From Crassaminicella profunda (GTDB lineage Bacteria > Bacillota > Clostridia > Peptostreptococcales > Thermotaleaceae), in the NCBI RefSeq assembly GCF_019884785.1, contig NZ_CP082326.1, positions 2,287,355 through 2,351,354 of the forward strand: 64,000 bases of DNA, written 5' to 3'. Of the stretch, positions 1 to 64,000 are shown in pieces. The notes under the pieces are model-generated. The model was not told the origin of the DNA, made no database searches, and was given only the letters and a program-made list of their open reading frames with translations. A program made the translations under genes and the position numbers. Numbering within the stretch: position 1 is the stretch's first letter; every line of letters begins with the position of its first letter.

Positions 1-597
1 AGCTCGATTACTTACTGCTCTATTAAACCAATCAATTGCCTCATCATATTTTTTAAGCCTACGATTCAATTCCCCTAACAAATACACTAAAGAAACTTCA
101 TCGAGATTTCCAATGGGTAAGGGCTCATATCGGAAAGCCTCTTCGAAACAATTTACAGCATGTTCAATAAAATCTATTTCTCGCTCTCCATCAATATATC
201 TATATAGCCATGCCAATCTAAGACAAATAGTAGCTAATATTCCCTTTTTTTGATTGATCAATTGGCCACTCAACAATGCTAGTTTGTAAGCCTCAATAGC
301 CTTATAAACGTTTCTTTCATTTCCAAAATCTCTTTGTATCCATTTAGGTGAAAGTTTTGTTGAAATATTTTTTTTCCCTAAAGGGCTTATTTCTTGAAAT
401 ACACTTTCAAGGGAAGCATATCCACAATTAGGACAAACAAAGACTCCATAAAATATGGGGTTTTCTCCATTATAATATACACAAAAATCTGTATCTCTTC
501 TTTCTACTCTAACAGCAGAACTTCTAACTTTCTTAGTATGAAAAATATTCTTACATACAGGACATTGTATCTCCTTGTCGTATAATGCTCCATTCAT
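1..597 (-). CDS. DUF2225 family protein (partial, C-terminus outside window)
   Basis: 199 codons are visible without a stop, running off the left edge. The start ATG at 597 has an AGAGGTG ribosome binding site about 6 bases upstream. The N-terminus carries two Cys pairs, CPVC near residue 12 and CPNC near residue 56, as in a zinc-ribbon. The later part is helical with a TPR-like look. This combination matches the DUF2225 family of Firmicutes, whose biochemical role is not established. It lies downstream of and co-oriented with the VanW-domain gene, 49 bases away, with no terminator seen between, so they may be co-transcribed. Confidence 0.75.
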   Translation of the reverse strand, partial: MNGALYDKEIQCPVCKNIFHTKKVRSSAVRVERRDTDFCVYYNGENPIFYGVFVCPNCGYASLESVFQEISPLGKKNISTKLSPKWIQRDFGNERNVYKAIEAYKLALLSGQLINQKKGILATICLRLAWLYRYIDGEREIDFIEHAVNCFEEAFRYEPLPIGNLDEVSLVYLLGELNRRLKKYDEAIDWFNRAVSNRA

Positions 598-646
598 TGC
601 TTCACCTCTTTAAATCCTGTCTTCACTAGTATGTTCTATACTACAA

Positions 647-2188
647 TTAATCCACATTTTGGGGTGGAGAATCTATTTCTTCTGTATGTTCTATTTCTTC
701 TGTAATATTTTGCTCTAACTCTTGGGGCATATGGTTCAACTCTTCCCCTATTTGTATTTCCTCTGTAGTATTTTCTTCTATATGATTCTCTTCTACATTA
801 TTCATATTAGAAATAGGAAGTTTCTTCGTTCCTTTAACAACAATCTGTTTTTGAGGCTTATAGTAATCTTTTGAAATTTGCTGTTTTTCCAAAAGCTTTC
901 CATTTTCATAAATTAATCTATAGGTAGTAACTTTATATCCATCTCTTCCCTTTTGATCTATTTTTTCTTTTCCTTCAAGCAAATTGGGATCATACCTAAT
1001 TTCTAAAGGTCTTTTTACTATTTCATTTTGCTTACATACAACTCTTACAGTTTTATTATCGGTCTTACGACCATATATTTTAACTGTCAATGAATTATTT
1101 TTCATATAACTTTCTATATAAATAGGTGTATTCAATATATTCTTAAATTTAAAATCTAACACCCCATAGGAAACTGTCGCATCTCTACCTTTTACTACAT
1201 AACTAGAAGGAAGAGTGTGGTTATATCTTTCAACTACTTCTAGATTACCCAGTAACATGGCATTATATAAAGTACTAGATACTTGGCACACGCCTCCTCC
1301 GAGTCCTGGTACTACTTCTCCTTTAAATATTATAGGTGCGTCCTTATAACCTCTTTCCTTACTTCTTGGTCCTACCACTTTATTGAATGAAAAAATTTCC
1401 ATAGGCATTAAAACAACACCATTAATTTCATTTGATGCTAATCTAAGATTTTGAGTTCTTCCTTTTCTACGAATATTGAATATTGTAGTATATTCCCCTA
1501 TCAAATCATGAATCGTACTCAAACTTTCTGAAGTAATCTGAGGGGAAATGGTTTCAACAGGAAGTTCTATTATCATTTCATTTTCAAATTTATTTTTTAC
1601 CAATTCCTCTTCTAAAAGAGACTTGGTTTTTTCTACATTTAGTTGTTGGCCAATGGCCTCATCCGTAATAATAAATTTTCCATTTTTTCTAAAAATCGTA
1701 GCATCTTTGAATGGTTGATTCATGTCATGCTGAATATTATATATTACACCATCTATTTTTTTATGATCATAAATAGGTGCTAAACTTATATTGTAAGGTG
1801 CAGTATATAAAGAAAGAATTTCTTGCAATCTTTCAAAATAATTTCCTTCTCTTCCTATTTTATAGGCCTCATTCACAACACTCGTATAATCAAAGCTATA
1901 TCCAATATCACTATTATTTGTATGCCAAACCTTATCTCCATATCTAAAATGAATTTGTCCATCTACTATTAAATCATCAAAATGATTTTGGACTTTTTTC
2001 TGAGCTTCTGTAGTAGACAAACCTCCCACATCTAAATTTTCTATCATCACACCGTCATAAATAGTGTCTCTATAAAGCAAAAAAAACCCTATAGCCGTAG
2101 TAAAAATAAGAAAACTTAATAAAACAATAATTAGTCCAATACTAGCATTTGATTTTTTCACTTGATCTTTTCCTTTTGGATCCAACAA
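647..2188 (-). CDS. VanW family protein with peptidoglycan-binding-like and G5-like regions
   Basis: 513 residues. A single N-terminal membrane anchor (about residues 17-40) is followed by a PG_binding_4-type region (about 70-220), the VanW domain (about 240-380, with the conserved GGGVCQVSSTLYNA stretch) and a G5-like segment. The C-terminal tail is Glu-rich and low complexity. Such proteins are cell-surface proteins of sporulating Firmicutes. The VanW name comes from a vancomycin cluster, but the domain alone does not indicate resistance. The start is a TTG (2188 or 2185) behind AAAGGGGGAAG. That binding site is complementary to the C-rich patch of the candidate small RNA transcribed away from it at 2361. 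Confidence 0.85.
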   Translation of the reverse strand: MLDPKGKDQVKKSNASIGLIIVLLSFLIFTTAIGFFLLYRDTIYDGVMIENLDVGGLSTTEAQKKVQNHFDDLIVDGQIHFRYGDKVWHTNNSDIGYSFDYTSVVNEAYKIGREGNYFERLQEILSLYTAPYNISLAPIYDHKKIDGVIYNIQHDMNQPFKDATIFRKNGKFIITDEAIGQQLNVEKTKSLLEEELVKNKFENEMIIELPVETISPQITSESLSTIHDLIGEYTTIFNIRRKGRTQNLRLASNEINGVVLMPMEIFSFNKVVGPRSKERGYKDAPIIFKGEVVPGLGGGVCQVSSTLYNAMLLGNLEVVERYNHTLPSSYVVKGRDATVSYGVLDFKFKNILNTPIYIESYMKNNSLTVKIYGRKTDNKTVRVVCKQNEIVKRPLEIRYDPNLLEGKEKIDQKGRDGYKVTTYRLIYENGKLLEKQQISKDYYKPQKQIVVKGTKKLPISNMNNVEENHIEENTTEEIQIGEELNHMPQELEQNITEEIEHTEEIDSPPQNVD

Positions 2189-2326
2189 ACTTCCCCCTTT
2201 GGTACACTTTGTTACAAAATCTTATAGTGTATTTTATTATATTATAAAAGCCTATATGCCAAATATGCACCACATTTACTTAAATAGTGTATCATAAGTT
2301 TTTAGCATTTACTACCAATATCAATT

Positions 2327-2355
2327 TTGTCACATTTTTTTCGTACATGCATAAT
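2327..2355 (+). promoter_or_regulatory. sigma-A-type promoter for candidate small RNA
   Basis: TTGTCA at 2327-2332, a 17-base spacer and CATAAT at 2350-2355. Each hexamer has one mismatch to consensus and the spacing is ideal. A start point near 2361 is predicted. Confidence 0.55.
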
Positions 2356-2360
2356 ATGTA

Positions 2361-2425
2361 GTGGACATGGATCCACAGTTTGTTTTCCCCCTTTTATTGA
2401 TGGAGGGAGTTTACTCCCTCCTTTT
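2361..2425 (+). ncRNA. candidate C-rich small RNA with intrinsic terminator
   Basis: About 65 nt. A 5' hairpin (GTGGA 2361-2365 with TCCAC 2372-2376) is followed by an unpaired U/C-rich stretch containing TTCCCCCTTT at 2385-2394. A 9-bp terminator stem follows (2402-2410 with 2413-2421) and then TTTT. A promoter sits at the right distance upstream and no plausible reading frame is present. The C-rich single strand resembles the seed of Firmicute small RNAs that pair with ribosome binding sites. The identical string occurs opposite the VanW-gene binding site at 2191-2200. Function is inferred; I do not recognise an RNA family. Confidence 0.5.
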
Positions 2426-2483
2426 CTAAAATATAGGAATACTTTTCATTCTTCTACATATATTATTATTGAAGAATCATTAT

Positions 2484-2558
<75 letters not shown>

Positions 2559-2566
2559 AAAAAACG

Positions 2567-2596
2567 ACTAGAGAACACTCTCTAGTTATTTTTTTT
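2567..2596. terminator. bidirectional terminator between tRNA-fMet and the FtsA-like gene
   Basis: Stem ACTAGAG (2567-2573) with CTCTAGT (2580-2586), T-run on the plus strand from 2587. On the minus strand the same stem is followed by TCGTTTTTTT. The stem contains the stop codon of the convergent FtsA-like gene. Confidence 0.85.
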
Positions 2597-4618
2597 CCAA
2601 TAGATCTCTATTTTATCTCCATTTTTTATTTGATCTGTATAACCTACTTTTTTACCATTTAGTTTCATAATAAGACTTCCCTTTACTTTTGTTCTATCAA
2701 AATTAAAATAATCAAAAACATCTACAAAAATAAGGGCCCTTTTTTTCTTGGGTATCTCGACTGTCTGTTCATTTACAATAACTTTAATTTTAGTATCCTC
2801 TATTATATTGTCACTATGTTTATTTTCATTAAATGCTATTTCTTTAAGGGATGTTTCTTTCTTTTTCTCTAAAGTAACAATTTCATCTTTATGATTCAAT
2901 ATACAATTTTTTTCAACTTCTACTCCATTTACATGTACAATTGTTTTTTTATCATCTATATTAAATCTTTTCAAAAAATCCTCTACTGTATGAATTTCCA
3001 CAAATGTTATAGCATCTCCATCTATGATTTCATAATCCATAGGAGTCTCTTTTCCATTTACCAATAATTTATTGATCAAATTAATATCTAAGCCATTAAA
3101 ATTTACACCATGTATATCTTTTATCAAATCTTTTAATGAAAGGACCGCATCTACTCCATCAACAGCTCCTTCAACCTTAATTTGATCTTTATGATGAATT
3201 TCCTCATCAAGACTACTAAGTTGTCCATTTAAGTAAATTTTTGCTGGTTCCCCAAAATTTCCTTTTATACTCTTCATTTGTCCATTCACAGAAATGTTTA
3301 AGTTTTTTCCTCTTCTAGCGATCAATCTTTTCGCATTAATACCTGCTCTAATCAATGCGTCCGATACAAAAAGCCTTTTGGCATTAAATAATTTTATAAT
3401 ATCTTCATTGACACTTACTTCTATAAAATTATCGTCTCGTTCCTTTACACTAATAAGACCTATACCAATAGGTGTAATAAATTCAGGTCCTTCAAGTTTT
3501 TTACATAAAAATTCCATGTTCTCAATAATTTCAGTACCTCTAACAACTACTCTTTCTGGTCTTAATCCTAATTGATCAGCTAAATATTTTGTCAAAGTAG
3601 GGATTTGACTTCCACCACCTATACAAAACACAGCACTTGGCGATTTTCCATTATATTGAATAATTTTTTCTGCAATCTCAGCGGCAAGACTTTCAATAAC
3701 ATGAAATATTTTTTCTACAATTTCTTCCGTAGTTAAAGTATAGGATATTCCTACAATATCTTCAAAGTTATGGCTATCCTTATTATTTAATTCAATTTTT
3801 AACTTTTCAGCACTATCAAAATCCAATAAAAATTCCTTAGCAATTGCCTCTGTAATTTCATCTCCTGCAACAGATGCCATAGCATAAGAAACAACAGTTC
3901 CATCTTGGGTTATAGCTATATCTGATGTTCCTGCTCCTATATCAACCAATGCTAAATTTAATAATCTGAGTTTAGGAGGAATAGCAACATGAATAGCTGC
4001 AATAGGCTCAAGAGTCAAATGAACAACTTCTAATCCAATCTTATTCATCACAGAATATAAACTATCTACAACAATCTGGGGTAAAAAAGTAGCTAAAATA
4101 TCTGCATCAATTTTATCGCCCCTATGTCCTTTTAGAGATGTTATCATACTATCATTTAAAAAATAATTTACTACTGTATATCCAACACAATAGTATTTTG
4201 TATCTTTACTTTTCACCTCTTGCTCTAGGATTTCTTGTGCTTTTTGTATTCCTTCAATTTCTAAACTATCAATAATCCCTTTACCAATTTCTTTTGTATG
4301 ATCAATTTCTCTACGAACTTGAACTCTACAAGTTTTTAAAGCTCTCCCAGCAGCTGCAATAGCCACCTCTGTTAGCTTAATTCCTAATCTGTTTTCAAGC
4401 TTTTCTTTTACTTGTTTTGCAACCTGCGCAACCTTATCAATATCATGTATTTGTCCATCATACATAGCACGGCTTGAATATTCCATCATCTCAACATCTA
4501 TGACCATAAATTTTTCGTCTTCTTTTTTTGCAATGATTCCTACAACACTTTTTGTACCAATATCCAATGAAAAAACAATTTCATGTGGACTTATTTGGGC
4601 CAATGCAGACTCCATCAT
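2582..4618 (-). CDS. FtsA/PilM-like actin-fold ATPase with extended C-terminus
   Basis: 678 residues, much longer than true FtsA (about 420). The actin-type ATPase region (about residues 15-390) has the phosphate-1 motif FSLDIGTKSV, the phosphate-2 motif LVDIGAGTSD and an adenosine motif CIGGGSQIP. About 280 further residues carry several degenerate repeats of the type VNG...GDxI (for example VNGKETP...DGDAITF and LNGKKVG...NGDKIEI), suggesting small beta-rich modules. Clostridial homologues are named FtsA-domain or PilM-like proteins; role unproven. The ATG at 4618 is chosen because AGAGGTG lies 6 bases upstream; a TTG 18 bases earlier has no binding site. Confidence 0.8.
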   Translation of the reverse strand: MMESALAQISPHEIVFSLDIGTKSVVGIIAKKEDEKFMVIDVEMMEYSSRAMYDGQIHDIDKVAQVAKQVKEKLENRLGIKLTEVAIAAAGRALKTCRVQVRREIDHTKEIGKGIIDSLEIEGIQKAQEILEQEVKSKDTKYYCVGYTVVNYFLNDSMITSLKGHRGDKIDADILATFLPQIVVDSLYSVMNKIGLEVVHLTLEPIAAIHVAIPPKLRLLNLALVDIGAGTSDIAITQDGTVVSYAMASVAGDEITEAIAKEFLLDFDSAEKLKIELNNKDSHNFEDIVGISYTLTTEEIVEKIFHVIESLAAEIAEKIIQYNGKSPSAVFCIGGGSQIPTLTKYLADQLGLRPERVVVRGTEIIENMEFLCKKLEGPEFITPIGIGLISVKERDDNFIEVSVNEDIIKLFNAKRLFVSDALIRAGINAKRLIARRGKNLNISVNGQMKSIKGNFGEPAKIYLNGQLSSLDEEIHHKDQIKVEGAVDGVDAVLSLKDLIKDIHGVNFNGLDINLINKLLVNGKETPMDYEIIDGDAITFVEIHTVEDFLKRFNIDDKKTIVHVNGVEVEKNCILNHKDEIVTLEKKKETSLKEIAFNENKHSDNIIEDTKIKVIVNEQTVEIPKKKRALIFVDVFDYFNFDRTKVKGSLIMKLNGKKVGYTDQIKNGDKIEIYWKKNN

Positions 4619-4728
4619 CTTTCGCACCTCTTTCAAATATCAACCTTCACCTTTCTATATATTATATTCTACATAATTTTACATTTTCCTCTTTTCAACA
4701 ACATCTATTCTCTATCTCTATTATATCA

Positions 4729-4753
4729 AAAACTCCGGAATAACCGGAGTTTT
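4729..4753 (-). terminator. terminator after second thioredoxin gene
   Basis: Perfect stem AACTCCGG/CCGGAGTT with a 5-base loop, followed on the minus strand by TTTTGA. It overlaps the stop codon of the thioredoxin gene. Confidence 0.85.
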
Positions 4754-5069
4754 ACAAAATTTTCTCAATCATATTTTCAATATTCGTTTTTGTTGCTTCT
4801 TCCTTTGTTACTTCATCAATTTTCTCCCCATCTTTATATAACGCAACAGTTGGAAGTCCTAAAATTTTTTGTGATATAGCTAATCTTCTAGCTTTTGCCG
4901 TGTTCAGTTTCGTAAATTTTATCTTCCCTTCATACTTCACTGCAAGTGCTTCTACATCTGGCATTAAAGCCATACAAGGCTGACATCCATCACACCAATA
5001 ATCAACAATAACATACTCATTTGCTTCTAACACTTCTGTTTGAAAAGTTTCTTTACCAACTGCTAGCAT
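4752..5069 (-). CDS. trxA: thioredoxin, glycine-reductase type (second copy)
   Basis: 105 residues of thioredoxin fold with the unusual active site GCQPC in place of the classical WCGPC, plus an extra Cys just before it (WCDGCQPC). The cis-Pro region GLPTVALY is intact. It is clearly a paralogue of the thioredoxin at 8603-8923, both beginning MLAV and sharing KARRLAI. The ATG at 5069 has AAGGGAGG 8 bases upstream; an upstream in-frame ATG does not. It follows grdD after a terminator, so it may have its own promoter or depend on read-through. It probably donates electrons to the Grd selenoprotein or to peroxidases; which of the two copies serves which partner is unknown. Confidence 0.88.
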
Positions 5070-5147
5070 ATTTTGGCCTCCCTTAATAAACATTTAATCA
5101 TTTAAAATTAATATGCCATATTCTTCTTTTTTTATTTATTCTACAAA

Positions 5148-5187
5148 AATAAAGAGAATCCTTTTCCAATAAAAAGAATTCTCTTAT
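5148..5187 (-). terminator. terminator after grdD
   Basis: Outer stem AAGAGAAT (5152-5159) with ATTCTCTT (5178-5185), inner pairing CTTTT/AAAAG, then TATTTTTG on the minus strand. It closes the trxB-trxA-grdA-grdC-grdD unit. Confidence 0.75.
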
Positions 5188-5211
5188 TATATGTTAACAA
5201 TTTAGAAGTGT

Positions 5212-6399
5212 TTAACAAATATCTCCTTCATTTGCAACAAAACCTGCTTTTGCTAAGATATTTGTTCCTTGATCTAGCTTTTCTTCATTTACAAGAACAA
5301 TTGGACCTGTACATCCCATTCCACTTTCTGCATAGACTCCATTTTTCCATAATACCTTTACAGCATCTTCTAAATCCATTATATCGATTCCAGATATAGC
5401 TCCTGTTACTACTTCTTTTGGTGGTGCAATCACTTCTTCATCACTTTCTGATGATTTTTTATTGTCTTTCGTTAATCCTTCTAATATTTCTTCTAGCTTT
5501 GCCTTCTTGGCTTTTTCGTATTCTTCCTTTGCTACTTTTGTAATTTTTCCTTTTGCTACCTTTGCTGCATAGCTTAATGCATTGGCAACTACTGGAGACC
5601 CTGAAGCTCTTGATAGGATAAGAATAATTCTGTCATAATCTTCTCCTACCCCTGGACCATATCCATAGCCTACTCCTTCGTAACTTCCTCCTGTTGTAAA
5701 GGATGAAAATACTTTCATCATAATATTTCCTGTAAGAGTATCGTTTACCATTACATCAGCTGTTCCACCTAGAAGATCATTTCCTCTCATTACGGCTCCG
5801 CCGTCTGCTCTCATGGATTCAGCAAAGTTAATTTTGTATCCATTACTACTTAATTCCTTTAATGCTCTTTCTACTTGTCTTGCTCCATCTAAATTTAAAA
5901 TCCCTACTGTTGGATCTTCTATCCCCATAGCTTTTGCTGTGATAATTCCATACAATGCATTTTTCACCATAGCTTCTGTTCTATGAGCTGAGGAGGTTCC
6001 TGTTGTTGTTGCTAAGAACATTTCTTTCCCAAATCCTGGTGTAACTACTCTTCCTACTGTTGATACTCCTATTGGGAAATTATAGTGCATTGTTACACAT
6101 GCGTCTATATATCCACTATCTAATAATTCTTCCATTTTTTTATGCATTTCTTCTTCTGATGCTACTTCTGCAACTTCTAAATCCGTTTCAACCTTCGGTC
6201 CAATAAGGACAATATCAAAACCTTCTCCTCTTTTGTCTGCTATTTCTGCACCCTTTACTAAGTTTTCTACTCCATGTTCACTACCTAATATGGTCAGACC
6301 TACCTTTATCTTTTCTCCAAATTCACCTGTTTTTAAAGCATCAGCAATTTCCATAAAGGTGTTTCCTATTATTTGTTTTACTGCTCTTTTTTGTCCCAT
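5212..6399 (-). CDS. grdD: glycine/sarcosine/betaine reductase complex C, alpha subunit
   Basis: 395 residues, a PlsX-like (phosphate acyltransferase) fold. With GrdC it takes the carboxymethyl-selenoether from GrdA and releases acetyl phosphate, which yields ATP through acetate kinase. Family features visible: the LGSEHG and IGPKVE blocks near the N-terminus, a Gly-rich GVGYGYGPGVGED segment, and the conserved late cysteine in SGMGCTGPI near residue 370. The segment around residue 310-325 is a Ser/Asp/Glu linker. ATG at 6399 has AGGGGGG upstream. It begins 11 bases after grdC, consistent with co-translation. Confidence 0.95.
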   Translation of the reverse strand: MGQKRAVKQIIGNTFMEIADALKTGEFGEKIKVGLTILGSEHGVENLVKGAEIADKRGEGFDIVLIGPKVETDLEVAEVASEEEMHKKMEELLDSGYIDACVTMHYNFPIGVSTVGRVVTPGFGKEMFLATTTGTSSAHRTEAMVKNALYGIITAKAMGIEDPTVGILNLDGARQVERALKELSSNGYKINFAESMRADGGAVMRGNDLLGGTADVMVNDTLTGNIMMKVFSSFTTGGSYEGVGYGYGPGVGEDYDRIILILSRASGSPVVANALSYAAKVAKGKITKVAKEEYEKAKKAKLEEILEGLTKDNKKSSESDEEVIAPPKEVVTGAISGIDIMDLEDAVKVLWKNGVYAESGMGCTGPIVLVNEEKLDQGTNILAKAGFVANEGDIC

Positions 6400-6410
6400 G
6401 ATAATCCCCC

Positions 6411-7943
6411 CTATTCCTTTAGTAGATGGGATGCGAAATCTTTCATAGCCTCCGCTATCATATTTTTTATTTCTTCTTTTGATACACCTACAGACTCTTC
6501 TTCTCCTTGATTCCTTTCAAGAACTACAGATACACCATCAAATAGATTTGTCATTCTTCCTAGGAATAAACTTCCCTTTCCTACAACCATGGCTCTATTC
6601 AATTCCCCATTTGTTAAATCTTCTCTTGCAAATCCTAAATAAGGTACTCCTGATGGAATATGTCCTTGAGTTGGTGCCCATCCTGGCATACCATGTTTTT
6701 CTACAAAACCTTTTAATTCTTTTCTTTCTAATTCTTTTCTCTTAACTCCTAAAGCACCAATCATTTTATAGTTAGCTTCTGGTACATCTCCTGCTCCTGC
6801 TGGTTTTGTAATATCTGGGTTTTGCATTTCAACAGAATATTTATCAATATCTGTAATCTTTAGGCCACCCTTATCAAGAGGTGCAGTAACTAGTGATGTT
6901 ATAACTGCTTGAGGAGATGATCCTGTTCCTACTGTATGTCTTCCTACTAAGTCTGTTCTAATGATTGGGTTTACCCCATCATTTTTACTGATAAGGATTG
7001 CAAATGCACCTACTACATCTTCTAATACAGGCAATTCTTTTTTTACATGGTCTTTTCCGTTCATTCCAAGTTTTGCTGTAGCTCCACCTGCTACGATGAC
7101 AACATTCTCATAAGTTCCTGCCTTTACAAGAGATGCTGCTTGAATAAGAGCATGAGTTGGTGCTGCACAGAATCCTCTTGTATCTGAACCTGTTGCATTA
7201 ATAGCTCCTGAACACTCTGCTATAGCTTTTGCAAAGTTTCCACCACCTCTTTGGTTCATATCTCCACAAGCTTCTTCTGAACACTCTATGACATAATCAA
7301 TATCCGCCACATTTAAATTATTTTTATCTATAAGATGTTTAAAGGCAATAACCCCTGAAGCTTTTACTACTAGGTTTTCAAAAAGGATATGTGCAGTTAA
7401 GTTTACATCTACATCATGAGCTCTTTTTACACACCCTACTAATTTTCCTTCATGGTAAAGAGCTTCTGCATGCTGCTCATTGATAAATTTCTCAATCTCA
7501 GCTAACTCTTCTCCTTCTTTTAACTTCTCTACTTCTTCTTTAAATAATGGATGACTTCCTATTTTCTCTTTTAATGTTTGTGTAAATCCTTTTTCTATTT
7601 TCACAAGATCAAATGCATCTACAATTTTAATAAGCGCAATGAATTCATCTTGTGGCATAATTTCTCCAAATCTTCCAAAACGATCCTTGCACTTAGCATC
7701 TTGACTGCACCAAGGTAAATCATATTCTCTTAAATCCTCTGGATTCATATTTCCTATGTATACTTGGTTTGGCGCATAATTTAAAACCTCTTCATAACTT
7801 CTAATGTGCTCTGGTAATTTTTTAAGATATTCTGAATCAGGATTTGTAATTCTTTCTGTGGTTTGGGTTGTTCCATTATGGATAATCATATCCGGTGTAT
7901 ATACTAATGCATATCCTGCACCTTTTATTACTGGAAAACTCAT
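6411..7943 (-). CDS. grdC: glycine/sarcosine/betaine reductase complex C, beta subunit
   Basis: 510 residues with a thiolase/FabH-like fold. It partners GrdD in forming acetyl phosphate from the GrdA-bound thio/selenoester. The cysteine in DTRGFCAAPTHAL near residue 255 fits the nucleophile position of the family. The start is the ATG at 7943 (MSFPVIKGAG), with TGGAGGTGG immediately upstream; the longer open frame merely reads through a hairpin. It follows grdA across a 116-base gap containing a perfect palindrome at 7968-7995. Confidence 0.95.
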   Translation of the reverse strand: MSFPVIKGAGYALVYTPDMIIHNGTTQTTERITNPDSEYLKKLPEHIRSYEEVLNYAPNQVYIGNMNPEDLREYDLPWCSQDAKCKDRFGRFGEIMPQDEFIALIKIVDAFDLVKIEKGFTQTLKEKIGSHPLFKEEVEKLKEGEELAEIEKFINEQHAEALYHEGKLVGCVKRAHDVDVNLTAHILFENLVVKASGVIAFKHLIDKNNLNVADIDYVIECSEEACGDMNQRGGGNFAKAIAECSGAINATGSDTRGFCAAPTHALIQAASLVKAGTYENVVIVAGGATAKLGMNGKDHVKKELPVLEDVVGAFAILISKNDGVNPIIRTDLVGRHTVGTGSSPQAVITSLVTAPLDKGGLKITDIDKYSVEMQNPDITKPAGAGDVPEANYKMIGALGVKRKELERKELKGFVEKHGMPGWAPTQGHIPSGVPYLGFAREDLTNGELNRAMVVGKGSLFLGRMTNLFDGVSVVLERNQGEEESVGVSKEEIKNMIAEAMKDFASHLLKE

Positions 7944-7967
7944 TTTTCCACCTCCATATAATTTGAA

Positions 7968-7995
7968 TAAATGGGTGATAGCTATCACCCATTTA
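7968..7995. promoter_or_regulatory. perfect 28-base palindrome between grdA and grdC
   Basis: TAAATGGGTGATAG (7968-7981) and its exact complement (7982-7995). It lies about 65 bases after the grdA stop and 25 bases before the grdC start, without a strong T-run. An intercistronic processing, stabilising or attenuating hairpin is more likely than a full terminator, as the operon continues. Confidence 0.7.
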
Positions 7996-8059
7996 TCTTT
8001 CAGTCTTTATTATAATTAAAACCTACAAATTTTATTTCCTTTTTCTTAAATAAATTTCA

Positions 8060-8530
8060 TTAAAATTTACAAAATTCATCTCTGATAGAGCTCATTTCTT
8101 CAATGATCTCATCTACCTCAAGAACCATTTCCATCATGCCAATTTGGTCCTCGTATACTTCTGCATCTACAGCTTCTTTAATTTCTGGTTCTACTACATG
8201 ATATACTCTGAGTCCTAACTGAACTCCTGCTAATGGACCTGCAAAAGTAGGGTCTCCATTTGTTACAGTTTCAGCAGCTAAGCCTGCAGCTTCTGCTTCT
8301 GCTGCTCCTAAAAGTACTAGCATATTTTCTGCACCATACTTTTCTGTTAATGTTTTTACCCTATTTTGATTTTCTAAGTCCATTGCTCCTGCAGCGGTTC
8401 AGACAAAGCATTCAGTAGAAGAGAATACTACTTCTGCACCTGTGCCCTTTAGGCATTCCTCTACAGCAGGACCTGGTATACCATCTCTGTCACCAACAAT
8501 GATGACTTTTTTACCATCTAAAATACTCAT
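8060..8530 (-). CDS. grdA: glycine/sarcosine/betaine reductase selenoprotein A
   Basis: 156 residues with one in-frame TGA at 8399-8401 read as selenocysteine 44, in the redox motif CFVU. Both the position and the CxxU motif are those known for GrdA. The small acidic protein carries the carboxymethyl group as a Se-ether between substrate-specific component B and component C, and is re-reduced by thioredoxin. ATG at 8530 follows GGTGGTAACC. Translating only from an internal ATG would lose the active site. A SECIS-type hairpin begins one base after the TGA. Hairpins flank the gene on both sides (7968-7995 and 8571-8592). Confidence 0.97.
8380..8397 (-). promoter_or_regulatory. SECIS element of grdA
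   Basis: On the minus strand CCGCTGC, loop AGGA, GCAATGG: six of seven positions pair (one G-T, one mismatch). It starts one base after the TGA Sec codon, within the coding sequence, as expected for SelB-dependent bacterial SECIS elements. Confidence 0.65.
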
Positions 8531-8570
8531 GGTTACCACCCTTTCTCATAATTTTTTATTTATATAATTT

Positions 8571-8592
8571 ACTTTTGGCATCCTGCCAAAGT
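8571..8592 (-). promoter_or_regulatory. hairpin between trxA and grdA
   Basis: ACTTTGGCA, three-base loop, TGCCAAAAGT on the minus strand, about 40 bases before the grdA start. No following T-run, so it is read as an intercistronic structure rather than a terminator. Confidence 0.55.
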
Positions 8593-8602
8593 AGATTATA
8601 AA

Positions 8603-8923
8603 CTATCCTACATGTTTTGCAATCATAGCATCAATATTTGCTTTTGTTGCATCATCTTTAGTTACTTCTTCAACTTTTTCTCCATCTTTATATAAAGAAA
8701 TTGTTGGTAAACCTAAAACTCTTTGTCCTATTGCAAGTCTTCTTGCCTTCATTGTATTTAACTTTGCAAATTTTACTTTTCCTTCATATTTTTTTTCTAA
8801 TTCCTCTACATCAGGCATTAAAGCTTTACATGGCTCACAACCATCACTCCAATAATCTACAAGAACAAAGCCTTGTGCATCTAATACTTCTTCTTGGAAA
8901 GTTTTTTTATCTACTGCTAACAT
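8603..8923 (-). CDS. trxA: thioredoxin, glycine-reductase type
   Basis: 106 residues. The active site GCEPC replaces WCGPC, a variant I associate with thioredoxins of glycine-reductase operons. The cis-Pro segment is GLPTISLY. It shuttles electrons from TrxB (14 bases upstream in the operon) to the selenoprotein GrdA (next gene). ATG at 8923 has AAAGGGG upstream. A close paralogue lies beyond grdD at 4752-5069. Confidence 0.93.
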
Positions 8924-8937
8924 ATTTTTTCCCCTTT

Positions 8938-9885
8938 CTACTCTTCAAAGTTATTTTCAATATATTTTTCTGCTGTTACAGCTGCAATAGCTCCATCAGC
9001 CGTAGCAGTTACTACCTGTCTTAAAGATTTCACACGAATATCTCCTGCTGCAAATACTCCTTCTACATTTGTTTTCATATCTGCATCTGTTGGAATATAT
9101 CCACCTTGATCTAATTCTATTTTTCCTTTAAATACTTCACTAAATGGAATAAATCCTATAAATGGGAATACTCCAAAAGTTCCATCTTCTTCATCTGCAT
9201 GATATTCGTTGATCTCTCCAGTTTTCTTATTTTTAAATACAATAGTCTCTAAAATACCATCTCCTTTTAGTTCTTCCACTACTGTATCCCACATAAAGTT
9301 TAATTTTTCATTCTTAAACGCTTTTTCTTGAATAGATTTTGCAGCTCTCAATTCATCTCTTCTATGTACAATCGTTACCTTTCTTGCAAATTTAGTCAAA
9401 TACATAGCTTCCTCTACTGCAGAATCTCCTCCACCTATTACAAACACTTCTAATTCTGTAAAAAAGTCTGCATCGCAAGTTGCACAATAAGACACACCTT
9501 TTCCAGTTAATTCTTTTTCTCCTGGACAACCAATAGGTCTTGGTGTTGCACCTGTTGCAATAATTACAGCTTTTGCCTTGTATTCTTCTTTTTCACCTTT
9601 TACAACTTTAATTTTTTCTGTAAAATCTACATCTACTATGGTATCTTTTTTTCTTTCTGCTCCAAACTCCTCAGCTTGCTCTACCATTCTTGCAATTAAT
9701 GTTGGTCCTGTAGCTTCATGAACAGATCCTGGATAGTTTGCTACCTCGTTTGTTGTTACAATTTGTCCACCAACTTTATTTTTTTCTAAAATTAACGTTT
9801 TCATTTTAGCTCTTGAAGCATATAATCCTGCTGCTAATCCTGCAGGTCCTGCACCAATTATGATTACATCATATAAATTTTGCAT
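8938..9885 (-). CDS. trxB: thioredoxin reductase
   Basis: 315 residues. FAD-binding GAGPAG near residue 11, redox-active CATC (in CATCDADFF) near residue 133, NADPH-binding GGGDSA near 152, and the C-terminal FAD motif AAGDIR near 282. NADPH-dependent reduction of the thioredoxin encoded immediately downstream. ATG at 9885 follows AGGGAGGATAGAT; an ATG 48 bases earlier lacks a binding site. First gene of the trxB-trxA-grdA-grdC-grdD operon. Confidence 0.95.
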
Positions 9886-9966
9886 ATCTATCCTCCCTTT
9901 AACTTTATTCATTTCAATTATATTTATTTTCAAGGAATTATTCCCTAAAAAAATAATTTCATATCT

Positions 9967-10020
9967 ATAATATCACACTTTTTTATTTTGTAAACATGAT
10001 TATAAAATAAACATGATTAT
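9967..10020 (-). promoter_or_regulatory. trxB-grd promoter with two tandem operator boxes
   Basis: On the minus strand TTTACA (9989-9994), 16-base spacer, TATTAT (9967-9972). Overlapping and upstream of the -35 lie two identical 13-base boxes, TAAACATGATTAT on the plus strand, at 9991-10003 and 10008-10020, exactly 17 bases apart. The same arrangement stands before grdI (14517-14546), and a palindromic form of the box sits in the promoter of the TetR-type regulator (14616-14627). Confidence 0.7.
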
Positions 10021-10066
10021 ATTCTTTTTTATAATATTTCCGTTACTAAAAGTAAAGATGGAAATT

Positions 10067-10098
10067 GATTCAGGTGGGGTAAAATCCCCATCTGAATC
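10067..10098. terminator. hairpin downstream of the BCCT transporter gene
   Basis: 13-bp stem (10067-10079 with 10086-10098, one G-T pair) and 6-base loop. The T-rich tract is better on the plus side; on the minus strand it is followed by AATTTCC. It is probably the end of the grdI-grdH-transporter message, with some uncertainty about direction. A second, weaker stem (CTTGTGAAA 10150-10158 with TTTCACAAG 10196-10204) lies closer to the stop. Confidence 0.55.
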
Positions 10099-10219
10099 AT
10101 AATTTTTCAATTTTGTTGAATAAGTTCATTGCTTATTATTTTACCATATCTTGTGAAATACTCCTGAATCATGTATAATTATGGAAGTTAGAATCTTTCA
10201 CAAGTTGAACTTTTAACTA

Positions 10220-11698
10220 TTAATTTAACTTTTCAGTTGAAAGTACTTTATAAAGAGATATACATGCTAGGATCATTACCGCAACAAATGGGAAAGCTGC
10301 TGCAATTGAACCAATTTGCAATGTTTTTAATCCACCTGCTAAAAGCAACGCTACTGCTAATAATGCTTGAATAATTCCCCAAACAATTTTCTTTCCGTTA
10401 GTTGGATTCAAATCCCCATGAGATGTCATCATACCTAATACAAATGTAGCTGAATTCGCAGAAGTTATAAAGAATGTACACAATAAGAATACTGCTACAA
10501 AGGATATGATACTTCCTAATGGATAGTTTTGTAATACGACAAATAATGCTGTTTCTGTAACTTTTGCTGCTTCTGTTGCTATATCTACTCCTAGATTCAT
10601 TCCTAATGTACCAAATGCAGCAAACCATACAAATGATGCTAATGATGGAGCCACAATTACTCCAATAACAAATTCTCTTATGGTTCTACCTTTAGAGATA
10701 CGCGCAATAAACGAACCTACAAATGGTGCCCATGCAATCCACCATGCCCAATAGAAGATTCTCCAGCCACCTATCCAGCTATTATCTCCAAAAGGCTCAA
10801 TATGGAAACTATCTCGTACAAATTCATTTACATACATTCCCAAACCATTTGTAAAGGAATTGATAATTTTTACTGTTGGTCCAACTGCTATTGCACCTAC
10901 TAAAATAGCAATTGCAGCATACAGGTTTATATCGGACAATATTTTGATTCCTTTATCAATTCCACTAACAGCTGTCCAAATATATATTACTGTAACAACA
11001 CCAATAATGATCAGCTGTACAGTAGTTGTAGATGGAATCCCAAATAAAAAGCTAAGTCCTCCGTTAATTTGAAGTGTTCCTAATCCAAGAGAAGTAGCTA
11101 CTCCTGTAACAGTAGCAAATACAGCAAGAATATCAATTGTTTTTCCAATAGGACCCCTTACTCTTTCTTCTCCGAACAGAGGAATAAAAATGGAACTGAT
11201 AAGACCTGGTTTATTTTTTCTATACTGCATATAAGCTAATGCAAGTCCTATAATACTATAATTCGCCCATGGATGAAATCCCCAATGAATAAAAGATGTC
11301 TTCATAGCAAAGTTTGCTGCTTCTGCCGTTCCTGCTTCTACACCAAATGGAGGCGCAATAAAATGATTTAATGGTTCTGCTGCCCCCCAAAATACTAGTC
11401 CAATTCCCATGCCTGCACCAAATAACATTGCAAACCATGATGCCGTACTGTACTCTGGTTTAGAATCATCTGGACCTAATTTTATTTTTCCATACTTACT
11501 AAATGCCAAGAATAATGCAAAGGCTACAAATATGAACATAGCAATCAAATACATCCAGCTAAAATTATTGATAACCATGTTGAAAAATCCATTAGCAGCA
11601 TTACCAAAGTTATCTGGGGCAGCTATTCCCCAGATAACAATGGCAAATACAACCGCTAAGGATATAGAAAGTACACTATTATTCTTTTTATCCTTCAT
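10220..11698 (-). CDS. BCCT family transporter, probable glycine betaine uptake
   Basis: 492 residues, about 12 membrane segments. The Trp-rich segment near residues 310-325 (YWAWWIAWAPFVG) is the signature of betaine/choline/carnitine transporters, and GMGIGLVFWG lies near residue 93. Na+- or H+-coupled import of a quaternary amine. It starts 20 bases after grdH behind TGGAGGG, so it belongs to the grdI-grdH operon. The pairing of BCCT with component B genes is a main reason for assigning the reductase to betaine. Confidence 0.92.
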   Translation of the reverse strand: MKDKKNNSVLSISLAVVFAIVIWGIAAPDNFGNAANGFFNMVINNFSWMYLIAMFIFVAFALFLAFSKYGKIKLGPDDSKPEYSTASWFAMLFGAGMGIGLVFWGAAEPLNHFIAPPFGVEAGTAEAANFAMKTSFIHWGFHPWANYSIIGLALAYMQYRKNKPGLISSIFIPLFGEERVRGPIGKTIDILAVFATVTGVATSLGLGTLQINGGLSFLFGIPSTTTVQLIIIGVVTVIYIWTAVSGIDKGIKILSDINLYAAIAILVGAIAVGPTVKIINSFTNGLGMYVNEFVRDSFHIEPFGDNSWIGGWRIFYWAWWIAWAPFVGSFIARISKGRTIREFVIGVIVAPSLASFVWFAAFGTLGMNLGVDIATEAAKVTETALFVVLQNYPLGSIISFVAVFLLCTFFITSANSATFVLGMMTSHGDLNPTNGKKIVWGIIQALLAVALLLAGGLKTLQIGSIAAAFPFVAVMILACISLYKVLSTEKLN

Positions 11699-11718
11699 AC
11701 GGTGTATCCCTCCATTTA

Positions 11719-13035
11719 TTAGATTTTTACTTTAAATACAGTTTGTTCTTTGATTTCTGTCTCTAAAGCATCTAATGCAACACCTACTCTATGATGTCTA
11801 AGTTTCCATTGTTCTTCTTTAGAAGTATTTGGATCTCCTAATGGATATGGAATAGAAATAGTTGGTACCATTCTATTTGCTCCTACTGTTTTTGCAACAG
11901 GAATTAAGTTTGCCATTTGTACAATTGTAATTCCAGCTTTTTCAATTTCTTTTACCATCGTTGCACCGCAACGTGTACAAGTACCTCAGGTTGATGTTAG
12001 AATAACTGCATCAACTCCAGCAGCCTTCAAATCTTCTACGATTTCTCTACCCATTCTAGCTGCTTCCTTTTGAGTTGTTCCTGTTCCTACTGTTGTATAG
12101 AAAACGTCATGAACAGATCCAATTCTTCCTTCCTTTTCATATGCTCTTAATGCATCTAATGGCACACAAACATCTGGATTTGCATCCGCTGCTGCTGGAT
12201 CATATCCTGCATGGATTGTTTTAAATACACCTGCTGGTAAATGATCCAATTTTGATACATCGTATTTACCCCATCTTGTAGCAGATGCTGATTGAATTCT
12301 ATCTGGATTTTCTACTGGAACAATTCCCCCAGAAGTAGCTAAAGCAATTTTTGCTTTGCTTAAATCCTTGATTGCAGGAGCTATTGGTACTAAATCTAAT
12401 TCTGGGATTGGCAATTCAGTAACGAATTCTTCTTCACGAATCTTTTTAAGTAACATATCAATTACTCTATCTGGAGCCGCTACAGGAGGATTTAACCATT
12501 TTTGATGTCTTACTCCTCTTCCATAATAACCTTCTTCTTCTGCTGATAATAATTCTTCACCATTTAATATTTTCGTACCAAAAGCAGCCATTGCTTTCAT
12601 GTCATTTCTCATCTTTGCAGCACTTGCGCCACCTTTAAAAATATACATTTCTTTGCTAAACATTTCAACACCAGGATTTTCATCATTCATAGAAGTGATA
12701 ACAGGCACACCAAACTTTTCTTCTACTGCCTTACAGATATGTCCGCAAGCACTACCATATCTTCCTGCTCTAAATGCTGGTCCTGCAAAGAATATATCAA
12801 ATTCTTTTCCTTCTAAAAATCCAAGAATTCTTTCAACTGCTTCTTCCTGATTTGATCCCATAAAGTTATCTCCACATATAATTGTGTGAGTTACTTCTGC
12901 TACACCTTTCAATGCTTGATTAAGGGCCATAGCAGGTCCTACTTGTCCTTCTTTTATTGTTGGCTCAAAATCAGCTACATCTTCTCCACCGATTTGTCCG
13001 AAGAATTGATTTAAATAAAGTATCGCTTTTTTCAT
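11719..13035 (-). CDS. grdH: betaine reductase component B, selenoprotein subunit (GrdB family)
   Basis: 438 residues with one in-frame TGA (11986-11988) read as selenocysteine 350, in the motif UGTCTRC (UxxCxxC) of the GrdB/GrdF/GrdH family. The selenoprotein binds the amine substrate through a Schiff base formed with the partner subunit and transfers the carboxymethyl group to GrdA. Glycine, sarcosine and betaine versions look alike; I favour the betaine form from the start MKKAILYLNQFFGQIGGED and the BCCT neighbour. ATG at 13035 follows AAGGAGGTG. A SECIS hairpin lies 12 bases after the TGA. Without Sec decoding it would appear as two broken frames. Confidence 0.9.
11959..11973 (-). promoter_or_regulatory. 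SECIS element of grdH
   Basis: Perfect 6-bp stem CGTTGC/GCAACG with loop GGT on the minus strand, starting 12 bases downstream of the TGA Sec codon, inside the coding region. Outer TAC/GTA pairing extends it. Confidence 0.75.
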
Positions 13036-13048
13036 CTAATACACCTCC

Positions 13049-14374
13049 TTAATATTCAACCATTGTCTTAGTAGACCAACCTACAACTTGGTCTCCACAG
13101 AACATAGCGTTATTTTCCATAATAATTGAACCGTCCTCTTTTACAGATGATCCTAGTATTTCATCGCCTTCCCAGCCGCCTGATAATCCATCGCGAGCTA
13201 AAGCTTGTAATTCACCTAATACTTTTTCCATTGGTGGTAATTTAATTAATTCAGAAACATTTCCACAAGATACAATAGCATTTGCTTTTGAATCTAAAGT
13301 TACCAATGGTTGAGAAGCACCATCACGACCTGTACATTCGTTTGTAAGACCTATCGTCTTAACTCCTGCATCCTCAAGGGCAACAATACACGCAATAAAG
13401 TCTGCATCTGGGTTTCCATATCCTTCTTCAGCTACAACAGCAGCATCTACACCTAATGATTTTGCCATCTGTGCTACAAATAGGGCAGCTCTTTCCTTTT
13501 GCTCAAGGGCAACATTTAAGTTTGACATAATTACCCCTATGAAGTTAATAGTCTTTCCATGCTCTTGATATAATCTTTTAATCATCGGGAAGTTTTGGAA
13601 ATCATAAGTTGCCCATTTTGAAGAACATGGCATAAATGAACCTGAAATCATAGCTCCATCTAATACTTCATTTGGATGCATGAAAGTAGGTAACATACGA
13701 TTACAATCCCATCCATAAGCAAGATCGTTATATCCTAATTCTTCCATTTGTGATTGTGGTTGCAATACTAATGCAACATTTGGTAAATCATTTTCTTCTT
13801 TAGAACGCTTTGTAACAGGTGCCAATTCATATGTTTCAACTTCTTCTGGCTCCATTTCAGCTACACAGCTTCCTATATACTCTGCTAATCTCATCCCAGC
13901 CCATCTTAAAGCTTTATTTTTCTTTTGTTGCTCACGTTTTTCAAATTCTTCATCTGTATCTGCAATAAGAACAAGATTTTTTAATTGGGAGAAATATGTA
14001 TATTTAGCTCCTTCTCCACCCATATCGATTAAACCATCTTGAAAACCACCCCAATGTTTTCCAACTACCAATACGCTACATCCTTTTAATGCTAGAGTTC
14101 TACCATTTCCAGCTTGCATTAAATCTCCAGTTACTCCAGGAAATACTGGACCTCCGCCTATTCTGTGCCTTGGTTCAATAGCTTCTTTTACAGGAACTAA
14201 TCGAACCATATCTCCAGGCTTTACAATTTCTAAATCTGCTTCTGTAATATGCTCATCTTCTTTTACTACACTTAAAGCTTCTTCCTTATTAACCGTTAAA
14301 ATTCCATCTTTATAACAAGTTTTGTCTCCAAAGACAATATCCTTGACATAAAAATGACCAAGCTCTAATTTCAT
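13049..14374 (-). CDS. grdI: betaine reductase component B, GrdE/GrdI-type subunit
   Basis: 441 residues of the GrdE/GrdG/GrdI family, the substrate-binding partner of the selenoprotein subunit. The whole family pattern is visible (FPGV near 78, GLIDMGG near 115, TNECTGRDGASQPLV near 344). Glycine-type GrdE is a proprotein cut between Thr and Cys near residue 242. Here the equivalent area reads SGSFMPCSSKW, with Met-Pro before the Cys near 250, which fits an uncut betaine-type GrdI. ATG at 14374 follows GGAGTG. First gene of the operon, 13 bases before grdH. Confidence 0.85.
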   Translation of the reverse strand: MKLELGHFYVKDIVFGDKTCYKDGILTVNKEEALSVVKEDEHITEADLEIVKPGDMVRLVPVKEAIEPRHRIGGGPVFPGVTGDLMQAGNGRTLALKGCSVLVVGKHWGGFQDGLIDMGGEGAKYTYFSQLKNLVLIADTDEEFEKREQQKKNKALRWAGMRLAEYIGSCVAEMEPEEVETYELAPVTKRSKEENDLPNVALVLQPQSQMEELGYNDLAYGWDCNRMLPTFMHPNEVLDGAMISGSFMPCSSKWATYDFQNFPMIKRLYQEHGKTINFIGVIMSNLNVALEQKERAALFVAQMAKSLGVDAAVVAEEGYGNPDADFIACIVALEDAGVKTIGLTNECTGRDGASQPLVTLDSKANAIVSCGNVSELIKLPPMEKVLGELQALARDGLSGGWEGDEILGSSVKEDGSIIMENNAMFCGDQVVGWSTKTMVEY

Positions 14375-14490
14375 TCTTCTACACTCCTTTCATATTTACA
14401 AAGATTAGTTTTTGAGAAAAATAACATTTTTATTATGGTAATATTTAGTCGGAAAACGTTATCTTTCCCTTTAAAAAAATATTTGTTAAT

Positions 14491-14546
14491 ATTATAACAC
14501 AATTCGGTTTATTTTGTAAACATAATTATTTCATAATCACGATTAT
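14491..14546 (-). promoter_or_regulatory. grdI promoter with two tandem operator boxes
   Basis: On the minus strand TTTACA (14515-14520), 18-base spacer, TATAAT (14491-14496, with TGTGT just upstream). Boxes TAAACATAATTAT (14517-14529) and TAATCACGATTAT (14534-14546), plus-strand reading, are spaced 17 bases apart and overlap or precede the -35. The geometry is identical to that before trxB. Confidence 0.7.
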
Positions 14547-14611
14547 TTTCTGTATCTTTCTTATTTTCCCACTTTTTACATTAATTCAAAATTTTATTTG
14601 TTTTTATTTAT

Positions 14612-14641
14612 TTGTAAATCATGATTTTGTTATGCTATAAT
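14612..14641 (+). promoter_or_regulatory. promoter and palindromic operator of the grd-linked TetR regulator
   Basis: TTGTAA (14612-14617), 18-base spacer, TATAAT (14636-14641). The spacer holds the perfect palindrome AAATCATGATTT (14616-14627), related to the boxes at the trxB and grdI promoters. A site between -35 and -10 suggests autorepression. Confidence 0.65.
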
Positions 14642-14683
14642 GATAAGCGTGGTAAAATCTTACTAGTAGTTGGTGATTCAGAT

Positions 14684-15340
14684 ATGAACAAAAAAATTAT
14701 TCAAAAGAAACGAATGCTCCGTTACTTCGTTGAAGCAACCCATCAAGTTATTGAAAAAGAAGGTATTGATCATGTTACTATTAGAAAAGTAGCGGATCTT
14801 GCTGGATACAATAGTGCTACATTGTATAATTACTTTAAAAATTTAGATCATTTGATTTTTTTTGCTTCTATAAAATATCTAAAAGAATACGCCCTAAATT
14901 TACCATATTATATAGAGAATGCAAAAAATGCTATGGATACCTATTTAGGAATTTGGGAGTGTTTCTGTTATTATTCCTTTCAGAAGCCAAAAAGATACTA
15001 TGCTCTTTTCTTTGATAAACATCATGATTTAACACAAAACACCATTAAAGAATATTATGAAATTTTTTCATATGAATTAGACGAGCATTTTAAAAACATT
15101 CTACCTATGTTTTTAAAGCAAGATATCTATGATAGAAATATGATTATTCTAGAACCTTGTGCTTCAGAAGGTTTTGTTAAAGCAGACTATCTTAAAGAGA
15201 TCAATGAAATGACTATACTCATTTATCAAGGTATGCTTTTAAAAATAATCAATGAACAAACAGATCTCCCCATAGATGAGATGGTCGAAAACACATTAAA
15301 ATATATTAAACAAATTATACAATCCTACAAAAATATGTAA
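14684..15340 (+). CDS. TetR-type transcriptional regulator of the grd genes (inferred)
   Basis: 218 residues. The N-terminal helix-turn-helix (about residues 12-60) has VTIRKVADLAGYNSATLYNY, typical of TetR regulators. The C-terminal ligand domain is not recognisable. Divergent from grdI. The start ATG at 14684 is preceded by TTGGTGATT. An earlier ATG at 14621 falls inside the -35/-10 region and operator, so it cannot be the true start. Palindromes in its own promoter and in the trxB and grdI promoters suggest it controls the whole betaine/glycine reductase set, perhaps in response to betaine. This is inference. Confidence 0.85.
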   Translation: MNKKIIQKKRMLRYFVEATHQVIEKEGIDHVTIRKVADLAGYNSATLYNYFKNLDHLIFFASIKYLKEYALNLPYYIENAKNAMDTYLGIWECFCYYSFQKPKRYYALFFDKHHDLTQNTIKEYYEIFSYELDEHFKNILPMFLKQDIYDRNMIILEPCASEGFVKADYLKEINEMTILIYQGMLLKIINEQTDLPIDEMVENTLKYIKQIIQSYKNM

Positions 15341-15373
15341 TATACAAATACTTTTTTTGGTTGCTATCAAGTC

Positions 15374-15419
15374 AAAATCTAAAGGTTAATCCATTATGGA
15401 TTAACTTTTAGATTTTTTT
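15374..15419. terminator. bidirectional terminator between the TetR gene and nth
   Basis: Long stem AATCTAAAGGTTAATCC with GGATTAACTTTTAGATT (one G-T), 4-base loop, T-run on the plus strand and TTTTGAC on the minus strand. Confidence 0.85.
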
Positions 15420-15448
15420 ACATTCCTTTTTTTAATAAAAGTTTTTTA

Positions 15449-16099
15449 TCATTTCCCTACAATTTTTTGATAATAAACACATTCCTCCATAAGAGGACAC
15501 TTTTCACATAATGGCTTTCTAGCTTTACAAATTCTTCTTCCATGAAAAATAAGCAAATGATGTGCTTCGGACCATTTGTTTTCTGCAATACTTTTCATCA
15601 ACTGTTTTTCTGTATCCCCTACATTATCACTATCAGCTAAACCAATTCTATTAGACACTCGAAAAACATGCGTATCTACAGCTATAGCAGGTACATTAAA
15701 AGCATTACTTAAAACTACATTTGCAGTTTTTCTACCTACTCCTGGTAGTTTCATTAATTCTGTTCTGCTATCAGGTACCTCTCCCTTATACTTTTCAACT
15801 AATAGTCTACAAGTGTTTATAATATTTTTTGCTTTACTACGATACAATCCTATTTCTTTGATTATATTTTCTAATTCAATTTGTTCTAACCGTAAAAAAT
15901 CTTTCGGTGCTTTATATTTTTCAAATAATCCTTTTGTAACCTGGTTTACCTTCTTATCTGTTGTTTGTGCACTAAGAATGGTAGCTATAAGCAACTGAAA
16001 GGAATTATGGTAATTTAGTTCACATGCTGCATCAGGATAAATTTCTTCTAAAATTTTTAAAATCTCCTCAATCTCTTTTTTAGATTTTCTTACTTTCAT
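15449..16099 (-). CDS. nth: endonuclease III
   Basis: 216 residues. DNA glycosylase/AP lyase of base excision repair. The helix-hairpin-helix LPGVGRKTANVV near residue 113-124 contains the catalytic Lys, followed by the catalytic Asp in AVDTHVFR. The [4Fe-4S] cluster cysteines are present as C-x6-C-x2-C-x5-C at the C-terminus. The ATG at 16099 (MKVRKSK) has GAGAGGA 8 bases upstream, better than an ATG 27 bases earlier. It starts 13 bases after the DUF503 gene. Confidence 0.96.
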   Translation of the reverse strand: MKVRKSKKEIEEILKILEEIYPDAACELNYHNSFQLLIATILSAQTTDKKVNQVTKGLFEKYKAPKDFLRLEQIELENIIKEIGLYRSKAKNIINTCRLLVEKYKGEVPDSRTELMKLPGVGRKTANVVLSNAFNVPAIAVDTHVFRVSNRIGLADSDNVGDTEKQLMKSIAENKWSEAHHLLIFHGRRICKARKPLCEKCPLMEECVYYQKIVGK

Positions 16100-16112
16100 A
16101 TGATCTTCCTCT

Positions 16113-16394
16113 CTAAAGTATTTCAATGTCCACTTTTATTATTTCTACCCTATTATCCCCTTCTATAAACTTTAAAATATTATTAATCATTTGATTGGCA
16201 TGTTTACTTGTATTACTTACACAAGAAAACCCTATTACAGCACTTCTCCATTTGTCTAGCATATCTACTTCAGCTACAGATGCATTAAATCTTGATTGTA
16301 TTCTCCCAATTAAGCTCTTTATAATTTGTCTTTTCTCCTTTAATGAATTTGGTTCATACATTACAAGTTCTACACTACAAGCTCCAATAATCAT
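16113..16394 (-). CDS. DUF503 family protein
   Basis: 93 residues. The whole sequence matches the small DUF503 family (SLKEKRQIIKSLIGRIQSRFN near residue 18), an alpha-beta fold often coded near ribosome-maturation genes in Firmicutes. Function unknown. ATG at 16394 has GAGAGGTG 6 bases upstream; the GTG inside that binding site is not used. Probably co-transcribed with nth. Confidence 0.88.
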   Translation of the reverse strand: MIIGACSVELVMYEPNSLKEKRQIIKSLIGRIQSRFNASVAEVDMLDKWRSAVIGFSCVSNTSKHANQMINNILKFIEGDNRVEIIKVDIEIL

Positions 16395-16518
16395 TCCTAT
16401 CACCTCTCAAAAAAAATCTATATCTATTATACAATACCCTCCCCTTTATAGTAACAAATTATAATTTATCCTGTCTCTTCGAAATTTGAAAAAAATATAC
16501 TCATTTTACATTTTTTTC

Positions 16519-16578
16519 TTGACTCTACTCCTATATACATATAAAATTTATCTTGAGAATATATTGACCGACTGGTCA
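16519..16578 (+). promoter_or_regulatory. RND operon promoter and TetR operator
   Basis: TTGACT (16519-16524), 17-base spacer, TAAAAT (16542-16547). Twenty bases downstream lies the inverted repeat TGACC-GACT-GGTCA (16565-16578), extended to six of seven matching positions per arm. It is a classical TetR/AcrR operator form, placed to block transcription and just before the ribosome binding site of the first gene. The third gene of the operon encodes the likely repressor. Confidence 0.75.
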
Positions 16579-16594
16579 GTTTTGGAGGGATACA

Positions 16595-17710
16595 ATGAAC
16601 AGAAAAATGATTTTAGCATTCACTTTGCTTCTATTATTTGCACTAACCTTAACAGGCTGTGGAAAAAAAGGAAAAGTTTTAGCAAAGGAAGAACAACGAA
16701 TCACTGTAAAAACAACAAAAGTTGCAAAAAAAAATTTAACCCTTAAAACCACATTATCAGGGAAAATAAAGCCTATTGAAGAATCTAGTATTATTCCTAA
16801 AATCCCTGGAAAAGTAATGCAAGTACATGTAGAAATTGGAGATAAGGTTCAAAAGGGAGATATTCTTTTTGAACTAAATCAAACAGATTTAATGAATGGT
16901 GTAAAGCAAGCAGAAGCTGCTTACAATACTTCTCTTGCAAGTTTAAAATTAAAAGAAGAACAAATAGCTAATGCCAAGAAAAATTATGAAAGAAATAAAG
17001 CCTTATATGAACAAGGGGCCCTTTCTCAACAAGCTTTTGAACAATCAGAACTTCAAGCATCACAAGCTCAATTAGATATGGCCAAAGCTCAATTGGAACA
17101 ATCAAAAGTAGTTCTTGAAAATGCAACGTCTAAATTGTCTGATTGTACTATTACAGCACCTATCTCTGGTTTCATTACTTCGGTAGAAATCAGTAAAGGT
17201 GAAATGGCTTCTGGTGGTAAACCCGCTATAACCATTGCAAATTTAGATACAGTTCTTATTGAAACAAATATATCAGAACATCTTATTAACAAGGTTCATA
17301 CAGGTGATTCTGTAGATGTCCTTGTAAAATCAGCAAGTAATAATCCTTTAAAGGGAAAAATATTTGCCTTATCTCCAGCTCCTGCAAAAAATGGACTCAC
17401 TTATCCTTTAAAAATAACATTAGAGAATAAAGATACTTTAGTAAAAGCTGGTATGTTTGCAGAAATCAACATTGTTTCTGATAAAAAAGAAGATATTATT
17501 ACCATTCCATCTGATTCAGTAATTGTGAAGGAAGGTAAAGAAGTTGTATTTTCAATCACAAATGATCAAGCCAAAATGAGAGAAATTTCCTTAGGTCTTG
17601 ATAATGGTAAAGAAGTTGAAGTATTAGGCGGATTAAAGATTGGCGATGTAATCGTAATCAAAGGTCAAAACTACTTAGATGAGGGAAATAAAGTAAAAAT
17701 CACTGAATAG
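16595..17710 (+). CDS. RND efflux adaptor lipoprotein (membrane fusion protein)
   Basis: 371 residues. Lipoprotein signal peptide with lipobox LTGC near residue 22. Order: lipoyl-like/barrel-sandwich half (about 60-100, VEIGDKVQKGD), alpha-helical hairpin (about 100-165), second lipoyl half (TAPISGFI), beta-barrel and a membrane-proximal domain. HlyD/AcrA family. ATG at 16595 follows TTGGAGGG. It is 11 bases upstream of its RND partner. In a single-membrane cell the adaptor would sit on the outside face of the membrane with no outer-membrane channel. Confidence 0.93.
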   Translation: MNRKMILAFTLLLLFALTLTGCGKKGKVLAKEEQRITVKTTKVAKKNLTLKTTLSGKIKPIEESSIIPKIPGKVMQVHVEIGDKVQKGDILFELNQTDLMNGVKQAEAAYNTSLASLKLKEEQIANAKKNYERNKALYEQGALSQQAFEQSELQASQAQLDMAKAQLEQSKVVLENATSKLSDCTITAPISGFITSVEISKGEMASGGKPAITIANLDTVLIETNISEHLINKVHTGDSVDVLVKSASNNPLKGKIFALSPAPAKNGLTYPLKITLENKDTLVKAGMFAEINIVSDKKEDIITIPSDSVIVKEGKEVVFSITNDQAKMREISLGLDNGKEVEVLGGLKIGDVIVIKGQNYLDEGNKVKITE

Positions 17711-17721
17711 GAGTTGATACT

Positions 17722-20700
17722 ATGAATTTATCAAAAATATCTGTAAATAGACCTGTTACCACCCTCATGTTTATGTTGATTGCAATCCTATTAGGTGGTG
17801 TTTGTCTAAATCTACTTCCAATTGACCTTTATCCAGAAATGGAAATTCCTGTAGCAATCGTTTCTGTAAATTATAGCGGTGCAGCCCCTGAAGAAATAGA
17901 AACCCTTATTACTAAACCAATAGAACAATCTGTTGCTACTGTTAGTAAATTGAAAAATCTATCTTCTTATTCAAGGGAAGGAAGTTCTATCGTTGTGGTT
18001 GAATTTGAATCTAGCGCAGACATGGATATGGCAGCCCTTGAAATGAGAGAAAAGGTTGATTTGGTAAAAGGAGCTTTGCCAGATGATGCTTCTACTCCTT
18101 TAGTACTAAAAATAGACCCTAATGCTCAACCCATTATACAGCTAGGTATATCCTCTGATATGGAAAAAGGAAAACTTCAAAGCCTTATAGAAGATGAAAT
18201 ATCTTCTCGTTTTGAACGGATAGATGGAGTTGCATCTGTTGATTCTTATGGTGGAAATGAAAGAGAAGTAAAAATTGAAGTAGACCAAGATAAACTATCT
18301 GGTTATGGACTCACTCTTACACAGATTCAAAATATATTAAGAGCTGAAAACTTAAATTTACCAGGTGGTAAAGTGAGTAAAGGAGAAAAAGAATTATTAG
18401 CAAGAACTACAGGAGAATTTAAAACTGTAGATGAAATAAAAGCAGTTCCCATTGTTCTAAAAAATGGAGACATCATAAAACTTTCAGATATTGCCAATAT
18501 CACACTGGATTATAAAGATATAGAAAGTTTAATCAGAGTAAATGAAAAAAATGCTCTGGGAATTGGAATAAAGAAACAATCTGTTGCCAATACAGTAAAA
18601 GTTGCTGAGAAGGTATTACAAGAAGTATCTTCTATAGAAAAAGACTATCCTCAGCTTAACATTGTTGTAGGAGTAGATCAATCAGAGTTCATCAATAAAT
18701 CCATCAATAATGTTACAAAAAATGCAGTTGTAGGAGGTTTTCTTGCAGTTGTTATTCTTTATTTATTTTTAAGAAATATACGCTCAACTTTTATTGTTGG
18801 TATAGCCATTCCTGTATCTATTATTGCAACCTTTGCCCTTATGTATTTTGGAGATCTTACCATCAACTTAATCTCTTTAGGGGGTCTGGCACTAGGAATC
18901 GGTATGCTCGTTGATAACTCTATCGTTGTTTTAGAAAACATTTATCGTCTAAGAGAAGAAGGACTTTCAAGAAAAGATGCTGCAATGAAAGGTGCCAAAG
19001 AAGTTGGTATGGCCGTATTTGCTTCAACCATGACTACCATTGCCGTATTTTTACCTATTGTTTTCGTTGAAGGCTTTACTTCTATTGTATTCAAACAGCT
19101 ATCTTTTACTGTAACATTTTCATTACTTGCATCCTTAATCATCTCCCTTACAGTTGTACCGATGCTGTCCTCTAAGATTCTAAAGGTTGGAGAGGTGAAA
19201 GAAAGAAAACATACAGGTATTTCATTGGGAAGAATATTAGATATATTCTCAAACTTCATTGATCATGTAGCTAACTTTTATAGCAAGCTATTAAAATTTA
19301 CTCTAGGTCACAGAAAAATAACCATATTTATTGGTTTAGCAATATTTATTTCTTCTATTGCTTTAGTAGGTATGGTTGGTGCTGAGTTCTTTCCAAAGGA
19401 AGATGAAGGAATGTTTAGTGTAAAAATAGAAGTTCCTTTTGGTACCAGTTTGGAAAATACCGATGAAATCGTATCAAAAGTTGAAAACATTGTGAAAAAT
19501 ATTCCTGAAAAAGAAAAAGTATTTACAATCGTTTCTTCTAATTTCGGTTTTTCTTCTTCAGCCTCAAACAGCTCAACGGTCATGTGTGCGCTAAAGGATC
19601 AAAAGGATCGAAAGCGTTCTACTGAAGATATCGTAAATGAAGTAAGAGAACAAGTATCCATCATTTCAGGAGCAAATATTTCTGTCAGCGAAGCTTCTTC
19701 AATGGGAGGCGGTGGTGGTGGTCAAGGTGCTGCTATCGAAATAGAAATCAAAGGTGATGATATTCAAACTTTAAAATCAATAGGCGAAGATTTTGAAAAA
19801 ATTACAAAAGCTGTTCCTGGTACAGCAGATGTAAGTCTCGATACAGAAGAAGGCGAACCAGAAGCAAGAGTCCTTTTGGACAGAGAAGTAGCTTCCCATT
19901 ATGGCATTACCACATATGATTTAGCAAATATTTTAAAAGCTGCCGTAGATGGAGTAAAAGCTACCAATTTTAAATATGATGGAGATGAAATTGATGTAAA
20001 TCTTTCTTTAGATGATCATGTCAAGGATTCTATTGAAAATATGAAACAAATATTAATCAAATCTCCTACAGGTATTGTAGTCCCTATTGGGCAAATTGCT
20101 GATATAGAATACGGAAACTCTCCTACGCAGATCAAAAGAATCAATCAAGTTCGAACCGTTACTGTCTCTTCTCAATTATATGGAAGGGATTTAAAATCTG
20201 TAACAGATGACATTAAGAAAGAATTTGAAAATTATCCATTACCATCAGGATATCGTTATAACTTTACAGGACAGCAAGAAGATATGATGGAGGCATTTTC
20301 AAGTCTTGCTAAAGCATTGCTTCTATCTATTATCCTAGTATACATGATTTTAGCATCACAATTTGAATCACTACTACATCCCTTTACAGTAATGCTTTCA
20401 GTACCCTTTGCATTATCAGGAGGACTTATTGGTCTTTTCATAACAAGACGTTCTCTATCCGTTCCAGCATTCATTGGTGTAATTATGTTAGCAGGAATCG
20501 TTGTAAACAACGCTATCGTTTTAGTAGACTATATTAACCAATTAAGAGCAAATGGTATAGAAAGGAAACAAGCAATCATCCAAGCTACAGCCACAAGATT
20601 TAGACCTATTCTTATGACAACACTAACAACGGTTTTAGGATTAATGCCATTAGCCTTAGGAATTGGAGAAGGAGCATCCACACAAGCCCCAATGGCTACT

Positions 20701-20847
20701 GTTGTTGTCGGTGGACTGACTCTATCAACAGTACTGACCTTAGCCTTTATACCTGTTGTATATACAGTATTTGATGACATTCTCAACAAAATAAAATCTA
20801 AATTCAAAGGGAATAAAAAGAAAAAAGTCATTCATGAAAACCACTAG
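17722..20847 (+). CDS. RND family efflux transporter
   Basis: 1041 residues, the full AcrB-like length. One N-terminal helix, a large extracytoplasmic loop, six helices, a second loop and five more helices. The TM4 proton relay LGGLALGIGMLVDNSIVV near residue 395 contains Asp-Asn rather than the Asp-Asp pair of AcrB. GGGGGGQG near 660 is an odd Gly-run in the second loop. Proton-driven export of drugs or lipids; substrate unknown. Second gene of an adaptor-pump-regulator operon. Confidence 0.93.
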   Translation: MNLSKISVNRPVTTLMFMLIAILLGGVCLNLLPIDLYPEMEIPVAIVSVNYSGAAPEEIETLITKPIEQSVATVSKLKNLSSYSREGSSIVVVEFESSADMDMAALEMREKVDLVKGALPDDASTPLVLKIDPNAQPIIQLGISSDMEKGKLQSLIEDEISSRFERIDGVASVDSYGGNEREVKIEVDQDKLSGYGLTLTQIQNILRAENLNLPGGKVSKGEKELLARTTGEFKTVDEIKAVPIVLKNGDIIKLSDIANITLDYKDIESLIRVNEKNALGIGIKKQSVANTVKVAEKVLQEVSSIEKDYPQLNIVVGVDQSEFINKSINNVTKNAVVGGFLAVVILYLFLRNIRSTFIVGIAIPVSIIATFALMYFGDLTINLISLGGLALGIGMLVDNSIVVLENIYRLREEGLSRKDAAMKGAKEVGMAVFASTMTTIAVFLPIVFVEGFTSIVFKQLSFTVTFSLLASLIISLTVVPMLSSKILKVGEVKERKHTGISLGRILDIFSNFIDHVANFYSKLLKFTLGHRKITIFIGLAIFISSIALVGMVGAEFFPKEDEGMFSVKIEVPFGTSLENTDEIVSKVENIVKNIPEKEKVFTIVSSNFGFSSSASNSSTVMCALKDQKDRKRSTEDIVNEVREQVSIISGANISVSEASSMGGGGGGQGAAIEIEIKGDDIQTLKSIGEDFEKITKAVPGTADVSLDTEEGEPEARVLLDREVASHYGITTYDLANILKAAVDGVKATNFKYDGDEIDVNLSLDDHVKDSIENMKQILIKSPTGIVVPIGQIADIEYGNSPTQIKRINQVRTVTVSSQLYGRDLKSVTDDIKKEFENYPLPSGYRYNFTGQQEDMMEAFSSLAKALLLSIILVYMILASQFESLLHPFTVMLSVPFALSGGLIGLFITRRSLSVPAFIGVIMLAGIVVNNAIVLVDYINQLRANGIERKQAIIQATATRFRPILMTTLTTVLGLMPLALGIGEGASTQAPMATVVVGGLTLSTVLTLAFIPVVYTVFDDILNKIKSKFKGNKKKKVIHENH

Positions 20848-20872
20848 GTTTTAACTACATTGGAGGTTTGAA

Positions 20873-21451
20873 ATGGAAAAAATAAAAGCAAAAAAACAAT
20901 TTATTATCCAAGCAGCTATGAAAATATTTTGTAGAGATGGATTTCATAAAGCAAAGGTTAGTGAAATAGCCGTTGAAGCTGGTGTTGGCAAAGGTACTAT
21001 TTATGAATATTTTGATAGTAAAAAACAATTATTTATAGAAATGATGAAATATTATGCAGATCTTTATTATGAAAATCTAACCCAATCCATGGAAAAAGAA
21101 AAAACAATTATGGATAAATTTAAACGCTATATTCTTCTTGAAGAAGAAACTATGACAAATCATGGTGATTTGGCACAAATATTTATGCGAGAAGCCTATA
21201 GTATTGGTTTAGAAGTTCACAAAATCATGAAAACAAGAAGAAAGAAACAAATTGATTTCTTTGCAAATTTAATTCAAGAGGGCATCAATGAAGGTATTTT
21301 TAGAAAAATACATCCTTATACAGCTGCACTAACCTTTATGGGCAGTGTTCATCATATGCTTGTAAGTAAAATATTTATAAAAGATAATTTTTCAGAAGAA
21401 ATAAATATGGAAGAACTACATGATTTATTATTTAACGGTATAAAAAAATAG
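20873..21451 (+). CDS. TetR/AcrR family repressor of the RND operon
   Basis: 192 residues. The helix-turn-helix (about 10-55) has VSEIAVEAGVGKGTIYEYFD. Start ATG behind TTGGAGG, 25 bases after the pump gene. Location and the upstream TGACC-N4-GGTCA operator indicate an autoregulated efflux operon. The ligand is unknown. Confidence 0.93.
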   Translation: MEKIKAKKQFIIQAAMKIFCRDGFHKAKVSEIAVEAGVGKGTIYEYFDSKKQLFIEMMKYYADLYYENLTQSMEKEKTIMDKFKRYILLEEETMTNHGDLAQIFMREAYSIGLEVHKIMKTRRKKQIDFFANLIQEGINEGIFRKIHPYTAALTFMGSVHHMLVSKIFIKDNFSEEINMEELHDLLFNGIKK

Positions 21452-21473
21452 GTGGAAATCCCACCTATTTTTT
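21442..21473. terminator. bidirectional terminator between the RND operon and lonB-like gene
   Basis: AATAGGTGG / CCACCTATT with a 5-base loop, flanked by A-run and T-run, so it can work for both converging operons. Confidence 0.85.
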
Positions 21474-21475
21474 AT

Positions 21476-23842
21476 CTACCTTCTAAAAAACCTACCTTCC
21501 CTACTTTTTCCTTCATTTCTTTCTACATTCATATATTTAGCTAGCTTCCTTCTAACTCCTTCGCAAACTTTTTTGAAAGGTTGATTTGTTAATATTTCCA
21601 TTCCTTCTTCAATTGTAGAAATGGAATAAATATGGAATTTCCCTTCCTTTACAGCATCTACTACTTCATCACAAAGAACTAAATCCTCTACATTTTGATA
21701 AGGCATCATGATCCCTTGATCTCCTGTAAGTCCATAATATTTACATAATGAAAAGAACCCCTCAATCTTCTCCGTTACTCCTCCAACTGGTTGTATTTCA
21801 CCTTTTTGATTTACAGAGCCTGTTACAGCAATGTATTGACTTATTGGAATTTCACTTAAACTAGATAGTAATGCATAAAGTTCTGTACTTGATGCACTAT
21901 CTCCATCTATCCCACTATAATTTTGCTCAAAACAAATTTTACCTGTTAAACTTAATGAATGTTCTTGAGCAAATTTTTCACTTAAATATCCTTCTAAAAT
22001 CATTACCCCTTTATTATGAATACTTCCGCTCATATCAACTTCTCTTTCAATATTTACAACCCCTTTATTCCCTGCAAAAGTAGTAGCAGTAATAACAGAA
22101 GGTTTTCCAAAAGAATAATCGCCTAAGTCGATAACAGCTAATCCATGAATCCTTCCTACTTTTTTTCCTTTCAAATCAAATAGTATTTTACCATTTTTAT
22201 ACATTTCCTCTATTCTCTCTTCTATTTTATTGTTTCTATATATTTTTTCTATATACGCTTTTTTCACATGTCTTTCTTGAATCAATGTACTTTGATCCAT
22301 GTTCGCCCAAGCATCTGCTTCGATTAATACTTCAACCAATTTGTTAAATCGTGTAGTAAGTTTCTTTTGATTTCCTGCAATACGATGACTATATTCTAAC
22401 AACTTGGTAACACCACTTACATCTAAATGCTTCAATCCCTCTTTGTTACAAAAAAAACTTATAAAATGAGTCATTTTTATCTCATTTTCTAATGCTGCAT
22501 CCATTACCGAATCAAAATCCACTTTTATTTTAAATAATTTTTCAAAATCCTCATCATAATGATAAAGAAGATTATATATATATGGATTTCCAATAAGTAT
22601 TACCTTTAAATTTACTGGTATAGATTCAGGCTTTAATGAAGCAATATCTACAATTCCCAAATTAGTTCTAAGCCCTTCTACTTTTACTTCACCCGTCTCT
22701 ATTACCATTTTTAAGGTATCCCAAGATTTAATATTCGTAAGAACCGGCTTTGCTTGCAGTATTAAATATCCACCATTTGCTTTATGAATAGCACCCGGCT
22801 TAATCATAGTAAAATCTGTTTTTAATGATCCTTGTTCATTTTCATATTCAATCTTTCCTGTAAGACTCTGATAATTTGGATTATATTCCATAATCACAGG
22901 TGCACCCAAATTGCTACTATTATCTACAAATAAATTTACTTTATATTTTTTAAGAAAACTTTCTTCTAATATATTCTCTTGTTCATCTTCTCCTCTATCA
23001 AAATCATATATATTCTCTGTAATATCCTCCCCTACATTTTTTAAATATTTTATTGCTTTTTCATGATCTTTATATTTATCAAGTAGCGTATCCATAAAAG
23101 GTTTTATGGTCTCCCTTGCCAGTTCACTATCTAGTTGAGCAATCTTTCTCTTTGCTTTATATTCAATAGTTTTTATTTTTCTCAATAATTCTAATGCTTT
23201 TATTTCTACATCTTCTGCTCTTTTTTCAATTTCTTTTTTTTGTTCTTCATCTAGTTCTTCATATTCTTTGTCCCCGATTGCCTTCCCATCAATAAGGGGT
23301 GACAGAGCAAAACCTTTATTGGTATTTTTTATTGCAAAACCATTTTCTAAACAATACTCTGTTAGCTCTTCTAACAAATCATTTCTTTCTTCCTGATATT
23401 TTTTAATGACTTCTGTCTTCTCCCGTTCATAAGCCTCATCAGCAAATGCTTTTGGAATATCTTCTAAAAGCTCATCCACTAGTTCATCCATATCCTCACA
23501 AAATATTTTTCCCATTCCAGGAGGTACATTTAAAGAAATCGGTCGACTTGGTTCATCAAAATTATAAACATAACACCAATCATCTGGTATATTTTCTGTT
23601 TTTGCATTTTTTTCTACTATTTTTTTTGCATAACTTTTTTTTCCAGTTCCCTTTATCCCCACAACAAATATATTATATTTTGAATTTTTTACACGTAATC
23701 CAAATTCCATGGCCTTAGCAGCTCTGTCTTGCCCTATAATCCCCTCAGCAGATGCTAATTCTTCTGTAGATTTAAATTTAAAATGATTAGAATTATATAT
23801 TTTCTTTAATTGCTTATAGGAAAGTTCTTTGTATTTACTCAT
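21476..23842 (-). CDS. LonB-like ATP-dependent protease (AAA_32/Lon_C type)
   Basis: 788 residues. Walker A GIKGTGKKS near residue 62, a coiled-coil rich insertion (about 130-270, many E/K), an AAA region, and a C-terminal Lon protease domain with the catalytic Ser in GDSASS and Lys in NQKGEIQPVGG. No N-terminal LAN domain. This is the class often labelled AAA family ATPase or Lon-related in Clostridia. ATG at 23842 follows AAGGGGGATG. Likely a stress- or sporulation-related protease; substrates unknown. Confidence 0.92.
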   Translation of the reverse strand: MSKYKELSYKQLKKIYNSNHFKFKSTEELASAEGIIGQDRAAKAMEFGLRVKNSKYNIFVVGIKGTGKKSYAKKIVEKNAKTENIPDDWCYVYNFDEPSRPISLNVPPGMGKIFCEDMDELVDELLEDIPKAFADEAYEREKTEVIKKYQEERNDLLEELTEYCLENGFAIKNTNKGFALSPLIDGKAIGDKEYEELDEEQKKEIEKRAEDVEIKALELLRKIKTIEYKAKRKIAQLDSELARETIKPFMDTLLDKYKDHEKAIKYLKNVGEDITENIYDFDRGEDEQENILEESFLKKYKVNLFVDNSSNLGAPVIMEYNPNYQSLTGKIEYENEQGSLKTDFTMIKPGAIHKANGGYLILQAKPVLTNIKSWDTLKMVIETGEVKVEGLRTNLGIVDIASLKPESIPVNLKVILIGNPYIYNLLYHYDEDFEKLFKIKVDFDSVMDAALENEIKMTHFISFFCNKEGLKHLDVSGVTKLLEYSHRIAGNQKKLTTRFNKLVEVLIEADAWANMDQSTLIQERHVKKAYIEKIYRNNKIEERIEEMYKNGKILFDLKGKKVGRIHGLAVIDLGDYSFGKPSVITATTFAGNKGVVNIEREVDMSGSIHNKGVMILEGYLSEKFAQEHSLSLTGKICFEQNYSGIDGDSASSTELYALLSSLSEIPISQYIAVTGSVNQKGEIQPVGGVTEKIEGFFSLCKYYGLTGDQGIMMPYQNVEDLVLCDEVVDAVKEGKFHIYSISTIEEGMEILTNQPFKKVCEGVRRKLAKYMNVERNEGKSREGRFFRR

Positions 23843-23923
23843 GACATCCCCCTTCCTTCCTATCCTTCTTTAATCTATTTTATTCATAAATCTTGTCCAT
23901 CTCTCCATCTATTTTTGTAAAAA

Positions 23924-23951
23924 CAAAAAAAAAAGAGACTCACTTGTCTCT
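23924..23951 (-). terminator. terminator after signal peptidase gene
   Basis: AGAGAC (minus strand) with GTCTCT, 6-base loop, followed by a run of nine or more T on the minus strand. Confidence 0.9.
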
Positions 23952-23956
23952 ATCCA

Positions 23957-24487
23957 TCATTGAGAAGAAAAAGCATGTACTGTATCTAAAGGCCATATCC
24001 TAAAATCAGCTTTTCCCTCTATACTCTTTTTAGGTACAAAACCAAAACATCTACTATCATTGCTATCATTTCTATTATCCCCCATAACAAATACCATATC
24101 CTTTGGTACAATGCCGCTCGTTATACTATATAATCTATCCTGATAATCCTCATGATAAATATATGGTTCTTCTATCCATTGATCGTTAATATATAACTTG
24201 CCTTCCCTTACTTGAAAACAATCTCCTTCTACAGCAATCACTCGTTTAATAAACAATTCATCTTTTCGCTCATCAATAGGCGGATGAAAAATAACAATAT
24301 CTCCATGGTGGGGGGGTGTAAATAGATATACAATCTTGTTGATGAATAGTTTATCATCATTTTTAAGTGTTGGCTGCATAGACAACCCTTGTACAATTGT
24401 AAATCCAAAAGCAAATCTTTCTACTAAAATAGTCATCACAACAACAATCAATATACACTTTAACCACTTAAACACCTGTTCTAACAT
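23957..24487 (-). CDS. lepB: signal peptidase I
   Basis: 176 residues. One N-terminal membrane segment (about 8-28), catalytic Ser in GLSMQPTL near 36, catalytic Lys in IKRVIAVEGD near 80, and the family box MGDNRNDSNDSR near 136. Type I leader peptidase acting on exported proteins at the outer face of the membrane. Short, as for Bacillus SipS types. Confidence 0.95.
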   Translation of the reverse strand: MLEQVFKWLKCILIVVVMTILVERFAFGFTIVQGLSMQPTLKNDDKLFINKIVYLFTPPHHGDIVIFHPPIDERKDELFIKRVIAVEGDCFQVREGKLYINDQWIEEPYIYHEDYQDRLYSITSGIVPKDMVFVMGDNRNDSNDSRCFGFVPKKSIEGKADFRIWPLDTVHAFSSQ

Positions 24488-24613
24488 CTCATCACATCCT
24501 AATAACCCTTTTTGTTCATTTTTTCCATATTTTAACTTTCTTATAACTTAATCATGCCTCCTTAATTTATTATATGCAAGATCTATGTTAGAATATCCTT
24601 TGGAGGTGTAAAA

Positions 24614-25021
24614 ATGATAAAAATTTCTGTACCCGGTAAACCTATCACCAAGTCCAATTTCAAACTGAAAAATGTCCATGGACAGGTTTGGATGCCAAGA
24701 CAAGGTAAACATAGTAAGTATATTGCTTATGAAAATAAAATTGCTGGCTTCATTAACCAGCAATACGATGGGCCTCCTTTAAAGGGAAGTATTATCACTA
24801 TTATCAATCTTTATTTTCCAGACAGGAGAATGGGAGATTTACATAATTATCCTAAAAGTATTTGTGATGGTATTGAAAAAAGTGGCATTATCGAAAATGA
24901 TAAACAGCTAAAACCTGTTCTATTATTTGATTATATTGATAAAGAAAATCCTAGAATCGAAATAGAATTATATGAAGCTAGTAAATATAAGGTAAACTAC
25001 TCTATTGATCCTATAAAGTAA
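24614..25021 (+). CDS. rusA: RusA family Holliday junction resolvase
   Basis: 135 residues. The RusA pattern is present: VPGKPITK at the start, then the acidic catalytic box RRMGDLHNYPKS...CDGIEKSGIIENDKQ with three Asp at about 75, 85 and 95. Cuts four-way DNA junctions. Start behind TTTGGAGGTG. RusA genes are usually in prophages; no other phage gene is visible here, so this is an orphan copy, perhaps domesticated. An open frame on the opposite strand (24548-24763) is a shadow. Confidence 0.9.
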   Translation: MIKISVPGKPITKSNFKLKNVHGQVWMPRQGKHSKYIAYENKIAGFINQQYDGPPLKGSIITIINLYFPDRRMGDLHNYPKSICDGIEKSGIIENDKQLKPVLLFDYIDKENPRIEIELYEASKYKVNYSIDPIK

Positions 25022-25047
25022 CCCTTATAATTGAAAGTTTGTGATTT

Positions 25048-25078
25048 ATATGAGATAGAATCTCTCATATTCTATTTT
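25048..25078 (+). terminator. terminator after rusA
   Basis: ATATGAGA (25048-25055) with TCTCATAT (25063-25070), 7-base loop, then TCTATTTT. Confidence 0.75.
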
Positions 25079-25089
25079 GCTTAAGCAGT

Positions 25090-26106
25090 TCACTTTATGT
25101 ATCCTAATCCATTTCTTATTTCTATTTCATCTATTAATCCTCGAGAATACATTTTAAGTCTTTTTAAAATGTATTCTCCATTTTTTTCTTTGGCTATATT
25201 GGGTTGACAATTCTTGATTTTTATTGGAATAAGCCTTACTCCCTTACATTGATCCTTTTCTACAGTTACATCTACCATAATCGTCTCATCTGTACCTTTA
25301 TTCATCTGCCTATCAAATATAAAATTTCCCAAACTATAAAAAATGAGTTTATTCTTATACCGCTCTACCCCCTGAAGCACATGAGAATGATGTCCAATCA
25401 CAAGATTTGCACCCTGATCAATTGCTATATGAGCTAAATTTTTTTGATAATCACTTGGGTAAAATTCATATTCATTTCCCCAATGAAAAGAAATAATTAA
25501 ATAATCACACATTTTCTTAGCTTTCCTTATAGTCTCTCCTATTGTCTTCATATTCACTCTTAGAATATCTTCACGTTCTTTGGAGTATATATATCCTTCA
25601 GGAGGAAAAATACTATATCCTAAATAGCCAAAGCGTATTCCCTTTCTTTTCATAACCACAATATTTTCTGTCTTACGAGGATCTGAAAACCCTAATGGTT
25701 TTATCTTTTCTTTCTCTAACAAATCTATTGTATCCATTATTCCTATACTTTTATAATCCATAGCATGATTGTTCGCTAGATTTAATATATCAAAGCCAGC
25801 TTCCTTTAAAGCTTTTGTATTCTTTATATCCCCTCTAAAAATTAAATCTTTTCTTTTGTAGGCAGGTACTCCTCTTTGGGTTATTGGGTTTTCCAAATTT
25901 CCAAAGGATATATCTCCCTTTTTTAAAATGTCTTTTACATCCATATAAGGATAATTATATCCTTTTTCATTCAATACCTTTCGAACTCCCCGATCAAGAA
26001 GAATATCCCCTACAAAAATCAAGTGTACTTGATTTTGTTCCATAGTCCCCATAAACAGCATTATTATAATAAAGGAAATTATCCCTTTTACATAAATCTT
26101 TTTCAT
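25090..26106 (-). CDS. CapA family protein (poly-gamma-glutamate synthesis-type metallophosphatase fold)
   Basis: 338 residues. Short N-terminal hydrophobic segment (about 7-20). Metal-binding motifs of the PGA_cap family: FVGDILLDRG near 32, GNLENP near 75, LANNHAMDY near 112, SFHWGNEYE near 207 and GHHSHVLQG near 240. The fold resembles metallophosphatases; the enzymatic role is unproven and no capBC genes are nearby. It starts one base after the DUF3160 gene ends, so it is the last gene of a three-gene operon. Confidence 0.9.
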   Translation of the reverse strand: MKKIYVKGIISFIIIMLFMGTMEQNQVHLIFVGDILLDRGVRKVLNEKGYNYPYMDVKDILKKGDISFGNLENPITQRGVPAYKRKDLIFRGDIKNTKALKEAGFDILNLANNHAMDYKSIGIMDTIDLLEKEKIKPLGFSDPRKTENIVVMKRKGIRFGYLGYSIFPPEGYIYSKEREDILRVNMKTIGETIRKAKKMCDYLIISFHWGNEYEFYPSDYQKNLAHIAIDQGANLVIGHHSHVLQGVERYKNKLIFYSLGNFIFDRQMNKGTDETIMVDVTVEKDQCKGVRLIPIKIKNCQPNIAKEKNGEYILKRLKMYSRGLIDEIEIRNGLGYIK

Positions 26107-26107
26107 C

Positions 26108-28423
26108 TTAACAGCCTGAACTATATGGCTCTGCAGGTTCAGGAACCTCCTCTTTTCCTCCTTCTATGAAGCTTTTCATAAAACTTTTCTGAGAAGGTAC
26201 TTGATTTTCTTTAATCATCTTCTGCCACTCTTCATCTGTAAGCCTTTTATTTTCTTCTAAAAACTCATAATAACTAAAAGCAGCTCCTCTTGTCATATAC
26301 AATTTGCCATTAATAGGAACCACTACATACATTTCATATGCAGGTCCTACACCTACTTCAAAATATCCTCCAGCACTAAACTTATTTGGTGCTACAGTAT
26401 GAATATCTGCAATCACTGCCATATTTTTATCTGTCTCTGATGTGATTTCAAACCATCTAGCTGCACCCTCAGCAAAGGAACTTGTTAGATATTCTAAAAG
26501 TCCTCCATAGGTTAAAAGTTGATAATTTTCTTCTTCTGTCAATACCTCATTATTAAGTTCCTTTATAGAACAATTGATTAAGAAATTTAATAAGTCTTCA
26601 AAGGTTTGCATTTTACTTTCTATATCTCCAGTAAGAATCTCTTTTTCTTTTAAATTTTCTCTTGAGTATTTTGTAAGCCACAATAATTTTTCATAAACTT
26701 CAATACTAGGTTCCACATACCCTTTTACTTGTGGAGGTTCTTCTCCGCCTCCACACTCAGCTCCACTTTGTTTTCCATAAAGAATCGTATCATGTTTTAA
26801 TTCCGCCCAACTCCCCATAGCTGTACTTAAAGATTTATCTAACCATGCATCATTCATCATAAAGGATGGATACCCTTCGTCTATTGGCTTTAATAATCCT
26901 TTTAATGTCCACAACCATCCATAATACATATTAGATTGCCACTTTTTATCATCTACCTTTTTGAATTTTTCTCTCATTTTCTTAAAAGCATCTATATATC
27001 CTGGCCATTTTTTATTTTCATAATAAGTATTGATCTGCAAATTATATGCTCTTTCTGATCCTAATACCCCCATTACATCTAGTCCTGAAGGAATAGGCCT
27101 CTCTAATGGCTCTACTAATGCTTGTAAAATTTCTGAATCTGGAATATATCTTTGCCCCATAAATCTAAACTGCTTTAATACAGGAGTTGTCACTTCTGTA
27201 TATTGTTGCTTTATTTCAGGTTCTGGCAACTTATCTGCCAGCTTATAAACTTCATCTAATTTTTCTTGATCATTTAACTCATTTAAATCAACATGATTTC
27301 CATACACCTTTATAAAAATTTTTTTATAATCATAAAAGCTTAAATCATCTGCCTTTCCTACATAAAATACAGTAGGATCATAAACTTTTTCCCATCTATT
27401 TATATCTTTTTCTTCATCATTTCCAAGGAGCAAACTATGAGTAATGAGTAATGCTTGAAGGGTTTGCTCAACATCTCTTAGTATCTTATTATCTTTTTTA
27501 ATATAGAAAGGGAAAGGGGCTTGCCCATACCACATCATCGTTTTAAAATATCTCTTTAAATCTTCACTCCTCGTATAATGTCCCCTAGGTCTATACTGGC
27601 TATAATCTAATTCAAAAGGAAATATAGCTGAACCTTCAAATCCTTCCATATGATCAATCAGTTCAACTTCTCTATTAATCAACTCTTGTGCCTCTACTGA
27701 AATTGTATCTGGCAATTCTTTTCCTAGGGTGCACCAAGCTACTCCAAAATAAGCAATATTTTTGAGCTGTGCCTTTTTCACTTCTTCATTTTCTATTTTT
27801 TCATATAAGTAAATAGACTTATCCAACATACTCTCTGTAAGTTCTTCTAAAACACTCACCAATTTTTCTTGCTCTAACTTTCTTAAGGAATAATCATAAA
27901 AAATATGATACACCTGAAGGACTGAATCTGTTGTAATAAAAGAAGGTATTTTTTTATATTCATTGTTTTCATATATGTAAAAAAGCTGCTCCTGTTTTGT
28001 TGGACTTACAAAAAATCCATTTTTTATTAATAGCTCTTTCTGTTTTTCTGTAAATTCTCCAAATTGATCTATATTTTCTATATTTGATAAATCATCACTC
28101 ACTTGATAAGGTACTACCTTTCCCTCTACTTTTGTAGGAACAAAAGGAACGTTTATATTCTCTCTATTTTCTTCTAGTCCGAATAAAGTTTCATCTAAAA
28201 TATATTTTTCTTGAGTTATCTCTGATAAAGCATTTTCTGTTTGCATTTCTTCTTTTGTTTCTTTGATTTCTTCTGTTGTTTTCTCTATAACCTTTTCTTT
28301 TGTTGCTTGTACTGTAGGTTCCTCTTTTTTAGCCTGAGATGAAGCACAACCTACCGCTGAAAAAATCGTTACACATAAATAAACAAAACATAATAAAAAT
28401 ACGCCTAATTTTTTCTTAATCAT
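26108..28423 (-). CDS. DUF3160 lipoprotein
   Basis: 771 residues. Lipoprotein signal with lipobox AVGC near residue 26, a charged E/K/T linker (about 30-85), then the long DUF3160 domain to the C-terminus (SFITTDSVLQVYHIFYDYS near 170). Ends in EPAEPYSSGC. The family is found as surface proteins in clostridia and archaea; function unknown. ATG at 28423 overlaps the stop of the preceding gene by 4 bases, indicating translational coupling. Confidence 0.85.
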   Translation of the reverse strand: MIKKKLGVFLLCFVYLCVTIFSAVGCASSQAKKEEPTVQATKEKVIEKTTEEIKETKEEMQTENALSEITQEKYILDETLFGLEENRENINVPFVPTKVEGKVVPYQVSDDLSNIENIDQFGEFTEKQKELLIKNGFFVSPTKQEQLFYIYENNEYKKIPSFITTDSVLQVYHIFYDYSLRKLEQEKLVSVLEELTESMLDKSIYLYEKIENEEVKKAQLKNIAYFGVAWCTLGKELPDTISVEAQELINREVELIDHMEGFEGSAIFPFELDYSQYRPRGHYTRSEDLKRYFKTMMWYGQAPFPFYIKKDNKILRDVEQTLQALLITHSLLLGNDEEKDINRWEKVYDPTVFYVGKADDLSFYDYKKIFIKVYGNHVDLNELNDQEKLDEVYKLADKLPEPEIKQQYTEVTTPVLKQFRFMGQRYIPDSEILQALVEPLERPIPSGLDVMGVLGSERAYNLQINTYYENKKWPGYIDAFKKMREKFKKVDDKKWQSNMYYGWLWTLKGLLKPIDEGYPSFMMNDAWLDKSLSTAMGSWAELKHDTILYGKQSGAECGGGEEPPQVKGYVEPSIEVYEKLLWLTKYSRENLKEKEILTGDIESKMQTFEDLLNFLINCSIKELNNEVLTEEENYQLLTYGGLLEYLTSSFAEGAARWFEITSETDKNMAVIADIHTVAPNKFSAGGYFEVGVGPAYEMYVVVPINGKLYMTRGAAFSYYEFLEENKRLTDEEWQKMIKENQVPSQKSFMKSFIEGGKEEVPEPAEPYSSGC

Positions 28424-29394
28424 TTTTTTCCCTTCCTTTCTTTTATATTTATACTAGGAACATAAGCCTTTATTTTCTCATCTATCCATTCTCCATTCTT
28501 ATAAGTTAGCTTGATCCACCTAATTTGATCTTTATTTTTTATCCTTGCATAAATATTATTTTCATCATCCTTAAAAAGCTCATAAATCTTGTCATAAGAT
28601 AAATTTTCTCCTATCCCCTCAAAACCAAACCCCTTCCACTTATAGCTATTTACAGTATTTTTCCCATTCTTTAAAATCTCTATTGAAACAATTTCATCCA
28701 TTTTGTCATCATCAATATCTGCAAATATATAATCCTCAAATGGTTTTGATAGTCTTGAACCTCTCCATTTAGGTACAATTCCTTCATTCCAATCATATAT
28801 AAAGGGTCTTTTTGCCATAACCGGATGAAATCTAGTTTGTTTATAAACTCCAATGGATATTTCTTTTTTTCCATCTCCATCTACATCTGCTATTTGCACT
28901 TTCCATGGATTTAAATGATGAAAAGTTTTTCTAAAAAGTTCATAAAATCCTCTATCAAAAGAAAGTATCAATAACTCATTTCCAAAAACTTCACCTTTTT
29001 TTCCTGTAATCAAAAGAATTTCATCCAAATGATCCTTATCTAAATCTCCTATAGCACAGCTTATAATCTTTTTATTTTTCTTTCTTAAACTATATGTTGC
29101 AATCTTTTCATCCGTAGTATAAAGGCTTAATGTATCCTCTGATAAAAATAAAATATATTTATTCTTACTACTTCTAACAAATCCTTTGATTTTTATATTT
29201 TCTTTACTTTTTTCAATGATTTTTATTGAATTTTTATTTTTCATCATAAGTATTTGATCATCCAAAAACTTTATACGAAAGATGGAAGCCTTTATTGTTT
29301 CACTTTTGATAAGTGCAACCTGTTCAAATGATAAACATTCAACAATCCCTATTATTATTATTAAAAATATGATAAGCTTCTTTTTCCCTGTCAT
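28420..29394 (-). CDS. FG-GAP/VCBS-like repeat protein of unknown function
   Basis: 324 residues with an N-terminal signal or anchor segment (about 6-18). Three calcium-binding-like acidic loops are visible: GDLDKDHLDEI near 137, VDGDGKKEI near 178 and DIDDDKMDEI near 228, as in FG-GAP/beta-propeller repeats. Exported. First gene of the operon with DUF3160 and CapA genes. Its -10 (TATAAT, 29432-29437 on minus) lies in the remnant region downstream of the broken kduI. Confidence 0.75.
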   Translation of the reverse strand: MTGKKKLIIFLIIIIGIVECLSFEQVALIKSETIKASIFRIKFLDDQILMMKNKNSIKIIEKSKENIKIKGFVRSSKNKYILFLSEDTLSLYTTDEKIATYSLRKKNKKIISCAIGDLDKDHLDEILLITGKKGEVFGNELLILSFDRGFYELFRKTFHHLNPWKVQIADVDGDGKKEISIGVYKQTRFHPVMAKRPFIYDWNEGIVPKWRGSRLSKPFEDYIFADIDDDKMDEIVSIEILKNGKNTVNSYKWKGFGFEGIGENLSYDKIYELFKDDENNIYARIKNKDQIRWIKLTYKNGEWIDEKIKAYVPSINIKERKGKK

Positions 29395-29499
29395 GTCTAC
29401 ACTCCACTATATTTTTATATCTGTCTCCTTAATTATAACACCATTTTACAAGTAATCATCCTGGTATTTCCATAAAATAGAAAAATCGCACACTGCTAG

Positions 29500-29995
29500 A
29501 TGAATATATTGATAAATTGTTCTTTTATTTAGATTGTTCTATACTTCCAAGATCATTTGGATTAGCTTTTTCTATATGAATTTTTACTATAGGATATGCT
29601 TTATGAGCTGGAGCACTATTTAAGTAAAATTTTGCAGGCCTTGACTTGTCCGCACTCTCAAATACTACTTCTTTTATTCCTTTTCCTATATATAATCCAT
29701 CTCTTGGATTTAGCTCTATCCGTTCACCATCTGCAATGACAAATCCCGTTTCTCCAATATTAATAATTCCAAGTTCTCTTCTTTCAAGAAAATATGCTGA
29801 ACCGATTTCTTTTCCACCTTCTAGTTTTAGAAGTTCTATAGGACATGCACTTCCTACAATAATTCGATCAATATGGCTATATATAAATTTTGTCTCTCCT
29901 GTAATAAATAAACTATCCATCAAGAAATTTTCTCTTAATTTTTCTGTGTCATAACCTTTTGCTTCTCTAGGGCTAACTCCATATCTAACTTCCAT
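29500..29995 (-). pseudogene. kduI: 5-dehydro-4-deoxy-D-glucuronate isomerase, frameshifted and truncated
   Basis: The frame from ATG 29995 (behind AGGGAGG) gives 156 residues that follow KduI closely to KANPNDLGSIEQS, then hits TAA at 29525-29527. Skipping one A in the run at 29528-29530 restores NKRTIYQYIH, the expected KduI continuation, down to about 29500. After that similarity ends. So a one-base insertion and loss of the C-terminal half (about 110 residues, which carry the metal-binding cupin) have inactivated it. KduI acts in pectin/uronate catabolism. A LacI regulator with a likely matching operator lies just upstream. Confidence 0.8.
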
Positions 29996-30135
29996 TTTAT
30001 TCTCCTCCCTTTATTTAAAATTTTAAAGATTATTGTTTTATCCAATTAAATGATGCTATCGTTTCATTTTCGTTATTCGCATTATCCTTTACAAATATGC
30101 TCTCCCTTCTGTTTATTTTTTAGTATACAAAATAA

Positions 30136-30184
30136 GAGTGTAATATAAAAAACCAACATAAACATGTGGTTTTATATTACACTC
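30136..30184 (-). terminator. terminator overlapping the end of the LacI gene
   Basis: 15-bp perfect outer stem (30136-30150 with 30170-30184) plus inner pairing; the stop codon of the LacI gene lies in the stem. On the minus strand it is followed by TTATTTTG. Confidence 0.75.
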
Positions 30185-31166
30185 TATCTTCAACAGAATC
30201 TCGCTCTATCAATTCATGCTTTATCATAATCTTTACATTACTATATACTTGATTAAACAGTTGAATCATTTGTTCTACAGCAATTATCCCCATTTTTTTA
30301 AAAGGAACTTTCACCGAAGTAAGTGTTGGAAATGAATATTTTGCTAAATCTATATCATCCATCCCCACTACAGAAATATCTTTGGGTACCTCATATCCTA
30401 AAGAACGAGCAATACTCATAAACTTTACTGAATAAGAATCACATAGTCCAAAATATGCATCAGGCACATCCTCTGATCTAAGCACTTTTCTTATAATATC
30501 TTCCCATTCTGATTTACTAGAAATAACATGTAAAAATTTATCATCTATCTTAATCCCATAATCCTGTAAAGCTCTTTTATATCCTTTTAACTTTTTTTCA
30601 TCTACATAAAGTTCCTTTGGATTTCCTATGGCTAAAATCTTTTTATGTCCTTTTTTAATTAAATAACTTACTATGTCATAAGCTCCCTTTTCTAAATCTA
30701 CTCCTACAAAATTTGTATCATTCCCCAAAAGCACCCTATTGACAAATACATGGGGAATCCCATTTTCAGCTAATAACCTTGCTTCTTTTTCTTCATCCTC
30801 TTTATTTTTACCAACTATAATAACACCTTTTGCTTTGTTTTTATAGTCCCATTTTGCATAATCCTCATCAATTTGTTTTCCTACTCTTCTCACCAATTGA
30901 ACTAAAACATCTGATTTTTCTGCTCTTTCTATAACACCTTGAACAATTTGAGAAAATCCTTGAAACTCATCATAATCATGACAAACACTAATTTCTATTA
31001 CAAAATTTTTATGTTTATTAATTACATCCACTTTGAAGTTCAATTCTTCCATAGCTTGTATAATTTTCTTTTTGCTATTTTCCCTCACATTGCTCCCATT
31101 CAAGAACCGAAACACAGTACTTCTAGAAACTCCTGATTTTTTCACAACATCTTCTATTGTTGCCAT
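30177..31166 (-). CDS. LacI family transcriptional regulator, probably of uronate genes
   Basis: 329 residues. The helix-turn-helix TIEDVVKKSGVSRSTVFRFLNG at the N-terminus is of the LacI type, and the rest is a periplasmic-binding-protein-like sugar domain (VVGMDDIDLAKY near 270). The palindrome TGAAACGTTTCA in its own upstream region and a TGAAACG half-site before kduI suggest autoregulation and control of kduI. With kduI broken, its remaining targets are unclear. Confidence 0.92.
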   Translation of the reverse strand: MATIEDVVKKSGVSRSTVFRFLNGSNVRENSKKKIIQAMEELNFKVDVINKHKNFVIEISVCHDYDEFQGFSQIVQGVIERAEKSDVLVQLVRRVGKQIDEDYAKWDYKNKAKGVIIVGKNKEDEEKEARLLAENGIPHVFVNRVLLGNDTNFVGVDLEKGAYDIVSYLIKKGHKKILAIGNPKELYVDEKKLKGYKRALQDYGIKIDDKFLHVISSKSEWEDIIRKVLRSEDVPDAYFGLCDSYSVKFMSIARSLGYEVPKDISVVGMDDIDLAKYSFPTLTSVKVPFKKMGIIAVEQMIQLFNQVYSNVKIMIKHELIERDSVEDRV

Positions 31167-31228
31167 TACGACTTTTTCACCTTCCTTCTTATTATCTATA
31201 GTCTACCTATAAGTTCTTTTTCACCATT

Positions 31229-31252
31229 TGAAACGTTTCATCGTTTTGAAAC
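31229..31252. promoter_or_regulatory. LacI-type operator upstream of the LacI gene
   Basis: Perfect palindrome TGAAACGTTTCA (31229-31240) followed by a second related site GTTTTGAAAC (31243-31252). A half-site ATCGTTTCAT occurs near 30058-30067, before kduI. Confidence 0.65.
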
Positions 31253-31375
31253 CACTATCTCATTTTATATAATACCATTTTTTATCCAATTATAAGTCTT
31301 TTATTTAGAGTTTTATCATCAAACAGCCAGTAAAAGTACCCTTTTTTAGTGAAATTTATATTTATTGCATCCAAA

Positions 31376-31415
31376 AATAAAGCAGCTAAGTAAAAACTCT
31401 CTTAGTTGCTTTATT
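31376..31415 (-). terminator. terminator after the IclR gene
   Basis: AATAAAGCAGCTAAG (31376-31390) with CTTAGTTGCTTTATT (31401-31415), one G-T pair, 10-base loop, TTTGG on the minus strand. Confidence 0.8.
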
Positions 31416-31448
31416 TTCTTGAATGATTATCATTAATTTGTTAACTCA

Positions 31449-32192
31449 TTACTCTTGGATATTCATCCCTAGAGCTTTTGAAATTTCCTTCCCAAGAGAT
31501 ACAATCATATCTATTTTATCAGAAATTGATTCATCCATAAATCTAATAGAAGGTCCTGACATGGATACTGCTGCAATCACTGCTCCAGAAGAATTTCTTA
31601 TTGGTGCTGCAATCCCTATTAACCCTTCTTCTCGCTCCCCTACACTTAATGCATAACCATTTGCTTTAACTTTGTCAAGAGCTTCTGCTGTAGGCCAACC
31701 TTCTATCTCAAATTTTTTCCTTTCAGAATCATCTAGAAATGCTAATAAAACTTTACCTACAGCCCCCTTATCCATAGTTACCCGATCTCCAATGTCAATA
31801 ACATGTCGCAATGAGCGAGTAGACTCAAACATATCAATACACAATTTACAATCATCATCTCTAATATATAATGCTATGTTCTCATTTAACTTATCAAATA
31901 CTTTTTTCATCAAAGGTTGTGCCATTTTTTTCAAATGTTCATTCGCACCCATGTGATTCAAGTTAACCAACCGATTCAATTGACTACCCAAATAGAATTT
32001 TTTACTTTCGTTATCTCGCTCTAAAAACTTCCTGTTATTTAATGTCATCACCAGACGATAAACAGTACTAGGAGACAAATTGATTTTATTAGCTATTTCA
32101 TTAAGTGTCATTCCATTTTCATTATTGATAAAAGCTTCGAGAATATCTAATGCTCTATCTAAAGACCTATTTGAAACTGTTTTTTCACCCAT
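31449..32192 (-). CDS. IclR family transcriptional regulator
   Basis: 247 residues. Winged helix (about 12-65; MTLNEIANKINLSPSTVYRLV) and C-terminal effector domain (GIAAPIRNSSGAVIAAVSMSG near 195). Start behind AAGGAGG. It lies downstream of the large catabolic operon (43.0-32.6 kb), separated by a terminator and an AT-rich region with palindromes, and is the best candidate for its regulator. It resembles KdgR-type members in general layout; effector unknown. Confidence 0.92.
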   Translation of the reverse strand: MGEKTVSNRSLDRALDILEAFINNENGMTLNEIANKINLSPSTVYRLVMTLNNRKFLERDNESKKFYLGSQLNRLVNLNHMGANEHLKKMAQPLMKKVFDKLNENIALYIRDDDCKLCIDMFESTRSLRHVIDIGDRVTMDKGAVGKVLLAFLDDSERKKFEIEGWPTAEALDKVKANGYALSVGEREEGLIGIAAPIRNSSGAVIAAVSMSGPSIRFMDESISDKIDMIVSLGKEISKALGMNIQE

Positions 32193-32295
32193 CCAATCCT
32201 CCTTATAAGATATATATTTTTTTAAGGTTTAAAATTCCACCTAAATGTTCTTTGGTAACTAAAGCTTAGATTCCTTATAAAAAAGACTTGTCCTT

Positions 32296-32323
32296 AAAAT
32301 AAAAATCTCTCCGAAGAAAGATT
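32296..32323 (-). terminator. terminator between the HMG-CoA lyase-like gene and the IclR gene
   Basis: AATCTTTC, loop TTCG, GAGAGATT on the minus strand followed by TTTTATTTT. The UUCG tetraloop is notable. Confidence 0.7.
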
Positions 32324-32347
32324 CTATACTTAACTAGTTAGACCACA

Positions 32348-32359
32348 TTAGCGTGCTAA
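32348..32359. promoter_or_regulatory. palindrome TTAGCGTGCTAA in the 449-base gap upstream of the IclR gene
   Basis: A near-perfect 12-base palindrome, with a partially related GTTAGAC-type sequence a few bases away. It could be an IclR operator. The rest of the gap (32193-32641) holds a terminator (32296-32323), a long imperfect hairpin without T-run (about 32525-32573, ACCAC...GTGGT) and no coding frame I can support. Confidence 0.35.
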
Positions 32360-32641
32360 CCCTTTCATATGTCTATTCTAGCAAAAATTCCATCTCAAGA
32401 AAAGTAAAAATTGTTGCAAAAGATGCAAAATCTACCTATATAGATAGGGTAAGGACATATTCTATATGTCTAATAAATATTTTACCCCCAAAATTAAGAT
32501 TTATAAAACTTTGTTCTTCATTTTACCACAAGTGATATGGTTAATAAAATATTTACCAATACCACTCGTGGTAATTATTCAAAAGAATATTTTCATTATC
32601 AAACAACTTTATATTTTGATATACAAAATTTATAGTTACTT

Positions 32642-33589
32642 TTACGCATTACAAATCTTAATTTGTTTTTTTGGTTTCTCTTTAATTAAATCTGATACTT
32701 TACCTGCTTTAAGCATATAGCTATCTACATCATGACCAACTAGCATTTTAACTTCCTTTGCTATTTCAATAGATTTATCTAAGTCAATACCTGTATTTAT
32801 GCCCATACGGTGTAGCATATGAATAATATCTTCTGATGCTACATTACCTGAAGCGCCTGGTGCATATGGGCATCCTCCTAGACCACCAAATGCTCCATCA
32901 AATCTTGACATACCTGCTTCCATTGCCGCTACGATATTTGCTAATGCCATTCCTCTTGTATTATGGAAATGAATATTCCAAATAATTTCAGGATAATTTT
33001 CCTTGAAATACTGACATTTTGTATATACTTCTTTTGGATTTCCCATTCCCGTTGTATCTGATAGTGAAATTTCTCGAATACCTAGATCAATAAAAGCTTT
33101 AACAACTTGCTCAATTTGTTCAATACTAATTTCCCCTTCAAATGGACAACCAAAAGAAGTGGCAATAGCTCCTGATACTTCTAAGCCATTTTCATGTGCT
33201 AAATCATAACATTCTTTAAATCCTTCAACAGTCTGCTTTGGCGTACGGTTAAAATTACTTATATTATGAGATTCACTTGCTGAAACTGTTAATTTGACTT
33301 TCTTAATTCCGGCAGCAATCGCTCTCTCTGTTCCTTTAAGATTTGGCACTAATACCCTTAATTCAGCCTTATCCTTATTTTTAATCAATTTGAATACTTC
33401 AGCAGTATCTGCCAATGCAGGAATGGCTTTACTATGCACCATAGATCCGATTTCAATCACTTTAAATCCTGCTTCAATGGCCTGATCAATCAATTTCGCT
33501 TTTGCTTCTGGAGGTAAAATAGTTTTTTCATTCTGTAACCCATCTCTAGGTCCTACCTCTGCAATAATCACTTCGTTTGGATATTTCAT
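32642..33589 (-). CDS. hydroxymethylglutaryl-CoA lyase family protein
   Basis: 315 residues, a TIM barrel of the HMGL-like group. Visible: EVGPRDGLQNEK near the N-terminus (metal and catalytic Arg/Asp), HFHNTRGMALAN near 200 (metal His pair) and the active-site loop GLGGCPYAPGASGN near 230 with its Cys. Family reaction: retro-aldol cleavage of 3-hydroxy-3-methylglutaryl-CoA to acetyl-CoA and acetoacetate. In this operon, next to a CoA-acylating aldehyde dehydrogenase, it may cleave a different hydroxyacyl-CoA. ATG at 33589 has AAAGGAAGAG upstream, better than the one 18 bases earlier. Confidence 0.88.
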   Translation of the reverse strand: MKYPNEVIIAEVGPRDGLQNEKTILPPEAKAKLIDQAIEAGFKVIEIGSMVHSKAIPALADTAEVFKLIKNKDKAELRVLVPNLKGTERAIAAGIKKVKLTVSASESHNISNFNRTPKQTVEGFKECYDLAHENGLEVSGAIATSFGCPFEGEISIEQIEQVVKAFIDLGIREISLSDTTGMGNPKEVYTKCQYFKENYPEIIWNIHFHNTRGMALANIVAAMEAGMSRFDGAFGGLGGCPYAPGASGNVASEDIIHMLHRMGINTGIDLDKSIEIAKEVKMLVGHDVDSYMLKAGKVSDLIKEKPKKQIKICNA

Positions 33590-33618
33590 AGCGTCTCTTC
33601 CTTTCATCCCATTTTGAT

Positions 33619-34614
33619 CTATTTATTTCTATTAAAATCTAATAATATTTTTACATACTTACCACTCAATGCATCTTCATAGGCAAGATGGTATTTTGTA
33701 AAGGGAATTACTTTTGAAATTATGGGGTCAAGATATAATTTTTTATCTTTTATATAAGATATAGCTTTTTCAAAATCTTTTTTTGTATAAATAATACTTC
33801 CATGAATAGTAATCTCGCTACGATTAATAAACATACTCGGATAAACACTTGCTTCATTAGTCAATCCTAATGAAATGAGATTCCCACCAGGCTTTATGAT
33901 TGTAAAAGCTTGCTCGATTGCCTTTTTTGCTCCTGCTGCTTCAATGACTACATCAAATTTTTCATTTTTAATTTCATGTGGTAATAATGTAGTGATATTT
34001 TTATTTAATTCTTTAGCTTTTACTAATTTATCTTCTCTGATATCAATTGCAGTAATATTGTCATTCATGGTTTTAAGCAATGCAATATTTAAAAGTCCTT
34101 CAGTCCCACACCCTACAACTGCAACTTGATCATCTTTTTTAATGGATATTTTCGAAAGGGCATGTACATTTACCGCAAGAGGTTCCACAAGAACACCATA
34201 TTGATTTTCAATTGTCTCTGGAATTTTTACTATAAACTCTGAATCAACTACTACTTCCTCTATAAAAAAACCCTCTATAGTGACTCCATAAGACTTTTTA
34301 TTAGCACATATATTCGTCATTCCTTTTTTACAATATTCACATACCCCACAATAATTATTAGGAAACGCAACCACCTTATCTCCTACGTTTAACTGCACAT
34401 TATTGCCGACTTCAATAATCCTACCAATAATTTCATGCCCTGGCGTATTAGGATATTTAGCATAAGGTATTTTGCCACGATATACGCTAAGATCTGACCC
34501 ACATATTCCCCCCATAAGGGTTTCTACTCTTACTTGTCCATCTTTTAGGTCTTTGATTTTTTCACATTCTATAATTTCAATATTTTCAGGAGAATGAATT
34601 ACTATTTTTTTCAT
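33619..34614 (-). CDS. zinc-dependent alcohol dehydrogenase (sorbitol/threonine dehydrogenase-like)
   Basis: 331 residues, medium-chain dehydrogenase. Catalytic zinc site GGICGSDLS near 37 and GHEI near 61; structural zinc cysteines in CGVCEYCKKGMTNIC near 90-105; a Rossmann segment VAVVGCGTEG near 165, with Cys in the usual Gly-rich loop. Oxidises a polyol or hydroxy acid with NAD. Between the TRAP genes and the HMGL-like gene in the same direction. Exact substrate unknown. Confidence 0.9.
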   Translation of the reverse strand: MKKIVIHSPENIEIIECEKIKDLKDGQVRVETLMGGICGSDLSVYRGKIPYAKYPNTPGHEIIGRIIEVGNNVQLNVGDKVVAFPNNYCGVCEYCKKGMTNICANKKSYGVTIEGFFIEEVVVDSEFIVKIPETIENQYGVLVEPLAVNVHALSKISIKKDDQVAVVGCGTEGLLNIALLKTMNDNITAIDIREDKLVKAKELNKNITTLLPHEIKNEKFDVVIEAAGAKKAIEQAFTIIKPGGNLISLGLTNEASVYPSMFINRSEITIHGSIIYTKKDFEKAISYIKDKKLYLDPIISKVIPFTKYHLAYEDALSGKYVKILLDFNRNK

Positions 34615-34739
34615 GGTATACTCCTTCTTTTAATTAAATACATACAATTCTTTTTTTATAATCAAATGATTCATGCAAATAAGTGAATTGCCCACATCAA
34701 GATTACTTGCTGTAGGCAATTTATCCTATTTATAAATAA

Positions 34740-35756
34740 TTATTTTGCAGCTTCTAACATAGAATCTACTAATTCATCACCAATTTTTTCTCTGATGATA
34801 TCATATACAGGTGCAGCTTTTTCTTTCATTTCTTGCATTAATTCTGGTGATAAATCAACAATTTCTGTGTCATTTGCTTCCATAATCTCAATACGCTCAT
34901 TAATTCTTGTATCTGCTTGCTCTCTTGCCCATAATTTTGCAGTATTTACAGATTCTACAATAGCCGATGAAATTTCTTCTGGTAAACTATTGAACTTATC
35001 AAGATTTTGTACCATAGAAACTAGGTGAAGTACATGATTTGTATTGATAATATACTTTTGTTGCTCATAAAGCTTTGCACCTACAGTTACTTCATAAGGA
35101 TTTTCTTGTGCATCAATTGTCCCTTGTTGTAAACCTATATATACTTCAGAAAATGCCATAGGTGTAGGGTTTGCTCCTAATGCTCTCCAATAAGCAATGT
35201 GATAAGGATTTTCCATTGTTCTGATCTTTTGACCATTAAAATCATCCATTGATTGGATTAATTTGTTTGTACTCATTTCTCTAAAACCTTGATCTGCAAA
35301 ACCTAATATTTTAAATCCATTTTTTTCATAAACCGCACTTAGTTTATTGAAGAAATCACCATCAACAACCTTTCTAGCAGTCTGAATATCAGAGAATACA
35401 CTTGGCATATCAAATACAGCTAATTCAGGAATGAAATTTACCATTGGCGCAGTAGTCGATGCAACAAAATCGATTTCTCCATTTTGACAACTTTCAGCAG
35501 CTTCCACATCACTTCCCATAGTTCCATTTGGGAAAATTTGAATTGTAGCTTGTCCATTAGTTGCTTTTTCTACTTCTTCTTTGAATTTCTTTGCGAATAA
35601 ATACGTTACAGAATCTTCTGGGCTATCACATGCTAGCGTAAATTTATACTCTTTTGCATCACCAGCACCACTACTTTCTGAATCACTCTTGCTACCACAT
35701 CCTACAACTGATACAACCAATACCAATACCAATAATACTGCTAGAAATTTTTTCAT
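34740..35756 (-). CDS. dctP: TRAP transporter substrate-binding lipoprotein (DctP family)
   Basis: 338 residues. Lipobox VVGC near residue 20 anchors it outside the membrane. The DctP family region VYIGLQQGTIDAQENP near 215 contains the conserved carboxylate-binding neighbourhood (the family Arg lies in QKIRTMENP near 180). Binds a carboxylate-bearing ligand, such as a sugar acid or keto acid. Start behind AAAGGAGG, 18 bases after the large permease gene. Confidence 0.94.
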   Translation of the reverse strand: MKKFLAVLLVLVLVVSVVGCGSKSDSESSGAGDAKEYKFTLACDSPEDSVTYLFAKKFKEEVEKATNGQATIQIFPNGTMGSDVEAAESCQNGEIDFVASTTAPMVNFIPELAVFDMPSVFSDIQTARKVVDGDFFNKLSAVYEKNGFKILGFADQGFREMSTNKLIQSMDDFNGQKIRTMENPYHIAYWRALGANPTPMAFSEVYIGLQQGTIDAQENPYEVTVGAKLYEQQKYIINTNHVLHLVSMVQNLDKFNSLPEEISSAIVESVNTAKLWAREQADTRINERIEIMEANDTEIVDLSPELMQEMKEKAAPVYDIIREKIGDELVDSMLEAAK

Positions 35757-35774
35757 GTTATTCCTCCTTTGATT

Positions 35775-37064
35775 TTACAGCAATGCTAAACTGATTGCTG
35801 GTATAAAAGTAATTAAAATCAATGCAAACACAAAGAACATAATAAACGGAAATGCTTTTTTAGCTATATCCATAACTTCTATACCGGTTATGGAACTTGC
35901 TACGAAAAGGTTTACTCCAACTGGTGGGGTTACAAATCCAATAGCTAAGTTAACTACCATAATGATCCCAAAATGAACAGGATCTACTCCAATAGCATTT
36001 GTAATAGGTAGTAATATTGGTGTAAGAATCAAAATCGCTGGACCTGTATCAATAACCATACCCACAAACAATAGTACAAAGTTGATTACAATTAACACAG
36101 CCACTTTACCAGCAAATAAACCTGTAATCCAACCTGCTACATATTGTGGAACTTGTAATAATGCTAATACTCTTGAGAATGCAACAGCAGCCGCAAGTAT
36201 AAATAATAACGGTGTATAAGTTTTAATACTATCGATAAAAATACCTTTAATATCTTTTATACCAATTGTTTTGTAAATAAACAAACTAACAATTAACGCA
36301 TAAAATACAGATATTGTAGCAGCTTCCGTTGGAGACGCAATTCCACCATAAATACTTCCTAAGATGATAACAGGTGCTAATAACGCCCAGAAGCTATCTT
36401 TAAATACACTTAAAAATCCTTTTTCCTTTAATGTTGCATAATTTTTTTCTATCTTTTCTTTATCTTCGCCATTCTTTTTGCAATAGTAGTATGCATAAAT
36501 CATTAAACAAAGTCCAATTAATAACCCTGGCAATATTCCAGCGATAAACATACTTCCAACAGATACGCCAGAAGCCATTCCATATATGATAAATGGAATA
36601 CTCGGTGGAATAATTACCCCTAATCCTCCTGCAACTGCAACCAGTGCCGTAGAGAATGTTTTATCATATCCTAGATTTACCAATAACGGGATTGTCATGG
36701 CTCCTACAGCTGCTGTTGTAGCAGGTGCAGAGCCAGAAATTGCCCCATAAAATAAACATGTAGTAATAACGGCCATTGGAATTCCCGCAGTTTTATTTCC
36801 TAGAAAATACGAAAACATATTAAATAACTTTTGAGAAATTCCTCCTTGAGCCATAATCATTCCCGATAGAATAAACATAGGGATAGCTAGAATTGGAAAA
36901 CTATTAACTCCGCCTACCATACTTCTTACAATAAATTCTCCTGTAGCAGGGAAACTGCTATCAACAATCCCTGGTAATACCGAAACAATCCCCAGGGTTG
37001 ACGCCACAGGAATAGAAATAGCGATACATACTGCGAATATTATAAACACTAAACTTGGCGACAT
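35775..37064 (-). CDS. dctM: TRAP transporter large permease (DctM)
   Basis: 429 residues with about 12 membrane helices. DctM signatures GGLGVIIPPSIPFIIYG near 135 and a late GFVTPPVGVNLF near 385. Na+-coupled transport of the DctP ligand. ATG at 37064 is chosen for the AGAGGAGAT upstream. The 135-base gap to dctQ contains an AAGGAGG followed by ATG-TAA (37097-37092), a start-stop element. Confidence 0.93.
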   Translation of the reverse strand: MSPSLVFIIFAVCIAISIPVASTLGIVSVLPGIVDSSFPATGEFIVRSMVGGVNSFPILAIPMFILSGMIMAQGGISQKLFNMFSYFLGNKTAGIPMAVITTCLFYGAISGSAPATTAAVGAMTIPLLVNLGYDKTFSTALVAVAGGLGVIIPPSIPFIIYGMASGVSVGSMFIAGILPGLLIGLCLMIYAYYYCKKNGEDKEKIEKNYATLKEKGFLSVFKDSFWALLAPVIILGSIYGGIASPTEAATISVFYALIVSLFIYKTIGIKDIKGIFIDSIKTYTPLLFILAAAVAFSRVLALLQVPQYVAGWITGLFAGKVAVLIVINFVLLFVGMVIDTGPAILILTPILLPITNAIGVDPVHFGIIMVVNLAIGFVTPPVGVNLFVASSITGIEVMDIAKKAFPFIMFFVFALILITFIPAISLALL

Positions 37065-37199
37065 ATAAATCTCCTCTCTATTCAATCAAGTTTACATCGG
37101 GCAATTTCCTCCTTATAAAGAGAGTCATTCAAACCCAAGCACAGCTAATATCGTATATTGATCAAAATTCCTTTTTTACTAGTTCCTATCTTTTAATGA

Positions 37200-37694
37200 T
37201 TACGAGTGTTGTTTACGCATATTTAATAGTTCAACAAAGCATTGTATAAAACTTTGGATAATTCTGACAATTGCTAATGCAAAACCCACTACTGTAGATA
37301 GCTGAACTAAATATACAGGCAATCCTAGAGCAGAACTTACCTGCCCACTTGCATAGGTTGTTTGAACAACCGCAACAGCACTCTGAAGTACATAGATGAA
37401 GAATACAAACATAACAACTTTTGAAATCAACCTAATTATCTGTGCAAGTGTATTAGGTAAATACGTTAACATTTGTTCAAGCTTAATCGAAGTTCTATGC
37501 TTTGTACAATAACCAATACTAATAAACGCTGACCATACGAATAAATATCTTGTTAATTCTTCAGACCATGTGAGGGAATAGTTTAATAAGTATCTCATTA
37601 ATACCTGTACTCCCATAGTCAGTACCATTATTACTAGAAAAATAAGGAGTAAAAATTCTTCCGCATTTTTATCAAGCCACTTTAATATTTTCAT
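37200..37694 (-). CDS. dctQ: TRAP transporter small permease (DctQ)
   Basis: 164 residues with four predicted membrane helices. The WSEELTRYLFVWSAFIS pattern near 43-60 is diagnostic of DctQ. Partner of DctM. It follows the ThDP enzyme gene by 44 bases in the same operon. Confidence 0.92.
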   Translation of the reverse strand: MKILKWLDKNAEEFLLLIFLVIMVLTMGVQVLMRYLLNYSLTWSEELTRYLFVWSAFISIGYCTKHRTSIKLEQMLTYLPNTLAQIIRLISKVVMFVFFIYVLQSAVAVVQTTYASGQVSSALGLPVYLVQLSTVVGFALAIVRIIQSFIQCFVELLNMRKQHS

Positions 37695-37738
37695 TTAAAA
37701 CCTCCTCTCTTACATAATATTTGTAGTTCCTATTAAGC

Positions 37739-39541
37739 TTATGTCGTTGCATGAACAGATTTTGTTACTATGCCTCCAGTAAGCTTTCCTTCTACAACGT
37801 TTTCCTTAGGTGTATAAATATCATTGATATTCCATATTCCATCTGTCGGTACAGGAATATTTTCCATTGGTACGTCAATTAGATATGGTTCGTTTGATTC
37901 TAATGCTTCTTTAAATACAGCTTTGAATTCATCTGCACTCTGAATTTTCTTACTTTTGATGCCATATCCTGCTGCTATTTGTGCCCAATCTGGCGTATAT
38001 GCTGCTCCTTTTGCATCCTTAAATACAGTTCCAAATGTATGTTCATAGTGGGAAGCTTCTAAACCAGCAATTGTTCCAAATGCACTATTATTCATAACAA
38101 CCCAAACTACAGGAATATTCTTTTCAACAGCAGTTGCAATAACTGATGGGTTTGTACCAAATCCTCCATCACCAACTAATGTAATTACTTTTTTATCTGG
38201 TGCAGCAAGTTTTGCTCCTAATGTTGCAGCTGGTCCAAAGCCCATTGTAGCTAATCCACCTGGATGAAGTATTGTGCTTGGTAATTCAATATCAAACTGT
38301 TGACCCATACCATTTTTATTCCAACCAACATCTGTTACGATAATACCATCTTGCGGGAATACTTCACGAACATCTTTTAGTATTCTTTGAGGAGTCATTG
38401 GGAATCTAGAATCATTTGAAATAGCTTCATTTGATTTCTTAAACTCCATCTTATTCTCTTTAATAAATTCTCTTAATTGTGAACGATCTATTCCTTCAGG
38501 CTTTAATTCTTTTGCTGCTTTTACTATAGCTTGTAGTGCTAATTTAGGATCTGCAACTGCACCTATAGCAACTGGATAGTTTCTACCAATTTCACTTGGT
38601 TCTACATCAATCTGCATGAATTTACTTTTTTCTTCATCGAATGTAACATTATTATACCATGAACTACTGTCTGCTTCTGCAAATCTTGTTCCTATTCCTA
38701 AAATTACATCTGCATTTTTTGAAATGCCATTAACAAAATCTGTCCCCCAAAATCCAGTCATTCCAACCATTAATGGATGTGTATCTGGCAATATGCCCTG
38801 CCCCATTAATGTTCTTGTAACAGGAATATCTAAAAATTCTACTAATTCTCTTAGTTCATCTGTTGCTTCGCTGAATACGGCTTGACCACCAACATGAATT
38901 AATGGATTTTTTGCATTAATTAATTCCTTAGCAATTTCTTTTGCCGTATTTTCAGGAATACTTGGTTTAAATATTTCATGAGATTCTTTGTATGTTCTTG
39001 CAAAAAGTTTATCATCAATTTCTCTAGAGAACATATCCATTGGTACAGAAATCAATACTGGTCCTGGTCTACCTGTTTCAGCTAATCTAAATGCTTTATC
39101 TAAAATCTCTGGAAGTAGCTCTGGATTATCAAGTCTCCAAGCTCTTTTTACAAAAGGTTTATATATATCATATTGTGATCCATCACAATGCATATTTACT
39201 TCTTGATGAGGATGCTTTCCATAGTAATAACTTGGAACATCTCCTGCAATTACAACCATTGGAATTGCATCTAATGCAGCATTTGCTACACCTGTAGCAG
39301 CATTTGTTAATCCAGGTCCTAAATGACATAAAACAACGCTTGCTTTTTTTGTGATTCTTGCATAAGCATCTGCTGCGTGTGAAGCAACTTGCTCATGTCT
39401 TACTGAAATATATTCAAGCTTTTCACTTTTCTCAAGTGCATCTAGCATAGCAATAACTGTATGCCCACATAAACCAAATATATGCTTAACATCTCTTCTT
39501 TCAAGATAGTTTACTATCTGTGAAGATACTAGTTTTTTCAT
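37739..39541 (-). CDS. thiamine diphosphate-dependent enzyme (acetolactate synthase-like)
   Basis: 600 residues. Three-domain ThDP enzyme: catalytic Glu in VRHEQVASHAADAYAR near 50, GPGLTNAATG near 75, and the ThDP/Mg motif GDGGFGTNPSVIATAVEKNIPVVWVVMNN in the C-terminal third (GDG...NN). Family members include acetolactate synthase, glyoxylate carboligase, IolD and 2-hydroxyacyl-CoA lyase; this one does not clearly match any. Gene neighbours (Gfo/Idh dehydrogenase, TIM-barrel isomerase, acylating aldehyde dehydrogenase) resemble an inositol-type set, so it may split a C-C bond in a cyclic or keto sugar. That is inference. Confidence 0.85.
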   Translation of the reverse strand: MKKLVSSQIVNYLERRDVKHIFGLCGHTVIAMLDALEKSEKLEYISVRHEQVASHAADAYARITKKASVVLCHLGPGLTNAATGVANAALDAIPMVVIAGDVPSYYYGKHPHQEVNMHCDGSQYDIYKPFVKRAWRLDNPELLPEILDKAFRLAETGRPGPVLISVPMDMFSREIDDKLFARTYKESHEIFKPSIPENTAKEIAKELINAKNPLIHVGGQAVFSEATDELRELVEFLDIPVTRTLMGQGILPDTHPLMVGMTGFWGTDFVNGISKNADVILGIGTRFAEADSSSWYNNVTFDEEKSKFMQIDVEPSEIGRNYPVAIGAVADPKLALQAIVKAAKELKPEGIDRSQLREFIKENKMEFKKSNEAISNDSRFPMTPQRILKDVREVFPQDGIIVTDVGWNKNGMGQQFDIELPSTILHPGGLATMGFGPAATLGAKLAAPDKKVITLVGDGGFGTNPSVIATAVEKNIPVVWVVMNNSAFGTIAGLEASHYEHTFGTVFKDAKGAAYTPDWAQIAAGYGIKSKKIQSADEFKAVFKEALESNEPYLIDVPMENIPVPTDGIWNINDIYTPKENVVEGKLTGGIVTKSVHATT

Positions 39542-39554
39542 TTATTTCTCCTCC

Positions 39555-40733
39555 TTAATAGTCCACTCTTCGTCCTTCTTCTGCTGATACATATGCTGCA
39601 TAAATTACCTTTAAACTATCATAAGCAAGATCAAATCCTGATTGTGGCTCTCGATCAAATGCAATACACTCCATGAAATCTTGTAACTGACCTGTATAAC
39701 CTCTTATTACCTCATCAGAAACGAATGCTTTATTCCATCCTAATTTTGATGGTAACATTTCAGCAATTGAAATGTCTTCAATGCCATCTTCATCTAAATA
39801 GTAAGTATTTAAAATATCTGTAGGTGTAATATTGCAAACAAAATTAGCATCATTACAATACAATTCAATATAATTTTTTGTTCCTCCTAAGCATACATCT
39901 GCAGATATGATCAATGCCTTTGTTCCGTCAGAAAAAGTAATCGTAATCGTACCAATATCTTCAACATCTTCAGGTGCTGCAGCAATATGACGTTTTTCAT
40001 GCTCTGTCAAATTGTCTGTGATTACTCCCACATCTGCTACTACACTTTTTATTGTGATCTCTTCACCTCGTGCTTTAGCTTCCTCTTGTTTTAACCATAA
40101 AATTCCTGAAAGAGGATGACATGCTACACGGATAACTGTTCCACCACCAGTCATATCCCATCTACCTGCAACAGGTGAACTTGAGCCTTTTAAGCTCTCT
40201 TCACCTTTTGCAAATAAAATTTTACTCTTTTTAGCACGAATTAATTCTGCTGATTTTTGTACAGGTGTACAATAAACATAGTTTTCAGCATACATAAATT
40301 TTGCTTCTGATTCTTCTACTACTTTCTTTATCTTATCCATTGATTCCAATACCGATCCATACATTTTGCTTTTTGAAACGTTTTTTCCAATTGGCTTTTG
40401 GTCATCAGCTTTACCAAAGTAACCACTTAAAGGTTTTTCACAAATTACATGTTTTCCTGCTTTTAAAGCCTTGATAATCATATCTTCATGAAGAGCAGGT
40501 GGTGTTACAATATCTATTACATCAATTTCTTCATCTGCTAATAACTCATCAAATTTATCTACAGCCTTTTCAAAACCGTACTGATCTGCAATTCTTTGAG
40601 CTTTTTCTATATCAATATCTACAATAGTTTTTAATCTTACATCAACTCCACTAACACGCTTATATCCATTACCATGTAATGTTGAGGCATAGCCTCCTCC
40701 TACTAATCCAACTACTACAGATTTTTTATTCAT
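39555..40733 (-). CDS. Gfo/Idh/MocA family oxidoreductase
   Basis: 392 residues. Rossmann motif GLVGGGYAS at the N-terminus and the family EKP motif (VICEKPLSGYF near 100). An unusually long insertion follows EKP. NAD(P)-dependent oxidation of a sugar, cyclitol or related compound. ATG at 40733 is behind AGGAGG; a longer frame overlaps the upstream gene. Ten bases after the aldehyde dehydrogenase stop. Confidence 0.88.
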   Translation of the reverse strand: MNKKSVVVGLVGGGYASTLHGNGYKRVSGVDVRLKTIVDIDIEKAQRIADQYGFEKAVDKFDELLADEEIDVIDIVTPPALHEDMIIKALKAGKHVICEKPLSGYFGKADDQKPIGKNVSKSKMYGSVLESMDKIKKVVEESEAKFMYAENYVYCTPVQKSAELIRAKKSKILFAKGEESLKGSSSPVAGRWDMTGGGTVIRVACHPLSGILWLKQEEAKARGEEITIKSVVADVGVITDNLTEHEKRHIAAAPEDVEDIGTITITFSDGTKALIISADVCLGGTKNYIELYCNDANFVCNITPTDILNTYYLDEDGIEDISIAEMLPSKLGWNKAFVSDEVIRGYTGQLQDFMECIAFDREPQSGFDLAYDSLKVIYAAYVSAEEGRRVDY

Positions 40734-40743
40734 TTTCTTCCTC

Positions 40744-42153
40744 CTATTCTTCAAGTTCAGCGTTATAAAATTCTCCAAATAATTCTGCATCTGATGGTCT
40801 ATCCTCTGAAATAGGCTTTGATACCCATGTTATATTCATATAATGCTTTAAGTTAACATTTTCTGATACAACATTTCCACCCCAAGTTCCGCATCCAAGA
40901 CTTGATGTCATAGGCATACCATTTGTAAAGGATCCAGCATTTGCTTTTGATTGAGGTTGTCTAACCATCATTCTACTTACAGGAGCCAGCATTGCTAACT
41001 GATGTATATGCTCATCATCAAAAGAGTATATTCCACATGAATGACCTTTTCCACCGTAATCATAAATCTTTTCAATCATCTTCAATGCATTTTCGAATCC
41101 TTCATACTTATGAATAGCTAGTAATGTTGTTAATTTTTCTCCTGAAAATAAATATCCTTTTCCTACACCATCACCAATTACAGCAATAAACTTTCTATCT
41201 TCTCCAATTTCAAATCCAGCGATTTTTGCTAACTTTTGTGGTGCAATAGCTACTGTATCAGCTAATCTATGACCTTCATCATCCCACATAACTTTTCTAA
41301 GCATTTCTCTTTCTTCTTCATTTGCAATATATGCACCCTCAACTTCAAGTTGCTTAAGGAAATCATCATAAATTCTAGAATCTACTACTAAGTTTCCATC
41401 TGCTGAACAACCTGAACCAAAGTCAGAAGTCTTACTTAATCTTGTATTTCTAGCAGCCTCTTCAAGATTAGCTGTCTCATCAATTACCATAGTTGAATTT
41501 CCAGCTCCTACACCATAAGCAGGTGTTCCTGAACTATAAGCGGCTCTAACAAGTCCTTGTCCTCCAGTAGCTAAAACAAGATCACATTCAGCCATTAATG
41601 TTTGTGTCATTGTCATATTTACATTTTGTAAACATTGTAAAATATCTTCAGGAGCGCCTTCTTTTTTTAACGCTTCTCTCATTAATCTTACTGTTTCAAA
41701 AGAAGTATTTTTAGCTCTTGGATGAGGTGAAAAGATAACAGCGTCTCTTGCTTTTATAGCATATACAGCTGTTCCCGCAGGAGTTAATGCTGGATTAGTT
41801 GTAGGTACTACAGAACCGATTACCCCAACAGGTTTAGCATATTTTACTAATCCTTTTTCAGGAATTTCCTCGATAATCCCTACACTCTTAGAACGTAATG
41901 CATCTCTTAGTATACCACGAATTTTAAATCTCTTATTAATTCTACTTTCATAATCACCTAGCTTACTTTCTTCAATTCCCATAGTAGTCAATCCTAAAAA
42001 CGTTTTCCTGTTTGCTACAGCCCAAGCTACTGCCTGACATAATCTATCTACTTTCTCTTGTGAATATGTTTCAAGAATTGCCTGTGCTTTTCTTGCTTTC
42101 TCTAAAGCTTCATCTAACTCTTTTCTTTGAATATGGGTTAATTCTTTTGCCAT
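40744..42153 (-). CDS. CoA-acylating aldehyde dehydrogenase
   Basis: 469 residues of the EutE/PduP/SauS type. Catalytic Cys in FGSGCSADGNLV near 245; nucleotide-binding region VIGSVVPTTNPALTP near 100; GQSCGIYS-like GKGHSCGIYS near 360. Converts an aldehyde, NAD and CoA to an acyl-CoA, giving a route to ATP. It looks close to enzymes annotated as acylating sulfoacetaldehyde or succinate-semialdehyde dehydrogenase; I cannot decide the substrate. ATG at 42153 follows GGAGGCG. Confidence 0.88.
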   Translation of the reverse strand: MAKELTHIQRKELDEALEKARKAQAILETYSQEKVDRLCQAVAWAVANRKTFLGLTTMGIEESKLGDYESRINKRFKIRGILRDALRSKSVGIIEEIPEKGLVKYAKPVGVIGSVVPTTNPALTPAGTAVYAIKARDAVIFSPHPRAKNTSFETVRLMREALKKEGAPEDILQCLQNVNMTMTQTLMAECDLVLATGGQGLVRAAYSSGTPAYGVGAGNSTMVIDETANLEEAARNTRLSKTSDFGSGCSADGNLVVDSRIYDDFLKQLEVEGAYIANEEEREMLRKVMWDDEGHRLADTVAIAPQKLAKIAGFEIGEDRKFIAVIGDGVGKGYLFSGEKLTTLLAIHKYEGFENALKMIEKIYDYGGKGHSCGIYSFDDEHIHQLAMLAPVSRMMVRQPQSKANAGSFTNGMPMTSSLGCGTWGGNVVSENVNLKHYMNITWVSKPISEDRPSDAELFGEFYNAELEE

Positions 42154-42180
42154 TTTTAACGCCTCCATAATTTATGTTTT

Positions 42181-43002
42181 TTATTTAAATATTTTTTTAT
42201 CAAAATATTCTTTTGCTGTTTCAAGACATCTTCGAGCATGTTCTGTATATCCTAGCTCTTTTACTCTCTCAATATGAGGTAATTCAATAGAGTATACTAC
42301 TTGTCTAGGAATTCTCTTGATGATTTCATCAATGTTAATTGCCCCTTCACCTACATAATAACGTTCATCTCTACCTGTAAAAATTAACCCTTCTTTAGTT
42401 GTAGGAATCTCTGCTCCTGCATCACATATATGTGCAAAGTTAAACCATTCAGGTGGTAGTCCATCTAGTTCATCAAGTTGAACTCTAGAACGATTAAAAT
42501 GTAATGTATCTATCATGATGCCTTTATTAGTTGCAGTAGTAGCTTCTAACACTTCTACTGTCTGCTTTAGATCTTTAACCCCTGCCCAAGTTACAAATTC
42601 TAAATCAACATTTAAGCCAAATGGTTTTGCTAATTCACATAACTCATGGAATTTCTCAGTATATAAAGATTTATCTTCTGTCCAAATACTTGTTAATAAG
42701 CTTTTTGCCCCTAGTTCAGCCCCAACTTCCATGGCTGACAAATAACTTTTCATATCCAAATCATCAATGATTCTCGCCAACTCAATATCATGAACACGAA
42801 TGCCCGTCTGGCTTAATGCTTTTTTTGTATGAGATAACATCTCTTTCTTATTAGCTATATCATAATTCGGTTCTCCAGGTAGCCCCATATAAATAGGTCT
42901 AATACTGACATAGTCATAGCCACACATTGAGGCTATATATACCATTTCCGGTGGTGCACATCCCAATACTGTTAAATGAGCTAAAGAAAATTCTGCTTTC
43001 AT
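42181..43002 (-). CDS. sugar phosphate isomerase/epimerase family TIM-barrel protein
   Basis: 273 residues of the AP-endonuclease-2 (xylose isomerase-like) superfamily. Metal ligands fit: Glu in VDLEFVTWAG near 152, Asp/His in MIDTLHFNRS near 185, and a late Glu in VYSIELPH near 245. Isomerisation, epimerisation or dehydration of a sugar or inosose. First gene of the large catabolic operon; start behind GAGGGGAGAT. A decayed copy of its 5' end lies about 104 bases upstream. Confidence 0.85.
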   Translation of the reverse strand: MKAEFSLAHLTVLGCAPPEMVYIASMCGYDYVSIRPIYMGLPGEPNYDIANKKEMLSHTKKALSQTGIRVHDIELARIIDDLDMKSYLSAMEVGAELGAKSLLTSIWTEDKSLYTEKFHELCELAKPFGLNVDLEFVTWAGVKDLKQTVEVLEATTATNKGIMIDTLHFNRSRVQLDELDGLPPEWFNFAHICDAGAEIPTTKEGLIFTGRDERYYVGEGAINIDEIIKRIPRQVVYSIELPHIERVKELGYTEHARRCLETAKEYFDKKIFK

Positions 43003-43159
43003 ATCTCCCCTCTTTTCATATTATTTTATTAGGTGAAATTAAATTTCTATTTTCAGTAGTAATCATCCAACCTCTTCATATTATTAAAGAAAATTCTACT
43101 TTTATAGTCACCCTCTTCTCATTGTTTTTATTTAATGAAATTTGATTTTGTTTAATAAA

Positions 43160-43188
43160 ATAATATCATCACATTTTCCATATGTCAA
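43160..43188 (-). promoter_or_regulatory. promoter of the 43.0-32.6 kb catabolic operon
   Basis: On the minus strand TTGACA (43183-43188), 17-base spacer, TATTAT (43160-43165): near-consensus sigma-A promoter. The leader to the first gene is about 150 bases and includes a degenerate repeat of the gene start (43086-43143). Confidence 0.75.
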
Positions 43189-43344
43189 CAAATATTTTTA
43201 ACTATTTTTCTGTTATGAATTATTCCACTATTTAAAATAGTGATTCTTTTGTGAAACTATATGCTTTTATGCTGAATATTTGTATTTAGCTTAAAGCATA
43301 GAAAAAAACTTACAGTATTAAAAGTGCAATTCTTGTTTTAGACA

Positions 43345-43536
43345 ATGCTAGAACACACAACAATGCGAAAATACAAGATCTTTAATATTAGGGCTAGAGA
43401 AAATATAGACGTGTTGTTTAATGAAATCGCTTCTCTTTATGATCAATTTAATGATCATAAAGAACTCATAAAATCTATTGCTTATGCCAAAAATTACTAT
43501 TATGAATCATCAGATGTAGGAATATTTGCTGCGTAA
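43345..43536 (+). CDS. hypothetical small protein (doubtful)
   Basis: 63 codons from ATG 43345 or 57 from ATG 43363. No ribosome binding site is visible before either. The product is charged and Tyr-rich (NYYYESSD) without a recognisable domain. A plus-strand hairpin with T-run follows at 43569-43608, which gives weak support for a transcript. It may be a gene remnant. Confidence 0.25.
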   Translation: MLEHTTMRKYKIFNIRARENIDVLFNEIASLYDQFNDHKELIKSIAYAKNYYYESSDVGIFAA

Positions 43537-43568
43537 ATAAGTCTTTCAATTTACCATTATTTGTGACA

Positions 43569-43608
43569 GATAACCAATCATTAAAAATGGTTTATCTATA
43601 TATTTTTT
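43569..43608 (+). terminator. possible terminator upstream of deoD
   Basis: GATAACCA (43569-43576) with TGGTTTATC (43588-43596), loop about 11 bases, then a stretch rich in T (43600-43608). Confidence 0.4.
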
Positions 43609-43703
43609 AAATATAAATTTTCAAACACCTATTGACGAAATAGGACAAAATGAGAGAAAATAATATTAAGCATCATAATTAAAGTTTTAAGAGGAGGACT
43701 AAA

Positions 43704-44402
43704 ATGACAGTACATATAGGTGCAAAAAAAGGGGATATTGCAGAAACCATTCTTTTACCAGGAGATCCACTACGTGCAAAATACGTAGCAGAGAATTTTT
43801 TAGAAGACGTAACATGCTATAATACAGTTCGTGGTATGTATGGTTACACAGGAACTTATAAAGGAAAGAGAATTTCTGTTCAAGGAACAGGTATGGGTAT
43901 GCCATCCATAGGAATTTATTCTTATGAACTAATCTCTGAATACGGTGTAAAAAACTTAATCCGTATCGGTTCATGTGGTTCTTATCAAGCAGATGTAAAG
44001 GTACGTGATGTAATTTTAGCTATGAGTGCTTCAACAAATTCAAGCTATGCTGAGCAATATGGTTTACCTGGAACTTATGCTCCTACTGCTAGCTTTGATT
44101 TATTATTAAAAGCTAAAAACATTGCTGATACAAAAGGGATTGCTACAAGGGTTGGAAATATTCTTTCAAGTGATATTTTCTATAATGCTGATGTAGACGC
44201 TTGGAAAAAATGGGCAAATATGGGTGTCTTAGCAGTAGAAATGGAAGCAGCTGCTCTTTATATGAATGCTGCTAAACTAGGTGCAAATGCCCTTACTATC
44301 TTAACTGTAAGTGATAGCTTAGTTTCACATGAAGAAACAACTGCTGAAGAAAGAGAAAAAACACTTACTGATATGATTGAGATTGGATTAGAACTAGCAT
44401 AA
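43704..44402 (+). CDS. deoD: purine-nucleoside phosphorylase, DeoD type
   Basis: 232 residues, the usual length for hexameric bacterial [16 protein letters not shown] near 20 (phosphate), RIGSCGSY near 87, the substrate motif [12 protein letters not shown] near 176, and catalytic Asp in LTVSDSL near 204. Phosphorolysis of purine ribo- and deoxyribonucleosides in salvage. ATG behind AGAGGAGGAC. Monocistronic on the plus strand. Confidence 0.96.
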
Positions 44403-44404
44403 AA

Positions 44405-44444
44405 AAATGAGGGAATGGTTTTATATCCTTTCCCTTATTTCATT
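44405..44444. terminator. bidirectional terminator between deoD and lipA
   Basis: AAATGAGGGAA (44405-44415) with TTCCCTTATTT (44430-44440), one G-T pair. A T-rich tract follows on plus and a run of T on minus. Confidence 0.8.
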
Positions 44445-44477
44445 TATTACAACTTTTCTATTTTAAATTTTTTATAT

Positions 44478-45365
44478 TTATTTCATATTTTTCCTTATAT
44501 CTTTTATTTTTTGATGCTCCATAGCCTCAGCAGCATTATAGGAACTTCTTACAAAAGGTCCAGAAGCTACAAATTCAAAACCTAACTTCAGTGCCTCTTC
44601 CTTATATTTTTCAAAAGTCTCTGGTTTTATATACGCTACAACAGGATAATGCTTTGCACTAGGTGCTAAATACTGTCCAATAGTTAGGAAGTCACATCTT
44701 ACGCCTCTCAAATCTTTTAGTACCTTCATGATTTCTTCTTTCTTTTCTCCAAGTCCAAGCATAATTCCCGACTTTGTAAATATATGATCATTCATCTTTT
44801 TTATATTTTTCAATACTTCTAAAGAACGTTCATATCTTGCCATAGAACGTACCTTATGGTACAATCTTGGAACGGTTTCAATATTGTGATTAATAATTTC
44901 AGGCTTTGCTTCTACCACTTTATTTAATGCACTCTCATCCCCTTGAAAATCAGGAATCAAAACCTCAACAACAATTTGTTTCTCTCGTGATTTTATGGCT
45001 TTAATCACATTTGCAAAATGTCCTGCTCCCCCATCTGGCAAATCATCCCTTGTTACAGAAGTGATTACAACATGTTTTAATCCAAGTTCTACTGCTACAT
45101 TTGCAATATTTTCAGGTTCGCTCAAATCCACGTCTTGTAATTTGCCATGGGAAACATTACAAAACTTACAATTCCTAGAACATTCATTTCCTAAAATCAT
45201 AAAAGTTGCTGTTTTTTTACTAAAACACTCCATTCTATTAGGACAATTGGCTTCTTCACATACAGTATTTAAATTATACTTATTCAGCAAATTTTTCACA
45301 TAATCTAAACTACGTCCTTCACTTAAATTTATCTTAAGCCATTTTGGTTTCTTTTGTATTTCCAT
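44478..45365 (-). CDS. lipA: lipoyl synthase
   Basis: 295 residues, radical SAM. The auxiliary cluster motif C-x4-C-x5-C ([12 protein letters not shown] near 35) and the SAM cluster CSRNCKFC near 62 are both intact, with the terminal RSSYNA motif near 278. Inserts two sulfurs into octanoyl groups on GcvH. ATG at 45365 follows GGGAGGGG. Last gene of the gcv-lip operon. Confidence 0.97.
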
Positions 45366-45437
45366 ATATAACCCCTCCCACACCTTAGCTTACCCCTCTA
45401 TTCTCATGCATATTATTTAAAATCATTTCTCCCTTTA

Positions 45438-46103
45438 TCATTTATTTAAATATCTTTCTTCATAGTTTTTATAATTAAACGTTTTACAAAAATAATCTAG
45501 CACTAATTGATTGGCATGGTTAAAATCAACGGCTCTTCCAATAATATTTTGAACAGAAGTAACCCCCCTATCAGATATACCACAAGGAACAATCCATCTA
45601 AAGTAGTTTAAGTTTGTATTAACATTAAAAGCAAATCCATGCATTATAATACCTCGTTTCACGGCTAAACCTATGGCAACAATCTTTTTGTTATTGACCC
45701 ATACCCCTGTATATTTTGCATCTCTTCCTGCAATAATCTTATATTCTTCCTTTAAAAGCTTAATAAACACGTCTTCAAGGTTTCTAACAAAAGTTCTTAT
45801 ACCCATATGGGAATTTTTCAAATCAACTATAGGATACCCAACAATTTGACCTTCTCCGTGATAAGTAACATCTCCACCTCTATTAATTTTTACTAAATGT
45901 ATTCCCTGATCATTTAAAAATTTCTCACTTCCTAGAATATGTTCCTTTTCTGCTCTTCTTCCTAATGTAATCACTGATGGATGTTCCACTAAAATCAACG
46001 TATCTTCAATCTCTTGATCTTGCCTCTTTTTTAAAAGATCATATTGAATCTTCAGCGCTTTTTTATATTCACATCTTCCTAAGAATAAAACATTTATTTT
46101 CAT
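45438..46103 (-). CDS. lipB: octanoyl-[acyl carrier protein]-protein octanoyltransferase
   Basis: 221 residues. RGGDVTYHGEGQ near 72 and the Cys/Lys catalytic pair (Lys in AIGLAVKRG near 140, Cys in VPCGISDRGVTS near 170) define LipB. Transfers octanoate from ACP to the GcvH lipoyl Lys; LipA then sulfurates it. The ATG at 46103 is preferred over a GTG three codons earlier that lies in the binding site. Confidence 0.95.
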   Translation of the reverse strand: MKINVLFLGRCEYKKALKIQYDLLKKRQDQEIEDTLILVEHPSVITLGRRAEKEHILGSEKFLNDQGIHLVKINRGGDVTYHGEGQIVGYPIVDLKNSHMGIRTFVRNLEDVFIKLLKEEYKIIAGRDAKYTGVWVNNKKIVAIGLAVKRGIIMHGFAFNVNTNLNYFRWIVPCGISDRGVTSVQNIIGRAVDFNHANQLVLDYFCKTFNYKNYEERYLNK

Positions 46104-46143
46104 TTCACCCACTTCCTATTCCCTAAATAAAATTTGTATTTAT

Positions 46144-46172
46144 ATACCTCCCTCGTAAACACGGGGAGGTAT
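46144..46172 (-). terminator. strong hairpin between the selenoprotein gene and lipB
   Basis: ATACCTCCC (46144-46152) with GGGAGGTAT (46164-46172), 11-base loop. On the minus strand only a weak T tract follows (ATAAATACAAATTTT), so partial termination or processing is likely. Confidence 0.55.
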
Positions 46173-46190
46173 GCATAAATCTATTCTCAT

Positions 46191-46490
46191 CTAAACTAAC
46201 TGATATCTATATATTAATGTATATTGTCCTTTTCTTTCTTTAACTCCTGCTTTGATTATGTTTGCAACTCGTCCCGAATCTAATGTAATTTTAGTTCCTT
46301 CTACCCTCTCTAAATATGTTGTAACTGCTTTTGCTTGTTCTGGTTCTACCATTTCCTTCACTCCCCACGGAAGTGACATAACTTTTACAGCATCTCATGT
46401 TTCACATATGTTCCCTTCTCTTTCTTTTATTGAGTTTTCTATACTATTTTTTAATGCAAGTGCTACATCACCATCATGTGCAAATAACAT
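46191..46490 (-). CDS. candidate new selenoprotein with CxxU motif in the glycine-cleavage operon
   Basis: An uninterrupted 99-residue frame if the TGA at 46395-46397 is read as selenocysteine 32. ATG at 46490 has a perfect AAGGAGAG 6 bases upstream. The Sec lies in ICETUD, a CxxU redox motif as in GrdA. An 8-bp hairpin with loop GTG (46358-46376) begins 18 bases after the TGA, the expected SECIS place. N-terminal part is acidic/helical (residues 1-30); C-terminal part (60-99) has beta-strand character ending IYRYQLV. No known family recognised. It lies between gcvPB and lipB, co-directional. The organism uses Sec (grdA, grdH nearby). A role in lipoyl or thiol redox is a guess. Confidence 0.8.
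46358..46376 (-). promoter_or_regulatory. SECIS element of the new selenoprotein gene
   Basis: On the minus strand TCACTTCC, loop GTG, GGGAGTGA: eight pairs (one G-T). Located 18 bases after the TGA, within the coding frame, with a G-containing small loop as in known SelB-binding hairpins. Confidence 0.72.
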
Positions 46491-46565
46491 CCTATTCTCT
46501 CCTTTTTAAATGGTTTCTAGAGCTTTACCTATCCATGTTATACTCAAAAAAGACAAGACTTTTTC

Positions 46566-48029
46566 TTATTTCTTATCCTTTTCCCATTTTACAATTAAAT
46601 TTCTTGCTGCCCTTGCTTCATCTATTCTCCTAACAGGTGTATCATGTGGTGCAGTCTTTAAAATCTGTGGATCTTCCTTTGCCTCTTTTGCAATTTTTAT
46701 CATGGTTTCAATAAAACCATCTATCGTTTCAAGACTTTCTGTTTCTGTTGGTTCAATCATCAACGCTTCGTTCACAATTAATGGAAAATATATGGTTGGT
46801 GGATGATACCCATAATCTAATAATCTCTTAGCTACATCAAGAGTTGAAACTTCTGAAAGTTCTTCTCCTAACCCGCCTAAAACAAATTCATGCTTACATA
46901 CTTGATTGATTGGCAAATAATAATATTCCTTAAGTTTATTCATCATATAATTTGCATTCAAAACTGCTGTTTCACTTACTTCTTTAATTCCCTCTGCTCC
47001 CATTGTAAGAATATAAACATATGCACGAAGGATTATTCCATAGTTTCCATAGAATCCTTTAATTTTACCAATTGTATCTGGTTGATCATAATTTAATATA
47101 TACTGATTATCCTTTTTATCAATTACTGGTACAGGCAAAAACTTAACAAGATGTTCTTTTACACCTACTGGTCCACTTCCTGGCCCACCTCCACCATGAG
47201 GTGTAGAAAAAGTCTTATGTAGATTATAATGCATTACATCAAAGCCCATATCTCCAGGCCTTACTTTTCCCATAATGGCATTCATATTTGCCCCATCATA
47301 GTATAAAAGTCCTCCAGCTTCATGTACAAGATCTGCAATCAATTTAATATTTTTTTCAAAAAGTCCTAATGTACTTGGATTGGTTAACATTAAACCTGCA
47401 ATTTCTTCATTTAGAACAGCTTTTAATGCATCAATATCCACTGCTCCATTCTTATCAGATTGAATTTCAACAATTTCAAATCCTGAAACAGCAGCAGTTG
47501 CCGGATTTGTACCATGGGCAGAATCAGGTACGATGATTTTTTTTCTTTTTACATCTCCTCGGCTTTCATGATAAGCCTTTATGATCATAAGCCCTGTAAG
47601 CTCTCCATGAGCCCCTGCCGCAGGCTGTAGAGTCGTTTTATCCATACCTGATATTTCTGATAAAAAATCTCCTAAATTATACATAATTTCAAGAGAGCCT
47701 TGTACCGTTTCTTCAGGTTGATAAGGATGTATTTCAGTAAGTTCCCTAATAGATGCCATATCTTCATTAATTTTTGGATTATATTTCATTGTACAAGATC
47801 CTAAAGGATAAAATCCTGTATCCACTCCATAATTTAAATTAGATAAATTGGTAAAATGTCTAATCACATCTACTTCACTTACCTCAGGCAAATTCACTTC
47901 CTCTTCTCTTAAAAATTCACTTGGGATAAATTCCCTCATTTCTCCATTGCATAAATCACACTTTGGAAGAGCATATGCTTTTCTTCCTTCTTTAGATATC
48001 TCAAAAATTAATTGATCATACATTTTCAC
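46566..48029 (-). CDS. gcvPB: glycine dehydrogenase (decarboxylating) subunit 2
   Basis: 487 residues, the C-terminal half of P protein. PLP Lys in [18 protein letters not shown] near 270. Decarboxylates glycine and passes the aminomethyl group to lipoylated GcvH. GTG start at 48029 with GGAGG 7 bases upstream; it shares one base with the gcvPA stop (TAGTG). It is the last P-protein gene, followed after 75 bases by the selenoprotein gene. Confidence 0.97.
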
Positions 48030-49369
48030 TATACCACCTCCAAAGCACTTAAAAATTTATCTATTTCCATCTTCGTTCTTTTCTCCGTTACAGCAAACAT
48101 TAATCCATTCTCAAGTTCAGGATAATCCTTGTTAATTTCATATCCACCCATTATTCCATTATTTAATAAATGTTTATTAATATCCTTACTATCTATAGGA
48201 CTTGTTACTACAAATTCTTTGAAAAATGGTTGATTGAACAATATGTTGAATTTACCACCCTTTGTCATTTCTTTTAGCGCATAATGAGACTTTTGAACAC
48301 ACCTCTGTGCTACTTCTTTAAGTCCTTTTTTACCCATTGTTGTTAAATAGACTGTTGCTATTAAAGCATTTAATCCTTGATTTGAGCAAATATTTGAAGT
48401 TGCCTTAAATCTTCTAATATGTTGTTCTCTTGCCTGTAAAGTCAATACAAAAGCTCTTTTCCCATCTGCATCAACAGATTGTCCAACAATTCTACCTGGC
48501 ATTTTTCTTGCTAATTTTGATTTAGTTGCCATAAATCCTAAATAAGGACCTCCAAAATTCAACCCATTTCCTAAAGATTGACCTTCCCCTACAACAATAT
48601 CCACTCCTAATTCCCCTGGACTTTTTAATATGCCAAGAGAAATTGGATCTACATATGTAATAAACATTCCTTTATTTGCATGCGTTATTTTTTCTATTTC
48701 TGTTAAGTCTTCTATAATTCCAAAGAAATTAGGATTTTGAATAATGACTCCTGCTGTATTTTTATTCACCATAGACTTTAATTTTTCAATATCCGTTACA
48801 CCATCTGCCATGTCTACTTCTACCACTTCCATATCTCTAAATTTCATATAAGTATGCATTACTTTTCTAACCTCAGGATGGACTGTTTTAGATATGACAA
48901 CAGATTTTCTTCTTGTATTTGCACAAGCCATCATTCCTGCTTCCACACAAGCAGTTGGTCCATCATACATAGAAGCATTGGATAGATCCATCCCTGTAAG
49001 GTTAGCAATCATGGTTTGGTATTCAAATATAACACGAAGTGTTCCTTGGCTAATTTCTGGTTGATAAGGTGTATATGCTGTAAAAAACTCTGATCGACTA
49101 GCAATATGCTTAATAATTGCAGGAATATAATGATCATAAGCACCAGCTCCCAAAAATGAAATCAATTCATTGGTACTTCTATTCTTTTTTGTAAGTCTAT
49201 TCATATGGCTTATAATTTCAGTTTCTGATAAACCTGTCCCTAAATTCAACTCTCTATTTAAACGAAGTTCTTTTGGTATATCTTCAAACAAATCCTCTAT
49301 AGATTTAACTCCCATACTATCAAGCATTAATTTTTTATCTGATTCTGTATTCGGTATATACCTGTGCAT
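48029..49369 (-). CDS. gcvPA: glycine dehydrogenase (decarboxylating) subunit 1
   Basis: 446 residues, N-terminal half of P protein, with the conserved MHRYIPNT start, [12 protein letters not shown] near 90 and DGPTACVEA near 150. Forms the alpha2beta2 P protein with GcvPB. Start behind AGGAGG. Split P proteins are usual in Firmicutes. Confidence 0.97.
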
Positions 49370-49402
49370 ATTCTTCCTCCTACCTTTACAAATTTATTTC
49401 TA

Positions 49403-49789
49403 TTAATGACTTTTATTTTTACAAAACTCCTCATATGCTTTGTCATCCATCAGATTGTCAAGTTCAGATTGATCCTTTAACTCTACTAATAAAATCCAGC
49501 TTTCATAAGGCTTTTCATTCAGCATTTGTGGCGCATTTTCTAATTCTTCATTGATTTCTACAACCTTTCCAGAAACCGGCATATATGAATCAGAAGCAGC
49601 CTTAACGGATTCTATCACCCCAAAAACATCCGTTGCATTTAATTCATCATCCATCTCTGGTACTTCTACATAAACGATTTCACCTAAAGCATGTTGTGCA
49701 TAATCCGTAATCCCAATATAAGCCTTATTCCCTTCTACTTTTACCCACTCATGATCCTTTGAATAATATAATCCTTGTACAATCTTCAT
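49403..49789 (-). CDS. gcvH: glycine cleavage system H protein
   Basis: 128 residues. The lipoylation Lys is in [11 protein letters not shown] near 64, and HEWVKVEG near 12 is typical. Carries the aminomethyl intermediate from P to T protein. ATG at 49789 has AAAGGAGG 8 bases upstream; the longer frame start is not used. Confidence 0.97.
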
Positions 49790-49890
49790 TCGTAATTCCT
49801 CCTTTTTTATCAATAGTATTTTAAGTTTTGTTGATCTATTTTATTCACTCTACTTATTATCCCTTAGCGAATTCATCCAATTAAAATCCC

Positions 49891-50997
49891 TTATTTTTTG
49901 TAATTTTTATTGTAAAACTTTTTACTAATTACTTTTGCCTTTGCAATTCTTTTTCTAACTTGTATCTCAATAGGTGTATCCAATTTTGCATATTCTATAT
50001 CTACCATTGCCAACCCAATATTCTTCTTTACTGTTGGAGCTGCATACCCCGTTGTCACAAAACCGATTTTCTTACCCTCTGCTAGTACATCATATCCATG
50101 TCTTGGAATTCCTTTATCAATCATTTCAAATCCTACTATTTTTCGCTTTAGTCCTTCTGCTTTTTGCTTAACCAATGCTTCTTTCCCGATGAAATTTGAT
50201 TTGTTAAGTTTCACAAAAAAGCCTAATCCTGCTTCTAATGGTGTAATTTCTTCGGAAAGTTCATTTCCATAAAGAGGTAATGACGCTTCAAACCTCAAAG
50301 TATCTCTAGCCCCTAGTCCTGCTGGCTTCAATCCTTCTTCTTTTCCAGCTGCTAATAATGCATCCCACACTTTTTTTGCATCTTCATGGGATAAGTAAAT
50401 CTCAAATCCATCTTCACCTGTATATCCTGTTCTTGATACTAAACAATTTGCTCCAGCTACTGCTACATTTCTTTTACAATAAAAAAATTTAATTTCTGAA
50501 AGATTTGTATCTGTTAGTTTTTGTAATATTTTTTGTGCATTTGGCCCTTGAATGGCCATTTCAGAAACATCATCTGAAATATTATTTATTTTTACATGAA
50601 ATTCTCCAATATTATCTTCCATCCATTTAAAATCTTTTTCCACATTACTTGCATTGATCACAAGATAAAAATGATCTTTATTAAACTTATATACTAATAA
50701 ATCATCTACAACTCCCCCATGAGGATAGCACATGAAAGTATATAAGATCTGACCCTCTTCGAGGACTGACACGTCATTGGTAACTAAATTTTGTACAAAA
50801 TCAAATGCTTCACTTCCTATAATATCCACTTCCCCCATATGGGATACATCAAATAATCCTGCAAAATTTCTTACGCTTTCATGCTCTATGGTTATGCCTT
50901 CATATTGCACCGGTAATGCCCACCCAGAAAAATCAATAATTTTTCCACCATGGCTCTCATGTTTCTCAAACAAAGAGGTTTTTCTAATTTCATTCAT
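49891..50997 (-). CDS. gcvT: aminomethyltransferase (glycine cleavage system T protein)
   Basis: 368 residues. FDVSHMGEVDI near 52, GYTGEDGFEIYL near 190 and GLGARDTLR(F/L) near 223 are the T-protein signatures. Releases ammonia and forms methylene-tetrahydrofolate. ATG at 50997 has AAAGGAGGAG about 6 bases upstream; the 96-base longer frame runs through leader hairpins. No gene for L protein (dihydrolipoamide dehydrogenase) is in the operon. Confidence 0.97.
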   Translation of the reverse strand: MNEIRKTSLFEKHESHGGKIIDFSGWALPVQYEGITIEHESVRNFAGLFDVSHMGEVDIIGSEAFDFVQNLVTNDVSVLEEGQILYTFMCYPHGGVVDDLLVYKFNKDHFYLVINASNVEKDFKWMEDNIGEFHVKINNISDDVSEMAIQGPNAQKILQKLTDTNLSEIKFFYCKRNVAVAGANCLVSRTGYTGEDGFEIYLSHEDAKKVWDALLAAGKEEGLKPAGLGARDTLRFEASLPLYGNELSEEITPLEAGLGFFVKLNKSNFIGKEALVKQKAEGLKRKIVGFEMIDKGIPRHGYDVLAEGKKIGFVTTGYAAPTVKKNIGLAMVDIEYAKLDTPIEIQVRKRIAKAKVISKKFYNKNYKK

Positions 50998-51015
50998 CCA
51001 TTTCTCCTCCTTTAC

Positions 51016-51154
51016 ATTTTTTATATTATTAGCATGCTTCATAATATAAAAAATATTAACGCTCATTAATATATTCCTCTTGTTTAAACCCACATAAATA
51101 AAACAGAGGAATATAATGGTATGCTCTATTCATCACCAAAATATTCCTCTGTTT
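51016..51154 (-). promoter_or_regulatory. structured mnmA-gcvT intergenic leader with mutually exclusive stems
   Basis: Segment A (51141-51154) is a perfect 14-bp complement of B (51101-51114). B is also complementary, with one bulge, to C (51071-51085). On the minus strand A:B is followed by TATTTATG, a weak terminator form; B:C would prevent it. Nearer gcvT a 14-bp hairpin (51016-51029 with 51041-51054) ends just before the AGGAGG of gcvT. A 17-codon frame (51126-51179) overlaps A. No glycine riboswitch motif is seen. Confidence 0.55.
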
Positions 51155-51182
51155 CTTCATAAAATTTATCGTTAAACATGAA

Positions 51183-52265
51183 TCAGTTCTTTATAACTGA
51201 TTCTATAATACCTCCACCAATAACTTCATCACCATGATAAAAAACTACAGCCTGTCCAGGTGCAACAGCTCTTTCTTTTCGATCAAATAGTACTTTAACC
51301 CTTCCATTTTCTAAGTTTGAAACACTAGCAGGCAAAAACCATCCCCACTGACATACTTTTACCTTTACTTTAATCTCCTCTTTTAGCTCATCAAAAATTG
51401 TAAAATTTACATTTTTAGCGATCAATCCCATTGAATAAGTATCCTCATCATCACCAAGAAGAATTTCATTTTTTTCAGAATCAATATGCACCACAAACAT
51501 GGGAGGATTTACATTTATTCCAAGACCTCTCTTCTGTCCAATCGTATAACGAACAATTCCTTTATGCTTTCCAACAATTTTCCCCGTCCTATCTACAAAA
51601 TTTCCACTTTTCAATGCATCTGATGATATCTTTGCCAGATAAGATACATGATCTTCATTGGGTATAAAACATATACCTGTACTATCACTTTTTTTTGCTA
51701 TTAAAGGATCGATTTTATAAGCTAACTTTCTAACTTCTTCCTTTGAAGTAAATTTCCCAAGAGGCAATAATATATATTTTAGTTGCTCTTGACTTAAGGA
51801 ATGAAGATTATATGCTTGATCTTTTCTTTCTGGTATTCCCTTAAATATGCGATATCTTTTTAGCTCTTTATCATAACAAATATTTGCATAATGTCCTGTA
51901 GCAATATAGTATGCACCAAGACTATGGGCTGTTTCTATGAGTTTTCCATACTTTATGATCCTATTGCATGTAACACATGGATTAGGCGTTCTACCTTTTA
52001 AATATTCTTCTATAAACTCCTTTTTCACAGTTTCTTCAAAAATACCTTTATAATCTACCACATAATGAGGTATATCAAGAATTTTAGCAATTCGTTTTGC
52101 ATCTCTTATAAAGGAAGGTTCAACTATATTCCCTTCTTCATCATATTCTTTAAAAACAGTCATTGTAATTCCTATAACATCATATCCCTCTCTTTTAAGA
52201 AGATATGCAGCAGCAGTACTATCCACACCACCACTTAGACCCACAGCTACTTTATTTTTATTCAT
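51183..52265 (-). CDS. mnmA: tRNA 2-thiouridine(34) synthase
   Basis: 360 residues. PP-loop GLSGGVDST near 9; catalytic cysteines in TPNPCVTCNR near 99 and STGICFI near 195; C-terminal PGQAVVFYHGDEVIGGGII. Thiolates U34 of tRNA-Lys, Glu and Gln. ATG at 52265; a GTG directly before it (52268) is equally spaced from AAGGTG and possible. After its TGA the same frame stays open for 19 more codons to TAG at 51126-51128. Confidence 0.94.
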   Translation of the reverse strand: MNKNKVAVGLSGGVDSTAAAYLLKREGYDVIGITMTVFKEYDEEGNIVEPSFIRDAKRIAKILDIPHYVVDYKGIFEETVKKEFIEEYLKGRTPNPCVTCNRIIKYGKLIETAHSLGAYYIATGHYANICYDKELKRYRIFKGIPERKDQAYNLHSLSQEQLKYILLPLGKFTSKEEVRKLAYKIDPLIAKKSDSTGICFIPNEDHVSYLAKISSDALKSGNFVDRTGKIVGKHKGIVRYTIGQKRGLGINVNPPMFVVHIDSEKNEILLGDDEDTYSMGLIAKNVNFTIFDELKEEIKVKVKVCQWGWFLPASVSNLENGRVKVLFDRKERAVAPGQAVVFYHGDEVIGGGIIESVIKN

Positions 52266-52410
52266 CACTATGCTAACACCTTCATATACTCTCCTATTTC
52301 AATAAAATTTTGTAAAGCTTTTTGCCCACTACCTTCATTCTATCAACTCCTCGTATTGCATTTATTAAAATTATATTATATTTGTTCCTCTAATTCTATC
52401 AACTTTATAT

Positions 52411-52438
52411 AAAAAACACTACCCAAAAGAGTAGTGTT
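52411..52438 (-). terminator. terminator of the small-gene pair
   Basis: AACACTAC (52415-52422) with GTAGTGTT (52431-52438), 8-base loop, followed on minus by TTTTTT. Confidence 0.88.
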
Positions 52439-52457
52439 CTTATGATTTATCATAAAT

Positions 52458-52622
52458 TTATTTTCTTAATAATTCTCTAAAATGTACCTTTTTAAGTTGA
52501 TTTTTAGTTTTGATTCCCTTAGCTTCAAAAATATCTTCATATACTTTATCAGCCATTGAATTTCCAGTGATTATTCTCTTTGCATTTTCTATTCTTTTAT
52601 ATCCTAACATGTAAAATACCAT
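52458..52622 (-). CDS. small hypothetical protein (54 residues), second gene of a two-gene unit
   Basis: MVFYMLGYKRIENA... to ...FRELLRK, basic and helical, no family recognised. ATG at 52622 follows GAAAGGGGAAATTAAAA. It starts 39 bases after the small peptide gene and ends 20 bases before a strong terminator. The complete frame between promoter, binding site and terminator argues that it is real. It was missed because it is short. Confidence 0.6.
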   Translation of the reverse strand: MVFYMLGYKRIENAKRIITGNSMADKVYEDIFEAKGIKTKNQLKKVHFRELLRK

Positions 52623-52661
52623 TTTTAATTTCCCCTTTCAAATTTAAAATATTGATTTTAT

Positions 52662-52784
52662 CTATAAATTTGATAGGGCCGGAGGTTCTGGAAAGTGGCC
52701 ATAAGAAACGAATTTTAATAGAATGATTACATTATCTGTAAACAATATACTCATCCAAGATTTTATTAATTTATTCACATACAT
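52662..52784 (-). CDS. 40-residue amphipathic peptide, possible AgrD-like signal precursor
   Basis: The reading frame begins MYVNKLIKSWMSILF, continues through a hydrophobic helix (IILLKFV) and ends SYGHFPEPPALSNL. ATG at 52784 has AAAGGAGG 9 bases upstream. The layout (basic amphipathic N-terminus, short Ser-start pentad, then PEPPxL) resembles cyclic lactone autoinducer precursors, whose tails read PExPxxL. However, the usual Cys is a Ser and no agrB-like gene is in the window. A membrane-active or structural peptide is the alternative. Confidence 0.6.
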   Translation of the reverse strand: MYVNKLIKSWMSILFTDNVIILLKFVSYGHFPEPPALSNL

Positions 52785-52857
52785 TCTTATCAGCCTCCTT
52801 TCATTCAATCAATACGCAAAGCCTTAACTATTTCTATGCTTTTCAACTGACAAGATG

Positions 52858-52886
52858 ATTATAGCACCTCCATCAAAAACAGTCAA
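52858..52886 (-). promoter_or_regulatory. strong promoter of the small-gene pair
   Basis: On the minus strand TTGACT (52881-52886), exactly 17 bases, TATAAT (52858-52863). One mismatch to consensus. Leader to the first small gene about 65 bases. Confidence 0.85.
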
Positions 52887-52963
52887 TATTTGGAAAACGG
52901 TTGCTTGAAATTTTTTTCTTCATTTTAGACTATTTTATTTCTCTTTCTACAGAATCAAATTAT

Positions 52964-53797
52964 CTATACTTCAAAGTATTTCGATACTGCTTCTATAGTC
53001 TTCTCTTTTCCTACTTGAATGGTCTTTTCTATATCCCATTCCCAATATTCTGGTCTGAATAGTTCTATAGAAACCATTTTGTTATATCCAATTTCTTTTA
53101 AAGTTTTTAAAATGCCATCAAGGTCTATAAACCCATCTCCTGGCCATAAACGCTTATCATCACGTAATGCACCAAAAGGTAAGTTTTCTGCATCATCAAT
53201 GTGGAAAATAAATAATTTATTCACATCTATTTCTTTCAAATCTGATAATTTAGATAGCATAGCATGAAAATGGAAACAATCTAATACAATCCCCACATGA
53301 TCTTTGTTTACAGTTTTTACAATATCATAGGCTTGTTCAAATCTATTTACTGAACAATTTGGATAACCTACAAATTCAAAAGCTAATTTGAAATTTCTTT
53401 TTTCAGCAATATCTGCTAAAACATTTATTTTGTCAACAGTTTCTTTTTTTATTTCTTCTACCGTATATGCTCCCACATCAAAGGTAGGCACTACGACTGC
53501 TTGATTACAACCTATTTTTTCTCCAACTTCACAAATAAATTCTAAATCCTTTATAATTTCATTGAACTTTTCCTCTGTTCTAAAGCTAATAAACTCTAAC
53601 GCATTAAATGCAAAAGGTTTTATATGACTATTTTCAAAAAATCCAACTAAATCTTCTACTGTATTTCTTTTTAGATAATCCTTTAATTGATCTATACGGA
53701 TTTCGATTAAATCATAACCATGTTTTTCGCAAAATTCTAAATCCTTTTCCAATGTAGAATATTTCATAGTTGTTGCTTCATTAAAACAAATTTTCAT
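52964..53797 (-). CDS. iolI: 2-keto-myo-inositol isomerase
   Basis: 277 residues, the same length as Bacillus IolI and matching it along the whole sequence: MKICFNEATT start, CEKHGYDLIEIR near 23, FEFVGYPNCSVN near 140, LDCFHFHAM near 177 and VSIELFRPEYW near 250. The metal ligands (Glu, Asp, His, Glu) are retained. Interconverts inosose isomers. Start behind AGGGGGGG. Last gene of the iolG-isomerase-iolI operon. Confidence 0.9.
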   Translation of the reverse strand: MKICFNEATTMKYSTLEKDLEFCEKHGYDLIEIRIDQLKDYLKRNTVEDLVGFFENSHIKPFAFNALEFISFRTEEKFNEIIKDLEFICEVGEKIGCNQAVVVPTFDVGAYTVEEIKKETVDKINVLADIAEKRNFKLAFEFVGYPNCSVNRFEQAYDIVKTVNKDHVGIVLDCFHFHAMLSKLSDLKEIDVNKLFIFHIDDAENLPFGALRDDKRLWPGDGFIDLDGILKTLKEIGYNKMVSIELFRPEYWEWDIEKTIQVGKEKTIEAVSKYFEV

Positions 53798-53810
53798 ATA
53801 ACCCCCCCTA

Positions 53811-54644
53811 TTATTTTACATGGAAAATATATTCATCCATATCTTTACTGAGCCTTTCAGCTACATCAAACACATCACATTCCCAATGTTTAGAACTAAC
53901 TAGTTCGCATGACCACCAACCATCGTAACCTGTTGCTTTGATTGCTTTGGCAAATTCTTTTAATGGAATATCACCTTTTCCATAATAGTAACCTCTTAGT
54001 TTAGTTTCATCCCATACCGTATCTCTTGATTGCTTTTTTCCATCACAAAAATGAATATTATAAATCATTGATTGATCAAGCTTAGCTACATCATCAGGTG
54101 TTGTTTCTCCACCAGCCCATAAGTGCCATGTATCAATAACCATTCTTACATTATCACGATCAACTTTTTCAATTAATTTAAGTGCTTTTGAAAGTGAATG
54201 AATCGGAGACCATGCAACTGGTTCTAATTGGAAACCAACGCCATACGTTGCACCAATGTCTGCGATTTTTCTAATATTATTTGCAGTGATTTCAATAATC
54301 TCATCAAAAGGTCTACCTTCTAATTCAAGTAATGGTACTAATTGAATAACTGGACAACCAATATCTTGAGCCACAGATGAGAAGTAATGTGCTTCAGCAA
54401 GCATTCTTTCTAAGGCTTCAGGTCTAGGGCTTTCCACGCCACAGATATCATTGATACAGACTGCTTTAAGCTCATTATCTTTTAACATTTTATCTAAATC
54501 TGCTGTTGTAAAACCTTCTTCAAGAAAACTAGCAAGTTTTGAAGCTACAATTTCCAGTGCTCCAAATCCATATTTTTTAGCTATTCTTATATCTGTAGCT
54601 AAATTACTTTTAAATATTGACTTCGTGTGTAGTGCTTTTTTCAT
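53811..54644 (-). CDS. sugar phosphate isomerase/epimerase (IolE/IolO-like)
   Basis: 277 residues, AP-endonuclease-2 superfamily TIM barrel. Metal ligands fit Glu in FQLEPVAW near 145, Asp/His in VIDTWHLWAGG near 180 and Glu in WSCELVSSKHW near 250. Likely acts on an inosose or keto-sugar in the same route as IolG and IolI; whether dehydratase or epimerase is undecided. ATG at 54644 follows AAGAGGG. Confidence 0.82.
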   Translation of the reverse strand: MKKALHTKSIFKSNLATDIRIAKKYGFGALEIVASKLASFLEEGFTTADLDKMLKDNELKAVCINDICGVESPRPEALERMLAEAHYFSSVAQDIGCPVIQLVPLLELEGRPFDEIIEITANNIRKIADIGATYGVGFQLEPVAWSPIHSLSKALKLIEKVDRDNVRMVIDTWHLWAGGETTPDDVAKLDQSMIYNIHFCDGKKQSRDTVWDETKLRGYYYGKGDIPLKEFAKAIKATGYDGWWSCELVSSKHWECDVFDVAERLSKDMDEYIFHVK

Positions 54645-54783
54645 TTTATCATTCCCTCTTTTCATATTTTAATTTAACCTAATATTCTAGTAGAATTACA
54701 TCAAGATAAATTTACCAATTTATTTTTAGAAAAAAATATGTTTCAATCTGATAAATATATTTGGTGATTATATATTCCCCTTT

Positions 54784-55788
54784 TTATAGCTTAACTGGTT
54801 TACCTTCTTGTAAAGATTTTTTTACAGCTAAACCTATTAATACTGGTTTTAATCCATCTATACCTGTAACAGGTACCTCCCTTTCATTTAGTACTGCATC
54901 CATAAATTGTTTCATTTCATTAACAAAAGAATCCATATATCTTTCTAGAAAGAAATATTTAGGCTTATCACTAAATACACCTTCTTCTGTGCTAAGAATT
55001 GCCGTTGATGGTGTATCATTAGCAATCTCTACTTTTCCTTTTGATCCAAATACTTCTACTCTTTGATCATATCCATATACTGCTTTTCGGCTGTTGTCAA
55101 TGACACAAATCGTTCCATCAGCAAATTTTAGATGAATCACTGCTGTATCCACATCTCCAACTTCACCTATTGCGGGATCTACTCTTACAGCTGCAGATAC
55201 ATAAACTTCTTCTACTTCACTACCTACTAAAAATCTTGCCATATCAAAGTCATGAATAGCCATGTCTAAGAATATTCCTCCAGAAACCTTCACATATTCT
55301 GGTGCTGGTGGTTGGGGATCTCTTGACGTAATTTTTACAATATGAAGATCTCCTACTTTTCCTGCATTAATTAATTCTTTTACTTTGCTAAAGTTGTGGT
55401 CAAATCTTCTATTAAATCCTACTTGGAATTTGACCCCTGCTTTTTTCACTTCTTCAAGTACAGCTTCAACTTTTTCTACAGATAAATCTACTGGCTTTTC
55501 ACAGAAAATATGCTTTCCTGCTCGAGCTGCTTCAATAGAGATTTGTGCATGTGTATCCGTAGAAGAGCAAATTAAAACTGCGTCAATTTCAGGGTCATTC
55601 AAAATTTCTTTATAATCCTTTGTTGCTATAGGAATGCCAACTTTTTCTGCCCATTCTTTTGCAGCCTGTACATATACATCGGATATAGCTTTAACTTCAA
55701 CTTCTGGAATATGATTCATAATACTTTGTGAATGAACCTTACCAATTCTTCCCGCTCCAATGATGCCCACTTTCATTTTTTTTGCCAT
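54784..55788 (-). CDS. iolG: inositol 2-dehydrogenase
   Basis: 334 residues, Gfo/Idh/MocA family. Rossmann GIIGAGRIGKVH at the N-terminus, catalytic Lys in HIFCEKPVDLS near 97, and the GGIFLDMAIHDFDMARF motif near 170 with the catalytic Asp-x3-His. Oxidises myo-inositol to 2-keto-inositol with NAD. ATG at 55788 behind AAAAGGAG. First gene of the inositol-type operon. Confidence 0.9.
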   Translation of the reverse strand: MAKKMKVGIIGAGRIGKVHSQSIMNHIPEVEVKAISDVYVQAAKEWAEKVGIPIATKDYKEILNDPEIDAVLICSSTDTHAQISIEAARAGKHIFCEKPVDLSVEKVEAVLEEVKKAGVKFQVGFNRRFDHNFSKVKELINAGKVGDLHIVKITSRDPQPPAPEYVKVSGGIFLDMAIHDFDMARFLVGSEVEEVYVSAAVRVDPAIGEVGDVDTAVIHLKFADGTICVIDNSRKAVYGYDQRVEVFGSKGKVEIANDTPSTAILSTEEGVFSDKPKYFFLERYMDSFVNEMKQFMDAVLNEREVPVTGIDGLKPVLIGLAVKKSLQEGKPVKL

Positions 55789-55828
55789 AATGATCTTCTC
55801 CTTTTATTTCTACAATAGTATTTTTATC

Positions 55829-55872
55829 ATTATAAAATATTTACCCCCTTATTACTTTAAAAATAAGGGGGT
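55829..55872 (-). promoter_or_regulatory. iolG promoter with inverted repeat
   Basis: On the minus strand TATAAT at 55829-55834, but no good -35 (AAGTAA at the right distance). That space is taken by the 11-bp inverted repeat ACCCCCTTATT-N8-AATAAGGGGGT (55843-55872). This fits an activator-dependent promoter, perhaps under the adjacent AraC regulator, or a hairpin. Confidence 0.55.
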
Positions 55873-55878
55873 GTTTTA

Positions 55879-55928
55879 AAAAAAACTTAAGATATTCGGC
55901 TGTAATTTATAGCCAATTCTTAAGTTTT
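55879..55928 (-). terminator. terminator after the AraC gene
   Basis: AAAACTTAAGA with TCTTAAGTTTT (55882-55892 and 55918-55928) plus an inner GGCT/AGCC stem, followed by TTTT on the minus strand. It overlaps the AraC stop codon. Confidence 0.85.
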
Positions 55929-56807
55929 ATTTGCCTTTAATTTTATTTTTTCTTTTCTATATGCCCTTGGAGATACGCCCACATGTTTTTTAAATAAATA
56001 AGAAAAGTATTGTTGACTATTCATTCCAATATATTCACAAATTTGTGTAATATGGATATTAGTATATTTTAATAATTGTTTGGCTTTATTCAGCCTAACT
56101 TCTGTTAGATATTCATTAATGGTATCTCCTGTTTGCTTTTTAAAAATATGCTGTAAATATCTTTCGTGTAAACTTACTTCTTTAGCAATATCTTCAACAG
56201 TTAACTTATAATCATAATGTTGATGAATATAATCTATGGCTTGCATTACATATTGATCTTGAGGATTCTTTTCTATTTTTTTTGATTGATTATATATATT
56301 GGCAATCTGAATAAATATTTGTCCTATCAACATTTGTTTCGTAAAATCATTGCCAATTTCTAAATCATCTAACTGCTTTATTAGATCTCTAATCAACTGT
56401 GCTAGTCGTTCTTCCTTATCTTTTAATAAAACAAAAGGTTTTTGAATAGAAAAAAATGTTTCTAATGCTGGCATATGGCGAACCAATTCTCCTATAGTAA
56501 AGAAGGAGCAAAACTTTTTTTGAAATAAAAACTCGATATTTAAAATTCTACATCGATTTTCTTCCACTTTTAAACGATGGAGTATATCTGCATCGATTAA
56601 AATAAACTCTCCTTTTTTCATAACAACAGAAATATCTTTCATTAAAATTTCACATTCCCCCTTTACAACATACATGATTTCTACACGATGATGGGCATGC
56701 TTTTTAGGTGTAATATAGTCTTTGAATTCTTGATAATAGTAAGCTTTCACTTTTATTTGATACTGCCCTTCACGCCAATATACATTAAATAAGCTATTTG
56801 AATTCAT
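55920..56807 (-). CDS. AraC family transcriptional regulator with cupin sensor domain
   Basis: 295 residues. N-terminal cupin (about 30-110; HAHHRVEIMYVVKGECEI), middle linker, C-terminal double helix-turn-helix (about 195-290; EDIAKEVSLHERYLQHIFKK and the late GVSPRAYRKEK). ATG at 56807 follows AAAGGGG; the longer frame reads through the flavodoxin terminator. Adjacent to iolG and probably its activator. Confidence 0.92.
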   Translation of the reverse strand: MNSNSLFNVYWREGQYQIKVKAYYYQEFKDYITPKKHAHHRVEIMYVVKGECEILMKDISVVMKKGEFILIDADILHRLKVEENRCRILNIEFLFQKKFCSFFTIGELVRHMPALETFFSIQKPFVLLKDKEERLAQLIRDLIKQLDDLEIGNDFTKQMLIGQIFIQIANIYNQSKKIEKNPQDQYVMQAIDYIHQHYDYKLTVEDIAKEVSLHERYLQHIFKKQTGDTINEYLTEVRLNKAKQLLKYTNIHITQICEYIGMNSQQYFSYLFKKHVGVSPRAYRKEKIKLKANKT

Positions 56808-56835
56808 AAAAGTTTCCCCTTTGAAAAATATTTTT

Positions 56836-56859
56836 AAAAAAAGAGAGCTTTCACTCTCT
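56836..56859 (-). terminator. terminator after the flavodoxin gene
   Basis: AGAGAG (56842-56847) with CTCTCT (56854-56859), 6-base loop, T-run on the minus strand. Confidence 0.82.
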
Positions 56860-56874
56860 TTTTGACCATCAACT

Positions 56875-57360
56875 TTATGCATTTATCATATTTTTCACGT
56901 TTTTTGCAACTCTCTCTGCAAATATCTCTACTCTTTCCTTTTGTTCGTCTGTTCCATCTTTTATGCATACAGCACCAAAATGAGTATATGGTAATCCTTC
57001 ACTAGCTCCTACAGAATAAACAAACATCCCCTTAACTAATAATTCACTTAATAGAGCTAATTCTGCATGATCTGCTCCACCACCTATGAAATTTTCAGTA
57101 GCAACTACGCACCCTACTTTTCCTGCAAACTTTAACTTGCATGTATCTAACCATTTTTTCATTTGCCAAGAATAAGATCCTGCATATGTAGGTGTTCCGA
57201 AAAATACTGCTTTTGCTTCTTCCAAAAATGCTGTATCCACTTCATCAATAGACATACACTTTGTCTCAATACCTTCTACTTTTTCTGCTCCTTTAGCAAC
57301 AAGCTTTGCCACATTTTCTGTATTTCCTGTTTCACTATGATAAATAATTGCAATTTTCAT
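56875..57360 (-). CDS. flavodoxin family protein
   Basis: 161 residues. FMN phosphate loop YHSETGNTENVA near 8-19, second FMN region FGTPTYAGSYSW near 54 and TENFIGGG near 88. NAD(P)H:quinone-type (WrbA-like) or electron-carrier flavodoxin. ATG at 57360 behind GAAGGAGATG, 31 bases after the DUF89 gene, likely co-transcribed with it. Confidence 0.9.
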   Translation of the reverse strand: MKIAIIYHSETGNTENVAKLVAKGAEKVEGIETKCMSIDEVDTAFLEEAKAVFFGTPTYAGSYSWQMKKWLDTCKLKFAGKVGCVVATENFIGGGADHAELALLSELLVKGMFVYSVGASEGLPYTHFGAVCIKDGTDEQKERVEIFAERVAKNVKNMINA

Positions 57361-57391
57361 TTTGTAACATCTCCTTCATTTTTATTTAACC

Positions 57392-58264
57392 TTATATATT
57401 TGATTCATGTACAAATATATTGGATAATTTTTTACATTTAAATTTCTCCATAAATAAATTGCATTTGCATAAAAATAAATAGTATATATTCTCTCCACAC
57501 TCTGATAAAGATTCAAAATTACCTTGTCCCTTAGAAAGAATCAAATCTGCTCTTTCAAATATTTCTTTAAATTCATCACTTACCTCTAAAAGATCCGTTC
57601 CTGGTAAATCTGTTCCATTACTAAGTATATGTGCATACTTGTCTATTCCAACATTATATGCATCTTCTTCATTTATATCATTTAATACAGGTTCACCTCT
57701 AACAGCAAAAAATATTTCTACATGAGGATACTCTCTTTTTATTTCTTTTATGAAAATTTTGTCAAATACAATTTCTCCTGCGTTGTCTCCTAAATACAAT
57801 AGTATTTTACCACTATTTAACTCATTTTTCAATTTATTGTATAATTCTTCATCTAGGTCACTTTCTAACGTTTTATAAATAAGTTCCTTGACTAAATCAA
57901 AACTTATTTCATCCAACGCACCAAAATCTATAATATTTCCAGCTTGTGCAATTTTTAAGGCAGTCATAAACCGATCATCTGAATCCTTTAATATTTCTTC
58001 AATCTGCTTTTCCATAGATAATAACTTTTCATTAAATAGCTTTTTTTCTTCCTTATAAAAATCATTGATTCCTGTTTCCTTTTTCAATATTCTCATAACC
58101 TTTGCCACTAAAAAAGGGGCTGTTCGAGCATATTCAATATCCACTACTTCTCTTAAAACCTTATTCATAAAGTTATATTTTTGATGCTTATCTTTCAAAT
58201 ATTTATCTGCCAATTGATTCGCCTTATTAATCACGCAGGCAATACAGTCTACATGGGTATTCAC
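57392..58264 (-). CDS. DUF89/ARMT1-like damage-control phosphatase family protein
   Basis: 290 residues. N-terminal Cys-rich start (DCIACVINKA), a helical bundle, and the metal-binding motif LYLGDNAGEIVFD near 178, then SKGQGNFE near 248: the DUF89 subfamily I pattern. Such proteins remove phosphate from damaged or side-product metabolites. GTG start at 58264 with AAAGGATG upstream. The following 303 bases (58265-58567) contain only the terminator of the response regulator gene and no coding frame I can support. Confidence 0.85.
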   Translation of the reverse strand: MNTHVDCIACVINKANQLADKYLKDKHQKYNFMNKVLREVVDIEYARTAPFLVAKVMRILKKETGINDFYKEEKKLFNEKLLSMEKQIEEILKDSDDRFMTALKIAQAGNIIDFGALDEISFDLVKELIYKTLESDLDEELYNKLKNELNSGKILLYLGDNAGEIVFDKIFIKEIKREYPHVEIFFAVRGEPVLNDINEEDAYNVGIDKYAHILSNGTDLPGTDLLEVSDEFKEIFERADLILSKGQGNFESLSECGENIYYLFLCKCNLFMEKFKCKKLSNIFVHESNI

Positions 58265-58510
58265 TTTAATAACATCCTTTCTTATAATTTTTTAGTATCG
58301 TTCTTTATCAAAAATCTACGCATCCACCATTATAACATATACTTTAATATACACTATCTCTTCTACGAAAAATGGTCCTCTTTATTTTCACTAAAAATTA
58401 TTCTCTAATTTTCGTCTAAAAAATGCTACTCTTATTAAATTTACGTCTCCAAAATTTACATTTTCAAATCTATATAATGAATAAATCAAATTTTAACCCT
58501 ATGTTTATTC

Positions 58511-58559
58511 AAATAAAAATGTGTTAGTAGGCATTTTTATTTCTCCCAACTAACACATT
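58511..58559 (-). terminator. terminator after the two-component operon
   Basis: AATGTGTTAGT (58518-58528) with ACTAACACATT (58549-58559), followed by TTTATTTG on the minus strand. Confidence 0.82.
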
Positions 58560-58567
58560 ATTTATAT

Positions 58568-59338
58568 TTATAAAATTTTAAATTTTATTTGATCAATATC
58601 CAATCTAGAATCTGTTATTATCTCATCCATTTGAATACTTGCCTTTAAAATCTCCTTTATATTAGATTCAATCTCTTTTCTTTTATCTTTAAAAAATAGT
58701 TCTCGGCTATAATTCACCAAGCGAATATTTTCTAAATTATCTAACAATGCTTTTTCATATATTGTTCTTGTTTCAAAACATTGAATCGTTAATAAATCCC
58801 CTTGGATAAAAGCTTGTACATTTTTAGGCCCTTTACCTGTATAGTGTTTAATAAATCTCGCTATTTCTTTTTGAATTTTATTTTCAAAATCTTTCTTCAC
58901 ATCTTTCTCAAGAATGATTGAATTAATAATTGTATCTTTTGATTTTATTTTATATAATTTCAAAGCAGCCCTTTCCATAGTCGCTACTAGTTCTCTTGTA
59001 TCAATAGGCTTAATAATATACTTATCAATCCCCACATCTATGGTATTGATAATAGAATCCACATCAGAAATAGCTGTGATTACAATAATTGGACAAGTCT
59101 GATCGATATTTCTAATTTTTTTTGCCATTTCTAATCCATTCATCTTTGGCATTTTTAAATCTGTAATAATAAGATCTGGTTCATATTCATTAAACTTCAT
59201 CAATCCATCTTCACCATCAACCGCAATATATAATTTTCCAACACGTCGTTTGATAAAGCTTGCTAATTCCTCACGAATCATCTCTTCATCTTCCACATAT
59301 AATACTTTAAGATTGTACAAAATGCTCTTCTTTTTCAT
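58568..59338 (-). CDS. response regulator with MpsC/DUF2294-like C-terminal domain
   Basis: 256 residues. Receiver domain (about 10-130) with acid pocket VEDEEM, phospho-acceptor Asp 60 in IITDLKMPKMNG, switch Thr/Ser in VITAISD and Lys in YIIKPID. The C-terminus (about 150-256; TGKGPKNVQAFIQGDLLTIQ) resembles DUF2294/MpsC, not a DNA-binding domain. So the output may be protein-protein or membrane-related. ATG at 59338 is the start matching receiver length, overlapping the kinase gene by 32 bases behind a weak AGGAG-less site. Confidence 0.82.
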   Translation of the reverse strand: MKKKSILYNLKVLYVEDEEMIREELASFIKRRVGKLYIAVDGEDGLMKFNEYEPDLIITDLKMPKMNGLEMAKKIRNIDQTCPIIVITAISDVDSIINTIDVGIDKYIIKPIDTRELVATMERAALKLYKIKSKDTIINSIILEKDVKKDFENKIQKEIARFIKHYTGKGPKNVQAFIQGDLLTIQCFETRTIYEKALLDNLENIRLVNYSRELFFKDKRKEIESNIKEILKASIQMDEIITDSRLDIDQIKFKIL

Positions 59339-61763
59339 CCTTATCAACTCCATTTCTTGGAATAACCATGGATATGCAAGCACCCTCTTTTCTATTAAAA
59401 ATATTAATTTTTCCGTGAAAATTCTTTTCAATAATTACTTTTGACATATAAAGACCTAGTCCTGTCCCTTTTCCTTTCCCTTTTGTAGTAAAATGAGGTT
59501 CAAATACACGATCTAAAATATCTTCATGAATACCCCTTCCATTATCTTCAATCTCTACAACTTGATTTGATTCTTGTACATAAATGTTTATATCTATTTT
59601 ACGATCATGAAGTCTTTTTTCGATTAAAGCATCCATAGCATTTTGGACAATATTAAAAATCACTTGTGAATATTGATTAGCATGTCCAAAGATTAAGCCA
59701 TCTTCCATCACATTTATATTTAATTGTATTTGATGAAGTCTTAAAGGTTCTTCTAAAAAATCCATAGTCGATTCAATATTTTCTTTAATAGAAAACAAAA
59801 CTTCTTCACTCTTAGGGTTGAAAAAATACCTAAAATCATCAATAGTTTGAGACATACGATTGATCAAATTTCTTGATTTTTTCATTAATTCACTCAAATA
59901 TTCTTCTGTTAATTCCTCATATTCATAAGCATCCTCAATATTTGAAAAAATAAGTCCCAATCCACTTAAGGGCTGTCGCCATTGATGAGCAATATTTCCA
60001 ATCATTTCTCCCATTGCCGCAAGTCTTGATTGATAAATCATCAAAGCTTCTTTTTTCTTATTTTCATCCACTTCCTTTTGAAACATTTCTTCTAATTTTA
60101 TGTTAATCCCTTCTAATTCCAAGGCAATACGATTTTTATTTTCCACATCAGAATAATAAGTATTTTGATTTTCTCCTTCATAATAAAAATCCTTATTTTT
60201 TTGAGGAAGTACACTAGATATCTCAGATGCAACTTGATGAATAATCTTTCTAAATCGTTCTTCACTTCTTTTTAAAGCCTCTTCTTGAATTTTTTTATTA
60301 GTAATATCTCTAGAAATCAATATAAGTTTTAATTGATTTTCTAATTGAAATAAATGAGCACTAATTTCCACAGGAATAAATGAACCATTACTTGTAATCA
60401 ATCGATCTTCAAAAATCGTTATTTTTTCTTTTTTTAAATTTTCCACCATGTTTTTAAACTTTTCAATATTCCCATCCTTAGAAATATCTAAATATGACAT
60501 TTTTAATAAAGTAGCTTTATCATAATCAAGACTATCACAAGCTTTACTGTTCACTTCTAAAAATTCTGTAGGTAAATTATTTTCATCTAAATTCAATACA
60601 AAAGTACAATCACTCCCACTATTAAAAAGTCTTTCATATTTTTCCTTATTTCGAATCAGCTCTTTTTCAAGGGATTTTCTTTCTTCAATATCTTTTTCTA
60701 GCTCCTTATTTAAATCATTTACTTTCGTTACTAAACTGGCTTCCTTTTCTAATTGCCTCTTATCTTTTTTGATTTTATAAATATAAAACATTCCTGAAAT
60801 AAAAACCAAAAGGATAATAAAATTAAAAGTAAGAATTTTATAAGTTCCATTCCGTACAAATTGGGTCATTTCCAAATAATCCATAGATACTGTAATAATC
60901 CAAAATTCATCGCCTACCCTTGCAGGTGAATACGCACTAAATTTTTTCACTCTTTTTTTATTTTGATCTTGATACCAAATGGAATGATATACTCCTACTC
61001 CCGATTCTCCATTTTTCTGTTTCTCCACTAATGATTCTAATTCAGACCAATCATAATCTGGAAATTCTTCTTTTCTCGCTTTCATCACATTTCTTCCAAT
61101 ATCTTCTCTTTTTGGATGCATCAATAATATTCCGTTTTTATTTTTAACAGAAGCATAACCCTTCTCTCCTGCTTGAATAGGTTTTACAAGTTGTTGATAA
61201 ATTTTATCCAATTTGATCTGTGTGCATAAAATAGCTTCAATTTTTGAATCATAAAAGATGGGTTCAAGGAGTTGTATATAAAATTGTCCCTTATAAAAAT
61301 AAACTTTACTAATAACAGAATCTTTTCTAGTTAAAACACTTTGAATCTCTTCATATATATTAGGATGAATAGATTGCTCTTTCTTGGGATAGGTTTCGAT
61401 GAAGTTCCCATCTAAATTTAATAATTGTATTTTATCAATACTATCTTTTTGAATAATATAATAATCTTCTAAACTATTAAACTTTATATCTACACCCTCA
61501 GATGTCATATAATTACGAAATTGTTCTTGAAAAGATCTATTTTTCGTAATGATTTTAAGATTCTCACTTTGATAGGTAAAAAAACGCTCTATACTTCTAG
61601 ATACAGATTTCGAAATAGTCAACAATTGTTGTTGTTCCTTTGCAATAATATGATCTTGTACACTTTTATAATTCATGTAAGAAGCAGACAAAATAATTAT
61701 CACACCCATAAAAATAGCTATCATGAGTATATATAAATCCCTATTTCCTTTTTTTCTCTGCAC
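59307..61763 (-). CDS. sensor histidine kinase with extracellular Cache-type domain and PAS
   Basis: 818 residues. TM1 about 12-30, extracytoplasmic dCACHE-like region (about 35-305), TM2 about 312-330, coiled coil, PAS (about 380-490), histidine box with His 593 in GNIAHQWRQPLSG, and HATPase N, G1 and G2 boxes (NIVQNAMDAL, DNGRGI, GKGTGLGL). It is the GHKL subfamily of DctB-like kinases. Position next to tctAB suggests sensing of a carboxylate. GTG start at 61763 behind AAGGAG. Confidence 0.92.
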   Translation of the reverse strand: MQRKKGNRDLYILMIAIFMGVIIILSASYMNYKSVQDHIIAKEQQQLLTISKSVSRSIERFFTYQSENLKIITKNRSFQEQFRNYMTSEGVDIKFNSLEDYYIIQKDSIDKIQLLNLDGNFIETYPKKEQSIHPNIYEEIQSVLTRKDSVISKVYFYKGQFYIQLLEPIFYDSKIEAILCTQIKLDKIYQQLVKPIQAGEKGYASVKNKNGILLMHPKREDIGRNVMKARKEEFPDYDWSELESLVEKQKNGESGVGVYHSIWYQDQNKKRVKKFSAYSPARVGDEFWIITVSMDYLEMTQFVRNGTYKILTFNFIILLVFISGMFYIYKIKKDKRQLEKEASLVTKVNDLNKELEKDIEERKSLEKELIRNKEKYERLFNSGSDCTFVLNLDENNLPTEFLEVNSKACDSLDYDKATLLKMSYLDISKDGNIEKFKNMVENLKKEKITIFEDRLITSNGSFIPVEISAHLFQLENQLKLILISRDITNKKIQEEALKRSEERFRKIIHQVASEISSVLPQKNKDFYYEGENQNTYYSDVENKNRIALELEGINIKLEEMFQKEVDENKKKEALMIYQSRLAAMGEMIGNIAHQWRQPLSGLGLIFSNIEDAYEYEELTEEYLSELMKKSRNLINRMSQTIDDFRYFFNPKSEEVLFSIKENIESTMDFLEEPLRLHQIQLNINVMEDGLIFGHANQYSQVIFNIVQNAMDALIEKRLHDRKIDINIYVQESNQVVEIEDNGRGIHEDILDRVFEPHFTTKGKGKGTGLGLYMSKVIIEKNFHGKINIFNRKEGACISMVIPRNGVDKDEKEEHFVQS

Positions 61764-61780
61764 TTTTTCATCACTCCTTA

Positions 61781-61809
61781 GTAATATTATAGCATATTAC
61801 TAATATTAC
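61781..61809. promoter_or_regulatory. inverted repeat at the kinase promoter
   Basis: GTAATATTA (61781-61789) with TAATATTAC (61801-61809). A minus-strand TATAAT-type -10 lies between the arms. Possible operator. Confidence 0.4.
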
Positions 61810-61827
61810 AATTTTTCTGAACACCAC

Positions 61828-61857
61828 AAAAAGATTAGTCCTTTTGCTAATCTTTTT
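61828..61857 (-). terminator. terminator after tctA
   Basis: AAAAAGATTAG (61828-61838) with CTAATCTTTTT (61847-61857), 8-base loop, eight bases after the tctA stop. Confidence 0.85.
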
Positions 61858-61865
61858 GCTACTAT

Positions 61866-63374
61866 TTATGCAGTTTTTTGTCCACTAACTTTCTTCTTAC
61901 CTATATATTCTTTTACCATTGGATAAACAATAGATATAATTGTGATCCCTATTAAACAGATGGCTAAAGTTGATCCATAAAATATACTCATACTTCCATC
62001 GGCTATTTTCAATGCTTGCCTAAAGGATTGTTCCATTGTACCTCCAACAATAGCTGCTAAAATCATAGGAGCTGTAGGTACTTTTACCTTTGTCATAAAG
62101 TACCCTAATATACCAAATATGATTAATAAGTAAAAATCGATTACACTATTAGAAATAGCATATGTTCCTACAAATGCTAAAGAAAGCACAATTGGGTATA
62201 AAATCTTAGGCGGTATAGCTAAAACACGAACTAAAGCTCCTGCTAAGGGAATATTGATAATGGCTAAAATAATATTTCCAACAAACATACTAGCAATCAA
62301 TCCCCAAGCAATATCTGGGTTTTGTGTAAACAATAAGGGGCCTGGCTGAATTCCTAGCATCAATAAAGCACCCATCATTACTGCAGTTGTTCCAGATCCT
62401 GGAATCCCCAAGGTCAACATAGGGATCAAAGCTCCTACTGAAGCTGCATTGTTAGCAGACTCTGGCGCAGCTAAACCTTCAATGGCACCTTCTCCAAATT
62501 CTTCTGGATGTTTTGACATTTGTTTTTCGTTATTGTATGACATTAAAGATGCCATGGTTCCACCGGCTCCTGGTAAGGCCCCAATAATGAACCCTAGGGG
62601 GGCACTTCTTAGGATAGGCCATTTACTTCTTTTCCACTCTTCTTTTGTTATCCAAATTTTGCCGAATTTTGTCTGTGCTTTTTTTGTTCCTTCATTGATC
62701 ACTTTAAAGCTTTTAAATACCTCTCCTAGTGCATAAATACCAATGATTACAATTAGGAAATCTATCCCTGTTTGCAATTCTAATACACCAAAGGTAAATC
62801 TTTCAACTCCTGATTGGGCATCAATCCCTACTGTTCCAATAATTAACCCGAAAACCATAGAAATAAATCCTTTTAGTACATTATTCTTTGACATGGATGC
62901 CGTCATAGATAAAGCTGCCACCATCAATAGAAAATACTCTGCTGGACCAAATTTTAATGCAAATCTTGATACAGGTGTAGCTAGTGCAACCATAAACACA
63001 GCTGCAATTGTACCTCCAATAAATGATGCAATTGCAGAAATAGCTAAAGCAGATTCTGCCTTTCCTTTCATAGCCATTGGATATCCATCAAAGGTTGCAG
63101 CAAGGGCTGCACCATCTCCTGGTGTATTGATCAATATAGAACTTCTTGATCCTCCAAACATGGCTCCATAATAAACCCCTGTCATTGTAATCAATGCTGC
63201 TGTTGGTCCCATACTAAAAGTAATCGGTAATAATACAGCAACTCCTGTTGCTGGTCCTAATCCTGGTAGCATACCAACAATCGTTCCTAAAATTCCACCG
63301 ATAGTTACCATTAACAAATGATAGGGCTGTAATGCCACTAAGAATCCTTGTAATAAATTTGTAATTACATCCAT
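61866..63374 (-). CDS. tctA: tripartite tricarboxylate transporter, large permease TctA
   Basis: 502 residues with about 11-12 membrane segments. TctA signatures [17 protein letters not shown] near 33, the [16 protein letters not shown] segment near 76 and [16 protein letters not shown] near 265, then [16 protein letters not shown] near 325. Ion-coupled uptake of a carboxylate bound by TctC. Start behind TTGGAGGTG, 20 bases after tctB. Confidence 0.95.
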
Positions 63375-63394
63375 TTTTTCACCTCCAAGTCATG

Positions 63395-63895
63395 TTAGAT
63401 ATATAGATAGGGTATTTGTGGCAAATATATGCCTAATAGTTTTGAAAAGATCATGTAAATCCCTACACTAAAGAAAAGAGCTACAATGGTATTTACTTTC
63501 CATTTTTCTTTTCCATTCACAAGAATTAACATCATTTGTAAAAATATAAAAGTTGAAAGTACATAGCCTAAATAATCAAAGGCAATTGCATATACTATAG
63601 CAAAACAACATGTTCTCGTAATCATTTTCCAATTTAGTCGATCCTGATCAGTGGCTTCCTTTTTTAAAATTTCAAAAGATGCAATAGATTTTTTTAAATC
63701 ACTCTTTAGCAAAAGAATCATCCCAAGTATTCCTAAAGTTCCTGCAAGTATTAATGGATACATGGCTGGTGCCATAGGATTTCCTATAGCCGCTTTAGGA
63801 AGGGTATATGCCATAAAGCCATAAATCAAAGCTATGATTAGAGTAACCAATCCTGTTAATCCATTAAAATCTAACTTTTTCTTTGATTTGTCCAT
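63395..63895 (-). CDS. tctB: tripartite tricarboxylate transporter, small permease TctB
   Basis: 166 residues with four predicted membrane helices, starting MDKSKKKLDFNG. Typical TctB layout with a hydrophilic break before helix 3. ATG at 63895 has AAGGAGAGG 8 bases upstream; a GTG two codons earlier overlaps the binding site. Confidence 0.9.
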   Translation of the reverse strand: MDKSKKKLDFNGLTGLVTLIIALIYGFMAYTLPKAAIGNPMAPAMYPLILAGTLGILGMILLLKSDLKKSIASFEILKKEATDQDRLNWKMITRTCCFAIVYAIAFDYLGYVLSTFIFLQMMLILVNGKEKWKVNTIVALFFSVGIYMIFSKLLGIYLPQIPYLYI

Positions 63896-63924
63896 TTTCA
63901 CCTCTCCTTTTTTTAATAAAAGGA

Positions 63925-63942
63925 TTCGTGTTCAAACACGAA
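63925..63942 (-). terminator. hairpin between tctC and tctB
   Basis: TTCGTGTT / AACACGAA with a 2-base loop, followed on minus by TCCTTTTATT. Probably partial termination or mRNA protection, letting the binding protein be made in excess. Confidence 0.5.
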
Positions 63943-63955
63943 CCCTTCACTAAAA

Positions 63956-64000
63956 TTATTTTTTGATCATACCAATTTCTTCTAATATTCCTTTGTATTG
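63956..64000 (-). CDS. tctC: tripartite tricarboxylate transporter binding protein TctC (partial, last 14 residues)
   Basis: Only the C-terminal QYKGILEEIGMIKK and stop are in the window. The sequence fits the end of TctC/Bug-family receptors (KG-ILxELG), and its place before tctB-tctA is the expected order. Confidence 0.65.
   Translation of the reverse strand, partial: QYKGILEEIGMIKK

Follow-up and report, generated by a model that had tools for sequence, protein, structure and literature searches.

An interrupted reading frame in a glycine-cleavage operon

The window, i.e., the whole 64,000-nt stretch of DNA analyzed here, contains a short frame interrupted by one TGA between gcvPB and lipB, which raises the questions of whether this codon is read as selenocysteine (Sec), which protein the frame encodes and what that protein may do next to the glycine-cleavage system. 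Translation from 46490 to 46191 on the minus strand (left unstated in an earlier note on this DNA) yielded 99 codons with a sole in-frame TGA at codon 32 and the motif CETU, in-frame UGA included, at residues 29–32, which bore out the earlier note's description of the frame. The translated product is MLFAHDGDVALALKNSIENSIKEREGNICETUDAVKVMSLPWGVKEMVEPEQAKAVTTYLERVEGTKITLDSGRVANIIKAGVKERKGQYTLIYRYQLV*. The good ribosome binding site that it had claimed is likewise present, as a strong AAGGAG located ~8 nt upstream of the ATG. Conventional annotation had been expected to call only a 62-residue fragment from 46379, and the mechanical ORF list indeed gives nothing at this locus except a 62-aa fragment at 46191–46379. 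The features of the gene are as follows.

46191..46490, minus strand: prpU, predicted 99-aa selenoprotein, ATG start, TAG stop (frame translation; homologues)
46395..46397, minus strand: UGA codon 32, predicted Sec of the CETU motif (translation; TGA in this column in 33/33 homologues)
46499..46504, minus strand: ribosome binding site AAGGAG (sequence inspection)

The surrounding gene order is gcvT-gcvH-gcvPA-gcvPB-prpU-lipB-lipA. The label LplA, given in tBLASTn tables to the gene 3′ of prpU, was replaced, as NCBIfam identifies this gene as LipB.

49891..51093, minus strand: gcvT, aminomethyltransferase (named by sequence and operon position)
49403..49813, minus strand: gcvH, lipoyl carrier protein, proposed electron donor (ORF list, family profiles)
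48029..49369, minus strand: gcvPA (ORF list, homology, locus comparison)
46566..48029, minus strand: gcvPB, directly upstream of prpU (ORF list; NCBIfam NF003346)
45438..46112, minus strand: lipB, lipoyl(octanoyl) transferase (NCBIfam)
44478..45383, minus strand: lipA, lipoyl synthase (NCBIfam)

Identity of the gene

PrpU has been reported as an 11-kDa CxxU selenoprotein in Eubacterium (Peptoclostridium) acidaminophilum (PMC4056300) and also in C. litorale, the protein having previously been known only from E. acidaminophilum (PMC4118067). Genome G208 is that of P. acidaminophilum DSM 3953, as shown by its second replicon (808,774 bp), from which a 3-kb sample is 100% identical to the megaplasmid NZ_CP007453.1. 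On its chromosome, gcvT-H-PA-PB-fhs is followed by the homologue of the window protein (103 aa, 11.09 kDa), and no other CxxU frame occurs in the 16-kb operon region. The window protein (99 aa, 11.12 kDa, likewise with one Sec in CxxU) shares 43% identity with this homologue over 92 residues (E = 2e-26). Because of this identity, the common size of ~11 kDa and the lack of any other CxxU frame in the gcv operon of DSM 3953, the window gene is, judged by its sequence, a PrpU and not the undescribed selenoprotein that the earlier note had taken it for, both papers having named it. PrpU of C. litorale DSM 5388 also agrees by description, as a small selenocysteine protein with CxxU (PMC4118067). 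Both the P. acidaminophilum operon and that of the window comprise gcvT-H-PA-PB, but the former has fhs between gcvPB and prpU, whereas the window lacks fhs, and the former shows no lipB-lipA in the stretch examined, whereas these two genes follow prpU in the window. A genome from the same genus as the window genome (G090) has an operon with both fhs and lipB-lipA.

The family had gone unrecognized in the earlier note, a statement that stands for profile libraries and falls for the literature. Specifically, the window protein had no match in Pfam or NCBIfam at E = 1, and a search of 24 aligned members against Pfam, NCBIfam and PDB sequence profiles returned scattered chance-level matches only. 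PrpU is not named in Table 1 (119 selenoprotein families) of a 2026 catalogue (PMC13188914), and the C. sticklandii genome paper lists no such protein. The authors of deep-Sep caution that their own homology-based method can miss selenoproteins without Cys relatives; since we detected no Cys form of PrpU (see below) and at least this one homology-based predictor needs one, this is one likely reason why PrpU has been left out of the libraries and the catalogue. No biochemistry or characterization of PrpU was found in the literature searched, which did not include the selenoproteome paper on Clostridium sp. OhILAs. The wide spread of the family, its missing Cys form and its tie to GcvP and GrdA, described below, were likewise absent from the literature searched, with an earlier mention in the OhILAs paper possible. 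PrpU is thus a named orphan selenoprotein, absent from profile libraries and the 2026 catalogue, and the alignment from this analysis could help annotators to recover the full gene, of which only a 62-residue fragment is otherwise called.

Conservation of the in-frame UGA

Among 394 genomes of the same order, we found 27 homologues covering most of the length of the protein, counting the one in the window; every frame holds a single TGA and is otherwise free of stops. When 361 genomes of the class were searched with a profile, 6 more homologues emerged, from two further families and again with one TGA each, which gives a total of 33 homologues from ~730 genomes. TGA stands at the CxxU position in 33/33, with no instance of TAA, TAG or Cys in this column, and the motif C-x-[TS]-U-[DN] occupies the same place in all of them. 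Conservation spans the TGA (39–78% identity across the other genomes), and both flanks carry synonymous third-position changes. R24, C29, position 32, G43, V44, R95 and Y96 are invariant in a 24-row alignment. The homologues thus possess both features that the earlier note had proposed to check, namely Cys or Sec at position 32 and the N-terminal 31 residues.

The decoding machinery agrees with this pattern. tRNA-Sec was found in 27/27 carriers of the order, including the window genome, and the window that holds prpU also carries a TGA-containing grdA and a GrdB/GrdH-type gene, in line with the claim that the organism decodes UGA as Sec. At locus L014, UGA terminates the neighboring gcvPB and so does not act there as a sense codon alone. 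A real stop would be expected to drift to TAA or TAG, and the prpU TGA never does, which counts against termination. Genuine termination at the TGA, with the region being either a degenerate gene or two short ones, would fit the fact that conventional ORF calling ends there and the missing Rfam SECIS match (see below), but is scarcely credible given 33 homologues conserved on either side of an unvarying TGA, the synonymous changes flanking it and tRNA-Sec in every carrier of the order. Hence, the gene is almost certainly prpU with UGA codon 32 read as Sec, as far as comparative sequence evidence can tell.

The ~730 genomes yielded no Cys homologue of PrpU, and neither did another 60 gcv loci scanned with the PrpU profile, a scan that included a positive control. 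Searching 84,980 species genomes with one protein, which detects close relatives only, returned one distinct locus (L001, Marinisporobacter), and a plasmid collection contained no PrpU homologue. Three weak matches (L029–L031) lacked a TGA, lay inside long frames and were treated as chance.

Hairpin downstream of the UGA

Both the stem of 8 pairs and the distance of exactly 18 nt between the UGA and the start of the hairpin agree with the 8-bp SECIS-type hairpin described in the earlier note.

46358..46376, minus strand: SECIS-like hairpin, 8 pairs, GUG loop, 18 nt after the UGA (folding; synonymous-recoding test)

In the window, the hairpin folds at −9.8 kcal/mol versus a mean of −3.6 kcal/mol for synonymous recodings of the same peptide (p = 0.017), and the mean z against such recodings is −1.47 across 26 homologues, which are not independent. 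This is the only one among the SECIS tests to favor the hairpin. Folded alone, the 53-nt hairpin region is unremarkable (z = −1.28), stem covariation is weak, the stem register shifts between subgroups, and the Rfam SECIS models gave no match at the prpU hairpin.

Genomic context across relatives

The majority of homologues in the order (23/27) follow closely on gcvPB, in some cases with fhs or lipA in between, and so do all six from other families of the class. At the four remaining loci (L039, L043, L053 and L058, in G187, G169, G154 and G001), prpU stands away from the gcv genes, and GcvP is encoded elsewhere in the genome. By eye, the product of the gene next to prpU in G187 resembles a membrane protein that has 4Fe-4S and FMN-binding parts. 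Among the 394 genomes of the order, GcvP is present in 27/27 prpU carriers and GrdA in 25/27, the two carriers lacking GrdA being drafts that are 83–85% complete. Of the GrdA-positive genomes, in which decoding of UGA as Sec is to be expected, 25/108 with GcvP have prpU, compared with 0/72 without GcvP.

The slot after gcvPB is one in which prpU and lpd, the gene for the L-protein, alternate. Specifically, lpd lies downstream of gcvPB in 38/57 gcv loci without prpU but in 0/23 with prpU. The closest exchange involves G052 and G023 (L068 and L079), from the same family as the window genome and both GrdA positive, which have gcvT-H-PA-PB-lpd-lipB-lipA where the window has prpU in the place of lpd. 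The p-values for co-occurrence and for the slot ignore relatedness. On a GcvPB tree of 82 rows, the prpU operons fall mostly in one region, so that ~4 prpU/lpd changes suffice, and an independent-pairs test of the exchange was not significant. The Fisher values therefore overstate the case, and the p of 7e-9 obtained for the slot exchange was discounted.

As a separate observation, the next small gene after gcvPB at L071 (G069) and L098 (G170) appears by eye to encode a redox-active protein with a C-GCAxxG-C-C pattern, with neither prpU nor lpd nearby; such a gene is possibly a third occupant of the slot.

Proposed function of PrpU

A CxxU selenoprotein inside a glycine-cleavage/lipoate operon had been linked in the earlier note to redox chemistry around lipoyl-GcvH or thioredoxin, and the evidence assembled here supports this as probable. 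A redox role is in itself plausible but repeats a published proposal. The more specific reading that we favor, with a rough probability of 0.6, is a relay in which PrpU would be reduced by dihydrolipoyl-GcvH and would in turn donate electrons to thioredoxin and glycine/betaine reductase. The proposed acceptors are encoded in the same window.

8603..8923, minus strand: TrxA, in the glycine/betaine reductase cluster, proposed acceptor (family profiles)
8938..9978, minus strand: TrxB, thioredoxin reductase (family profiles)
8081..8521, minus strand: grdA match (Sec), proposed end acceptor (homology)

Under this proposal, PrpU would cycle between a Cys29-Sec32 selenylsulfide and the thiol/selenolate form. 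After glycine decarboxylation, oxidized PrpU would take two electrons from the dihydrolipoyl arm of GcvH, thereby filling the role that the flavoenzyme Lpd has elsewhere, and reduced PrpU would then hand them to thioredoxin and from there to GrdA of glycine/betaine reductase. An alternative outlet may lead from reduced PrpU through thioredoxin reductase to NAD(P)H, and in reverse the relay could supply electrons for glycine synthesis. Thioredoxin reportedly elicits a dihydrolipoamide dehydrogenase activity in C. litorale and in E. acidaminophilum (Meyer 1991, reference 13 of PMC4056300); PrpU has been reported from each of these organisms. Taken together, the operon position, the profile across genomes, the slot exchange, TrxA, TrxB and GrdA in the window and the thioredoxin-linked activity make a relay from GcvH to thioredoxin and GrdA the simplest account.

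Known proteins offer partial parallels. GrdA (PF04723) is likewise a small CxxU selenoprotein of the same glycine economy but is unrelated in sequence, with no GRDA match among the 24 aligned PrpU members. Lpd (L-protein, TIGR01350) reoxidizes dihydrolipoyl-GcvH. Like prpU, its gene is found downstream of gcvPB in many other gcv operons, frequently as the very next gene. Lpd is, however, an FAD-dependent NAD+ enzyme of ~460 aa, whereas the 99 aa of PrpU contain no such domain and show no detectable homology to Lpd. An AlphaFold model of PrpU from a two-sequence alignment reached a pLDDT of 72 and a pTM of 0.61, the stretch following CxxU being its least confident part. Against known folds, thioredoxin-like ones included, this model gave no confident match, and no hit rose above background (best Foldseek E = 0.44; best VIA-align Z = 4.5).

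Lpd in prpU carriers and alternative functions

A broader claim is that in Sec-decoding Clostridia PrpU, which depends on selenium and needs no flavin, has widely taken over from the L-protein by non-homologous gene displacement, so that the electrons of dihydrolipoyl-GcvH no longer go to NAD+ but into a thiol/selenol relay that feeds glycine reductase. We hold this tentatively, at slightly less than even odds. Its simple form, in which PrpU replaces Lpd genome-wide, was rejected because most carriers have Lpd somewhere: ~21/27 possess one over the family cut-off, and in two (G002 and G086) lpd lies close to the prpU-bearing gcv operon, at another place. PrpU is thus not simply what remains in genomes without Lpd. 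P. acidaminophilum (G208), said to lack dihydrolipoamide dehydrogenase, has a match with E = 1.1e-119, estimated to fall just under the TIGR01350 cut-off.

The same distribution would suit a PrpU working beside Lpd as an accessory relay, with dihydrolipoyl-GcvH feeding either NAD+ through Lpd or thioredoxin and GrdA according to redox state, all the more as prpU and lpd are near neighbors in G002 and G086, within the gcv operon or beside it. We consider this unlikely, as 21/23 prpU-bearing gcv operons hold no lpd, no protein of the window genome reaches the Lpd cut-off (best TIGR01350 E = 4.5e-47) and an Lpd encoded elsewhere in a genome may serve other lipoyl enzymes. Less probable still is a protective or regulatory role, in which PrpU would reduce oxidized or adducted lipoyl-GcvH, or repair a cysteine of the complex, and carry no bulk electrons. 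Sec is common in repair and antioxidant enzymes, and the small size of PrpU and the place of its gene between gcvPB and lipB-lipA are compatible with such a role, but the strong tie to GcvP and the reductive glycine pathway and the alternation with lpd in the same operon speak against it. A part in lipoyl assembly with LipB and LipA, e.g., as a sulfur or electron donor, is suggested by lipB and/or lipA following prpU in many operons, the window's included, but is very improbable, since several carriers (e.g., L035, L045 and L054–L057) place prpU directly after gcvPB or fhs and show neither lipB nor lipA over the stretch examined, and lipB-lipA hold the same place when lpd stands in for prpU (L068 and L079).

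If the electron relay from GcvH through PrpU is correct, it would explain the direct coupling of glycine oxidation and reduction in amino-acid-fermenting Clostridia without dihydrolipoamide dehydrogenase, adding a further selenium step to the glycine Stickland pathway and a variant to a textbook multienzyme complex. The interest of PrpU lies in a broad family with no detected Cys form, its tie to GcvP and GrdA and the lpd alternation in its slot; together these make the relay a specific biochemical hypothesis that is testable.

Other features of the window

The region 4752–14374 is a glycine/betaine reductase cluster with two TrxA, TrxB, GrdA (Sec) and component C genes, together with a GrdB/GrdH-type Sec gene and a BCCT-like transporter. 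The window's single Rfam SECIS_4 match (11948–11985) falls inside the GrdB/GrdH-type gene. Glycine riboswitches are common before gcv operons; none was detected upstream of gcvT (window positions 50900–53000) at the gathering score or at E = 0.1. Between prpU and lipB, a perfect inverted repeat, ATACCTCCC/GGGAGGTAT, occupies 46144–46172; it was not terminator-like by scan, and it is kept, and longer, in Marinisporobacter L001 (5307–5340). This repeat may separate the expression of prpU from that of lipB-lipA. On both flanks of the gcv operon (37739–43002 and 52964–55788), there are genes that by eye resemble those of inositol catabolism, with IolD-like, Gfo/Idh-like and IolE-like sugar isomerase products.
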